A DNA stretch of 64,000 nucleotides. Source: Cornus controversa. Lineage: Eukaryota; Streptophyta; Magnoliopsida; Cornales; Cornaceae. Positions 1 to 64,000 of the stretch are shown here, piece after piece. The stretch lies in the NCBI GenBank assembly GCA_026545225.1, contig CM048845.1, forward strand, positions 32,106,501 to 32,170,500. The letters run 5' to 3'. The notes under the pieces were generated by a model, which was not told where the DNA came from, ran no database searches, and saw only the letters and a program-made list of their open reading frames with translations. The position numbers and the translations under genes are program-made. Position 1 is the stretch's first letter. Each line of letters starts with the position of its first letter.

Positions 1-667
1 TTGCTGTAATAGGCATCGTGCTATGCAACAGGGACGACTCAGATCACACACGGCTCAGATTTGTACTATTTTGCTTAGAGTACTTAAATTGTATAATCTA
101 GTTAAAACCTTCCTTTGGGAAGATTTATCTGACTCATGATGCCTGGAGCATCTAGGCTTTGATATGCGTTGTTGATGTTATGCTGATAATATGCTTATCT
201 TTTGATTCCAATATATCTTTCTAAAATCTGTTCTGAGTCATGAGCCACATTATATTATATGAATAGTTTTCAAGATCAGATTTTTGGGTCATGTTGTTGA
301 ATTTCTAGCCAAGCCTTTAGAACTCACTAATCTGGATACCGGAGTGGGAAATCGTAACTATCTTTTTAATTCATATTTCCTGTCAACAGGGCTCTCTCTT
401 GGCAAGAGCCATGACCGGCCCATGACCTTTCCCTTGATAAGTATCTTGAAATTTTTGAATAGACAAATCAAGGCTCTTTTTGGAATGGTCATGGTCTGCT
501 TTACAGTATTACTATAATTAAGTTAATATAGCTACACTGGTGCTGTTTGTTACTCAAAGGAAGTAAGGTGTTGTCTGTGCGCTTGATAACGCAATTTTTT
601 TCCCCTTGCAATATAAATCTTCTTATGCCTCTAAGACTTGAGAAATGACGCATCTATTAAATTACAG
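1..667. other. Probable intron or non-coding flank of the callose synthase gene
   Basis: No reading frame here resembles callose synthase or another family I know; the short open frames lack a recognisable domain. The stretch is T-rich and ends in a pyrimidine-rich tract with TTACAG at 662-667, a good splice acceptor immediately before coding sequence that resumes at 668. I read it as the intron upstream of the next exon, though part could be a decayed insertion. Confidence 0.4.
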
Positions 668-1108
668 ATTGTGTCCATGGGTAGAAAGAAGTTCAGTATA
701 GATTTTCAACTGATGTTCAGACTTCTCAAGCTATGCCCCTGTTTATTGGGTTCATAGTCATTATTGTGCTTCTATTTGCATCCGTTCATCTTATTGTTGG
801 AGACATCTTTGCCAGCCTACTGGCCTTCATGCCAACAGGATGGGCTCTTCTGCAGGTATATACCATACATCTTTTTCCCCTCCACAAAGCAAATATATAC
901 ACACAAATATCATTGTTGTATTTTTTGTTCAGGTAGCACAAGCATGCAGGCCAATGGTGAAAGGCCTGGGAATGTGGGGGTCTGTCAGAGCTCTAGCAAG
1001 AGGGTACGAGTACATGATCGGGATGATCATCTTTGTACTGTGGTCATCCTTGCCTGGTTCCCATTTGTGTCAGAGTTCCAAACCAGGCTGCTTTTCAATG
1101 AGGCTTTC

Positions 1109-2664
1109 TGTAACACCCTTAGATTTTAAATAGGACCTTGTTTAAATTTCTTTTTGGGATTCAAAGGAAATTTTTGGATTTTGTGGGGATAGAAGTGTAA
1201 TTCTGGATATGTGTATATATATATATGCATATATATATGTGTGTGTGTGTGTGTATATATATATATAGGCTATATGTATATGTCTTGTGAGGCAAGTTTT
1301 GAATTGGAAGTGGCAGAGTATGTCAAAGCTTCTAAGGGAAGCCTTGACCCAAATGTTGTCATACTTGTATGTACTTATTGCTAGTCTGACACATATGTTG
1401 TGTTATAACTTATTAGTATATACAAATGCATGTATATCTTGGGGTAAAGGAATCAGAAGGTGGAGTGTGGAGTGTACGCAACTGGAATAAGAGAGAGGAG
1501 GAAACAGGTGGCAGACATATACTTGTATGGTGGACAATTGGAGGACTTGAGGAGAGCCACTTTTGTATCTATTAACCGACCTTCATATATGGTTTTGATG
1601 CACTTGGTTTATAAGGAAAACAAGAAAATAGAAAAGAGGAGAGACTTCTCTAGCTTTCGGTATAAACAAGATAGAGAGAGAGTAATCACTTGTGCTCGGT
1701 TAGAGAGAGAAACAGAAAGAGAAGAAGAAGAAGAAGAAGAGAAAGAAATAGAAGAAGAAGAAGAAGAAGAAGAAGAAGAAGAAGAAGATGAGAAGAAAAT
1801 CTTCATTGAGGTAAGTTGAATCTTGCCTTTGCATTTCTATATATATATATATAGATTTATTTATGATGATGGATATAGATGTAAATGTTTCTTGTTAAAT
1901 TTTTGATTCAAGTCTTGTTAGAAATAAATTCTGGGTCTTGATGTTAAGAGTTGTTTGATTAGTCTTTGGGTTGTTGATATATATATATATGCATATACTA
2001 AGCTGTTGATGTGTATAAATCTGTCATTAATGTGACGATTCTTGCATGAGAATTAGGTGTTCTCTAGAAATCTTAGTTGTGAGTCTATATAAATATATAT
2101 GGTTGACTTGATTAATGTCTCTCTTTTGTATGCATGCTCTGTTCCTCCACGTTATTTGCATAGGTAAACAGAGTCCTAGTCTTTTCTATGTGTGTGTGTG
2201 TGTCTATCTATATATATCTATATCTATATATATATATATAATTATTTATGTGGACAACTGTGAGTACAAAGATTGATTTATTTTCATTTCACAGTGATGG
2301 TTGAAGCATGATTTTCAGAAAATGAAAATGAAACTTCGGTGGGTCATATGGTTGGCCTTAAAATACCCATGGACTTCATGAAAATATATGTCTTATGGAT
2401 GGGATTCGAATGTGCTAGACAGTGAGGAAGATGTTGTAGTTAATTGTTTAAGCTTTTAATGGTGGGTTTGGTTAGATAGTAGCATATTTGTTAGAGATGG
2501 AAAACTGGGCTTGCATAAGTGATTGGGCTGGATTGTTGCATGGCCTTGATGTATGGAATTAAAAAAAAAAAAAAAGAGGCCATGAATGGTGGACCTTGTG
2601 GCTACATTAATTGGGTTCACTTTATATTGGGTTTAAATTGTGGATGTGTACACATGCATGTGGG

Positions 2665-2710
<46 letters not shown>

Positions 2711-4365
2711 GTTTTGGAGTATAATCCTTGAGTAATGGATTAATTAAAATGGATGGTTGTTGCTAATAAGAAAACATTGAGTTGTGTTACTTGAAGTAGT
2801 GAAGGAATTGGGCCAATGGTGTTGGGTTTTGGCTTCTGTTTTTATGGGGCTAAGTAACTTCTTGTTGGGCCCATAAAATTTATGATCTCAAAAATTATGT
2901 TTTTGATTTCAATGAGGTTTTCAAATGTTTTAGTTGATAAAAAATGTTTTGTGTGACATAAATTACGTTTAAATTTCTGAAATTCTATGTTTTTGCATTT
3001 TGAACTAATTATGCTAGAATAGTTGGTTCTAGAGAAAAATTCTCGAATGCTCCAAATTGTGTAAATTTATAAAAATCTTTTGTTTTAACCCAATAGAGTT
3101 TGTTAAGTTAGAATAGTTGGTCCTAAGGATTAAAGATTCAGTTAGCGATGTTTTAAGTTGTATGAACGTGCCCAATTCGCTCTTTTAATTTATTAAATGT
3201 GAAAAGCATTTAATAAATTATAAAATAATTTATGTTGGTTTAAAGAACACTTGTTTTTCTTTTGTTTTAATTTAGAGAGAAAATTGGAGAAAATATCCTT
3301 TGAAGCTTTGAAAATTACGAAAAGCTCTAGAGTCGTATATTTTGGCATAATAAACTTAATTATGTTAAAATAATTAAGTTTATAAAAGATTTAAGTGGTG
3401 AAATCTTAAAGTGATTAATTAATGTGATTAGTGATCACATTAAGAGAACGATTTGATTTATTAAATGTCAAAAGCATTTAGTAAATCCTAAAAGCTTGAA
3501 TGTGTGGAAATGAGCTAAAAAAATTTCTAAAGAATTTGTGAGGTATGGTCAGGGACCTACCTATAGGGTGCGTACAACCCTTTTGTTATGGTCATTGGGC
3601 GAAGCGTGCCCTTATTGTGTGGACGTGGTCCGGGACCATCTGGGTGAGTAGACATACAAGCCCAGCCATAGGTGCGAGCTTCCTTAGTCCGGGACTATGC
3701 GATACGCACCACTTGTTGGCTAAGCATGCCATCTATTGGAGGGGAGCCTGGGGCTTACTGTGAGGTTATGTTAAGTTAATCTAGATGATTAGCTTAATAA
3801 GGAATTGTTGAGATTACGGTTCATCTGTGTGAAAGAAATTGTGAATATGATAATTAATTAGAGTTTAATTATTATAAAGAAAATCTGGGTGTGAAGGAAA
3901 TTGCGGATATGATAGTTAACTAGAGTTTAATTATCATAAGAAAATTTATGAAATTAATCAACAAAGATTGTTGTACGAGTCCTTATATGTAGAAATCTAA
4001 GGCAAGGTCAATTTGTTGAGCAATGATAGTGTTTTGCAATTCTTGCTGAGCTTGTTGAGCTCACTCTATTTTATTTTTCAAGTACCGAGTGAATGGAAGC
4101 GAGGTACAGGACGATGGAGACCATTTACATGTAATTTTCTTAGCATGTATTTATCTTTTGTTGTACATAGTTGACTCTCAGGATGAGGGATGAGGTCTCC
4201 AGATGGAACTTTTGTACTAGATGATCTAGACGATCACATTTTGATTGTAATATGTGAAGTTTTTGGATTGATGTATGGTATGATGGACGTTGTTTTTTTT
4301 CAAGTCGCGCACCGAATTCAAGTGCCAGACTAGAGTTCCAGGTATTGAAATTTGGGGGCGTGACA
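1109..4365 (+). repeat. 5' LTR of element T (3,257 bp)
   Basis: Bounded by TG and CA and repeated at 7080-12495. It carries (TA)n and (TG)n runs near 1210-1266, a GAA-type run at 1717-1790, (AT)n arrays near 2210-2240 and 2669-2707, and a more GC-rich stretch at 3541-3770. The 72-codon frame at 3545-3763 recurs in the other LTR but has no known domain; I treat it as LTR sequence and not a gene. The length is extreme even for Tekay-lineage LTRs. Confidence 0.85.
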
Positions 4366-4368
4366 GTT

Positions 4369-4381
4369 TGGTATCAGAGCC
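4369..4381 (+). other. Primer binding site (initiator Met tRNA) of element T
   Basis: TGGTATCAGAGCC, three bases after the 5' LTR, is the classical plant PBS complementary to the 3' end of initiator methionine tRNA, where minus-strand synthesis is primed. Confidence 0.85.
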
Positions 4382-4533
4382 TAGGTTACGAGTTACTAGA
4401 CTAGTGGGAGTGATTTTAAGATAGGAGTTGTATGAGACGTACTGTGTATCCTATTTGTTTCCTTACCATGCTCTGAGTTTAGGCATAGTTGATTGTTTGA
4501 CTAACAATATTAACATCCTGTAATGGAAATAGG

Positions 4534-5649
4534 ATGTCTGGAGTTGGTAGAGGACGTGGTCGACAAGGTGACGCTGGTCGTGGAAGAGGAGGCCGTGGAG
4601 TGGAATAGATGGATGAGGCAATTCAAATGCCGAACCCAGAGGTGGGACAGGGTCAAGTCATTACCTTGGTCCAACAAATAAAGAAATTGGGAGCGATTAA
4701 CTTGACCAAGGCTACAGATCCACTAGATGCAGAAAAGTGGATAGAATACATGGAGAAGTACTTTGAAATTATAGACTGCACCGAAGTGCAGAAAAGAAGG
4801 ATAGTAGTTTTCTGCTTATCTGGCGATGCTCGACAGTGGTGGCTATCCGTGATTAGGAGTGTCGGAGATGTCACACACATGCACTGGGATGAGTTTAAAA
4901 ATTGATTCTATGATAAGTATTTTCCATGTGCAATGAGGGATAGAATGGCAGCTGAGTTTATTCATCTGGAGCAAGAAACTGAAGCATTGACGGTGAGTCA
5001 ATATGAGGTGAAGTTTGCAGAACTTTCTCGATTTGCTCCTTATATGGTTGCAGATGAGGAGAGTCGGGCTAGAAGATTTGCAGAGGGACTGACTCCTAGC
5101 ATAAGGAGGCTAGTGATTAGTCAAGGGTAAATAGTTACGCAGAGGTCGTAGAGCGTGCTATGAGGATTGAACATGATAATCTTAAATATCAACAAAGGAA
5201 GGAACATAAGGCGGCAGAGAAGGAAAAGGGGAAAGGTAGTTTTAACTCGCAGCATAATCTGAGGAGGCAACAGCAGCAACAACCTCCAAAAGATATGCAT
5301 AGCCAAGCGGGGCAGAGAGCTAGACAGGATTGGCAAGTAGCAAAAAGACAAAGAGTCGGTGGAGGTGAACAGTCCATAACTCTGGTACCAGCTGTACCTC
5401 AAAACGCTCAGCCTCGCCAGTTTCATGGACAGTGCTACAACTGTCAAGAAAAAGGACACATGGCCCGCTACTATACCAAACCACGTAAGGAAGGACAACA
5501 GAGGGTTCAAGCACCGCAGCAGCAAGGGGGAGCAAGGGTTTATGCTGTGTACCCAAAAGTTGAGCAGGATGTTGCACCACCTGCAATGGAAGGTACATTT
5601 GCTATTTATAGCAGTATAGCTAGAGTGTTATTTGATTCAAATTCTGTGT
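4534..5649 (+). pseudogene. gag of element T, broken
   Basis: The ATG at 4534 begins a Gly/Arg-rich leader interrupted by TAG at 4606. The same frame continues with a Ty3/gypsy gag domain (DPLDAEKWIEYMEKYFEI, then LSGDARQWW, then FAEGLTPSIRRLV) through another stop at 4903. The frame shifts between about 5127 and 5160. A Gln-rich linker and a zinc knuckle follow: CYNCQEKGHMARYY, where the last Cys of CX2CX4HX4C is replaced by Tyr. The stretch ends in the first protease residues (VLFDS) and a stop at 5649. Gag would form the particle and bind RNA; here it is disabled by stops, a shift and the lost zinc ligand. Confidence 0.75.
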
Positions 5650-6450
5650 AGCCATTATTTCACTATAGTTGGTAAATACACTTAGACTAGAACTTGAAAG
5701 TATAAATAGTGATGTACCCATTGCAACTTCCCTTGGACACTCAACGACACTTGATAGGGTGAGTCGTGCTTGTTCTATTAGGATTTTTGAAAGAACTTCT
5801 GGTGGACTTGATGATATTACAAATGAGGGCATATCATTACCACCTATCTAGTTTTAGGAATTTGGTAAGCTAGACCAGAGGTTTGAGTCTAGATAGAGAT
5901 ATGATAGTTAAGATTTATGAGTCGTGGTAGACTCTAGTTATGGGAGCCTAAAACTTTGAAAAGTTTTGGATATAGAAATTTCATGTGTGAATGGAGAATT
6001 GATTGTGATTACAGGTTTGAGAGAACCGAAGGTATGAGGACAAGGAAGACAGGTTGTCGGGGTTGAACTAACAATGGAAAATGGCCTGGCCAGACATTTT
6101 TCTTTGATTAGTACTTCTCTTACAATGTGTCAGGTCCAAGTAGTTATGGAATTGACTTGTTGGGTATTGACAAGTGAGAAAAGAGTTATAGCCTAGGTGA
6201 GTAATTAGGAAAAGTAGGATTTAGTGATATGTTAGATCTTTGTATTGTCTCCCGTGGGATACAAGGATTTAATTGCCAATTTGGTAATGATTTTTGTTTG
6301 TGGATGATGATGTTAAGCACATGAAAGAGTTAGTGAACTTTGTGAACATGTGACTTTTATGTGATAGTGTGCAGTGACACGCTAATCTACATTGAGAACT
6401 ATGTGAGTAACAATATCTATGAGATGTGATATTGGCATTGCACTAATTTT
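5650..6450 (+). pseudogene. Decayed protease remnant and pol deletion scar of element T
   Basis: Up to about 5850 the translation still resembles the part of Ty3/gypsy protease after the active site (LELESINSDVPIATSLG, then TLDRVSRACSI). Beyond that I recognise nothing. RT, RNase H and the integrase core, which would take about 3 kb, are missing, so the pol deletion lies here. Confidence 0.5.
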
Positions 6451-7035
6451 ATGTATATAGTGGCATCGAGAATTTGTCGTTCACTGGTATGTTGGGCTGA
6501 GATTGGTGATACCTACCTATTGGGCCCTGAGTTAGTGCAAGAAACTATAGAGAATGTAGTTACTATTAGAGATTGGCTTCGTACAGCTCAAAGTCGACAA
6601 AAGAGTTATGCGGATCGACATCGACGTACTTTGGAGTTTAAAGTAGGGGACTTGGTGTTTCTGAAAGTTTCACCTATGAAGGAAGTGATCAGATTTGAAG
6701 GAAGAAAAGGAAAGCTAGCTTCTTGACTTATTGGACCCTTCCTGATCACCGAGAGAATTGGGGAAGTGGCATATAGGATAGCTTTACCTCCCAGTTTAGC
6801 AGCAGTTCATGATGTCTTTTATGCTTCCATGTTCAGAAAATATTTGAAAGTTAAGACTCAAGCCATTGACAGTAGTGGGGTAGAGTTACGCCCTGATACT
6901 ACATATGTTGAAATGTTTGTTCGCATTGTGGATCATATAGTGAAGGTGTAGTGGAATCATCAGGACAAAAGAAAAACTACAAGGGGGTTGGAATCAAAGA
7001 TGATGGAAGAATATTCACAGTTTTTTTTGAATATG
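6451..7035 (+). pseudogene. Integrase C-terminus with chromodomain-like tail, element T
   Basis: The frame reads CWAEIGDTYLLGPELVQET, then QSRQKSYADRHRRTLEF and KVGDLVFLKVSP. After TGA at 6724 the same frame gives LIGPFLITERIGEVAYRIALP and AAVHDVFYASMFRKY. The GPF motif and the VHDVFH-like block mark the C-terminal part of Ty3/gypsy integrase, as in the Tekay/Del clade. After TAG at 6949 a tail (WNHQDKRKTTRGLESKM) aligns with the end of a chromodomain (family pattern VQW-H....TWE). It would direct cDNA insertion; without the DDE core it is not functional. Confidence 0.7.
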
Positions 7036-7066
7036 GTACGCAAATTTGGAGGACGAAATTTCTCTT

Positions 7067-7079
7067 CAGGAGGGTAGAA
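7067..7079 (+). other. Polypurine tract of element T
   Basis: CAGGAGGGTAGAA lies directly before the 3' LTR and is the expected primer for plus-strand DNA synthesis. Confidence 0.6.
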
Positions 7080-7199
7080 TGTAACACCCTTAGATTTTAA
7101 ATAGGACCTTGTTTAAATTTTTTTTTGGGATTCAAAGGAAATTTTTGGATTTTGTGGGGATAGAAGTGTAATTCTGGATATGTGTATATATATATATGC

Positions 7200-7244
<45 letters not shown>

Positions 7245-8186
7245 GGCTATATGTATATGTCTTGTGAGACAAGTTTTGAATTGGAAGTGGCAGAGTATGT
7301 CAAAGCTTCTAAGGGAAGCCTTGACCCAAATGTTGTCATACTTGTATGTACTTATTGCTAGTCTGACACATATGTTGTGTTATAACTTATTAGTATATAC
7401 AAATGCATGTAGATCTTGAGGTAAAGGAATCAGAAGGTGGAGTGTGGAGTGTACGCAACTGGAATAAGAGAGAGGAGGAAACAGGTGGCAGACATATACT
7501 TGTATGGTGGACAATTGGAGGACTTGAGGAGAGCCACTTTTGCATCTATTAACCGACCTTCATATATAGTTTTGATGCACTTGGTTTATAAGGAAAACAA
7601 GAAAATAGAAAAGAGGAGAGACTTCTCTAGCTTTCGGTATAAACAAGATAGAGAGAGAGTAATCACTTGTGCTCGGTTAGAGAGAGAAACAGAAAGAGAA
7701 GAAGAAGAAGAAGAAGAAGAGAGAGAAATAGAAGAAGAAGAAGAAGAAGAAGAAGAAGATGAGAAGAAAATCTTCATTGAGGCAAGTTGAATCTTGCCTT
7801 TGCATTTCTATATATATATATATATAGATTTATTTATGATGATGGATATAGATGTAAATGTTTCTTGTTAAATTTTTGATTCAAGTCTTGTTAGAAATAA
7901 ATTCTGGGTCTTGATGTTAAGAGTTGTTTGATTAGTCTTTGGGTTGTTGATATATATATATATGCATATACTAAGCTGTTGATGTGTATAAATCTGTCAT
8001 TAATGTGACGATTCTTGCATGAGAATTAGGTGTTCTCTAGAAATCTTAGTTGTGAGTCTATATAAATATATATGGTTGACTTGATTAATGTCTCTCTTTT
8101 GTTTGCATGCTCTGTTCCTCCACGTTATTTGCATAGGTAAACAGAGTCCTAGTCTTTTCTATGTGTGTGTGTGTGCCTATCTATAT

Positions 8187-8217
<31 letters not shown>

Positions 8218-11200
8218 ATTATTTATGTGGACAACTATGAGTACAAAGATTGATTTATTTTCATTTCACAGTGATGGTTGAAGCATGATTTTGAGAAAAT
8301 GAAAATGAAACTTCGGTGGGTCATATGGTTGGCCTTGAAATACCCATGGACTTCATGAAAATATATGTCTTATGGATGGGATTCGAATGTGCTGGACAGT
8401 AAGGAAGATGTTGTAGTTAGTTGTTTAAGCTTTTAATGGTGGGTTTGGTTAGATAGTAGCATATTTGTTAGAGATGGAAAACTGGGCTTGCATAAGTGAT
8501 TGGGCTGGATTGTTGCATGGCCTTGATGTATGGAATTAAAAAAAAAAAAAGAGGCCATGAATGGTGGACCTTGTGGCTACATTAATTGGGTTCACTTTAT
8601 ATTGGGTTTAAATTGTGGATGTGTACACATGCATGTGGGCTGATATATATATATATATATATTATGTTTTGGAGTATAATCCTTGAGTAATGGATTAATT
8701 AAAATGGATGGTTGTTGCTAATAAGAAAACATTGAGTTGTGTTACTTGAAGTAGTGAAGGAATTGGGCCAATGGTGTTGGGTTTTGGCTTCTGTTTTTAT
8801 GGGGCTAAGTAACTTCTTGTTGGGCCCATAAAATTTATGATCTCAAAAATTATGTTTTTGATTTCAATGAGGTTTTCAAATGTTTTAGTTGATAAAAAAT
8901 GTTTTGTGTGACATAAATTACGTTTAAATTTCTGAAATTCTATGTTTTTGCATTTTGAACTAATTATGCTAGAATAGTTGGTTCTAGAGAAAAATTCTCG
9001 AATGCTCCAAATTGTGTAAATTTATAAAAATCTTTTGTTTTAACCCAATAGAGTTTGTTAAGTTAGAATAGTTGGTCCTAAGGATTAAAGATTCAGTTAG
9101 CGATGTTTTAAGTTGTATGAACGTGCCCAATTCGCTCTTTTAATTTATTAAATGTGAAAAGCATTTAATAAATTATAAAATAATTTATGTTGGTTTAAAG
9201 AACACTTGTTTTTCTTTTGTTTTAATTTAGAGAGAAAATTGGAGAAAATATCCTTTGAAGCTTTGAAAATTACGAAAAGCTCTAGAGTCGTATATTTTGG
9301 CATAATAAACTTAATTATGTTAAAATAATTAAGTTTATAAAAGATTTAAGTGGTGAAATCTTAAAGTGATTAATTAATGTGATTAGTGATCACATTAAGA
9401 GAACGATTTGATTTATTAAATGTCAAAAGCATTTAGTAAATCCTAAAAGCTTGAATGTGTGGAAATGAGCTAAAAAAATTTCTAAAGAATTTGTGAGGTA
9501 TGGTCAGGGACCTACCTATAGGGTGCGTACAACCCTTTTGTTATGGTCATTGGGCGAAGCATGCCCTTATTGTGTGGACGTGGTCCGGGACCATCTGGGT
9601 GAGTAGACGTACAAGCCCAGCCATAGGTGCGAGCTTCCTTAGTCCGGGACTATGCGATACGCACCACTTGTTGGCTAAGCATGCCATCTATTGGAGGGGA
9701 GCCCGGGGCTTACTGTGAGGTTATGTTAAGTTAATCTAGATGATTAGCTTAATAAGGAATTGTTGAGATTACGGTTCATCTGTGTGAAAGAAATTGTGAA
9801 TATGATAATTAATTAGAGTTTAATTATCATAAAGAAAATCTGGGTGTGAAGGAAATTACAGATATGATAGTTAATTATCATAAGAAAATTTGTGAAATTA
9901 ATCAACAAAGATTGTTGTACGAGTCCTTATATGTAGGAATCTAAGGCTAGGTCAATTTGTTGAGCAATGATAGTGTTTTGCAATTCTTGCTGAGCTTGTT
10001 GAGCTCACTCTATTTTATTTTTCAGGTACCGTGACACACCCCAACCCAATTTACATCATAATATAAATTAGTGAACAATTGAAGTGTATCTAACCATCTT
10101 CATTAATATCAAACAAAATTTACATTAATCCACATTAGTATGCATATTTAATAATCTACAAATACAAACAAACCACAAGCTTATATTACAAGTAGTCACC
10201 ATCACAACACATCTCATTATAAGTTTACCATAAAACTCCTCTACAATAATTACATGTTAAACAAAACACTTCATCTTCCTCGTTTCCCAATCCAATCCCC
10301 AAGACTCTAGACTCGGCAGTGGCTACAAAACCTTGAACCTGAAAAACATATATATAACAAAAGTGAGCCTAAAGCCCAGTGAATGTAACACTACTACATC
10401 AGGATAATAATCGTGGATATCATCTGATAACTTCAAGTTATATAGATATTATAACTTTCTACTCTCCTTCTTGGCCAGAGTATGGACCTTATATAACTTC
10501 ATGCCTTATAGGCATCTTCATGCTTTATAAGCATCTTCATACTATATAGGTATCTTCACATCATATAGACATTTTTCATACTTCAATGTATACATTCAAA
10601 TAATACACTTCTAGTGGAAGCACTCACCTTGGGTATCTTCCAACTTGTTACTTATCCCGTTGTTGTTGAGGGTGTACTTCTTCCTCCTTGCCTATAGGAC
10701 ATTATACTCACATCATATTGATTTCTAAATATAAGAAGACAACAATCATCACAAACTTCATTCATATAAACTTCAAGGATCAATCATGATAATCATAAAC
10801 TATAAGCTCATTGGAACATTTTGTCAAACACATTGTAAGCAAGAATATCAAGCTCATCCTTTACCTTACCTTACAAGTATACATTGTTGCACCACCTTCC
10901 AAATCAATACTAATATGATTAAGTACACTAATTACACCACACACTCCAAGTATTCAATCTAACACCTTCACAATTGTAATTTCAAGTATATTTTCTTCCC
11001 TACATGCTGTCCACATTTTCACTCCAAATGAAGGACTTCCCAACATCCGGTTGGCCTACAAATTTTATAGTAGATAAGAAATATATGCAAGAACATCATA
11101 CTAAAATTAGAGCATGATTCAATGGTTAGTTTTTCATAAATAAGCAAAACAATGGACTGTTTTCAATTCTATCTCTCCCACAATCCCTGTTTTTCACCAA

Positions 11201-12495
11201 ACTTTAACAATTAAACTGTTTCGATTCAGAAAGAACTAGGTGCTCTACCATATATTTCTGGAAAGCTCTACCCGTCTACTTTCCAACCCAACAAATGGAA
11301 CTCAAATCCGAATTTTCTACAGTGTTTTATAGCCATTATTGTAAGGTGACTTCAGGCTGTCTGCAGAGCACGTTTTTTCATCTTTTTCACTTCTTTTTCA
11401 TGCAAACTTCATATATAGTACTTCTAGCTCCTACTAATCATCATAGAACATATTTATAACATGATTCCTTTCATTTTATACCAACAAAATGCAATCAAAA
11501 CCATAAAAATCAACTCTACCATTCACATAGTATTACACTTTTCCTCTACACACACATATTCAAGCATACATGATGATTTCATGCCTTCCTTCAATGATTT
11601 GCTATACAAAATCATATATATAAATTACAATCAACATAAAACATGAAAGCTAATGAATCATAGAACTCACAAGTATTTAACTTGAATTTTTCTTCTTTTC
11701 CTTCCTCCTCTTTGCTTAGTCTCCTCTCTCCTAGCTTCTTTACAACTCTAAAACTCTAAAACTTGTTTTGCCAAACAAGGCACAAGAGTTGTAGAGATAA
11801 GCTCCTCTCCCAATCTGATCTATATTGCATACTCATGTCTTTGACACCAAATTTTGACACCTAGCCCCATTTTAGATCAATTGCACTTCACCTCCTTCAA
11901 CACTTTAAATTTGTACATCACCCCCTCAAGTTATTTGCCCTCTAACCCTTCTAAACCACTTCATTTCCCACAAGCACCTCACTAACTCTAAATTAATATT
12001 TAGATATACTAAAACATAACTTCTAATTAACACCCTACAATAGTTAAATCTACTAGTATGCATAAAATAAACTTCACAATACAACCCACTCTAGGCATGC
12101 TACATGCTACCTCCTCCCAATTTATTGTACATACAAAATGTTCATATATAATTCATGTTTACTCAAAAATTAAATTATGCTAATGAGAATTATCATGTAT
12201 CGGGGTCTCACATACCGAGTGAATGGAAGCGAGGTACAGGACGATGGAGACCATTTACATGTAATTTTCTTAGCATGTATTTATCTTTTGTTGTATATAG
12301 TTGACTCTCAGGATGAGGGATGAGGTCTCCAGATGGAACTTTTGTAATAGATGATCTAGACGATCACATTTTGATTGTAATATGTAAAGTTTTTGGATTG
12401 ATGTATGGTATGATGGACGTTATTTGTTTTCAAGTCGCGCACCGAATTCAAGTGCCGGACTAGAGTTCCAGGTATTGAAATTTGGGGGCGTGACA
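7080..12495 (+). repeat. 3' LTR of element T, interrupted by a solo LTR
   Basis: It matches 1109-4365 in order, beginning TGTAACACCC and ending GGCGTGACA. It is interrupted at 10027-12217 by a foreign solo LTR with its TSD. Without the insertion it is about 3.23 kb. The GAA and AT arrays are shorter here (for example at 8643-8662) than in the 5' copy, as expected for independent microsatellite drift. Confidence 0.85.
10032..12212 (-). mobile_element. Solo LTR nested in the 3' LTR of element T
   Basis: It starts TGACACACCCC and ends GGTCTCACA, and is flanked by the 5-bp duplication TACCG (10027-10031 and 12213-12217). The intact target is visible in the 5' LTR near 4080 (GTACCGAGTG). There is no PBS, PPT or coding sequence in 2,181 bp, as expected after LTR-LTR recombination. 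The reverse complement begins TGTGAGACCCC and ends GGGGTGTGTCA, the usual look of plant Ty3/gypsy LTRs, so the minus orientation is likely but inferred. Confidence 0.75.
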
Positions 12496-12500
12496 CTTTC

Positions 12501-12554
12501 AGCAGAGGGCTTCAGATTCAACGTATTTCGGCTGGAGGGAAGAAGCATAAGTGA
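12501..12554 (+). pseudogene. Displaced last 17 codons of the callose synthase
   Basis: Directly after the 3' target duplication CTTTC (12496-12500) the sequence translates as SRGLQIQRISAGGKKHK and a TGA stop. This is the usual ending of callose synthases and continues exactly in phase from NEAF at 1097-1108 once element T and one TSD copy are removed. It now lies 11.4 kb from the rest of its exon. Confidence 0.85.
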
Positions 12555-13017
12555 AGTGAATGAATGCTCTACCCTACCCGAGCAAGACTGACTACTGCAG
12601 CAGTTACGTATTAAAGAGGAGAGAAGAGTGGAGAATCTGGGTTTTAAAGAGATTTTTGAAGTCAAAACAGAGTAATATCTCATAATAGGTTTCGGGGAGA
12701 TTTCTATTGTAGTCAAAACAGAGAGAGAGAGAGATCATAGATGTAGTAGAATATGTGTACACTTTTATTGATCTATAATTTCTGCTTTGAAACTCGCTTC
12801 ATGCATAGTATATATATAGCATGTAATGTGTTATCTCTGTTTCTTCAAATATCAATAAATCAATGAATGCTTCAATCTGTATTTTTTTGATATAATATTC
12901 ATGCATGTATGTCAACAGGTTAAAACATTGTTCGTAAGTCAGTAGTCAGGTTAATGTACATTGATGATGTGGGAAAGTAGTGAGGGGGAGGGAAGAGGGT
13001 AAAAATAATAATTTCAA
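12555..13017 (+). other. Probable 3' UTR and downstream flank of callose synthase
   Basis: Non-coding sequence follows the TGA. An AATAAA at 12854-12859 is a plausible polyadenylation signal about 300 bases past the stop. A short GA-rich run lies at 12720-12732. No other feature is seen up to the CACTA-like repeats. Confidence 0.4.
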
Positions 13018-13312
13018 TTCTGGCGGTTTTTCTTAAACCGCCGGTGAAAGTTAACCATTACCGGCAGTTTATAGTAAACTGCCGGTACAAATGAACCAAT
13101 ACTAGCACTTTCAAGGTATTTTCCGACGGCTGCAAAAAAATTGCTGGTAATTATCGACAGTTTATCAAAACTACCGGTAATTCTCTACCGGCGGGACATT
13201 TTTCGGCATATTTTTTAATTGCCGGTGAACCGCTGGTGATGTTTTTTTTGGCAATTTTGGAGGGATTTTCTGGCGGTTTAAACCGCCGATAATATTAAAA
13301 AATCTTGTAGTG
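13018..13312. mobile_element. CACTA (En/Spm)-type terminal fragment
   Basis: The right edge is CTTGTAGTG; in reverse complement this is CACTACAAG, the standard CACTA terminus. Inside it are many direct and inverted copies of short units around ACCGCCGGT and TGGCGGTTTAAACCGCC (13022-13048, 13060-13085, 13178-13190, 13271-13288), as in the subterminal repeats where CACTA transposase binds. I find no opposite terminus nearby, so it is a truncated end. Confidence 0.6.
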
Positions 13313-13320
13313 TATATGTT

Positions 13321-14044
13321 CATTTTGAAGCTCTCAGGCAAATGGAAACCAATGAAGAGTCTAATAACTTGGAAGAGACTTTGACGACGATTGGTTCCTA
13401 TAATGGCATAAATGATGATGCCACTAATGTTTTGGAAGACTAACATGGAAGATCCAATACCTCATCTTCGTGGGGTTTGCACTCTCGGAAAAGAAAACAA
13501 CGAAGTTTAGATGCATTACGATCAGCTTTGAGGCTTGTGGTTGAGTCACTTGATAAATTTTTATATTTTGAACCCCCCAAAGGTGAGGGACAATACTTAC
13601 CTAGTGATTGGTGTGTAGGTAAGCCTCCTGACCGCTGATGTGTTTCAATAAAAAAATGAACACATCAGCTTTAATTACAAAATTAAATTTAAAATTTAAT
13701 AAATAAGTATAATAAATGTAATCAATCTCATTTATTATACTTATTTATTACATTTATTATACTTATTTATTAAATTTTAAATTTAATTTTGTAATTAAAG
13801 CTGATGTGTTTATTTTTTATTGGAATACATCAGCGATTAGGAGGGCTTACCTACACATCGGTCAGTAGGTAAGTATTGTCCCAAAGGTGACTGTCAAGAT
13901 GGTGTTAAGGTCCAAGGCTTGGACCAAACACAACTCTTTAGGGCCGTCGATTTAATGATCTATGATCCAAAAGAGTTTGAAGCCTTCTCCACCTTTCCAG
14001 ATGATATGAAAAAACCTTATATTTTGATGCATTTGAACAAATGA
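13321..14044 (+). pseudogene. Unidentified coding remnant interrupted by a MITE
   Basis: One frame stays open from 13321 to the MITE TSD and resumes in the same frame at 13883, ending at TGA 14042-14044. It is broken once by TAA at 13441-13443. The first half has a basic patch (LHSRKRKQRSLDALRSALR), then LVVESLDKF. The second half reads GLDQTQLFRAVDLMIYDPKE, then FEAFSTFPDDMKK. The pattern faintly recalls the C-terminus of Myb/SANT-like (L10-interacting-type) proteins, but I cannot name it. The uninterrupted frame across the MITE shows that this was an exon when the MITE inserted. The CACTA end abuts its 5' side. Confidence 0.5.
13587..13882. mobile_element. Foldback MITE with 8-bp TSD (hAT-like)
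   Basis: 296 bp beginning GGGACAATACTTACCTA and ending in its inverse, flanked by AAAGGTGA at 13579-13586 and 13883-13890. Most of the length is one near-perfect palindrome: for example CACATCAGCTTTAATTAC near 13660 is mirrored near 13800, around an AT-rich centre. An 8-bp TSD points to hAT transposition. It sits inside a coding remnant. Confidence 0.75.
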
Positions 14045-16799
14045 GTAGTTTACATGTTTTTTTTCCTATGCTTTAATTTTTCAAATGAAATATTTCCAGT
14101 TGAATTTCATTTTTCAAATGAAGTATTTGCTAGGCTCTAATAGTCAATTGAATTCCCAATCTTTGCAGCTACTTGGAACTGAGAGGTCAGTACCTCAAAT
14201 TTTGGCTTGTGAGTAGTTCTGTTATGTTCTGTTCTACTCTTGCTTTCGGGGGTGGGAAGACAGTTGCTTAGAGAAGAACCATCTTGATTATTTCTTGTTT
14301 TCTCTAATGGGGACTCAAGGGTCTTCTCTTTTTGTGTTTATTTTCTTTATGGAAAGCATGATGGTCCAACAGGCTTGCTGTGGAGGAAAGAACCATAAGG
14401 GGGGTTTTTTTTTTTCTTTCTAGTAGGATGGTAATGTTAAGAAGCTGCACATATATATGGTTCTTTATTCAACTAGGGTATTCTGAGATTTTCAGTTAAT
14501 TTCTTTGTTCAATTTTTTTAAATGAGTTCCAATTAAGCTTAGCTCTGTCTGTGGCATGCATTTTAGGCGGAATGTGATTTTTTTGATGTCAGATGTGTGT
14601 CTCTGACTGTTCCAGAATTTTGTTCTACCATAATTTATATAATATATATATATATACACACATGTACATATATACATTTATATGTGATTTTATTAATTGA
14701 AGATGTGAGGCCAAGAGAACAGAAAAAGTGAGATCAGATACTTTCATATTGCTAGGAATGTGAAGAAGTACGGGCAAAAGTCAAGAAACTCCTTCGTTAG
14801 CACTGACCTAAACCTTTAACTTTCCTTCCAAGTATTTAGCTTTTTTCTTTTTTTTTTTCTTTTCTTCTATGGAAATCTCAAAATGCCCTTAAGATGTTTG
14901 AAATGATTGAAATACCCTTCTTTGATATAATTTTTGTGAAGAATTTTGTCATTTCCTCAATCCCTGCCATTAGGAGTGGCAAAATTACAAATTAACACGT
15001 TTGGTAAACGGGTCGACATGAACACCACACGAAAAAATTGTAATATTCATATATTTTGATTTTATTGAAGCTTATATATGTTGCAATTATTTGTAATCTA
15101 TGTAATGATGAGATTGTTATAATATCTTCTCAATTGTTGAATTACATTAGTATATTTTGGAGTTTATATATAGATACAGAAAAAAAATTAGAAATAGAGA
15201 AACTCATATCATATAAGTAAAACGGGTTAAAAAAATTATTAAACGAGTTGTATTATTATAAGATATATTTATTAAACGAATTACACGGGTCAACACGTAA
15301 CATATTGAGAGTTTCTAACAAGTTTATTAAACTACCTGCCATATCATTTTGATCCTCATTCGCACAAAACCTCTCTCTCACTACAAACAAAGTAGAACCT
15401 CCCACTTTCAAAGTGTTTCACTTGTATTGTTTCCCTAGTGTATTTACTGTTATTGAAGCCAATTAATACAATAATCTCACTCTACTCCAGTTTGATAACT
15501 AGCTAATCAAGAAATTGAGCACGTGTTCATTGTTTTTCCTTTTTCTTTTCCTCATTTTTTTATTGGGGGATGCATGAACAAAATTGCATATATTTCATAC
15601 TATTTTCCCCTATCCACGCCAACCATGGGAGCATATGTGAGTTCTGAACCATATGTTTAAGAACCACATCAAGTTTTCAACGCTCAAAAATCAAACATCG
15701 TCATATAAACATCCTGCATCAAACATGAAATAGTTTCTAGAACAATAAAACAAAGATAAAGCCTAAATCAATTATCCTTTTTTTTTTTCCTTTTTTCTTT
15801 GATTTATTCTGATCAATTATAAACAATTGTGAGTTAAACTTAAAAAGCAGAATTTCAATTATACCATTCATGCGCGTAAAAATGAAAATTTTTTCTCCCA
15901 AATACTTTTACAAAGACCATCCATATTTGAAGCATAGTTAACTTACAGAAACTGGCAATTGAAAGGCCAAATTTATACAAAACAAGAAATTGTATAAATA
16001 GGTATGGCATAAGATCTCTATACCTAATTTAAGTTAAAAAAAAGGTAACAATACCAAAATAAGAAGGAAGAAGACAACTAAAAAAGGAAAAATTGAAACC
16101 TACCTTTTATGAACCAAAAATAAGGAGACCAATGAAGTAATGCAAGAAGCAAATAAATTTCTATAGAGAAGCCAAGATTCCTCTTGGAGGCTCCATAAGT
16201 CCACCACCCAAACCCAAATCTACCGAAATCAGTACAAACCCATCTCAGAACCACATCAAATCTTTGCAATCCAATCTAAGAACTTTTCTCTCTCTCAACC
16301 CTTCTTCAAGTACCAAAAAGCATAAAAAACAGAGGAACAGTAGTGGGCCTTTTTCGTTGTCCAAAAAGAAAATTGTTAATAATTTTCGCATATTGTCTAG
16401 CTAATAGATCTGAGAGTGGTACTAATTATTGGGTGAGTTTTGGAGTGCTCTCTCTTTCTTCACCGCGGCCGCCGTGATTGCTTCATCGACTGTACATTTT
16501 CATACACATATATTTTATTTATTTCAAATTCAGATTTTTTTTTTCTTAATTTGTTTTGATAATTTTTATTTTTGGATAAAGACAAAAATCATGTGTTGTT
16601 TTGGATAAAAGTGAGAAGGGTAATTTTGTTGTGTTGCATAATCAGATTTTTTCAATTAAAAAATAAGAAATTATTCATTGATCCAATTGTCATTTCACCA
16701 ATTTGAATTTGGGTATCTGAATTGACAAGTGTTATTTTTAAAAATATAGAGAAAATATCTGTTATTTAACATTTTTACAAAGATCAGTCTAATTTACCC

Positions 16800-16803
<4 letters not shown>
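14045..16803. other. AT-rich intergenic DNA, no gene recognised
   Basis: No open frame here resembles a known protein. Around 14990-15345 the stretch AACGGGTCGACA ... AACGGGTCAACACG resembles the inverted segments of common plant non-autonomous repeats, but I cannot define its ends. Around 16445-16500 a short GC-richer patch (CACCGCGGCCGCCGTG) could belong to the 5' region of a gene, though no coding sequence follows. Confidence 0.4.

Positions 16804-16855
<52 letters not shown>
16804..16855. repeat. (TA)n microsatellite
   Basis: An uninterrupted TA dinucleotide run of about 26 units. Shorter runs occur at 17061-17080 and 19106-19160. The AT-rich DNA between 16856 and 17523 holds no gene that I recognise. 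Confidence 0.9.
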
Positions 16856-16860
<5 letters not shown>

Positions 16861-17523
16861 AACCATGGTTAGATATGAGCTATGACTCAATGAGCCATAC
16901 ATATACCATAATTGACAATATTAATCACTGACCATGAATCCATTCAAAAGTAATATTTTGAAACTAATGATCCATTACAAACAGTAAACCTTGCCAAAGA
17001 GCTAAAGCCTCCCGCCATAGAGATAAAGTTACAAATTACAAATGAATTCTAAATTTGATAATATATATATATATATATACTCACATACATATTTATTTAT
17101 ATAAAATTTAATTAATTTTTAATTTAAATTCCAAATGAATAGTTTATCGGAACTAAAAAATTGGAATTGTAATTCAATTTCATATTAATTCCAAAGTCAG
17201 TCCAAACAGTGAATTTAGAATTGAATTCGTAGAATTTCAATTCAATTCCAATTTCGTGTAGCCGAACGTGTCTAAAATCTATTTTTAGAAATGGAATTAA
17301 GGATCCTGTTATTCATGCTATTATGCTTTTCATTGTTTCAAAAAACTCTGCGATATATAGAAAATGTGCAAAAAAAACACATCTGCTATTTGTTATGTGC
17401 ATATAAATCTCTATAATTTCAAATTTTGCAGCAAATTGCTCCTGTTACATATCATAATGTCAGAATATTTTGAAAAATCCAAAAGTACTATTTTTGTTAT
17501 TTCACTTTTTTACTTTTTTTAAA

Positions 17524-18002
17524 GGGCAAAGTGCAAAAAACACCCTCATTGTGTACCAAATGTGCAACCCCCCCTTGCAGTGCAAAAAAAACCTATCACT
17601 GTTCACAAAATGTGCAAATAAAAATATTTTGTTAATTTAACAATTAAAATGTCTAAAACACCCTTACACTCTAATGTCATGTTTGGATGTCCAAAAATGG
17701 CTCATCCGAATATTAATTTTTTATTTATTTAAAAAATGTGCAAATACTCCCTTATTTTCACTCGTCGAGCTCATCTGAAATAATAAAATAATTAAAATAT
17801 ATTTTTAGTTAACATAAAAATAAAACATTCATCCAAACATTGCATAACGGTTTTAAAGGCTGAGAGGGATATTTTGGCCATTTAAAATTTTGATGGAGGG
17901 GGCAGATTGTAAAAATGTAAAGGGATTATATGCACATAATAAACTGTAAGGTAGTTTTTTGCACATTTTGTATATAACGGGGTGTTTTTTTGCACTTTAC
18001 CC
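17524..18002. mobile_element. MULE-like MITE with 9-bp TSD
   Basis: It begins GGGCAAAGTGCAAAAAACACC and ends GGTGTTTTTTTGCACTTTACCC, an imperfect inverted pair of about 35 bp. It is flanked by TTTTTTAAA at 17515-17523 and 18003-18011. A 9-bp TSD is the mark of Mutator-like transposition, but the TSD is low-complexity. Related sequence (GTGCAAAAAAAACAC near 17367, TTTTTTTTTGCACTTTATCC near 18160) lies outside, so a second copy may surround it. The flank 18012-18608 has no gene. Confidence 0.55.
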
Positions 18003-18608
18003 TTTTTTAAATTAAAAAATCATAAAGTAAGGGTACTTTAGTCATTTCAATGTTCAATTTCTCCCAAATTGAAAATTTGTCCTTATTTGCACAAACTAAA
18101 TAATGTAAGGGGGTTTTGCGCACATCAGGGGGTATTTGTACATTTTTCATATAACGGAGTTTTTTTTTGCACTTTATCCTTAATTTAATTATGTCTATAA
18201 GGATTAATGTTACTAAAATTCAAACATCCAACACGCTACTAATTACTCTCTTTCTCTTCCTTATATTCTGTAAACATCAAAGCTCTTTTAATTCTCTTGT
18301 GCCTCTAATGTCATTTTTATCTCTCTTCTCTGGCTCATTCCTCTTGAAGGTGAGGTGAGGAGAGGTGATGCGTGGCTAGGCTAGGCAGGCTGAAGGCCAA
18401 GGGGTCAGCCTATGCAAAACCTAAACTCCTCATAAACCCATTGCATCTCAACCCATATAGTACCATACGGTGAGAGTTGCTTGGTTGTTCAAAATTTTAA
18501 AACCTTACCAAGAAATAGAAAGTTACAAAAAAAAAATTACTAAAGTAAATGAAGAACTAATAAAATAAAGAAAGATCTCTGTATACAATGAATGGCAGAG
18601 AGACACTT

Positions 18609-19100
18609 GGCATCGTTTGGATTCAAGGATTTGGAAGGATAAGGAGAGAAAAGAAATGAGAGGATAGTGTATTTTGTGTTTGAGTTCTTTAAATGAAGAG
18701 AAATGAGAGAATTGAGAGGGATTTGAAGAGATGGTTATTCCTCTTAATCCCTTAAGGGTAGTTTGGTATGCAGGAATGAAATGGAATGAGAATGAAATGA
18801 AGCTGTGAATTGAATGACCATTCTCATTCCAATGTTTGACTGTACATAGAGAATGATGTAGGAATGAAATGGTAATACCTTCCAACATGTTATACTTTTT
18901 CATAAAACATAATCAATTTTAAAAATGGGACATTTGGCTAACTTTAATTTAATTATCATGTAAAAAAAATTTTGATTACCCATTCAATTAAAACTTTCTA
19001 AATCAAGATATAATCCGTGACATGTATATATATATATAGGCGTGTGGAAAGTATATAACATACATATTATATATAGAGAGAGATATTAACACTAATTACC

Positions 19101-19136
<36 letters not shown>

Positions 19137-19756
19137 ATATACCTATTATATATATATATATATTCTAGAGTGAGTTGTAAAAGAAGGAGAGAAATTAATA
19201 AAAAGAGAGAGAATAATTTTAATAAGAAATGAGAATGAAATGACCATTCCATAACTCAAGAAGAGGAATAATTTTGTTGGAATGAGCATTCCAAAGGAAT
19301 GACTAGGAGTTGACATTCCATTTCTAATGTAGCACAACAAACAACAGAAAGGGAATCAAATGTGGAATAACCATTCCATTCCACTTCTATTCCTGCATAC
19401 CAAACTAGCCCTTATATCATATCCTCCCAAAAATAAGAAGATTTGGAGGAAAAAAATAGTGAGTTAAGTAGTACTTTCGTAATTCCAAAACCACTCTCAA
19501 CAATTAAAAAGAGAAAAGTGTTATTCCACCCATATTTCAATAAATACAAAAGGGTATAATAGTAATTTGATTGTTATCATTTCTTTTCTTTTCTCTTTCC
19601 TATCTTATACAATCAAGAATATTATCATTTCTTTTCTTCTCTATCATGTTTATTCAAACATAAAAAAGAGGTCATTGATATCATCTTATTTCATTTCTTT
19701 TCTTTTCTCTCATAACTAAATTATCGTTTCATTTCTTTTCTCTGTCCAAACGAGCC
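18609..19756. mobile_element. Outer MITE, split by a second MITE
   Basis: The ends form an inverted pair: GGCATCGTTTGGATTCAAGG at 18609 and TGTCCAAACGAGCC at 19756. The body has mirrored runs of GAGAGAAAAGAAATGAGA and TCATTTCTTTTCTTTTCTC. I see no convincing TSD. Part of the left arm (GATTTGAAGAG...TTAATCCC) is separated from its partner (ATATCCTCCC...AGATTTGG) by the inner element. Confidence 0.5.
18755..19411. mobile_element. Inner MITE, Tourist-like (TTA TSD)
   Basis: It begins AGGGTAGTTTGGTATGCAGG and ends CCTGCATACCAAACTAGCCC, flanked by TTA at 18752-18754 and 19412-19414, the target of PIF/Harbinger elements. Repeated GGAATG and CATTCC motifs run along the arms, with TA arrays inside. 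It lies within the outer MITE and is therefore younger. Confidence 0.6.
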
Positions 19757-20005
19757 TAACTTCCATAGTACCAGGCAAAATCCTTGACCTTCAAAATATT
19801 ATATATTTTGCAATGGGATGCTGCTGCTAAAATGCAAGTATGCAAGTGTCATAACATCAACATCCACCAAGATGAAGCAGACACACCATCAGTAAACTGA
19901 ATTAATTTTAAGAGACATGTCCTAGTCGTGGTGGTATCTCAATTTAACCCAAAATCAAGATAACAATAAAAAACTGAATGAATTTTGCAAATTTTCCAAA
20001 ATTAA

Positions 20006-20777
20006 GGCCTTGCTTGGTTTGTAACTTGCAAAATTGTTTTCAAGAATAGTTTTCAAAGAATGAGAATAGAAAATAGTTTCCAGTTTTTTCAGTTTAAAAA
20101 TGCACTTGGTATGAGAATTTATAAAACAGTTTTCAAAGAACAGAAACTCAAAAATCTGCTTGGTTGTATCTATTGAAAATAATTTTATTGAACTAAGAAA
20201 ATAAACAATATTACACATCACTCTTATATTTATTTATTTTTAAGATGTTAACTACTAATGCAATAAATTTTATTTTTCCTAAGTCTACTAATGCAATATT
20301 TATTAATAGGTGTTACTTGTTGGCTAGTATTCTTAACTTAATAAATATTGCACAAATACAATATCACAAGTATAAATAAAACATAAGAAATACATGACTT
20401 AATTTAATTTAAATAGAGTTATTTCAAGTGTCATACGCACTTTTAGTTCTACAATCATTAAGTTTAGTTATACATACCAAAACAAAATATTAAATAATTA
20501 AAGAGACAAAGCTTCATCTATCATTGTCTGCGAATGACGCCCACATGGAATTCGTTATGTGATTTTTATAGGCTTCCATCTATATCGCACCATCATCAGA
20601 TGAGTTGAGACGATTCAATATACCATATCCACTACTGTTACCATTCCCCCCATCAACGACATTAACATCTTCTTCTCCAAATTGCATAAAAAAACTATCA
20701 TCTAATGCATTTTGACGAATGAAATTGTGAATTGTACAGCAAGCGGTTACGATGAGTCGTTGCCTAGTCAACTTATA
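20006..20777 (-). mobile_element. Truncated PIF/Harbinger element, 3' end
   Basis: The left end GGCCTTGCTTGG follows TAA (20003-20005), matching the TTA/TAA target and GC-rich terminus of PIF/Harbinger elements. Reading inward on the minus strand there is a non-coding tail and then the C-terminus of a Harbinger transposase. The sequence stops abruptly near 20775, where Athila sequence starts. The other terminus is not in the window. Confidence 0.6.
20580..20777 (-). pseudogene. Harbinger transposase C-terminal fragment
   Basis: The minus-strand translation LTRQRLIVTACCTIHNFIRQ is the conserved C-terminal block of the DDE nuclease of PIF/Harbinger elements (HARBI1-type), followed by an acidic Asn/Gly-rich tail to the stop at 20580. 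The catalytic residues lie upstream in the family and are absent. The open frame runs on without a stop into Athila sequence to 20978, creating a chimeric frame of two unrelated transposons. Confidence 0.7.
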
Positions 20778-23305
20778 AGAAGGAGGAAGAGGCTCGATTG
20801 GAGCCTTCCATTTTGGAAAGTTATTTACAATGGTGACATCAAGCATTGTATTTACATCTTTAATTGATTGCTTGATGTCAAAGTTGTTGTAATTGAAGTG
20901 ACTTAGGCACGCCTCTAAAGGGTCTTTGGCTAAGATGTGAGGGAGCACTTCTTTAACAAGCTCATCCACAACATCCACCCAATAGCACTAGCTTTCATCA
21001 CTAGAAGTGTGGTGGGATGCATTGAAGATGTTCGACCTTACCTTTATATTCCTGAACCCAGTATGGAAATTAACACAAGCTTTAGTTGTAGCCAAGAAGG
21101 GACGACCTATAATGATCAGAATATGTTGAGTAGGGTTTTGGACATGTTCCGTATCAAGGATTATGAAGTCCATTGGGAAATAGAATTTGCCCACTTAAAT
21201 GATTACATCCTCAATGATGCCACATGGTTGCTTTATCGAGCGATCGACAAGTTGTAACACTACCATGGTTGGCTTAAGTTCTCCTAGCCCTAATTGCTTG
21301 TAAACTGAATAAGGAAGTAAGTTAACACTAGCTCCCTAATCAAAGAGGGCCCTCTCGAATTCTTGATCATCGATGATACAAGAGATTATTGGGACACCTA
21401 GATCTTTGAATTTAAGAGGGGTGTTACGTTGAAAGATGGAACTCACTTACTTGGTTTGAAGGAATTTCTTAAGAACTTGATTTCGTGATTTACGCTTTTG
21501 CATACATAACTCCTTTAAAAATTTAGCACATGGGGGAATTTGCCTTATAGCATCAAAGAGAGGGAGATTAATTTTCACTTGATTGAAAATCTTCATTATA
21601 TCCGAAATCTTCTCTCCCTGCTTCCCAAAATGAGAAGAATCACTTAATCTTTGTTGAAATGGAACTCTAGGTTCAAATGAAGTTTCTTGATTTGGAGTAG
21701 ATGATAATTGGGCTTCAGTTGTCTTTCCTTTATCTTTTGATGAATTTGGATGTTTGGAAGAAACATTTGGTTTTGGAATTGAGTTGTAATTGATTGAGCT
21801 TGTTCTTGATGTATATTCAACGAAGAAGAAGAAGGCTCATCAACTATGTGTATTCCTGTAGGGTTTACCACCAGTTGGCTCGGTAATCTCCCATCCTCTC
21901 TTCTATTCAATGCATTTGCTAGTTGTCCCATTTGGGATTCTAGATTTGAAATGGATTGAGAGTAGGAATGCAACAATTGAGTATTAGACTCAAGGTTGCC
22001 TAAAGCCGCCAAGACCTTGTCCTCAAATTTTGGATTTTGGGGAGGAGGTAGTGGAGTGGTGTAGAAACTTGAATATGGTTGATAGGGTCTAGGTTGGAAT
22101 TAAGATGGACCTTGTTGTCCTTGAAGAGCCTGAGGTCTTTGATTTTGATAATGACCTTAGTTTCCATATTGAAAATAGGTTTGATGTCTCCAACACGGAT
22201 TATAAGAGTTTTGATAAGAATTTTGGCCCGACCTAGAATATAGTGCATTTACATGTTTTTTAGTAAATTCTAGGTATTGCCCTGTCTAAGGACAATCCCT
22301 AATATAATGAGATGGACTAGAGCAGAAGGAACACACATCATGTGTAAGAGTAGGAATGGAACTCGGAGGAGTAGGATAAGGAGAAGAAGTCCCTGCCAAT
22401 ATAACTTGGTCTAGTTTCTTAGATAGAGAATCTATTTTCATTTCGGTTGCGTGTTCCTTACACAATTCAAAGATACTCTCAGCTTTGGCATTGGAGGGAG
22501 CAATATTCTTACCCTTCCTTTCAATTGAAGAACATTGAAATGAATTTTCACTCAAGTTCTCGAAAAGAGTCCACACCTCATCGGGACTTTTAAAAAAGAA
22601 CATAGCCCCACAACTAGCATCTACCATTTGGTTATGGGCTCACCTAGACCATCATAGAAACCTTGTACCAATTACCATTTAAGAATAGCATGGTGTGGGA
22701 ATGATCGCAAAAGGTCTTTCATTCTCTCCCATATCCCATCCCATTGAGAAAAACAAATGATGGCTCTCCGCACATCACTAGTCTTTCCCATTGGAAAGTA
22801 TTTGTTTAGAAACTCCCGTTGCATTTCTGCCTAAAATTTAATAGAATGAGGTTTTAAGAAATTGAACCATTGTTTGGCTTTATCCTTAAGTGAGAAGGAA
22901 AAGAGATGAAGCCTTAGGTCATATTCCATGAAGTATGTTCAACCAGAGGTTAAACATACTTCCAAGGGTCTTCATTAGGTAGCCTATGGAAACAATTAAG
23001 AAGACTAATGGTGGAGGATTTGATTTCAAAGTGATTTGTCACCACATTTGAGAAACGAATACATGATGGTCATGCATAGGTAGTTAGAACATAGAAATCC
23101 CTAAGAACCTCCACACCTGGTGGGGTGGTGGTCGAAGTATTAGATTTTTCTATGCATGTATATTATCATTATGTGCCATGTTTTCTATCCTAGTTTCTCT
23201 AAACAATATAAGGTCCCTAGGAATGCCGTTATAATGTCTAAGAGTTCGTTCTAGTTCAAGATCACAAGGCAATAATGGTAATGATATGGATCTCCTACCT
23301 TGCAT
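20778..23305 (-). pseudogene. Athila gag-protease relic of element F
   Basis: It starts at ATG 23305 (MQGRRSISLPLLPC). The gag body has a zinc knuckle CSFCSSPSHYIRDCP near 22286-22340 and the linker LESQMGQLANALNRREDGRLP near 21900-21960. A protease-region piece follows (GKFYFPMDFIILDTE, IIGRPFLATTKA, 21194-21080), then DPLEACLSHFNYNNFDI before the break near 20778. Several stops and frameshifts separate the pieces. The order is that of Athila gag-pol; RT onward is missing. Confidence 0.65.
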
Positions 23306-23548
23306 GTAAAAGTTACACTCCTAAACTATATGCAAAAATAGAATTTAAATAATTAAGTGCAAAAATTGGATACTATACTCGCAAAGAATCCGAGCTTAAG
23401 TCCCGAAGCCTTAAATGAGTGATAAATACCTCAAATGTAGCACTAAATAAGTCTGAACAAAAATACTTACAATTAAAGGATTTAAAGAATGAGTTAGGTT
23501 AAAAATAAAACTAGACTCAATCTTATGATTTTAGTAATTAAACCATAG

Positions 23549-23566
23549 TCTCCGGCAACGGCTCCA
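23549..23566 (-). other. Mutated tRNA-Asp primer binding site, element F
   Basis: The plus strand reads TCTCCGGCAACGGCTCCA, two mismatches from the tRNA-Asp 3' end TCCCCGGCAACGGCGCCA found exactly in A, B and D. It lies five bases from the LTR edge. Confidence 0.7.
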
Positions 23567-23571
23567 AAAAT

Positions 23572-24535
23572 TGATGTGAAGACTTTTTGTGTTTTGGCAA
23601 TCAAAGTAAATTTTACCACTCGCAATAGAACGAATCCTTGGTATGATATGGCTCTATGTAGAGGGTGTCGATCCCATAGAGACTACATTGGTTTAATTGT
23701 TATAATCAAAAATTGGTTCCGAATCAATTAGCAAACGATGATTGTTTGTTTGCTTAAGCTACTTGAATACACATAAATACATAAAAACTCTCCAATTCAT
23801 TACAAAATTGACATAGTTACATGGCTAGGGTTTTGTCCAATCCTAGAGAAGGAGTTAGTTGATCATGATGGTGAGTAGGCACTCTATAGATAGAGATGCT
23901 TCTAGCTCCATATGGTCTTTAAGGCTTTGTCAAGACCTTCTTTGAAGCTTTCCCTTTCTAGAACTTTACTTCTCTCTCTAGAACTACAAAAATCCTCTTT
24001 ATTACAAAAATATGTTCTATATCTAACTATGAGACTAAAATTGTGTTTTTATCTGATTTAAAACCCAAAATATCCTAAAAATCATGTGAAAAGGCTTCTT
24101 GGAAATGATTGGTGACAAGTGGCCAAGTAGCCAAAATATCTTTGTTGACAGTTGTCTACTGTAGGCATTGGCCATGCATTGTAAATAGCATTACGATGCA
24201 TCAAAATTATAATTACGATTACGATGCATCGAAATTACAATTACGATGCATCTTACCATCGTAATTTCTTGTCTTTGAAACTTGATTTCTTTTAGAATTG
24301 TAGCTTCGGCTTTCACAGGTACTCTGCTAAACCTCATTGTAAGCCTTCAATCAAATGATCATGAGCTTGGAATGCATTCTTGAGATGATAGCAGAGTCGG
24401 ATTAAGACAGTTTTCAGAATAGAACCTAAAATCATGAAGAACACGAAAACATATAAAAACTATACAATATGTGCAACTATGGGTTCAAAATACATAAGTA
24501 AATGTACGAGAATGCATAACATTCAACGCTTATCA
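23572..24535 (-). repeat. LTR of element F (964 bp)
   Basis: Plus-strand edges are TGATGTGAAG and CAACGCTTATCA, giving TGATAAGCG...CACATCA on the sense strand. Conserved Athila LTR landmarks are present (ACCACTCGCAATAGAACGAAT near 23615, GGGTGTCGATCCCATAGAG near 23662). A cluster of palindromic GATGCATC motifs within ATTACGATGCATCG lies at 24195-24202, 24223-24230 and 24245-24252. Confidence 0.7.
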
Positions 24536-25233
24536 CACCCCCAAACTTAGATATTGCTAGTCCCATAGCAATTCAAGAGGATTTAACCTAAAACAACTAC
24601 CCTGCTTCTGTTTTTATGGAAAATGCGGTTGCATTTAGCGAATTCAACAAGCCTTTTAAACCCCTAGACACATCAAGTGGACGAGTGAAGTTTTATTGGG
24701 TTTAACTTGCTTGTTAAACTCACAAAAATATACAAAAATGGTTGATTAGCTCAGTCATCAACTAGTAAAGGATGATTGCCCTAATTTTCATCAAGGTGAC
24801 GAATACAAAAAGTATTATGGAACTAAACGGACATCAAAATCAAAATGCTTTTGAAATCATCAATCAGACAACTGTCCCCACATAATGCCCAACTCGATAC
24901 AAATACAAGTGATAACCCTAAAATCCTCTTTGAAAAAGTAAACCTACATCATAATGCGCGATTTATTGTCGCAATTTGAGAATAAATACAATGCCTGTCT
25001 TTAAAAGAACATCTTCTTGAAAAAGATTGCGAAAGCATACCATTGAAACATAAAACATTTTCAAAAGCTTATTTATAAGTGGTCTTGCAATGTCTAAGTC
25101 CCTTAAGCTTTCTAGCAAACTCATATAGCGAGCTTTAGACCAATGACTCAAAAGGACTTAATGACTCGAGCTTACTAGGCTATGAACTCAAACGAGCCAT
25201 TTGCCTTATTATTGCTCAATCTTGCACACTTTT
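24536..25233 (-). other. Athila 3' interior with polypurine tract, element F
   Basis: CACCCCCAAACTT at 24536-24548 is the polypurine tract (sense AAGTTTGGGGGTG) against the LTR edge. The following non-coding region aligns by landmarks with the 3' interior of B (TTGCTAGTCCC, AGGGCGATCAT-like, CCCCACATAATGGCC-like, TTATTATTGCTCAACCTTGCACACTT). It stops at 25233, where a TGATACACC-bounded sequence begins. Confidence 0.6.
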
Positions 25234-26345
25234 TGATACACCTAGAGGGGAGGGGCTGAATAGGTTCATCGATTTTTCTTCTTAATAATCCAAGATTGGC
25301 TATAAAAGCCAATCACACATTCTGACACAATAGTTTATAGAGGAAAACCCCAAGGTGGGGTAAAAAACCTCTTAGCCCTCAGGCCCGAACTGAGCTCCAC
25401 TATGTCTGAAAGGGTAGTACAGTAATTCTTCAATCACTCTTTCACTCATCCAAATCACCACATAATCACTCCAGCTCTCAATCCAGTTCACAGCCTCCCT
25501 AGGCTTGAACCACTCTCACCAATCCTTAGAATAGCTTTTCAGCTTTCAACCCAACCAGGCTTCCCAAAGCCCAAGCTATCTCTCACCAATCTCACTACAA
25601 TCACTCACACTCCCCTTGTCCAAAGTATACCTATACTTAGACTATACGTAGTGAATGTGGAGTCAGTTCGATGTAGAAAACAACAACTCTTCAAGTTTTG
25701 ATTTGTCGGTCTTTAAGGTCCAACTTGATAATGACATGGCCTATTGAATTCTTGGTACACAATGATGCTTAAATTTCTTTAAAAATAGTCTTAAGTGTGA
25801 ATCACACAATGACCCTTGAACTTCTTCAAAGATAGGCTTCAATAAGTACACCATTGAGTGTAGCTACAATGGACTTGTAGTATAACACTCTTTCAATGAA
25901 TCTTGTTCATAGCCACTTGAAAATTCTCCTTTAACTTGGCATTCATCATGAGCAACTAAGCTGGTACTACTTAGATTTTGAACCTATTCTTAACCATACA
26001 CACAACTGCAACTGGTGTAGAAATTAGTAGCATGGGAAGTTTAAAATGTAGAAAGTATGATCACGATTAATCAATACATAATTCAACAAACTATAATTCA
26101 GCAAAGTATAGAATCAACAACTCAGCAATTAACAAGTTTCAAATCAGCAATATTGAAGTATCAAATCAGCAATATGAGTGTCTCAATTCAGCATTTTAAA
26201 ACTAGCAAATCAGCAATGTCTAAGGTTTCAAATCAGCAAGTGAAGTTTTTGGATAGCAAATGCACAAATTAGCAAGTGACAAATTTGAGCTTTCTGGGAG
26301 GGTAAAGCAGTCGACTTTCCCTTTAGGGACAGATTCGTCGATAAG
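25234..26345 (+). mobile_element. Probable copia-type LTR fragment
   Basis: It begins TGATACACCTAGAGGGGAGG, a type of start I associate with widespread plant Ty1/copia LTRs, with GAGGAAAACCCCAAGGTGGG at 25341. It breaks the conserved 3' interior of F after CACACTTTT and is itself cut by the LTR of element C at 26346, so its right end and TSD are not visible. No coding sequence. Strand is inferred from the TG start only. Confidence 0.4.
26137..26246 (+). repeat. 22-bp degenerate tandem repeat
   Basis: Five units with the core CAAATCAGCAA recur at 22-bp spacing (cores near 26141, 26163, 26185, 26207, 26230). Looser copies extend upstream to about 26080. The 71-codon open frame over it is Gln/Ser-rich only because of the repeat. 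Confidence 0.7.
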
Positions 26346-27802
26346 TGTATCAATTAAATTACCACACTTCGCAATAGAATGAATTACTTGTAGAATAAGG
26401 CTATCGAAAGGGGTGTCGAACCTCTGGGACTGTGGTTTGAGTGAGTTGGATATATGGAATTAATTTTAATTGAATTTAATAGAAAAGAGTGCTGATTTTT
26501 ATATTCTAATTAACTAACGAAAGCAATTAAACAAAAGTAAGAGAAACTAGAAAGTGTAGAAAATATGAGATAAATCTAGGGCTGTTGATTTCACCATTAT
26601 CTTCACAATCAATGGCCAATTGAACTAATTCAGGAGAATTATTCCATGCATAAGTGGTGTCGGTGGTTACAAGCTCACCTCCATTCATCAGGAAGATAAC
26701 ATATGATTAAGACTAAGTTATGGACTATCTTCGATTGGCGTGGGCCATCTGCCTAAGTACTCTACTTTAAGGTGTAGTATGGTCCATCTTCTCTAGGTAT
26801 AATCCATCAAAGTTTTTAATGATATATTCAGTGATTACCATTATGTAATAATCACTCCCATAATCACAAAAAACTAGAAAGATTGAGTTCAATAACAATA
26901 ATCAAGAATCTAAGACAAGATAAGAAATTATTGAAACTAAATTTGTAAGACTTTTATTACTCAATTCTATAAGAAGAATCCTCTAAATTACACAATCTGT
27001 ACATGAATACAAAAATCCCCAATAATTAGAACAATCAGACCATTGATGCTTAGTTGGGACTACATCAAACCTCTAGTGGATGAACAAGTCGCTCATGGTA
27101 GAAGAGACTGCTTCAACTGTTAAGGAAGAAGGCGTCATCTTCGTAGAATATACGCAAGACGTTGTTCTCTAATGGTTCTCCACTCCAAAGCTCTACAAGT
27201 TGCTGTTTAAAAGTCTCCTAATATAGCCCCTAATTCTCCATTTTAAACCCTAAGAGAATATGAAGTGTCCGCCCCTAATTAGGAGTCAATTAGGGTTTTC
27301 CCGTAGGCCCTAAACAGGTGGATTTTTCTACTGACTTTCAGTCCAAAGTTTGACCCACTAGAAGTCCGATTCATAAAATTTTCGTGAAATATAAAAATGT
27401 CCAGAATTGAATTTCATTCAACCAACAATAAGAATGAGTCAATTTGACGCTCGAAAATAAGAGTTACAAGTCATTTTCCAAAACAAGATTAAAATTGGAT
27501 TAACGCAGAATTGGACTTTAGCCCGGAATCTCCTTAAGCAATTATAATTCTCTTAGGCCACTTCTTTGGGCTGTTTTGAGTTGAAATATGGAGTTGAATT
27601 GGTTCACTTAATGTAGGCTTCATATAACCATCTTACATATCAGCTTTAAGATCCTAAAAATCATGATTTATTTGAAATTACCATTAAGGACCTGAAAACA
27701 CAAAAAACACTAAAACAGAGTAAAAATCACAAATAATCTACTAGTAAGAGAATAAAATATGTAAGTTAAGAGATTAGAATGCATAACATTCAACGCCTAT
27801 CA
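26346..27802 (-). repeat. 3' LTR of element C
   Basis: Plus-strand edges TGTATCAATT and CAACGCCTATCA, so the sense reads TGATAGGCG...TTGATACA. Athila LTR landmarks occur at ACCACACTTCGCAATAGAATG and GGGGTGTCGAACC. The right edge is fixed by the polypurine tract CATCCCCAAACTT (27803-27815); the left edge is inferred from TG. Part (TTTTCGTGAAATAT, CCAGAATTGAATTTC near 27380) is shared with the LTR of D, so C and D are related families. Confidence 0.6.
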
Positions 27803-29404
27803 CATCCCCAAACTTACATATTGCTAGTCCCTTAGCAATAGAACAAAATAAAACTTAAACAAAGAAAAATAACTAAACACTAACTAAATTACCCAACTCC
27901 TCTTTCATGGGAAAAACAATTGCATTTAGCATATGCAGCAAACCTTTGAACCCCTAGGTTCCCCTAGTGGACGAGTTATTGTCTCGTGAGGATTTCCAGA
28001 AATGTTACCCACAAACATTCAAAATTCCTATTTCAACATTTATCAAGAAGAAGATTATAATATATAGTTACAGACTTGTATTCAAGAATAATTTCAAATT
28101 TCTAAATTCCATAGTTCAAAGTAATGGTCCCCACACATCATTCACATCAACATATCTTAAAGCAACCAACTCTAGCACCCTCGTGAAAAGTGCACTAGCA
28201 ATCATCTCATGTGGCATAACCGAGCTCTGAATATATTAAGTCACATACTCCTTCAACTCACTAGCTCCCCTTATTGAACTCATACTTCCAAATATTAATA
28301 CATGACTTTTTTTATTTTTTTTTCATTCATCATTCTTTTTCATTGATTTGTTGGTTGTGCAATGTCTTGGTCCATTAAGCTTTCTAGAAGATCCGTGTAG
28401 TAAGCTTTTAGTTAGTGACTCCCAAACCAAACGGCTTTAGGGCACTAGGTGTTAAGACACCACAAAGAACCTAATAACTTGAATCTGTCAGGCTACAAAC
28501 CAAGACAACCAATGCTCATCTTTTCTCACCCTTTCACTTTTGACGAGAACACTCAAATGTTTACTAAGGCAAAATGCCCGGTTACTCATGAAAATGATCA
28601 AATTGATTTGCTATTCATCACATATTCTTTTTCCTTTTTTTCATTGAAGTCAAGTAAAACAAATCATCGGTACTTATTCTCAAGGAATACCAATTAATAT
28701 CAAGCATATGTAACCCAGCAACTCAGAGCCAAAGTTTATACCCCACAAGTTTATGCTAGTGTGTGGCATGTGAGAAAAGTAAAATCAATCACCCCAAGGA
28801 ATATCAATGCAAACAATTATTAAAACCACTAATTCAAACCATTCTCAAAATTTAAAACATACTCAAGAATTGCAAGTCAAGCACCTAGATAAAGTATTAA
28901 TCCCTTGAATAATGTAAAAACATCCTATCTAAAACCAAAACAAAATAAAATAAAATAAAAACTATAAAAAGAAAATAAACAAAAAGTCCTCAAACAAGAA
29001 GAATTTTATAAAAAATTTCCCCCCATTGCAATAAAACAAATAAAAGGCATCACCTTATCACCAAACTTAAATTGTACATTGTCCACAATATACATCTAAT
29101 AAAAGTATAGAGAAGGGTTAGAACGATATTACCATGATCACGGAGTAGTGAGAAGAAAATAGAGCAAACCAGTACCGTGACGAAAATACAAGCATTCCCC
29201 CAAACATGGATACAACAACTTGTCAATACAAACCACGATACCCCACCAACCAAGTGAAATAATATGGGTGAAAATAAAAATGAAATAGAAAAGAAAATAT
29301 ATATATTTTTTAAACTGAATTTAAAAAACAATATGAAAAATAAAATAAAGAAAAGAAAAATAAAAATAAAACTAAAAATACAAAAGATAGTTACCTCCAA
29401 AAAA
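27803..29404 (-). other. 3' interior of element C
   Basis: Non-coding Athila interior between ORF2 and the 3' LTR. The polypurine tract lies at 27803-27815. A second conserved block lies near 29062-29085 (CACCAAACTTAAATTGTACATTGTCCACAATAT), matching the CCCCCAAACTT...ACATTGTCCTCAATG block in B (33331), A (54143) and D (44165). The open frames here are T- or K-rich and show no domain. Confidence 0.5.
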
Positions 29405-30584
29405 TCAAGGAGAAAGTGGTGCCGGAGCATCTGGGTCTAGGCCAGCCTGTCGCATCAACGCCCGTAGCAACATCCTCATCTCCCTCTGATCCTGTTGACC
29501 CTTTTGGTAGTGATCAACCATCTCTGTCTGTAAAGCTCCAAACTGCAGATACCTCTGTCTATAAGGTACCAAACTGAGTGGTCAACCCAGCAATCTACTC
29601 CTCTATATGGCCATATGCCTGGCCTTCAGCCTGTGCATGCACATCCTCCTCCGCTTCTACCTCCTCGGCCTCTTCCACCACTGGTGGTGGTGCTACTACA
29701 GGCTCCGCTCCATAGGTGAGCCTAGTGATCTCTCCTGGCACACCAATGACTCTTTCATATGTAATCTACTCATGTTCCAGTCATATGTGCCATAATGGAT
29801 GTCACATGTAAATGAAATCTCATCTACATCAATCTCATACCCCTGTACACATATCAACTATTAAATAAGAGTAGGGAATGGAAATTCCCAGTCACTTGCA
29901 CTGTCTAATGTCTTGCCCATAACTTTTGAATAGAATTTCTCAATTTGTCCCCAAATAATCTATGGAAATGACAACCAGTGCCCAAAATGTATAACATATA
30001 AGGAACTGAGGAACTCTTGATGTCTTTCAAGCCTAGTTGGACACACATTCTTGTATAATACTACGTCAAGGAACCATAAGTGGTTGGGCATAGAGGATTT
30101 AGAAGTAGCATTATGTTTTGGCCCAGAAAACTGGCTAGCACACAAACGTGCAACCAAGTTACCCACCGAAAGATCATGGAGTAAAGGAGTGTAGATGTTT
30201 GTCAAATCATTGGGGCAGTCATGTGGACACCTGAACTTGCGTCCCATCCACTATTGAAATAAGAACACCCCGCTCATCCGATTTGAGCATTAAGTTCTAG
30301 TAAAATACCTTTATGAGCCTCGGGTAAATAATGATGGATGATGGTCCAAAAATTAAAGAAGCCCGGCGATGATAGATGTCAGCTATACCCCATTGAGTTC
30401 TGGGGAACATAGCATAAAGTTCCAGTATATCAAAAGTTGTTTCAAAATTTAAAGCCCTCGGGTGCCATCTTTTATGGACCCTTTCTCGTCGTGCCATCAG
30501 AGCAATTAGTGCTTGAACATGCCGTGCCCATTGAGGATGATGTGAGCTCAAGGCGCCCTGGGTGTTGGCTCTCTTTGGTGCCAT
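29405..30584 (-). pseudogene. Athila ORF2 (plant transposon protein type) of element C
   Basis: It begins MAPKRANTQG at 30584 and ends GLDPDAPAPLSP-stop at 29405. The middle piece (30247-29960) has NHLWFLDVVLYKNVCPTRLE and SLYVIHFGHWLSFP, aligning with RLWFLDTVLIKNACPLQHM and LYAFHTGTCFSVPSL of B. It is frame-broken between 30297 and 30247 and has stops afterwards. This ORF sits where Athila elements carry their extra (once called env-like) gene. I see no signal peptide or transmembrane segment. Function unknown. Confidence 0.55.
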
Positions 30585-30821
30585 ATGAATTCAAATAGTT
30601 TGGTGGAGGAATTTAAGCAAACACTTGGTGTGCGAAAATCAAATACCACCTTCAACATCTTCTTTGTCAGTGTAATACACCCTAATAGCAAACAATTCAA
30701 TCCACAAATGAGTCTCCCAAACTTATTCTTCGAAAGCCCTCAAAGGTATCCACTCAATTTTGAGAAAATAAGACTCAACTTTTCTTGATTATGAACTTTG
30801 AAAAAGTTATGAGTTTACTTG
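30585..30821 (-). other. Pre-ORF2 spacer of element C
   Basis: Non-coding sequence immediately upstream (minus sense) of C's ORF2, ending at the B target copy ACTTG (30817-30821). It resumes at 40962 beyond B. No gene seen. Confidence 0.5.
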
Positions 30822-32243
30822 TGATGTGGCTAAACTCGAATTATATTGTAAGCTTAATTTTGCCCTTTTTATCAAAATATAATTTAACCACTCGCAAAAG
30901 CACGAATCTTTGTAGATACGGTTCTATATAGAGGGTATCGATCCCACGAGGACTAGTCGCAATTGTCTTAAAGAAAGATTAATTGCACTTTAATCCTAAA
31001 AACAAGGTTTTGAATTTTTGTTTATAAAACTATTGCATGAATGTAATGACAATAAAAGTAAAGAGTTTAAAGTTGGGAGAGAGAACTAGGGTTAGTTTCC
31101 ACCACTAGCCATTCACATGTTCATAATTGTAGCAAGCATGGGATTCATAAATTAAATGCCTAACAATGTCATTAGGCTTGTGACCTCAATGACATATCAA
31201 AAGATCAATGTGTTTGTCCACCTATCATAATCCATCTTCAATAAGCATATCTCTTCAACCTAACTAACTATCTAATTACCCTACTCTCTAAGTGAACCTA
31301 CATGCATCCAAACTACCTTATCTTGGCATGGTTTATACAAACAAACACAACACATTCATTTAAACACCATTATCTAGCCATCATTTGCACTTCTTGTGGA
31401 ATATGCAAATGTTGTGCACTCAAATGACAAAATCTACTCTAAGACAAGAATAAACTCAACATCAAATGAATATATAGAAGAAATGTATTAGTGTACATGA
31501 TCACTAGGCTAAATAATCAACATTTAATTACAAATCCCCAAGTGCTACAAAAAGGAACAAGTTTACATGGCTAGGGGCTTCAACCACACCCTAGTAGAAG
31601 AGTTAGTTGCTCATGGTTGCTTTGCACTCTTCCATTGATGAAGGAGATGAAGCTTCTTGGTCTGGTTCAGCTTCTCCTCTTCCTCTCCCGAAGGTCTCTC
31701 CTTGGATAATATGATGTGTATTGAGAGATATATGAGATATGTGGCTTTTTGGTGCTTTAAGGCTTCCTTTTCCAACCTTGGGGCCCACCATATATATATA
31801 TATATCAATATATATATCCATTGTATCAAGAAGGTCCCCAAGGGTCTTGTTCAAGTCAGACAATCCCCCTAAGTCATGCAAAAAGGGAGATTTTGTTACA
31901 AGTGGGAGAGCAGGTGAGCAAGTGGGCAAGTGGCTTCTGCAGAATCTCGATCAATCGAGATTGGATCTCGATTGATCGAGATTTCGATCAATCGAAATAA
32001 GATCTCGATCAATCGAGATCTCGATTGATCGAGATCAACATCTCGATTGATCGAGATGCCTTTGGCTGCATTTCTAATTTTTGTTCTTCAGCTGTAAATA
32101 GCCTCAAACTTTGCTCCTTTCACTACAAGACCTGCAATACCTCAAAAACACAAAAATACAGTAAACATATCTCGGTAATCATAAAAACGGAACTAACATA
32201 TGCAATAAAGAGGGTTCAAATGCATAGAATTGAACACTTATCA
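30822..32243 (-). repeat. 3' LTR of element B
   Basis: Plus-strand edges TGATGTGGCT and GAACACTTATCA. It carries the Athila landmark CCACTCGCAAAAGCACGAATC (30890) and, at 31939-32060, six or so copies of the near-palindrome ATCTCGATTGATCGAGAT in both directions. The peptide-coding frames over 31603-31929 (with IYIDIYIYMV) reflect a TA-rich stretch and recur in every copy of the LTR. Confidence 0.9.
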
Positions 32244-34041
32244 CACCCCCAAACTTACATATTGCTAGTCCCTTAGCAATGCGATATTACAAAAATAAAA
32301 TTAACTATCTTATACAAAAGTTTAATCATGCTCAGTCATCAACTAGATAAAGGGCGATCATCCGTTCATTTCACATTTGGAAAATGCAACAAGTATTACA
32401 GAACTATGTGGTCATTAGCAAAAATGGACTTTCACAAGCTACAAATAAACGACGGTCCCCACATAATGGCCAGCCCGAGCAAACATACCAATTCTGACCC
32501 CAAAATCCTCTTTGAAAAGTTAACATGCATTCTAACGCGTGGCTTTTGTCATATTTGGAGAGGAAAAAGAACAAATCTATTTTTAAGAGAAAAACTCATT
32601 GAAAAAGCTCGCCATTGCCGTTCGTTATCACAAAATTTCATGATTGCTCATGTGCGGATGACCGTGCAATGCTTAGCTCTTTTTGTTTTCTTGTAAGCCC
32701 ATGTAGCGGCATTGGGCCAATGACTCCCAAACCAATTGGCTTTAGGGCATTAGGTGAAGAAGCACCCCTCGGGCTTAATAACCGAGCTTACAAGGCGATG
32801 AACTTAAGCAAGCCACCCGCTTATTATTGCTCAACCTTGCACACTTATACGCGAATACTCCCTGCTTTGAGGCATAGAAATCCGGTTTATTGAGTGAGAA
32901 GGCTTATTGCATTTATTTTATAATATTTTTTTTTTTTAACAACCGGAAGAACTTATTCTCTAAGTTGTTCAGATAAAAACAAAAATTTACAAAATTCTCC
33001 GTCAGACTTATACCCCACAATTTAAAATGCATGTGTGCGAATTTGTGCGGTTAAGGACAAATTTAGGGCAAGAACTATACGTGCTCATATTTGGACAAAA
33101 ATGTAGACCGTTCTAGCCTACTATATAGCTTGCAAAAGTGCGGGTATTTACAATGTTAAAGTTCTTAACTACCTACTGCATTTACCTCGGACATTTATTC
33201 GAATGATCTTCCTTTAAAAAGCAAGACATCATAGCAAGCATGCAAAAATATCAAGAAAACTGCTCTACAATGACACTCAATATTAAGACTGAACATTGCA
33301 TGCATATGCAAGTGGTATAGCATACCGTACCCCCAAACTTATATGCAACATTGTCCTCAATGTTTGGACAAGAAGAACAAGGAAAGAAGTTACCGGGATT
33401 GCAGAATACGACAAAAATGGTATTCCACAGTAGCGGTCATCCTGCAAATAAGAAAAACCTGCATGGAACACCAACTGGATACCACGAGCATTAAAAGGAA
33501 CAAAAAGTATATGAAAAGAGCATAATAAAATAAGTATGCACAAACGGACAATGCCAAGATCACTGCATATCTAAGGGTCTGAACTGGTGTTTCCCAATTG
33601 TCTAAGAGGTCTATGCGATAAGATATTGACTATCCAGGCACGCTAACGTATAGCACGCAAAGGGGCTGCCTTTCTTTATTACCGCCATACTGCGTTGAAG
33701 CAATATCAACAGTATTGGGAATTTAAACCAGGCGGTAATAAACGGAAATCATCAACTGAATCGCATATAACAATTAGGCAAGTGGTACTACATACATAGT
33801 CAAAGTATAGAGAACAGATAGATTGACAGAAAGCAAAAATAAAGATAGGAAAGATAACACATGGTATAACAGAAAAGATAAATGTATTCCATAAATATGA
33901 AAATGAGTTTATTACAAAGTGTACATGCATCTGGGATACTCATAAAAAACAAAAAATGAAAGAAAACATGGCCAACATGGCTTATCAAACATAAAGAAAG
34001 AAAAATACAGAAAGTAAAGCATAAAGGACAAATAAAAGCAG
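32244..34041 (-). other. 3' interior and polypurine tract of element B
   Basis: The polypurine tract (sense AAGTTTGGGGGTG) is at 32244-32256. A second purine block, sense CATTGAGGACAATGTTGC...AAGTTTGGGGG, lies at 33331-33362 and may act as an internal plus-strand primer. Otherwise non-coding, with short open frames that have no domain and are shared with element A at 53044-54843. Confidence 0.65.
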
Positions 34042-35250
34042 CTACTCGAGGGCGGGTGGTGGTGGTGGTGGCTCGGTGGGAGTAGAGGTGGAGGTGGAAG
34101 CTCGTCCGGCAAGCAGGAACTGCAGGTCCTGCCGGAAGGCACGGAACTCGTCTAAAATAGCCCTCTGACCCTGTGCCAGAGATGAAATGTCCGTCCGAAT
34201 GCTTGCCAGCTGACTCTGCATCACCTGGACATGCTCATCAAAACCCTGCTGGAGCCGCTCTACGTCAGCCGCCAGGCAGGAGTAGCCTGTCGCTAGGAAG
34301 TCATGCCGCTCTGCAGCAATATCCATCTCCTCATCATCGGACCCATCCCCTGCAGGCTCTCCCTTATCCATCTCCACCGGGGCATCCATATCTACATCGT
34401 TTGGTGGATCACCCTGGTGGTCCTGTTGTTCTAAGTGTCGCTTCACCCGCTCCCACTGAGTAGATGTGAAGCGGATGGGCGGTGCCAACTGAACGTCAGT
34501 ATCACTGACCGGTATACTGGCACGGCTCAGAAAAGCGGCGACAAGGAAAGGAAAGGGAAACCGCCAACTCGCTGCTCGCCGCATCCTCTTGTTGATGAGG
34601 CCGTCCCAGACCTTGAACATCAGCCCCCATACCAGTGACGGGACAGAAAAGCACGTGCCCGTGTGGAAAGCATAGAGGCAACGGAGGAGGTCGCCCCTGC
34701 GCTCTGCCATGTGCTGCAGAGGACACGCGTTCTTGATGAGAACGGTGTCCAGGAACCATAATCTGCTCGGGCACATCAATTTGGACGTGCAATTGTGACT
34801 GGGCATGGTAAATGCCCCGCCACACATGTCCATCACGATGGAAAACAGTGTCGAGTCTGCTGGAAGTGCGGCCCTGTAAAGCGGTTGACCGTCCTGATCA
34901 ACCATATCTGGCGGCTGTTGGTGAGGGATGCCGAGCATCTGCTCAATCTGGCTCGGCGTAATCATAATCGTCATGATGCCCACGACCGTCTCCAATGTGT
35001 CCGGCGCTATGCAGGAGTAGGTCATGCGCTCGTAGAAGACCTGCACTAAGCGCTTGTGTGCCACATTAGTGGGAGGCACACACAATCGGTCGAGGCGACG
35101 CCTCCTGAGCTCAGCGACAGTCCACGTGCTGTCGGGACACCTCTCGAACTCTCTCAGGTCAAATGTCTACTCCGGGTGAAACTGCCGAGAACGGAAGGCT
35201 CGCCTGGGCACGTCTCGCACAGAACCGGGGGCATTCTTCACCCTCGCCAT
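34042..35250 (-). pseudogene. Athila ORF2 of element B, one stop
   Basis: From ATG 35250 (MARVKNAPGSVRDVP) to the stop at 34042 there are 402 codons in a single frame, broken only by TAG at 35167-35169. Order: basic N-terminus; a helical domain of the 'putative plant transposon protein' kind (DRLCVPPTNVAHKRLVQVFY, ITPSQIEQMLGIP, LWFLDTVLIKNACPL, LYAFHTGTCFSVPSLVWG); an acidic stretch (EEMDIAAERHD); a probable coiled coil (VERLQQGFDEHVQVMQSQLA); and a Thr/Pro-rich tail ending PPPPPPALE. I see no signal peptide, membrane segment or catalytic motif. It is clearly richer in GC than the surrounding DNA. Such ORFs follow pol in Athila elements and their function is not known. Confidence 0.7.
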
Positions 35251-35910
35251 GATCTCGGAACAATCTGCACTTTATTCCAAAAATTACGTAAATAAAAATA
35301 AAATGAAAGGAATACTAAACTAAGAATAAAAATAAAAGAATAAAAATGAAAATGAGGTCTTAGTCGATGGTGCTGACATGAATTAAAAAAATTCGCTCTC
35401 AAAGAAGCAGTGTAAGCGGATGCAACTGAAACAAAGGTGCCACGGTTACAAACCGTACAGAAAGCATTTGAAATAGAGAGAATGAATAACTTACCCCTAC
35501 ATGAATTCCTACCCCCCGAAACCCGCAAAATCTCATTACGAATATCGCAAATGCACCCATCCAACCCAACATCATCTGTCTATGTTTATTACGCTGTAAA
35601 ACTATCAAAAATAGCGAGAAAGTACGCAAAATGTAGCCATGCATCACTTACCTCAAGGTGAAGATGATGCCCGGCACAAACAGAAGAAGACCCACTCGCA
35701 ACCGCGAAGAGAAGAGCATGCGAGTGCTAGTGGCGATCTCGGACTATGTCGAACGGCGGTGGATGATCGAGGATGGTAGATCAGGTGCACGATAGTGCTC
35801 GGAGAAAGCTTTGGATCGCTCGGAGAAGAGAATAAGTCGGATGGTCTTTTGAAATGAGAGGGAAGGCCAACGGTTTAAATACTAATTCGGCTCACGTGCA
35901 GGAATCGCGT

Positions 35911-36277
35911 GCATCTCGATTGATCGAGATGTGCATCTCAATCAATCGAGATTTCGATTGATCAAAATCCCACTTCGATCAATCGAGATCAGCTTCGCTC
36001 AATCGAGATCTGCTTCGATGAATCGAGATTTTTCCTTCGATCAATCGAGACTTTACTTCGATTAATCGAGAATTTACTTCGATCAATCGAAATCCCATTT
36101 CGATTAATCAAAATTTCAATCGATCGAGGACCTATCGAAGTGCTATCGAAGAATACTACCTCTCGGGACTTTGGATTTGGCAAACTCTCTGCAATATCTC
36201 GATCAATCGAGACTGAAATCTCGATCAATCGAAATCTCGATTGATCGAGATCTTGGCTTCGATCAATTGAGATGCTC
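35911..36277 (-). repeat. TCGATCAATCGA motif cluster, pol-ORF2 spacer of B
   Basis: More than a dozen exact or slightly mutated copies of the 12-bp core TCGATCAATCGA or its inverse TCGATTGATCGA, often extended to ATCTCGATTGATCGAGAT, at about 20-30-bp spacing. The same motif fills 31939-32060 and 40697-40775 in B's LTRs and the matching places in A. The frame MSISIDRSQDLDQSRF... is a by-product of the repeat. Confidence 0.85.
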
Positions 36278-36444
36278 AAAAACAGCCAGCTTAAGTTCTG
36301 CTTTCATGGACTTGGATCTTTGGGACTTAGAAACTAAATTGCTTAGATATAAAATGTAACTTGGATTAAAGGGACATCATGGAAGCATGATAGCTACCAT
36401 GGCTACGCCACCTTACACGTCTATGGCATGACGTTCGAATCGGC

Positions 36445-39288
36445 TCACGAGTCAAAATATACGGGATCCGTCAAAGTGACGACATCCACGTATTCGGTGG
36501 TAACTTGGTCATCCACGCACATTTTTAAGTGCTGCCCGTTTACTTTGAACAACGATCCGTCTTTCAAGTCCTTCAATTCCACCGCTCCGTGGGGAGCGAC
36601 GGAATTAACCAACGGAGGAAAGGGTTCTCTAGGAACTCTCCAATTAGGCAAATCCATGACAGTAGTGACATCGAGCACTGAGTTGACTTCACATATGGAT
36701 TGCTCAATGTCAAAATCATTATAGTTGAAATGATTTAAGCATGCCTCTAGAGGATCCTTAGAATGAATAGAATGAAGTGCTTCTTGAATAAGGTCTTCCA
36801 CTACATCGACACAAAAGCACTCACTTTCATCTTCAGATGTGTGGTGGGAAGCATTGAAGATGTTCAAGCGGACTTTCATATTCCCGAAAGAGATGTCCAT
36901 CACTCCGGTACGGCAATTAACGCAAGTGTTTGCCGTGGCCAAAAATGGACGACCTAGAATGATAGGAATATGTCGATTTGGATTTTGAACTGGTTTCGTG
37001 TCAAGGACTATGAAGTCCACCGAAAAGTAGAATTTGTCCACTTGAATGATTACATCCTCAATTATGCCACGTGGTTGCTTCACCGAGCGGTCGGCAAGTT
37101 GCAACACAACTGTGGTATGCTTAAGTTCCCCCAAACCTAGTTGTTGGTAAACTGAGAATGGAAGCAAATTGACACTAGCCCCTAAATCAAGAAGTGCCTT
37201 TTCAAAAGATTGATTTTCGATGGTGCACGAAATGGTCGGAGCACCACCCGAATCTTTGAATTTAGGAGGGGCTTGGTGTTAGAAAACGGAGCTTATGTGC
37301 TCAGTTAGGAGGACTTTCTTAGGAACATTATTCCTAGATTTACGCTTTTGAGTGCACAAGTTCTTCAAGAATTTAGCATAGGAGGGAATTTGTCGAATAG
37401 CATCAAGGAGAGGGAGATTGATATTTACTTGTTTGAAGATCTCCATCATGTCTTGGATTTTCTCTCCTTGCTTCCCAAAATGAGAAGGTTCCTTCAATCT
37501 TTGAGGGAAAGGAACCGGAGGTTCAAAAGAAGTGTCAAGATTTGGAATTGATGACGACACAACTTCACTTGCCTTTCCTTTTGGATTTAATGGGATGTTA
37601 TGCACATTTGGATTTAACGGAAACAATTTTGGATTTAATTAGAATTCTTTTGGATTTTTGGGTTGCTCTTGGGATTCCTTTCTCTCTTCCTCCCCTACTT
37701 TGGAATTGATGATTTTACGACTCCTTAAGGTGGTGATTGATTGAACTTGCTCCGGAGGAGCATTACAAGATGAAGATGATGGATCTTTAATTATATGAAC
37801 ACCCTTAGGATTAGCCACCGGTTGACTCGGCAACTTACCTTCCTCCCTTCTATTTAGGGCATTGGCTAGTTGCCCGATTTGAGCTTCTAACCTAGCCATA
37901 GATTGAGCATTAGCTTCAAGCTTAGAGATTGATTGAGAGTGAGTTTGCAATAAGCGGGTATTAGCCTCAAGATTGCTTATCACTCTTTCTTCAAAGCCTT
38001 GGCTTCTCGGAGGAGGTGATGGTTGTTGGTAATTGGATCTTTGATGGTAAGGTTGAGGATTTGGCCTATATTGAGGCTGTTGAGATTGGGAATTGAAAGA
38101 ATTTTGCCCTTAAAAAGAGGGACTTGATTCTTGAGGTTTCCATGAAAAAGCCGGATGATTCTTATAACCAGGATTGTACGTATTTGAATATGGATCATTC
38201 ATTTGTTTAGAGTACAAGGCATTCGCTTGCTCTTGAGCATAATCGGGAGATTGCCCGACAATAGGACAATCTCGCACGAAATGTGAAGTACTATAGCAAA
38301 ACGAACATCCTTCCTGATTTTGAACAGGTTGGCTTGGAGTAGGCAGCCCATTTTTCATGATTAGGTCCATTTTTTAGGATAAGGCTTCTACTTGCATGGC
38401 AACCTCATCTAGCCGTGAAATTTCATGCACTCCTCTACAAGGTTGGGTGGCCTTCCCTTTCCTAGTAGAGGAGCGTTGAGCTGAATTGTTGCTTAGGGTT
38501 TGAAAAAGTTTTCATGCCTCATCGGGGCTTTTCAAAAGGTATCCACCTCCACATGCCGAGTCTATCATTTGTCTATGTTGCTCACTCACCCCATCGTAAA
38601 AACTTTGCACTAGCTGCCATTTTGGGACAGCATGATGCGGACAAGATTTAAGAAGATTTTTTAATCTCTCCCACGTCTCATGAAATTGTTCTTGATCAAT
38701 TTGGGTGAATTCGGTGATTGCTCTCCGAATATCACTCGTCTTTCCCATTGGGAAGTATATTTTTAAGAACTTTATTTGCATCTCCGCCCAAGAATGAATT
38801 AAGTTAGGTTCTAAAGAATTGAACCAACTTCTAGCTTTATCTTTTAGGGAGAAGGGAAACATACGCAGCTTTAGATCATCCTCCGTAAAGTGTGGTACAC
38901 GAATAGTGGAACACACAGAAAGGAAGTAATCTAAGTGTCGGTATGGATCCTCATTAGGGAGACCATGGAAGCTATTAAGAAGATTGATGGTGGAGGACTT
39001 TATTTCGAATTGATTTGCCGCTATATCCGGAAATTGAATACATGAAGGTACTTCAAATGTAGTCGAAAGGTAAAAGTCCATAGACAACTCTCCTTGAGGA
39101 GGTGGAGGTGGAGGTGGTTGTTCATGATTAAAAGGAGGTAGTCCGGGAGGTTGTCTCTCATTTGGGTCCATGTTTTCAGTCCTAGGCAATATAGGGTCCC
39201 TAGAGGTTCCTCTACGTTGTGTAAGTGTTCTTTCAAGTTCAATATTACACGGAAGCAAAGGAAGTGACAATGACCGTCTACCTAGCAT
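36445..39288 (-). pseudogene. gag-protease-integrase C-terminus fusion of element B
   Basis: A single frame of 948 codons including the stop, from ATG 39288 (MLGRRSLSLPLLPCN) to the stop at 36445, interrupted by five nonsense codons (near 38512, 38373, 38110, 37639 and 37279) but no frameshift. Domains: Pro-rich N-terminus; Athila gag core (ARSWFNSLEPN, CPHHAVPKWQLVQSFYDGVS); zinc knuckle CSFCYSTSHFVRDCP; protease active-site block LLDLGASVNLLPFSVYQQLG; IILGRPFLATANTCVNC; DPLEACLNHFNYNDFDIEQS. Near 36605 PREPFPPL joins directly to [19 protein letters not shown], the integrase end. RT, RNase H and most of integrase (about 2.8 kb in A) are deleted in frame. Each stop can be explained by a C-to-T or G-to-A change relative to A. 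Confidence 0.8.
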
Positions 39289-39552
39289 GCATTAATAGTA
39301 GAACAACACTTCAATACACAAAATAAACCATAATATATACAAAGAAAAATGAATGAACTCAAACCCACTAATTTTAGACCTTATACTCACAAAGGGTTCC
39401 AACTTCAATTCTTTTAGATGCCCGCTATGTGGTATACCTAAAATGAAGAAATTTGAGAAATAAGAACAAGATATATACAAAAAGAATGAAAGAATTTCTA
39501 GCCTAAGAATTAAACCACATTTAATCTTCCAATGGCGACAATTACACCGTAG
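39289..39552 (-). other. Leader between PBS and gag, element B
   Basis: Non-coding leader of about 260 bases between primer binding site and gag ATG; the corresponding leader in A is 62889-63149. It presumably holds the packaging signal. No start codon of note was seen. Confidence 0.4.
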
Positions 39553-39570
39553 TCCCCGGCAACGGCGCCA
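39553..39570 (-). other. tRNA-Asp primer binding site, element B
   Basis: The plus strand carries TCCCCGGCAACGGCGCCA, the 3' end of tRNA-Asp; the element's sense strand therefore reads TGGCGCCGTTGCCGGGGA, the standard Athila PBS. It lies six bases from the LTR edge. Confidence 0.9.
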
Positions 39571-39576
39571 AAATTT

Positions 39577-40961
39577 TGATGTGGCTAAACTCGGATTATA
39601 TTGTAAGCTTAATTTTGCCCTTTTTATCAAAATATAATTTAACCACTCGCAAGAGCACGAATCTTGGTAGATACGGTTCTATATAGAGGGTATCGATCCC
39701 ACGAGGACTAGTTGCAATTGTCTTAAAGAATGATTAATTGCACTTTAATCCTAAAAACAAGGTTTTGAGTTTTTGTTTATAAAACTATTCCATGAATGTA
39801 ATGACAATAAAATTAAAGAGTTTAAAGTTGGGAGAGAGAACTAGGGTTAGTTTTCACCACTAGCCATTCACATGTTCATAATTGTAGCAAGCATGGGATT
39901 CATAAATTAAATGCCTAACAATGTCATTAGGCTTGTGACCTCAATGACATATCAAAAGATCAATGTGTTTGTCCACCTATCATAATCCATCTTCAATAAG
40001 CATAGCTCTTCAACCTAACTAACTATCTAATTACCCTACTCTCTAAGTGAACCTACATGCATCCAAACTACCTTATCTTGGCATGGTTTATACAAACAAA
40101 CACAACACATTCATTTAAACACCATTATCTAGCCATCATTTGCACTTCTTGTGGAATATGCAAATGTTGTGCACTCAAATGACAAAATCTACTCTAAGAC
40201 AAGAATAAACTCAACATCAAATGAATATATAGAAGAAATGTATTAGTGTACATGATCACTAGGCTAAATAATCAACATTTAATTACAAATCCCCAAGTGC
40301 TACAAAAAGGAACAAGTTTACATGGCTAGGGGCTTCAACCACACCCTAGTAGAAGAGTTAGTTGCTCATGGTTGCCTTGCACTCTTCCATTGATGAAGGA
40401 GATGAAGCTTCTTGGTCTGGTTCAGCTTCTCCTCTTCCTCTCCCGAAGGTCTCTCCTTGGATAATATGATGTGTATTGAGAGATATATGAGATATGTGAC
40501 TTTTTGGTGCTTTAAGGCTTCCTTTTTCAACCTTGGGGCCCACCATATATATATATATATCAATATATATATCCATTATATCAAGAAGGTCCCCAAGGGT
40601 CTTGTTCAAGTCAGATAATCCCCCTAAGTCGTGCAAAAAGGGAGATTTTGTTGCAAGTGGGAGAGCAGGTGAGCAAGTGGGCAAGTGGCTTCTGCAGAAT
40701 CTCGATCAATCGAGATTGGATCTTGATCAATCGAGATCTCGATTGATCGAGATCAACATCTCGATTGATCGAGATGCCTTTGGCTGCATTTCTGATTTTT
40801 GTTCTTCAGCTGCAAATAGCCTCAAACTTTGCTCCTTTCACTACAAGACCTGCAATACCTCAAAAATACAAAAATACCGTAAACATATCTTGGTAATCAT
40901 AAAAATGGAACTAACATATGCAATAAAGAGGGTTCAAATGCATAGAATTGAACACTTATCA
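39577..40961 (-). repeat. 5' LTR of element B
   Basis: Matches 30822-32243 with few substitutions. The main difference is fewer TCGATCAATCGA copies (40697-40775), consistent with a contraction inside the motif array. The edge at 40961 is followed by ACTTG (40962-40966), the TSD partner. Confidence 0.9.
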
Positions 40962-40966
40962 ACTTG

Positions 40967-41250
40967 AAAATTTAAGATGATTAACCTGGATTTTATGTTG
41001 TTGATGATAATCATCAAGTGTAATTTCTTGTAATAGAATCACCAAATTGAAAAATTTAGAATTCTGGTTGATGTAGGAGTCAATGGAATCACCAAGTCTT
41101 CGAAAGCTCAAGTGTATGCATGTAGCTTGAAGAGAGCATTATAAAAATTTGGATAACCCTTTTTTATAGATGGGCGACCGATCCCCCTCAAGGCTAGGCG
41201 ATCTATCGCCCAGCTAATGCCTCTACCCAAAATAATTATGGTGGGGCGAT
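40967..41250 (-). other. Fragment of element C's post-pol spacer
   Basis: Host-element sequence between the insertions B and D. Its right part (41167-41250) holds motifs such as GGGCGACCGATCCCC, GGCGATCTATCGCCC and GGGGCGAT, which continue beyond D at 48233 (GCGATCGATCCTCC, GGGGCGATCAATCC). It ends with the D target copy GCGAT (41246-41250). Confidence 0.55.
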
Positions 41251-41258
41251 CGCCATTT

Positions 41259-42932
41259 TGTTCGACGTGCAAAACGTGATAAAATAATATGGAATAATGT
41301 CGTCGTTGTTTTACACCTCGACAAAAAAAGAATTTATAAAACCCTACAAATACTCTACTAAAATTAGTAAAGTGGTGAGTAGGGGTCGAACCCACAGAGA
41401 CTGCGTTGGTTTCGTTGTTAAGCTATCAAGATCTCTTCTAATTTAATTGAAAAAGAATTTATTTTGTTTTTAATTCTAAGGTGCTGAAATTAAATGAAAT
41501 GAAATACAAACATAAATAAATGATAGATAAAATTCAAGAGAGAGAAGTCTAGGGTCTTAACTTCACCACTAGCATCATACCATTGTCGATTGAAATTACT
41601 TTTGGGAAAATTCTATAATATGCATAAATCAGATTCATGGAACGATGAACATACAATTAAGGTCTAAGCAATAACCCATCTTCGGTTGGCACGAATCTTC
41701 TACCTAAACTAGGGTGTAGCACGACTCGTCTTTCCTAGGCATGGCCTATCAAAGTCCTTGTCTCATACACACATGTTCACAATGAAATCGTCAAGAGGAT
41801 ATATACAAACACTCACTAAGCTACAACCCATCTTCGGTTGGCACGAATCGTCTACCTAAACTAGGGTGTAGCACGACTCGTCTTCCCTAGGCATGAACTG
41901 TCAAAGTTATATGTTCATACATGCAATGAAAACTTGTTGTATAATTATCATTCATTTTTAATCTCTCATGGGAATGATTTGAGTTCAATCAAGATAAAAT
42001 ACCATCTAAGACAAGACAACATTAAATCAAGAATGATTATAAACATTTAAACAACCATAAATGCATATCTATGCAATTGTCACTTATTACACAAATGATA
42101 CAAAATAGTCCTCAAAATTATACAACTATATACATAAAAAGAATAATCCCCAAATATAACCCAATCAACAATGATACTTAGCTAGGGCTTCGTTAAACCC
42201 CTAGGATGAAGTTAGCTCCTCATGGCAGTTGTTGAAGCCTCTCTTTTCTTTCTGTCAATCGTCACGAATCGCCTCCGTCTTTTCTCTCTGCTCTCCCCCC
42301 TCCAGAATACCCTAGTTTTCTTCGTTTCATCGTTTTTACTTTGCGAAACCAAACCAACGGGACACCTAGCCTTCCCAAAGTGGCAAGTGCGCATAAGAAA
42401 ATGGCACTTGCTCCTCACAAAGTGGCATTTGCGCCCAAAAAGTGGCAGCTGCGCAAATAGGGCATAAAGTTGATGAAAACGTCCGTTTTAGGAAATTTTC
42501 GTGAAATATGAAATTGTGCAGAATTGAATTTCCTTCAACCCACGCGGAGTTTGGGTCGTTTTGACAATCGTGTACGGAGTTATGGTCTGAATACCAACAC
42601 GGGTCCAGGACTTTTTAGGCCTGAATTGGCCCAATCTTCAATGCGAATGGGCCCGTGCTCCTTTCCTTCATTTACATTTATTTGCAGCCCATTTCTTCAG
42701 TCCATTTAGTTTGGATCTTCAAGATAAAAATATCTCTCATGGGTCAAGCTTCAGTGATAACTAAATGAGTACCATTTGTAGCCCGATTTCACCATTATTA
42801 ATCAGAATTATCCTTCATCACCTGAAATTATAAAAAGATTAAAATTATTAATAAAAACATTAAAGAAATATTACTAAGACACTAATTCATATAATTTAGG
42901 GATACTGAATATGCAATATTCATTACTTATCA
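41259..42932 (-). repeat. Left LTR of element D (minus sense)
   Basis: Plus-strand edges TGTTCGACGT and ATTACTTATCA; followed on the right by the polypurine tract CACCCCCAAACTT (42933-42945). Landmarks: GGTGAGTAGGGGTCGAACCC near 41372. A duplicated block ACCCATCTTCGGTTGGCACGA occurs near 41666 and 41827. A four-unit 21-bp repeat around GTGGCANNTGCGC lies at 42377-42460. Confidence 0.85.
42377..42460 (-). repeat. 21-bp tandem repeat in D's LTR
   Basis: Four units, each starting AAAGTGGCA or AAAATGGCA, with TGGCA at 42381, 42402, 42423 and 42443, i.e. spacing 21, 21 and 20 bp. It is mirrored at 47032-47115 in the right LTR. Confidence 0.75.
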
Positions 42933-43445
42933 CACCCCCAAACTTACAAATTGCTAGTCTCTTAGCAATACAAAACTAAAAATGAAGTAAAATACTAAAC
43001 TATTTCCTCTTTCGTGGGAGATCCGATTGCATTTAGCATATGCAACAAGCCTTTTAAACCCCTAGGTTACCCCTAGTGGACGAGTAAAGTCTCGTGAGGG
43101 TTTCCAGAGATGTTACCCACAAACATGCCAAAATTTATGTTTCAAACATTAATCAAGGCGAAGACTACAAAATACAGTTAAAAGACTTGCATTCAAAAAT
43201 ACTTTCAAATCCCTAAATCCCATAATTCAAAACAATGGTTCTCACCCAAAATTTACATCAATCACAACTCAAAGAAACTAACTCTAGCCCCCTCATGAAA
43301 AGTGAACTAGCATTCATCAATGTGGTTTAACCCGGCCTTGAGTGAGCAATTATAAGTCCCTTCAATTTATTGGATCCCCTTATTGAATGTATCACTCAAA
43401 ACATGAATACATGCAAAAAATTTTTTTTTTTTTTTTTTTTTGATT

Positions 43446-43760
43446 TAGTTGTGCAATGCCCAGGTTTATTAGGCTTTCGAATTGATCCATGTAGCAAGTT
43501 TTCAGCCTGTGACTCCCAAACCAAATGGCTTTAGGGCACCAGGTTTCAAGATACCTCGAGGAACCTAATAACTCGAATCAAAACGGCCACAAACCATAGA
43601 CTAACCAATAACACAATGCCTAGGTTTATTAGGCTTTCGAATTGGTCCATGTAGCGAGCTTTCAGCCTGTGACTCCCAAACCAAATGGCTTTAGGGCACC
43701 AGGTTTCAAGATACCTCGAGGGACCTAATAACTCGAACCAAAACGGCCACAAACCATAAG
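43446..43760 (-). repeat. About 160-bp tandem duplication in D's 3' interior
   Basis: The block from GCAATGCCCAGGTTTATTAGG through CAAAACGGCCACAAACCATA is repeated once from about 43614 with a few substitutions. The pair is mirrored at 45740-46050 in the right arm. The frame beginning MWPFWFELLGPSRY over it appears in both arms but has no domain. Confidence 0.75.
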
Positions 43761-44164
43761 ATTATTATTTTTATTTTTATTTTTTATTTTTTTATTTTAT
43801 TATATATATATTTTTTAAGTATAGCATGTTTAAAATGTTTATTCTCAAGGGATACCGACTTATATTCAGCACACATAATTGATACTCAAAGCCAAGTACA
43901 AACCCCACTAACTCTACTAGTGTGCGTGTGAATTGTGAAAAGAACTAGAGTCAACCACTCCAAGTCATGTCAATGCAAATAACGACTTAAACCACTGCAT
44001 TCAAATCATAGTTTCTAGAAATTTTACACATACTCTACAATTGCAAGTCAAGAACCTACATAAAGTATTAAACTCTTGATTGGTGTTAAAACATCTAAAC
44101 TGAAAACAAAACAACCTAAAATAAATAAATAAATAAATAAATAAAACAAAAGTGTTCTTCCTTA

Positions 44165-44196
44165 CCCCCAAACTTGAATCACACATTGTCCTCAAT
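44165..44196 (-). other. Internal polypurine block of element D
   Basis: The sense strand reads CATTGAGGACAATGTG, then AAGTTTGGGGG, ending at 44165. This is the second purine block seen in all Athila copies here (33331 in B, 54143 in A). The inverted copy in the right arm begins exactly at the base after this tract. Confidence 0.6.
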
Positions 44197-44528
44197 GTGT
44201 AACAAAAATATAAAGCGTATGGTAAGTGATAGAACAATATTACCGTAGTGGTAGAATTGTAAAAATTTGGTAAAGCATTCACATGAATAAGGGTTGGCCA
44301 TCCCCCCAAACTTGGATGCAAGAACCTGTCATAAAAAACACAACTACACACCACGCATATTAAAAGGGAAAAAAAATAATAAAATAAATAAAAAGAATGC
44401 AACAAAATGAAAAACAAACACAAATAAAATTAAAACGAAGAAAAATCAACTCTAATAAAAGCAAAAATAAATAAAAATAAATGAAAAGAAAAACACACAC
44501 ATCCTAACTACTACTTTTGATGGAAGAT

Positions 44529-45041
44529 TCACCCTATACCACATCTCTTGAGAAGATCTAAAAGTGTCCCCCCTATTTTGTCCTCACTTTCTTGTGCCGG
44601 AATCCAAACAATTTTTAGGCACCTCTTATCTATATCAATGTGAGGTTTTAAGAAACATGAATCAATCGAATAAAATTCGACTAATTCAAGAAAACATGAC
44701 CCTTTAACTTGTTCTTGACTAATTTTCTCATTGATATCTAATTTGTCACTACCCAAGTCAAAAACAAAGGTAAAAGGTGGACTCTCATTAGGGCTTAAGT
44801 GATCACATTTAAGTTCTTCATGTAAAGTGTCGGAGTCCTGTATGAGTAATGACTCCATAATGGGGGCATGATCTAACTCAACTAGTTGTATTGATTCAAT
44901 ATTGGCCTTCCACGTTTGTGTGTCCATAAGAGGAACTGAATCCAATAAGGCATTTACCTCTTCACATGCAAACTCAGTATCAAAATCACAACCAAAATGA
45001 GCTAAACATGCTTTCAAAGGGTCTTCAAACTCAACCAGCAT
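44529..45041 (-). CDS. 170-codon Athila pol-linker ORF of element D
   Basis: An intact frame starting MLVEFEDPLKACLAHFGCDF and containing EEVNALLDSVPLMDTQTWKA. The first third aligns with the segment between protease and RT in other Athila copies (B: KDPLEACLNHFNYNDFDIEQ ... LDVTTVMDLPNWR). The rest is Asp/Glu/Leu-rich with no catalytic motif that I recognise. No gag, protease or RT is present in D. The PBS lies about 270 bases upstream, so this frame takes the place of gag. Whether it is translated is unknown. Confidence 0.45.
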   Translation of the reverse strand: MLVEFEDPLKACLAHFGCDFDTEFACEEVNALLDSVPLMDTQTWKANIESIQLVELDHAPIMESLLIQDSDTLHEELKCDHLSPNESPPFTFVFDLGSDKLDINEKISQEQVKGSCFLELVEFYSIDSCFLKPHIDIDKRCLKIVWIPAQESEDKIGGTLLDLLKRCGIG

Positions 45042-45314
45042 GTTTTCAAATAAAAGAGATAAACAAATTAAAATTAAATTAAAAATTTACAGCTAACCAT
45101 AAGTACAAAAATAACACAAGTGCATCAATTAAAATACAAAAACTCACAAGAGGTCCCAAAATTTCAGCTTCTTTCTTCCTGTGTAGTAGTTCCTGTGCCT
45201 AAATTTCAACACTCAAAACACCTAAAACAAATTAAAAACAGAATATATACAAGTCCTAAATTATAATTAAACTAGACTAAATCTTTAAACTTAACAACGC
45301 AATCATGATCGCAG

Positions 45315-45332
45315 TCCCCGGCAACGGCGCCA
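45315..45332 (-). other. tRNA-Asp primer binding site of element D
   Basis: Exact TCCCCGGCAACGGCGCCA on the plus strand. Three T follow, where a 5' LTR edge (TGTTCG) is expected; instead the inverted copy of the 3' interior starts (TAAGGAAGAAC). Confidence 0.9.
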
Positions 45333-45335
45333 TTT

Positions 45336-48232
45336 TAAGGAAGAACACTTTTGTTTTATTTATTTATTTATTTATTTATTTTAGGTTGTTTTGTTTTCAG
45401 TTTAGATGTTTTAACACCAATCAAGAGTTTAATACTTTATGTAGGTTCTTGACTTGCAATTGTAGAGTATGTGTAAAATTTCTAGAAACTATGATTTGAA
45501 TGCAGTGGTTTAAGTCGTTATTTGCATTGACATGACTTGGAGTGGTTGACTCTAGTTCTTTTCACAATTCACACGCACACTAGTAGAGTTAGTGGGGTTT
45601 GTACTTGGCTTTGAGTATCAATTATGTGTGCTGAATATAAGTCGGTATCCCTTGAGAATAAACATTTTAAACATGCTATACTTAAAAAATATATATATAA
45701 TAAAATAAAAAAATAAAAAATAAAAATAAAAATAATAATCTTATGGTTTGTGGCCGTTTTGGTTCGAGTTATTAGGTCCCTCGAGGTATCTTGAAACCTG
45801 GTGCCCTAAAGCCATTTGGTTTGGGAGTCATAGGCTGAAAGCTCGCTACATGGACCAATTCGAAAGCCTAATAAACCTAGGCATTGTGTTATTGGTTAGT
45901 CTATGGTTTGTGGCCGTTTTGATTCGAGTTATTAGGTTCCTCGAGGTATCTTGAAACCTGGTGCCCTAAAGCCATTTGGTTTGGGAGTCACAGGCTGAAA
46001 ACTTGCTACATGGATCAATTCGAAAGCCTAATAAACCTGGGCATTGCACAACTAAATCAAAAAAAAAAAAAATTTTGCATGTATTCATGTTTTGAGTGAT
46101 ACATTCAATAAGGGGATCCAATAAATTGAAGGGACTTATAATTGCTCACTCAAGGCCGGGTTAAACCACATTGATGAATGCTAGTTCACTTTTCATGAGG
46201 GGGCTAGAGTTAGTTTCTTTGAGTTGTGATTGATGTAAATTTTGGGTGAGAACCATTGTTTTGAATTATGGGATTTAGGGATTTGAAAGTATTTTTGAAT
46301 GCAAGTCTTTTAACTGTATTTTGTAGTCTTCGCCTTGATTAATGTTTGAAACATAAATTTTGGCATGTTTGTGGGTAACATCTCTGGAAACCCTCACGAG
46401 ACTTTACTCGTCCACTAGGGGTAACCTAGGGGTTTAAAAGGCTTGTTGCATATGCTAAATGCAATCGGATCTCCCACGAAAGAGGAAATAGTTTAGTATT
46501 TTACTTCATTTTTAGTTTTGTATTGCTAAGAGACTAGCAATTTGTAAGTTTGGGGGTGTGATAAGTAATGAATATTGCATATTCAGTATCCCTAAATTAT
46601 ATGAATTAGTGTCTTAGTAATATTTCTTTAATGTTTTTATTAATAATTTTAATCTTTTTATAATTTCAGGTGATGAAGGATAATTCTGATTAATAATGGT
46701 GAAATCGGGCTACAAATGGTACTCATTTAGTTATCACTGAAGCTTGACCCATGAGAGATATTTTTATCTTGAAGATCCAAACTAAATGGACTGAAGAAAT
46801 GGGCTGCAAATAAATGTAAATGAAGGAAAGGAGCACGGGCCCATTCGCATTGAAGATTGGGCCAATTCAGGCCTAAAAAGTCCTGGACCCGTGTTGGTAT
46901 TCAGACCATAACTCCGTACACGATTGTCAAAACGACCCAAACTCCGCGTGGGTTGAAGGAAATTCAATTCTGCACAATTTCATATTTCACGAAAATTTCC
47001 TAAAACGGACGTTTTCATCAACTTTCTGCCCTATTTGCGCAGCTGCCACTTTTTGGGCGCAAATGCCACTTTGTGAGGAGCAAGTGCCATTTTCTTATGC
47101 GCACTTGCCACTTTGGGAAGGCTAGGTGTCCCGTTGGTTTGGTTTCGCAAAGTAAAAACGATGAAACGAAGAAAACTAGGGTATTCTGGAGGGGGGAGAG
47201 CAGAGAGAAAAGACGGAGGCGATTCGTGACGATTGACAGAAAGAAAAGAGAGGCTTCAACAACTGCCATGAGGAGCTAACTTCATCCTAGGGGTTTAACG
47301 AAGCCCTAGCTAAGTATCATTGTTGATTGGGTTATATTTGGGGATTATTCTTTTTATGTATATAGTTGTATAATTTTGAGGACTATTTTGTATCATTTGT
47401 GTAATAAGTGACAATTGCATAGATATGCATTTATGGTTGTTTAAATGTTTATAATCATTCTTGATTTAATGTTGTCTTGTCTTAGATGGTATTTTATCTT
47501 GATTGAACTCAAATCATTCCCATGAGAGATTAAAAATGAATGATAATTATACAACAAGTTTTCATTGCATGTATGAACATATAACTTTGACAGTTCATGC
47601 CTAGGGAAGACGAGTCGTGCTACACCCTAGTTTAGGTAGACGATTCGTGCCAACCGAAGATGGGTTGTAGCTTAGTGAGTGTTTGTATATATCCTCTTGA
47701 CGATTTCATTGTGAACATGTGTGTATGAGACAAGGACTTTGATAGGCCATGCCTAGGAAAGACGAGTCGTGCTACACCCTAGTTTAGGTAGAAGATTCGT
47801 GCCAACCGAAGATGGGTTATTGCTTAGACCTTAATTGTATGTTCATCGTTCCATGAATCTGATTTATGCATATTATAGAATTTTCCCAAAAGTAATTTCA
47901 ATCGACAATGGTATGATGCTAGTGGTGAAGTTAAGACCCTAGACTTCTCTCTCTTGAATTTTATCTATCATTTATTTATGTTTGTATTTCATTTCATTTA
48001 ATTTCAGCACCTTAGAATTAAAAACAAAATAAATTCTTTTTCAATTAAATTAGAAGAGATCTTGATAGCTTAACAACGAAACCAACGCAGTCTCTGTGGG
48101 TTCGACCCCTACTCACCACTTTACTAATTTTAGTAGAGTATTTGTAGGGTTTTATAAATTCTTTTTTTGTCGAGGTGTAAAACAACGACGACATTATTCC
48201 ATATTATTTTATCACGTTTTGCACGTCGAACA
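45336..48232 (+). repeat. Right arm of element D (inverted copy)
   Basis: Reverse complement of 41259-44164. It has 3' interior (45336-46545), polypurine tract AAGTTTGGGGGTG (46546-46558) and a 1,674-bp LTR in plus sense (46559-48232), TGATAAGTAATG...GTCGAACA. Differences seen by eye include the homopolymer at 46059-46072 and single changes near 45830 and 47029. Open frames here mirror those of the left arm and are not genes. Confidence 0.9.
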
Positions 48233-48237
48233 GCGAT

Positions 48238-48594
48238 CGATCCTCCTTGGAGAGGGGCGATCAATCCCCCCGCAGGGAGCACTTCGGGCCTTTATCGCCC
48301 AGGGTCGGTCGGGAAGAATAAAATCGAGCTAGTGATCATCCAAGGTCGACCGAGACCTATCCTTTCATCCGTTTTGAGTCCGACTATCCCGACGCACCTC
48401 TCGGCATCCCTTAGAAGCAACTAAGACATCGAAAACTCAAAGAAGACACATTAAAACATACCTAATGTTGGAAGAAAAATTAAGAAACATGAACTAAAAA
48501 TTAAAAAGAAAGACAAACTAAAGAAATTAAAGGTTAGAGATACAAAATACCCCATATTTAACGTCCCTGAGCAATTTTCATCACCCAAGAAGGA
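48238..48594 (-). other. Post-pol spacer of element C, right of D
   Basis: Directly after the D target copy GCGAT (48233-48237). It contains GGGGCGATCAATCC, TATCGCCCAGGGTCGGTCG and AAGGTCGACCGAGAC, a motif family like that left of D, then AT-rich DNA up to the pol stop at 48595. No gene. Confidence 0.5.
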
Positions 48595-50640
48595 TCAAGT
48601 AAGATAGACGGGATCCGTCAAGTCGACGAACTCTACATCTCTAGTTGGCACAACTCCTTCTACACAATTTTTCAATGTTTGCCCATTGAGTGATTTCTTG
48701 AATACCCTAAACAATTGCTTATTCGGGAATGAGTCATGAATAGGAAATGCATCGAACATGGAATCTGGCACAATTAGGGACAAATGGTTTGCCACTACAT
48801 TCTTTGTCCCCTTTTTATCTTTTATCTCCAAATCAAACTCTTGCAACAATAGAATCCATCGAATAAGGCACGGCTTGGTTTCCTTCTTTGCTAACAAGTG
48901 CCTTAATGGTGCATGATTAGAGTAGATAACCACCTTGGACCCCAACAGATAGGAATGGAACTTATCCAAGGCAAATACGACAGCTAGAAGCTCTTTCTCT
49001 ATTGTGATATAACTAAGTTGAGCATCCAAAAGAGTCTTACTAGCGTAGTAGATGACATAAGGGCGCTTCTCTTCTCTTTATCCCAGTACTGCTCCTACTG
49101 CATAGTCAGAAACATCACACATAATTTCGAAAGGCAGTGCCCATTTCAGAGATTGAATGATTGGTGCAAATGATAGTAAAGACCGAAGCTTCTCGAAGGC
49201 TTGCAAACAATCATCAGCAAAGGAAAAGGTAACATCCTTAGATAATAGATAACACAAGGGTTGAGCAATATTACTGAAGTCTTTGATGAATCTTCTATAG
49301 AACCCGGCATGGCCTAAGAAAGAACGGACTTGCCTCACTATAGTAGGGGGAGGCAGAGTAGAAATTAGGTCGATCTTCGCTTTGTCAACTTCAATACCCC
49401 TCTTTAAAACAACATGTCCTAACACAATACCCTCTTTCACCATGAAATGTCTCTTCTCCCACCTAAGGATCAAATTTCGGTCTCGTTATCTCTGAAGCGC
49501 AAGTGATAAATTCTTCAAACAATCTTCAAAGGATAATCCAAAAATAGAGAAATCATCCATGAAAACCTCCCAGAACTTTTCCATCATGTCAGAGAATATT
49601 GCCATCGTACACCTTTGAGATGTTGCTGGAGCATTACATAACCTAAAGGGCATGCGGCGATAAACAAAAGTACCAAAAGGGAATGTAAAAGTGGTCTTCT
49701 CTTGATCTTCTGGGTCCATAGCCACTTGATTATAACCAGAATAGCCATCAAGAAAGAAATAATAGCTCTAACCTACCAACCTCTCAAGAATTTGGCCAAT
49801 GAATGGAAAAGGAAAGTGATCCTTCCGAGTCATGAAGTTAAATTTTCTATAGTCAATGCAAACATGCCAACCTATGGCAGCACATTGTGGAATGAACTCC
49901 CCCATAGAATTGGGAATAATAGTAAAACCGGACTTCTTAGGAACAACTTGAATTAGGCTCACCCATGTGCTATCAGAAATTGGATAGATGATATCTGCAT
50001 CAAGCAACTTGATCGCCTCTTTCATCACCACCTCTTTCATATTGGGATTCAATCGCCTCTAAGATTCTTTAAATGGCTTGCTTCATTATTTTAGATGAAT
50101 TTTATGCATGCAAATAGAAGGATCAATGCCATTGAGGTCTGCTACACTCCACCCAATTGCTTCATGATGTTGGTACAAGACCTCCACTAAACTTGCTTGT
50201 TGAGTGTCTGTCAAATCAAAGGCAATGATAACTGGAAGAGTTTTGTTGGCCCCCAAAAACACATATTTTAACTTATCAAGCAAGGGCTTCAGTTCTAGTT
50301 ATGGAGGGGACTATATTGAAAGCACTAGAGGAGTGCTAGAGAGGAGAGGCAGTGGCTCGACTGGAATTCTCCAAGTTAGAGTATTATGAATGATTGCAAC
50401 TTCCAACATAGGATTTTCCTCTTCACCTAGTTCCTCTGTATTGAATGTCTCATAGTCTAAGAGGGACTTGCAAACCTCCAAGGAGTTGTGAGATAAAGAA
50501 GATGACATAAATTTCTCCACACAAACTTCAATAACATCTAGGCATAAAACATCACTCTGATCTGGAGGGTGTTGGATAGTATTGAAAATATTAAGCTTAA
50601 CCTTAATGTTGCCAAATGAAATATCCATGATCCTCGACCT
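48595..50640 (-). pseudogene. RT-RNase H of element C, integrase deleted
   Basis: One frame with several stops, no frameshift seen. Order: linker (50628-50311); IDPSICMHKIHL; RT with VCIDYRKFNFMTRKDHFPFPF, FTFPFGTFVYRRMPFRLCNAP and the catalytic VFMDDFSIFG (near 49545); RNase H with [35 protein letters not shown] and [14 protein letters not shown]. After [10 protein letters not shown] the frame passes straight into [13 protein letters not shown] and ends DLTDPVYLT, the integrase terminus. The integrase body is therefore deleted in frame. RT copies element RNA into cDNA; this copy is broken by stops near 50284, 50053, 49726, 49474 and 49030. Confidence 0.7.
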
Positions 50641-51621
50641 ACATTTTATGCAAGCATCAACACTAGCTAAAAAAGGTCAACCAAGGCTGACTGGAATGTG
50701 CCTCCTTGGATTATGTACCAGCTCAGTGTCAAGCATAATAAAATCAACTGGAAAGTAGAACTTGTCCACTCTAATGAGCACATTTTCGATAATCCCTCAT
50801 GGTTGCTTTGTTGATCTATATGCAAATTGTAGTACCACTGGGGTAGGCTTCAATTCTCCTAAACCCGACTATAGATAGACTGAAAAAGGCAGCAAGTTCA
50901 CATTTGTACCCAAATCAAGAAGAGCTTTATCAACATGGTGCTCCCCAATGATGCATGAGATAGTTAGAGCACCAAGATCTTTGTACTTGGGAGGAGTGCA
51001 ATACTGAATTATGGAGCTCACTTATTGTGGCAGCATTACCTTCTTTGGCACATGACTTTTTGAACACTTTTTCTGAGTGCACAAGTCTTTCAAAAAATTT
51101 GCATAAGGCAGAATCTGTTTGATGGCATCAAAGAGTGGTAGATTAATCTTCCCTTATCGAAAAACCTCTATCATGTCCTACAACTTGTCCCCTTACTTCC
51201 CCAACTTAAATGCTTGTAGAAAACGTTGTGGGAAGGGAGCCTTAGGCTCATATAAATTTTCAGCACTTGGACTTGCGATCACTTTCTCTTCTTCTTTATT
51301 TTTCTCCCCCACCTTGTTATCAATTATTTTCCCATTTCAAAGTGGTGATAGCTTAAACTTGCTCATGGTGTGGGTTACTTGTAAAAGTATGCATCCCTCT
51401 AGGATTGACAACAGGTTGGCTTGGTAGCTTCCCCTCCTCTCTTTTACTCAAAGCATTAGCAAGTTGTCCAGACTGACATTCCAGTTTGGCGATGGACTGC
51501 AAGTGAGAGTGAACCAATTGAATAGTAGCTTGCACTCTTTCTGCAGTAACTTACATTATTTCTACAATAAACTCAAGCCTTCTAAACTTTGCTAGGGCAA
51601 GTGCCAACTAATCTTCAAGAG
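50641..51621 (-). pseudogene. gag end and protease of element C
   Basis: Minus sense from the A insertion: gag linker LECQSGQLANALSKREEGKLP (51353-51535); the conserved block on probable capsid C-terminal side; and protease pieces around 50930-50650, including the plus-strand shadows of LGASVN-like and GxPFLA-like motifs. Stops and at least one frame change break it. The gag start is displaced beyond element A. The TSD copy AAGAG at 51617-51621 marks A's insertion. Confidence 0.6.
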
Positions 51622-53043
51622 TGATGTGGTCGGAACTAAATTATATTGTAAGCTTAATTTTTCCCTTTTTATCAAAATATAATTTAACCACTCGCAAGAG
51701 CACGAATCTTTGTAGATAAGGTTCTATATAGAGGGTATCGATCCCACGAGGACTAGTCGCAATTGTCTTAAAGGAAGATTAATTCTACTTTAATTCGAAA
51801 AAACAGATTTTTGAATTTATGTTTAGAAACTTTTGCATGAATGAAATGACAAGAAAAGTAAAGAGTTTAAAGTTGGGAGAGAGAACTAGGGTTGGTTTCC
51901 ACCACTAGCCATTCACATGTTCATAAGTGTAGCAAGCATGGGATTCATTAATTAAATGCCTAACAATGTCATTAGGCTTGTGACCTCAATGACATATCAA
52001 AAGATCAATGTGTGTGCTAACCTATCATAATCCATCTTCAACAAGCATAGCTCTTCAACCTAACTAACTACCTAATTACTCTACTCTCTAAGTGAACACT
52101 ACATGCATCCAAACTACCTTGTCTTGGCATGGTCTATACAAACTAACATCACACATTCATTTAAACACCATTATCTAGCCATCATTTGCACTTCTTGTGG
52201 AATATGCAAATGTTGTGCATTCAAGTGACAAAATCTACTTTAAGACAAGAATAAATTCCAAATCAAATGAATATATATAAGAGATCTATTTGTGTACATA
52301 ATCACTAGGCTAAATAATCAACATTTAATTACAAATCCCAAGAGCTACAAAGATGAACAAGTTTACATGGCTAGGGGTTGAAACCAACACCCTAGTAGAA
52401 GAGTTAGTTGCTCATGGTTGCCTTGCACCCTTCCATTGATGAAGAGAATGAAGATTCTTGGTCTGGTTCAGCTTTTCCTCTTCCTCTCCCGAAGGTCTCT
52501 CTCTAGTATCTTGATGTGTGTTGAGAGATATGAGATATGTGTGGCTTTTGGTGCTTTTTGGCTCCTTTTTCTCCTTTGGGGCCCACCATATATATATATA
52601 TATATCATTATATATATCTCTTGTATCAAGAAGGCCCCCAAAAGTCTTGTTCAAGTCAGACAATCCCCCTAAGTCGTGCAAAAAGGGGGATTTTGTTGCA
52701 AGTGGGAGAGCAGGTGAGCAAATGGCCAAGTGGGCTCTGCAGCATCTCGATTGATCGAGATTGAATCTCGATTGATCGAGATTTCGATCAATCGAAATGA
52801 GATCTCGATCAATCGAGATTTCGATTAATCGAGATCAACATCTCGATTGATCGAGATGCCTTGGGCTGCATTTTCTGATTTCTACTCTTGACTGCAGAAA
52901 GCTTCCAACTTTGCTCCATTTACTCCAATACCTGCAAAACATCAAAAATACAAAAATACCGTAAACATATCTCGGTAAACGCAAAAATGGAACTAACGTA
53001 TGTAAGAAAAAGGGTTCAAATGCATAGAATTGAACACTTATCA
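51622..53043 (-). repeat. 3' LTR of element A (1,422 bp)
   Basis: Plus-strand edges TGATGTGGTC and GAACACTTATCA. It aligns with 63174-64000 for the visible part with very few differences (for example AGATCTATTTG against AGATGTATTTG near 52280/63835). It carries the TCGATCAATCGA motif cluster at 52743-52858. Confidence 0.9.
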
Positions 53044-54843
53044 CACCCCCAAACTTACATATTGCTAGTCCCTTAGCAATACATTATTACAAAAATGAAA
53101 TCAACTATCTTATACAAAAGTTTAATCATGCTCAGTCATCAACTAGATAAAGGGCGATCATCCGTTCATTTCACATTTGGCAAATGCAACAAGTATTACA
53201 GAACTATGTGGTCCTTAGCAAAAATGGACTTTCACAAGCTATAAATGAACGACAGTCCCCACATAATGGCCAGCCCGAACAAATATAACAATTCCACCCC
53301 CAAAATCCTCTTTGAAAAGTGAACATGCATTCCAACATGTGGCTTTTGTCATATTTGGAGAAGAAAACGAACAAATCTATTTTTGAGAGAAAAACTCATT
53401 GAAAATGCTCGACACGGCTGTTCATTATCACAAAACATTCATGATTGCTCATGTGAAGATGATCGTGCAATGCTTAGCTCTTTTTGCTTTCTTGCAAGCC
53501 CATGTAGCGGCGTTGGGCCAATGACTCCCAAACCAATTGATTTTAGGGCATTAGGTGAAGAAGCACCCCTCGGACTTAATGACCGAGCTTACAAGGCGAT
53601 GAGGGTAAGCAAGCCACCCGCTTATTATTGCTCAACCTTACACACTTTTACACGAATATTCCCTGCTTTGAGGCATAGAAATCCGGTTTATTGAGTGAGA
53701 AGGCTTATTGCAAATTTTTCTCTTTTTTTTTTTTGTTTTACAACAACCGGAAGAACTTATTCTTTAAGTTGTTCAGATAAAAACAGAAATTTTCAAAAAT
53801 TCTCCCTCAGACTTATACCCCACAATTTAAAATGCATGTGTGCAAATTTGTGCGGTTAAGGACAAATTTAGGGCAAGAATTGTACGTGCTCGAATTTAGA
53901 CAAAAATGTAGACCGTTCTAGCCTACTATAAAGCTTGCAAAAGTGCGGGTATTTACAATGTTAAAGTTCTTAACTACCTGCTGCATTTACCTCGGACATT
54001 TAATCGAATGACTTCCTTTAAAAAGCAAGACATCATGGCAAGCATGCAAAAATATCAAGAAGAAAAAAAATTGCTCTACAATGACATTCAAAATAATGAC
54101 TGAACATTGCATGCGTATGCAAGTGGTATAGCATACCGCACCCCCAAACTTATATGCAACATTGTCCTCAATGTTTGGACAAAAAGAACAAGGAAAGAAG
54201 TTACCGGGATGGCAGAATGTGAGAAAAATGGTATTCCACAGCAGCGGTCATCTTGTAAATAAGGAAAACCTACATAGAACACCAACTGGATACCACGAGC
54301 ATTAAAAGGAACAAAAAGTAGATAAATAGAACATAATGAAATAATTATGCACAAACTGACAATGCCAATATCACTGTATATCTAAGGGTCTGAACTGGTG
54401 TTTCCCAATTGTGTAAGAGGCCTATGCGACAAGATATTGACTATCCAGGCACGCTAACGTATAGCATGCAAAGGGGCTGCCTTTCTTTATTACCGCCATA
54501 CTGTGTTGAAGCAATCTCAACAGTACTGGGAATTGAAACCAGGCGGTAATAAATGAAAATCATCAACTGAATCGCATATAACAATTAGACAAGTGGTACT
54601 ACATACATAGTCAAAGTATAGAGAACAGATATATTGACAGAAAGCAAAAATAAAGACAGTAAAGATAACACATGGTATAAAAGAAAATAAAAATGTATTC
54701 CATATAGATGAAAATGAGTTTGAGTACAAAGTGTACATGTAGGTGGAATACTCAGAAAGAAACTAAACATGGCCAACATGGCCTATCAAAAATAAAGAAA
54801 GAAAAATACAGAAAGTAAAGCATAAAAGATGAATAAAATGCAG
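53044..54843 (-). other. 3' interior and polypurine tracts of element A
   Basis: Polypurine tract at 53044-53056 (CACCCCCAAACTT on plus). Second purine block near 54141-54172. It aligns along its length with 32244-34041 of B. No coding domain. Confidence 0.65.
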
Positions 54844-56067
54844 CTACTCGAGGGGTGGTGGTGGTGGTGGTGGCTCGGTGGGAGTAGAAGTGGAGGTGGA
54901 GGCTCGACTAGCGAACAGGAACTGCAGGTCCTGCCGGAAGGCTCGGAACTCGTCTAAGATCGCTCTCTGACCCTGTGCCAGAGAAGAAATGTCCGTTCGG
55001 ATGCCTGCCAGCTGACTCTGCGTCACCTGGACGTGCTCGTCAAAACCCTGCTGGAGCCGCTCTACGTCAGCCGCCAGGCAGGAATAGCCCGTCGCTAAGA
55101 TATCATGCCGCTCTGTAGCGACATCCATCTCCTCCTCCTCCATCTCCTCATCATCGGACTCACCTTCTGTTGGCTCGCCCTCCTCCACCTCCACCGGGGC
55201 ATCCATATCTACATCGTCTGGTGGATCGCCCTGGTGGTCCTGCCGCTCTAAGTGTCACCTCACCCGCTCCCACTGAGTAGATGTGAAGCGGGTGGGCGGT
55301 GCCAACTGGATGTCAGTCTGACTGACCGGTATACTGGCACTGCTGAGAAAAGCGGCGATCAGGAAAGGGAAGGGAAGCCGCCAACTAGCTGCTCGCCTCA
55401 TCCTCTTGTTGACGAGGCCGTCCCAGACCTTGAACATCTGCCCCCAGATCAGCGACGGGACAGAAAACCAAGTGCCCGTGTGGAAAGCATAGAGGCAACG
55501 GAGAAGGTCGCCCCAGCGCTCTGCCACGTGCTGCAGCGGACACGCGTTCTTGATGAGAACGGTGTCCAGGAACCAGAGTCAGCTCGGGCACATCAATTTG
55601 GACGTGCAGTTGTGACTGGGCGTGGTAAACGCCCTGCCACACATGTCCATCACGATCGAGAACAGCGTCGTGTCGGCTGGGAGTGCGGCACTGTAAAGTG
55701 GCTGACCGTCCGGGCCAACCATGTCCGGTGGCTGCTGGTGAGGGATGTCGAGCATATGCGCAATCCGGCTCGGTGTAATCGTAATCATGACGGTGCCCAC
55801 CACCGTCTGTAGTGTATCTGGCGCAGTGCAGGAGTAGGTCATGTGCTCGTAAAAGACCTGCACGAGGCGCTCGTGTGCCACGTCGGTGGGAGGCACACAT
55901 AGCCGGTCGAGGCGACACCTCCTGAGCTCGGCAACCATCCACGCGGTGTCGGGACGCCTCTCGAACTTGGCTAAGTCAAAAATCTGCTCTGGGTGGAACC
56001 TCCGAGACCGGAAGGCTCGCCCGGGCACGTCGCGAACAGAACCGGCGGCGTTCTTCACCCTCGCCAT
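54844..56067 (-). pseudogene. Athila ORF2 of element A, two stops
   Basis: 407 codons in one frame from ATG 56067 (MARVKNAAGSVRDVP) to the stop at 54844, broken by TGA at 55579-55581 and 55255-55257, both where B has an Arg codon or equivalent. Same order as in B: basic N-terminus, PPTDVAHERLVQVFYEHMTY, ITPSRIAHMLDIPHQ, LYAFHTGTWFSVPSLIWGQM, an acidic stretch longer than B's (EEMEEEEMDVATERHD), a predicted coiled coil, and the tail PPPPPPPLE. GC-rich relative to its surroundings. No signal peptide or membrane helix seen, so I do not call it an envelope protein. Confidence 0.7.
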
Positions 56068-56722
56068 AGCCTCGGAACAGTCTGCACTTGATTCCAAAAA
56101 TTACGTAAATAAAAGATAAATAAAAAGAAAGCTAAACTACGATTAAACTAAAAGAATAGAAATAAAAATGAAGTCCTAGTCCATGGTACTGACAAGAATG
56201 CAAAAAAAACTAAAAGAGGCAATGTGAACGGATGCAATCGAAACGAAGGTGTCGCGGTTACACACCATACACTAAGCATTTTAAACAAAAAGAATGCCAA
56301 ATCTCACTCCTACATGACTTCCTACCCCCCGAAACCCACAACATCTCATTACAGATATTGCAATCACATCCATCCACCCTAACATCATCTAACTATGTTT
56401 ATTACGCCGTAAAACTATCAAAAATGGTGAGAGAGTATGCAAAATGTAGCCATGCATCACTTACCTCGAGAGGAAGAAGATGAACGGCTCAACCGAAGAA
56501 GATCCACTCGCAACCGCGAAGAGGAGATCGTGCAAGTGCTAGCGGCGGCTTCGAACTACGTCGGATGGCGGCGGATGATCGGGAAGGGTAGATCGAGTGC
56601 TCGGGAGTGCTTGGAGAAGGCTTGGATCGCACGGAGGGAGAGAAGAATTTGGATGGTCTTTTAAAATGGGAGGGAAGCCCAACGGTTTAAATAGACTTTT
56701 GGCTCACGTGCAGGCCCCGCGT

Positions 56723-57090
56723 GCATCTCAATTGATCCAGATGTGCATTTCGATCAATCGAGATTTTGATTGATCGAGATCTCACCTCGATCAATCAAAA
56801 TCAGCTTCGATCGATCGAGATTGTCTCATCTATCAATCAAAAATTCCTTCACTGAATCACACATTTACTTCGATTAATCGAAATTTTATTTCGATCAATT
56901 GAAATTTTCTTTCGATCAATCGAAATTTTCGATCGATCGAAGACCTATCGAAATGTAATCGAAGAATACTACCTCTCGGGACTTTGGACTTGGCAAATCT
57001 CTACAATTTTTCGATCAATCGAGATTGAGATCTCGATCAATCGAAATCTCGATTGATCGAGATCCTGGTTTCGATCAATCGAGATGCTCA
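56723..57090 (-). repeat. TCGATCAATCGA motif cluster, pol-ORF2 spacer of A
   Basis: Same kind of array as 35911-36277 in B. More than ten copies of TCGATCAATCGA or its inverse, several mutated to TCGATTAATCGA or TCGATCGATCGA, at 20-30-bp spacing. Confidence 0.85.
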
Positions 57091-57254
57091 AAAACAGTCA
57101 GCTTGAGTTATGCTTCAGGGACTTGGATATTTGGGAATTAGATACTACATTGCTTAGACACAAACCTACTTTGGATTAAAAGGACGTCATGGAAGCATGA
57201 TAGCTACCATGGCTTCGCCACCTTACACGTCTATGGCACGTTGTCCGGATCGGC

Positions 57255-58403
57255 TCACGAGTCAAAATACACGGGATCTGTCAAAGTGACGACATCCACG
57301 TATTCGGTGGTGACTTGGTCATCCACGCACACTTTTAAGCGCTGCCCGTTCACTTTGAACAACGAGCCATCTTTCAAGTCCTTCAATTCCACCGCTCCGT
57401 GGGGAGCGACGAAATTAATCAAAAATGGACCATCCCAATGGGAACGAAGTTTTTCGGAAAATAAATGGAGGCGTGAGTTGTACAACCATACTTTTTGGCC
57501 CGGCGAAAATGTTTTGACTCGAATATTACGATCATGAAAGGCTTTGGACTTTGCCTTATAGATTTTCGCATTCTCATACGCGTCATGTCGCAATTCTTCC
57601 AATTCATTTAATTGAAGCCTTCGATTAGAGCCGGCCTTTTGCATGTCAAAATTGAAAGTTTTGGTGGCCCACATAGCTTTATGCTCCAATTCAACCGGAA
57701 GATGGCACGCTTTGCCATAAACAAACCGATAAGGTGACATTCCAATGGGAGTTTTATATGCGGTTCGGTATGCCCATAATGCATCGTTTAGTCGCAATGA
57801 CCAATCCTTCCGGTCGGGGCCGAACAGTTTTCTGAAGAATGTTCTTAATCTCCCTATTGGATACTTCTACTTGGCCACTGGTTTGAGGATGGTATGGGGT
57901 GGCCACTTTGTGTGTGACGGAGTATTTGGTAAGCAAGGTTCGAAGGAACCGGTTACAGAAATGTTTACCTCCGTCACTGATGATGGCCCGAGGCGTACCA
58001 AACCGGCTAAAAATATTAGCTTGAATGAATTTAACCACGACTGCGTGATCATTGGTTTTGGTAGCAACGGCCTCTATCCACTTAGATACGTAGTCCACCG
58101 CCACAAGTATGTACTCATGACCAGTAGAGGGTGGAAATGGTCCCATGAAGTCAATGCCCCACACATCAAATATTTCAATGATAAGAATAGGGTTAACAGG
58201 CATCATGTCCTTCCGAGACATCGCGCCAAGGTGCTGACATCGCTCACAAGAGCGGCAGAATGAATATGCATCCCGATGAATTGTCGGCCAGAAAAATCCG
58301 CATTGGAGAATTTTTGCTGCGGTTTTCTTAGCACTAAAGTGTCCCCCACAAGCGAGTGTATGACAAAACTCGAGAATGCTTCAGAATTCACTGTTGGGCA
58401 CAC
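57255..58403 (-). pseudogene. Integrase of element A, broken
   Basis: It continues the pol frame through TGA at 58381. Zinc-binding part: [12 protein letters not shown] ... [17 protein letters not shown] (HHCC pattern). Core with all three acidic residues: GIDFMGPF (D), [14 protein letters not shown] (D) and [11 protein letters not shown] (E). After a frameshift near 57800-57820 the C-terminus follows: [58 protein letters not shown], ending LTDPVYFDS. It would insert cDNA into the genome. The frameshift and stop disable this copy. There is no chromodomain, consistent with Athila as opposed to a chromovirus. Confidence 0.75.
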
Positions 58404-59925
58404 ACCTTCGAATTATTTGATCGGGGCAATATTTGAACAATTGAGGATCGTCCCAATAATATGATCGTGATTGGGAGAGAAAACGATCCTTCTCTTGCTT
58501 GGTCCAAGAAGATGGTATTTTACCGGTTGCCAAGTAATTAACCACATCTGCATACCAAGGGATACTCTCTTGAGAGATGACAAAGAGTTGTTCATCCGGG
58601 AAGGATTCACAAACTGGAATGGAATTATGGAGGGATTCAACAAGAATTCTAGACAAGTGGTCAGCCACCACATTTTCAGTTCCCTTTTTGTCTCTAATTT
58701 CAAAATTGAACTCTTGCAATAAGACTATCCATCGGATCAACCTAGGCTTGGTGTCCTTTTTGGCCAAAAGATGCCGGAGGGCAGCATGGTCCGAATAGAC
58801 AATGACCTTGGAACCCAATAAATAAGCTCAAAATTTGTCTAATGCAAATACAACCGCGAGCAATTCTTTTTCCGTTGTGGTATAATTGATTTGAGCCTCG
58901 GAAAGGGTTTTACTTGCGTAGTAGATGACATGAGGCAGTTTGTCTATTCGTTGCCCTAAGACAGCACCCATGGCATAATCGGATGCATCACACATAATCT
59001 CAAATGGGAGAGCCCAATTTGGAGGGATTAGAATTGGAGCGGTTGTAAGCATGGTGCGGAGTTTTTCAAAAGCGTTAAGGCACCTTTCATCAAAGGTAAA
59101 GCAAGACTCTTTTTCAAGAAGGCGACACAAAGGCCGAGAGATCTTGCTAAAGTCTTTGATGAAATGGCGATAAAAGCCCACATGCCCAAGGAATGAACGA
59201 ATCTCTCTCACCGTTGATGGTGGAGGAAGTTTAGAAATAAGTTCAACCTTAGCTTTATCAACCTCTATTCCTCTCTTAGACACAATGTGCCCTAGGACAA
59301 TACCCTCTTGAACCATAAAATGGCTCTTTTCCCAACTAAGAATTAGGTTGGTCTCTTGACATCGTTTGAGAACACAAGCTAGATTTTGGAGGCATGATTC
59401 AAACGAAGGCCCAAAAATGGAAAAATCATCCATGAAAACTTCCAAGAATTTTTCCACCATATCCGAGAAGATAGACATCATACACAGTTGAAAAGTCACC
59501 GGTGCATTGCACAACCCAAAGGGCATGCGTCTATAAGCAAATGTGCCGAAGGGACATGTAAAGGTGGTTTTCTCTTGGTCCCTCGGGTCTGTAGCAACCT
59601 GATTATAGCCGGAATATCCATCCAAAAAGTAATAAAAACTTTGCCCGGCTAATCTCTCTAATATCTGATCAATGAATGGGAGGGGGAAGTGATCTTTCCG
59701 AGTGGCTGAATTTAATTTCCTATAGTCTATGCACACTCTCCAACCCGTGGCAGTGCGTTGGGGAACTAATTCACCCTTGTCATTTGGTTGCACCGTAATA
59801 CGTAACTTCTTTGGAACCACTTGAGTGGGACTAACCCACTTGCTATCAGAGATGGGGTATATGATTCCCGCATCTAGTAACTTCACCACCTCCTTCATGA
59901 CAACGTCCTTCATATTTGGATTTAA
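58381..59925 (-). pseudogene. Reverse transcriptase and RNase H of element A
   Basis: RT begins MKDVVMKEVVKLLDAGIIYP and has SKWVSPTQVVPKK, GWRVCIDYRKLNSATRKDHF, FTCPFGTFAYRRMPFGLCNA and the catalytic EVFMDDFSIFG (near 59425), then LGHIVSKRGIEVDKAK. RNase H: FEIMCDASDYAMGAVLGQ (first Asp), [14 protein letters not shown] (Glu), and after TGA at 58828-58830 [18 protein letters not shown] (Asp). The frame then runs to the integrase zinc region. One frame with two in-frame stops (58828, 58381) plus one just upstream (59926). Both active sites look intact, so decay is limited to nonsense changes. Confidence 0.8.
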
Positions 59926-60507
59926 TCAACGTTGTGTCTCCCTTGAGGTCTTTGCATCCTCTTCCAAGTGTATGCGGTGCATACAAATAGAAGGATCTAT
60001 TCCCTTGAGATCTGCCACACTCCAGCCTATTGCTTCTTTGTGCTCTTTGAGCACCTTTATGAGTTCCAACTCTTGGTCATTTGTGAGATTGGAAGCGATA
60101 ATGACTGGAAGGGTCTCATTTGCACCCAAGAAAACATACTTGAGTGTAGCCGGTAGGGGCTTAAGCTCAAGTTGTGGTGGGAAAATTAAAGAAGAAGTTT
60201 GGGAATTTTTGGACAAAGGGGGCAAGGGTTCTCTCGGAACTCTCCATTTAGGCAAATCCATGACAGTATTAACATCGAGCATGGAATTGACTTCACATAT
60301 GGCTTGCTCAATGTCAAAATCATCACAGTTGAAGTGATTTAGGCATGCCTCTAAAGGATCCTTAGAAAGAATAGAAGGAAGTGCTTCTTGAACAAGGTCT
60401 TCCACAACATCGACACCAAAGCACTCACTTTCGTCGTCGGATGTGTGGTGGGAAGCATTGAAGATGTTCAAGTGGACTTTTATATTCCCAAAACAGATGT
60501 CCATCAC
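59926..60507 (-). pseudogene. Protease-RT linker of element A
   Basis: Frame 60507-59926 holds NIKVHLNIFNASHHTSDDES, DPLEACLNHFNCDDFDIEQA, LDVNTVMDLPKWRVPREPLP, YVFLGANETLPVIIASNL and IDPSICMHRIHLEED. This is the segment that also survives in B and D. It is shifted relative to the gag-protease frame, which ends abnormally (GRPKSLLQTLALISVPE) at a small indel near 60535-60545. A stop at 59926 separates it from RT. Confidence 0.7.
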
Positions 60508-62888
60508 TCCGGTACGGAAATTAACGCAAGCGTTTGCAATAAGGATTTTGGACGACCTAGAATGATAGGAATATGACGCTTTGGATTTTGGACCGGTTCC
60601 GTGTCAAGGACTATGAAGTCCACCGGGAAATAGAATTTGTCCACTTGAATGATGACATCCTCAATGATGCCACGCGGTTGCTTCACCGAACGGTCGGCAA
60701 GTTGCAACACAACCGTGGTATGCTTGAGGTCCCCCAAACCTAGTTGTTGGTAAACTGAGAATGGAAGCAAATTGACACTAGCCCCTAGATCAAGAAGTGC
60801 TTTTTCAAAAGATTGATTTCCGATGGTGCACGAAATGGTCGGAGCACCCGGATCTTTGAATTTAGGAGGGGCTTGGTGTTGAAAAATGGAGCTTATGTGC
60901 TCGGTTAAGAGGACTTTCTTAGGAACATTATTCCTGGATTTGCGCTTTTGAGTGCACAAGTCCTTCAAGAATTTCTCATAGGAGGGAATTTGTCGAATAG
61001 CATCAAGGAGAGGGAGATTGATCTTTACTTGTTTGAAGATCTCCATCATGTCTTGGATTTTCTCTCCTTGCTTCCCGAAATGAGAAGGTTCCTTCAATCT
61101 TTGAGGAAAAGGAACCGGAGGTTCATAAGAGGTGTCAAGATTTGGAATCGATGACGACCCAACTTCACTTGCCTTTCCTTTTGGATTTGAAGGGGTATTT
61201 TGCAAATTTGGATTTGACGGAAACAATTTTGGATTTAATTGGGATTCTTTTGGATTTTTAGGTTGCTCTTGGAATTCCTTTCTCTCTTCCTCCCCTACCT
61301 TGGAATTAATGATTTTACCACTCCTTAAGGTTGTGATTGATTGAACTTGCTCCGGAGGAGCATTATAAGTTAAAGATGATGGATCTTCAATCATATGGAC
61401 ACCTTTGGGGTTCGCCACCGGTTGACTCGGCAACTTACCTTCCTCCCTTCTATTTAAGGCATTAGCTAGTTGCCCGATTTGAGCTTCTAACCTAGCCATA
61501 GATTGAGCATTGGCTTTAAGCTTAGAGATTGATTGAGAGTGAGTTTGCAATAAGCGGGTGTTGGCCTCAAGATTGCTTATCACTTTTTCTTCAAAGCTTT
61601 GGCTTCTCGGAGGAGGTGGTGGTTGTTGGTAATTAGATCTTTGATTGTAAGGTTGAGGATTTGGCCTATAATGAGGCTGCTGAGAGTGGGAATTGAAAGA
61701 GTTTTGCCCTTGGAAAGAAGGACTTGATTCTTGGGGTTTCCATGAGAAAGCCGGATGGTTCTTGTAACCAGGATTGTACGTGTTTGAATATGGATCATTC
61801 ATTTGTTTGGAGTACAAGGTATTCGCTTGCTCTTGAGCATAATTGGGAGATTGCCCGGCAATAGGACAATCTCGCACGAAATGTGAAGTACTATAGCAAA
61901 ACGAACAACCTTCCTGATTTTGGGCAGATTGGTTTGGAGTAGGCAGCCCATTTTTCATGATTAAATCCATTTTTCGGGATAGGGCTTCTACTTGCATGGC
62001 AACCTCATCTACCCGTGAAATCTCATGCACTCCTCTACAAGGTTGGGTGGCCTTCCCTTTCCTAGTGGAGGAGCGTTGAGCTGAATTGTTGCTTAGGGTT
62101 TGAAAAAGTTTCCATGCCTCATCGGGGCTTTTCAAAAGATATCCACCCCCACACGCGGAGTCTATCATTTGCCTATGTTGCTCACTCACCCCATCATAAA
62201 AACTTTGCACTAGCTGCCATTTTGGGACAGCATGATGCGGACAAGATTTTAAAAGATCCTTTAACCTCTCCCACGTCTCATGGAATTGTTCTTGGTCAAT
62301 TTGGGTGAATCCGGTGATTGCTCGCCGAATATCACTTGTCTTACCCATTGGGAAGTATTTTTTCAAGAACTCTATTTACATCTCCGCCCAAGAATGGATT
62401 GAGTTAGGTTCTAAGGAGTTGAACCAACTTCTAGCTTTATCTTTTAGGGAGAAAGGGAACATACGCAGCTTTAGATCATCCTCCGTAAAATGTGGTACAC
62501 GAATAGTGGAACACACGGAAAAGAAGTAATCTAAGTGCCGGTACGGATCCTCATTAGGGAGACCGTGGAAGCTATTAAGAAGATTGATGGTGGAGGACTT
62601 TATTTTGAATTGAGTTGCCGCTACATCCGGAAATTGGATACATGAAGGTACTTCAAATGTAGTCGGAAGGTAAAAATCCATAAGCAACTCTCCTTGAGGA
62701 GGTGGTGGTGGAGGTGGTTGTTCATGATTAAAAGGAGGTAGTCCGGGAGGTTGTCTCTCATTTGGATCTATGTTTTCAGTCCTAGGCAATATAGGGTCCC
62801 TAGAGGTTCCTCTACGTTGTCTAAGTGTTCGTTCAAGTTCAATGTTACACGAAAACAAAGGAAGTGACAAGGACCGTCTACCTAGCAT
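60504..62888 (-). pseudogene. gag-protease of element A, one stop
   Basis: From ATG 62888 (MLGRRSLSLPLFSCNIELE) in one frame, with TAA at 62376-62378 where B has a Gln codon. Domains: Pro-rich region (ERQPPGLPPFNHEQPPPPPP); gag core (GLPNEDPYRHLDYFFSVCS, SLKDKARSWFNSLEPNS, CPHHAVPKWQLVQSFYDGVS); zinc knuckle CSFCYSTSHFVRDCP; Gln/Asn/Pro-rich linker; ARLEAQIGQLANALNRREEG; and protease with LLDLGASVNLLPFSVYQQLG and HIPIILGRP. The 620-codon frame from 62366 stays open. Gag packages element RNA; the protease would cut the polyprotein. Confidence 0.8.
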
Positions 62889-63149
62889 GCATTAACAATC
62901 GAACAACACCTCAATACACAAAGTAACAATAATCTTTACAAAAAGAATGAATGAATTCAAACCACTAATTTTAGGCGTTATACTCACAAAGGGTTCCAAG
63001 TTTACTTCTCTTTGATGCCCGCTCTGTGGTATACCTAAAATCAAGAAGTTTGAGAAATAAGAACAAAATATATACAAAAAGAATGAAAGAATTTCTAGCC
63101 TAAGAATTAAACCAGATTTAATCTTCCAATGGTGACAATAAAATTGTAG
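62889..63149 (-). other. Leader between PBS and gag, element A
   Basis: Non-coding leader between primer binding site and gag ATG, aligning with 39289-39552 of B. No open frame of interest. Confidence 0.4.
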
Positions 63150-63167
63150 TCCCCGGCAACGGCGCCA
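63150..63167 (-). other. tRNA-Asp primer binding site, element A
   Basis: Exact TCCCCGGCAACGGCGCCA on the plus strand, six bases from the LTR edge at 63174. Confidence 0.9.
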
Positions 63168-63173
63168 AAATTT

Positions 63174-64000
63174 TGATGTGGTCGGAACTAAATTATATTG
63201 TAAGCTTAATTTTTTCCTTTTTATCAAAATATAATTTAACCACTCGCAAGAGCACGAATCTTTGTAGATAAGGTTCTATATAGAGGGTATCGATCCCACG
63301 AGGACTAGTCGCAATTGTCTTAAAGGAAGATTAATTCTACTTTAATTCGAAAAAATAGATTTTTGAATTTATGTTTAGAAACTATTGCATGAATGAAATG
63401 ACAAGAAAAGTAAAGAGTTTAAAGTTGGGAGAGAGAACTAGGGTTGGTTTCCACCACTAGCCATTCACATGTTCATAAGTGTAGCAAGCATGGGATTCAT
63501 TAATTAAATGCCTAACAATGTCATTAGGCTTGTGACCTCAATGACATATCAAAAGATCAATGTGTGTGCTAACCTATCATAATCCATCTTCAACAAGCAT
63601 AGCTCTTCAACCTAACTAACTACCTAATTACTCTACTCTCTAAGTGAACACTACATGCATCCAAACTACCTTGTCTTGGCATGGTCTATACAAACTAACA
63701 TCACACATTCATTTAAACACCATTATCTAGCCATCATTTGCACTTCTTGTGGAATATGCAAATGTTGTGCATTCAAGTGACAAAATCTACTTTAAGACAA
63801 GAATAAATTCCAAATCAAATGAATATATATAAGAGATGTATTTGTGTACATAATCACTAGGCTAAATAATCAACATTTAATTACAAATCCCAAGAGTTAC
63901 AAAGATGAACAAGTTTACATGGCTAGGGGTTGAAACCAACACCCTAGTAGAAGAGTTAGTTGCTCATGGTTGCCTTGCACCCTTCCATTGATGAAGAGAA
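63174..64000 (-). repeat. 5' LTR of element A, partial
   Basis: Plus-strand edge TGATGTGGTCGG; matches 51622-52448 of the 3' LTR. About 595 bases of it, including the motif cluster, should lie beyond the window. Confidence 0.9.

Follow-up and report, generated by a model that had tools for sequence, protein, structure and literature searches.

All four edges of a 7-kb mirror-image retroelement in the genome of Cornus controversa are landmarks of reverse transcription. The probability that this palindrome is an abortive reverse-transcription product, in which second-strand transfer failed and a hairpin cDNA was integrated via one U5 terminus, is in our judgement about even. The window (the whole stretch of DNA analysed, 64 kb) is filled with nested elements. 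The palindrome has the following features:

41246-41250, no strand: GCGAT, left copy of the putative target-site duplication (word common to the flanks: GCGATCG, 41246-41252)
41251-41258, plus strand: CGCCATTT, the PBS-complementary CGCCA and the 3-nt spacer TTT, between the left GCGAT and the LTR
41259-42932, minus strand: left LTR, 1,674 bp, TGATAAGT...GTCGAACA on the minus strand
42933-44164, minus strand: internal 3' sequence of the left arm (mirrored part)
42935-42945, minus strand: usual (3') polypurine tract of the left arm, AAGTTTGGGGG
42465/47026 and 43669/45831: arm substitutions (arm alignment)
43419-43427: 9-nt tract indel between the arms (arm alignment)
44165-45335, minus strand: single-copy centre, 1,171 nt, the element's leader side and the loop of the proposed hairpin
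44165-44175, minus strand: internal polypurine tract AAGTTTGGGGG, its last G adjoining the arm end
44529-45086, minus strand: open frame of 185 codons, stop to stop
45315-45332, minus strand: primer binding site (PBS), TGGCGCCGTTGCCGGGGA
45333-45335, minus strand: U5-PBS spacer, AAA on the minus strand, the last bases before the joint
45335/45336: central joint
45336-46558, plus strand: internal 3' sequence of the right arm, starting with TAAGGAAG, the first bases past the internal polypurine tract
46546-46556, plus strand: usual (3') polypurine tract of the right arm
46559-48232, plus strand: right LTR, 1,674 bp, ending with CA directly at the flank
48233-48237, no strand: second (right) GCGAT of the putative duplication, abutting the LTR end

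The 2.9-kb inverted arms (41259-44164 and 45336-48232) are 99.6% identical by BLAST, the indel counted, which is far beyond chance as a source of the palindrome. The initial annotation had described nearly identical arms, and this was borne out by the arm alignment; its statement that the arms differ in one 9-base homopolymer only was not, since two substitutions were found besides the tract indel. The two 1,674-bp LTRs in opposite orientation and the single PBS in the centre were confirmed, and so was its view of the locus as an integrated inverted-LTR product in which U5 sequence lies towards either outer edge, which is supported. Both LTRs face outward, are bounded by TG...CA and are each preceded, in their own sense, by AAGTTTGGGGG-TG. 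The LTRs are thus inverted instead of direct, and the palindrome is therefore a derivative and not a normal insertion.

The source was at best a non-autonomous LTR retrotransposon, probably of the Ty3/gypsy type because its PBS and polypurine tract are shared with element 2 of the window, the frames of which contain gag, protease, RT, RNase H and integrase domains. The usual neighbourhood of PBS with U5 and of tract with U3 can be recognized, the joint having cost the PBS its LTR neighbour. No gag-pol region was found: the Pfam scan covered frames of at least 180 codons, and the only such frame in the element, that of the leader side, gave no Pfam family at E <= 0.001. Nine of 35 candidate protein relatives of this frame reached E <= 0.001; all were partial (20-38% of the query) and unnamed. 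A bacterial-code search for tRNA genes found none in the window.

What defines the centre, and was missed in the earlier reading, is that the minus-strand 3' end at the PBS is joined to the first base after a polypurine tract. On one side of the joint, the minus strand reaches the end of the PBS and the spacer (GGCGCCATTT); on the other side stands the exact base following the internal tract (AAGTTTGGGGG/TAAGG). The joint lies at index 1171 of 2,403, and two such tract edges occur there besides that of the usual tract, so that the chance of coincidence is about 2 in 2,403. The internal and usual tracts are the same 11-mer, 1,230 nt apart in the palindrome's element; elements 1 and 2 of the window also have a second tract, which precedes the usual one by 1,084 and 1,095 nt. 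An exact GAGGACAATG was found at equal spacing in all three elements, whereas the same motif with one mismatch occurred 6 times in the window against 4.39 expected, which is no enrichment. The internal polypurine tract may be a working plus-strand start. Weighing against the proposed origin, the best fold before the internal tract is a different one in elements 1 and 2 and was no rarer than 21 in 300 shuffles. Similarity to a relative at 27.8-29.0 kb stops 14 nt short of the joint, which may therefore sit near a module border of the family. The inner joint and the outer edges all lie at start or stop points of reverse transcription, as in a fold-back product; these landmark matches were noticed post hoc and at a single locus.

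The outer edges are unequal. A clean CA end was found at the right edge only (CA/GCGAT). Beyond the end of the left LTR comes AAATGGCG, which is the unprocessed start of the U5/PBS region, and the left edge is therefore not a clean, normally processed U5 end. CGCCATTT matches the start of the minus-strand cDNA, i.e. the primer-tRNA end and the U5/PBS spacer, apparently retained at this edge, although its first two bases (CG) may alternatively be part of the flank. The chance of its 8-nt match at this place is 1.3e-5, and that of its 6-nt part 3.7e-4, given the base composition of the window. GCGAT, which the initial annotation took for a 5-bp duplication (the usual length), is indeed present on both sides, with the left copy separated from the LTR by these 8 nt and the word shared by the flanks extending to 7 nt (GCGATCG). 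When all positions of the two 200-bp flanks were considered, the real pair included, a right-flank 5-mer was found in a 15-nt left stretch with a frequency of 0.017, a 6-mer with 0.0055 and a 7-mer with 0.0026. The duplication is suggestive and not strong evidence, since both flanks are rich in GATC-like words. The similarity of flank to flank was no better than that of shuffles (score 25; largest of 200 shuffles 25).

From this anatomy, we infer how events followed one another, which enzymes acted, and that a hairpin formed and was replicated, as follows. The tRNA primer would have started a minus-strand cDNA, which was extended up to its 3' end just past the PBS. Plus-strand synthesis would have begun at the internal polypurine tract, which lies 1.2 kb upstream of its usual counterpart, and have crossed the LTR as far as the U5 end. 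Transfer of the second strand would then have failed, perhaps because of tRNA residues left on the cDNA, and the minus-strand 3' end would have become connected to the 5' end of the plus strand through end joining or a homology-poor strand switch. The resulting hairpin would have a loop of 1,171 nt and a single U5 terminus. Integrase would have trimmed and joined the 3' strand of this terminus (CA/GCGAT), host repair would have closed the 5' strand, still carrying the spacer and primer-derived bases, onto the other side, and replication would have converted the hairpin to a palindrome. The unequal edges, a recessed 3' CA and a 5' overhang, resemble what the two strands of a single integrase-processed end would leave, and nearly identical arms, as observed, are expected from one copying event. 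HIV-1 minus-strand strong-stop DNA self-primes under impaired transfer (PMC4668388). At the present joint, self-priming through good pairing is unsupported: pairing of the cDNA end is weak (−3.8 kcal/mol, ranking about 2,660th of 4,041 pieces; the best, −11.0, lies elsewhere) and homology at the joint is at most one base. In the predicted single-strand fold of 44130-45336, a length at which the fold stands without a shuffle control, the cDNA 3' end pairs only locally.

A target duplication normally requires two joined ends, and the proposed hairpin has only one terminus, so that a true 5-bp GCGAT duplication counts against it and is simpler under its main rival. This is a head-to-head dimer of two cDNAs, e.g. 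from one particle, in which the PBS and spacer end of one was joined to the internal-tract start of the other; we consider it possible, although on balance improbable. The linear double-stranded palindrome would have had two U5 ends, one processed normally and the other keeping the PBS bases. The dimer accounts for the same joints and provides integrase with two ends, in keeping with a 5-bp duplication; element 1 also has a duplication of this length, ACTTG, as read by eye. Arms differing at two bases and one tract could likewise come from two templates. However, the dimer calls for two unusual ends at once, and under it the inequality of the outer edges, CA and tRNA-tailed, would be a matter of chance. 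Moreover, the substitution at 45831 is a C to T change in a CAG context; all three remaining repeat units retain the C, so that a later mutation fits better than two templates.

Later rearrangement, by antisense nested insertion in an element of the same family, autointegration or recombination of inverted copies, is very unlikely, even though the window is crowded with nested elements and an antisense nested insertion of EVD is known (PMC11624286). Nesting or autointegration would leave an LTR terminus at the inner joint, which is without one, and both were ruled out on this ground. Just two LTRs of the palindrome's family lie within the 64-kb window, and the arms are too similar for two old insertions.

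Near-perfect inverted repeats are also a recognized form of assembly artefact. A single element folded back by assembly or within a read is nevertheless highly improbable here: a fold-back artefact mirrors whatever adjoins its turning point, whereas both arms stop at the LTR end and the flanks differ, the arms are distinct at three places and the turning point coincides with element landmarks. The proposal of the initial annotation, in which integrase acted on two identical LTR ends, fits the right edge only, as the left carries AAATGGCG; a double-ended palindromic cDNA with both U5 ends processed and joined, and GCGAT as its target duplication, is extremely unlikely, because 8 nt of U5/PBS sequence separate the left LTR end from GCGAT, although the right edge reads CA/GCGAT, GCGAT recurs on the left and the flank word frequency (0.017 for 5-mers) makes this match unlikely, though not very, by chance. 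A clean two-ended insertion was discarded because of the left edge.

Hairpin DNAs of cauliflower mosaic virus were reportedly found among the products of reverse transcription in plants by Covey and Turner in the 1980s. Like the palindrome, they are said to fold back from the minus-strand primer end when strand transfer fails; they are unintegrated viral DNA, whereas the palindrome is an integrated retrotransposon product with an integrase-type edge. According to reports from the Hughes laboratory, Rous sarcoma virus can integrate aberrantly, its U5 end bearing bases of the primer or PBS. These integrations are similar in that U5 ends retaining tRNA-derived bases are said to have been joined irregularly, but they are ordinary proviruses without a palindrome. 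In HIV-1 (PMC4668388), a cDNA 3' end that misses transfer is likewise extended or joined on the wrong strand; strong-stop DNA does so via the TAR stem, whereas the palindrome contains a full minus strand up to the PBS and pairs poorly at the joint. The outer repeats of DIRS-1 are inverted, as are the LTRs here, but in DIRS-1 this is the normal form and a tyrosine recombinase is used (PMC5633606). No tyrosine recombinase was found in the palindrome, the sole frame of at least 180 codons being without a Pfam family, and its PBS, polypurine tract and mirrored arms of 2.9 kb speak for a mistake made by an ordinary LTR element, unlike DIRS-1. The antisense nested insertion of EVD in Arabidopsis (PMC11624286) also places inverted LTRs of one family at one locus and is a possible source of hairpin RNA; it arose by two insertion events, whereas a single event with reverse-transcription landmarks at the joint is suggested for the palindrome.

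An integrated two-U5 palindrome was not found in the open-licence literature, as far as its accessible text extends, and we do not claim its absence from print. The expected U5/PBS junction was found in 0 stretches of viral contigs and 0 of genome contigs, and 46049-48232 had no match in plasmids; these collections are non-plant, and the null matches are thus uninformative on rarity.

The palindromic copy is probably a dead end, because both LTRs read outward and neither can transcribe the internal region with the PBS. Transcription entering from outside would produce a long hairpin RNA, which has been proposed to trigger the silencing of LTR elements (PMC11624286). If both the 5-bp duplication and the 8-nt cDNA-derived tail are true, the empty site should read GTGGGGCGAT directly followed by CGATCCTCC. 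The locus looks like a frozen reverse-transcription intermediate, in which the start and stop of the minus strand are recorded. It suggests that an internal polypurine tract primes the plus strand in such elements, and may indicate that one U5 terminus suffices for insertion. Only tentatively, and as a rather unlikely proposal, can the internal tract be regarded as a working second plus-strand start kept in the lineage, from which failed transfer would yield hairpin cDNAs insertable via a single U5 terminus. If this were true, mirror insertions with one clean CA edge and one tRNA-tailed edge would be a recurrent and recognizable class in plant genomes. The edge signature is simple and can be searched for genome-wide, by which one case would become a test.

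The mirror-image retroelement copy at 41246-48237 (the palindrome, GCGAT copies included) is built around a 7-kb inverted repeat that occupies 41259-48232 in the window and comprises the following parts.

41259-44164: left arm, 2,906 nt
45336-48232: right arm, 2,897 nt
45315-45332, minus strand: primer-binding site (PBS), exact over 18 nt, within the 1,171-nt centre between the arms

In each arm an outward-facing LTR of 1,674 bp (TGATAAGT...GTCGAACA) is joined to 1.2 kb of internal sequence, whose polypurine tract (PPT) adjoins the LTR. Two 145-nt repeat units, spaced by 160 nt and 95-96% alike, are also found in each arm (43454-43758; 45742-46046). The initial annotation described a 9-base difference in one homopolymer as the only one between the arms; the 9-nt indel was recovered within an A/T tract (43419-43427), but two substitutions (42465/47026 and 43669/45831) exist besides.

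The outer edges are unequal. At the right edge, the terminal CA of the LTR is directly followed by GCGAT. At the left edge, CGCCATTT (41251-41258) separates GCGAT (41246-41250) from the LTR start. GCGAT is thus present on both sides as a putative duplication, its left copy not touching the LTR. On the minus strand the left edge reads LTR...CGAACA-AAATGGCG-ATCGC, and AAATGGCG is how the spacer and PBS of this element begin, as given by the centre sequence AAATGGCGCCGTTGCCGGGGA. With the base composition of the window, the chance of an 8-nt match at this position is 1.3e-5; for the first six letters alone it is 3.7e-4. In plus-strand terms, the tail would correspond to the 3'-terminal bases of the primer tRNA (CGCCA, deduced from PBS complementarity) plus the initial three bases of the minus-strand cDNA; we take the primer to be of the Asp type. 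PBS-tailed integrations are known from Rous sarcoma virus. The word GCGATCG is common to both flanks, so the duplication could measure 5 bp, leaving CGCCATTT as the tail, or be longer, up to 7 bp, in which case the tail would be CCATTT. Flank matches of 5, 6 and 7 nt have frequencies of 0.017, 0.0055 and 0.0026, respectively. Five bases is the usual duplication length in plants (87.2%, n = 12,909) according to a passage of PMC6911290. The minus-strand LTR element at 30822-40961 (element 1), whose LTRs are 95.6% alike, is flanked by the 5-bp repeat ACTTG at 30817-30821 and 40962-40966, as judged by eye.

The central joint (45335/45336) reads ...CCCCGGCAACGGCGCCATTT followed by TAAGGAAGAACAC on the plus strand. 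Its left side corresponds to the point at the PBS where minus-strand cDNA normally stops, extended by the 3-nt spacer. To the right, the element continues in sense orientation from the base that directly follows an internal AAGTTTGGGGG. The landmark matches were recognised post hoc and at one locus, each at an exact base. Three 3' edges of AAGTTTGGGGG occur in the 2,403-nt internal region, at indices 1033, 1171 (the joint edge) and 2401 (the usual tract beside the LTR). A third exact polypurine tract, which the joint does not use, lies inside the centre (44303-44313, minus strand). Allowing at most one mismatch, AAGTTTGGGGG was found 16 times in the window (1.26 expected), nine of these being exact. 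The internal tract lies 1,230 nt upstream of the usual one in the palindrome's element, and internal copies are also present in element 1 and in the related LTR element beginning at 51621 (element 2).

33330-33340, minus strand: internal copy of AAGTTTGGGGG in element 1, 1,084 nt upstream of the usual tract, preceded by ACATTGAGGACAATGT
54141-54151, minus strand: internal copy of AAGTTTGGGGG in element 2, 1,095 nt upstream of the usual tract, preceded by ACATTGAGGACAATGT

In all three elements GAGGACAATG stands upstream of the internal tract at identical spacing. As counter-evidence, it was not enriched across the window with one mismatch allowed (6 found, 4.39 expected). Polypurine tracts are described at 3' and central positions in HIV-1 and internally in foamy virus in portions of PMC4393142 and PMC5294762; in the abstract and passages of PMC11963269, a 2025 survey of Retand elements, the PPT comes up a single time, in the Background. 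In the palindrome's element, the 30 nt that precede the internal tract form a stem-loop (0/300 shuffles as stable). The same stretch adopts a different best fold in elements 1 and 2 (21/300 each), and 10, 21, 0, 9 and 4 of 300 shuffles were as stable as the sequence before the usual tract in five copies. This comparison therefore does not establish that an RNA structure is conserved before the internal tract.

Read along the plus strand, the palindrome is composed of tRNA end, spacer, the complete minus-strand cDNA (U5 through PBS), a second spacer, and a plus strand that extends from the internal tract as far as U5. What follows is our inference, as regards both the hairpin with its replication and the enzymes and sequence of events. 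Second-strand transfer would have failed, and the free minus-strand 3' end would have become connected to a plus strand, at the 5' end where its synthesis had started beside the internal tract. A hairpin with a single duplex terminus would be the simplest outcome, and its replication would give the palindrome. The 3' strand of that terminus would be trimmed by integrase to end in CA and the 5' strand would retain the spacer and primer bases, so that the two strands of one terminus, as the two outer edges, would account for their inequality. Hairpin DNAs are known from cauliflower mosaic virus. We give such a hairpin origin an even chance. Because homology at the joint is at most one base and the cDNA end is predicted to pair only weakly there (-3.8 kcal/mol, ranking about 2,660th among 4,041 overlapping 25-nt pieces, of which the best, at another place, reaches -11.0), classical self-priming would be less likely than ligation or a strand switch with little homology. 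Self-priming is described for HIV-1 minus-strand strong-stop DNA under impaired transfer in part of PMC4668388.

A dimer of two cDNAs joined head to head is a possible, more doubtful origin; an identical joint is expected from it, and it supplies two ends to integrase, which fits the duplication better. The arm differences do not decide between hairpin and dimer. At 45831 the right arm carries T, in a CAG context, against C in the three remaining units of the 145-nt repeat, which suits later deamination; no polarity can be given to the other substitution or the tract indel. Taking 1.3e-8 substitutions per site per year, the arm divergence of 2 in 2,897 corresponds roughly to some tens of thousands of years. 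Nesting, autointegration and an artefact are each unlikely: the first two would place an LTR terminus at the inner joint, which has none, and in an artefactual fold-back the arms would not be expected to differ at three places and to stop at the LTR ends beside different flanks. The nearest plant case of inverted LTRs found is an antisense nested insertion of EVD, in an excerpt of PMC11624286. Inverted LTRs are the normal form of DIRS-1 (as stated in a section of PMC5633606), and 'LTRs in opposite orientation' in a passage of PMC2151762 is about PCR primers.

An older degraded element adjoins the insertion, its stretch 48779-50163 being 70% like 58652-60036 of element 2, which includes the RT frame of the latter. 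The kind of elements present suggests a plant genome. Element 2 itself (51621-64000) runs past the window end, with 99.4% similarity between its two LTR pieces across 827 nt. Elsewhere, direct repeats were found at 1109-4087/7080-10031 (97.3%) and 4083-4369/12213-12499 (97.6%); 1109-12499 may be an element whose LTRs measure about 3.3 kb, with an interruption of the second at 10031-12213. The segment 13587-13882 aligns to its reverse complement over 301 positions, with 88% matches.

The 3' sequence of the palindrome is 74-75% similar to a relative at 27.8-29.0 kb, the similarity stopping 14 nt before the joint. Elements 1 and 2 have the same PBS core shortly after the CA of their LTRs, and the palindrome shares both PBS and PPT with them. 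Its single frame of at least 180 codons matched no Pfam family at E <= 0.001, and the frames of element 2 contain gag, protease, RT, RNase H and integrase domains. Because of this frame without a Pfam family and the PBS and PPT held in common with the gag-pol-bearing element 2, we call the source a putative non-autonomous element of the Ty3/gypsy type and guess at an Athila-like lineage.
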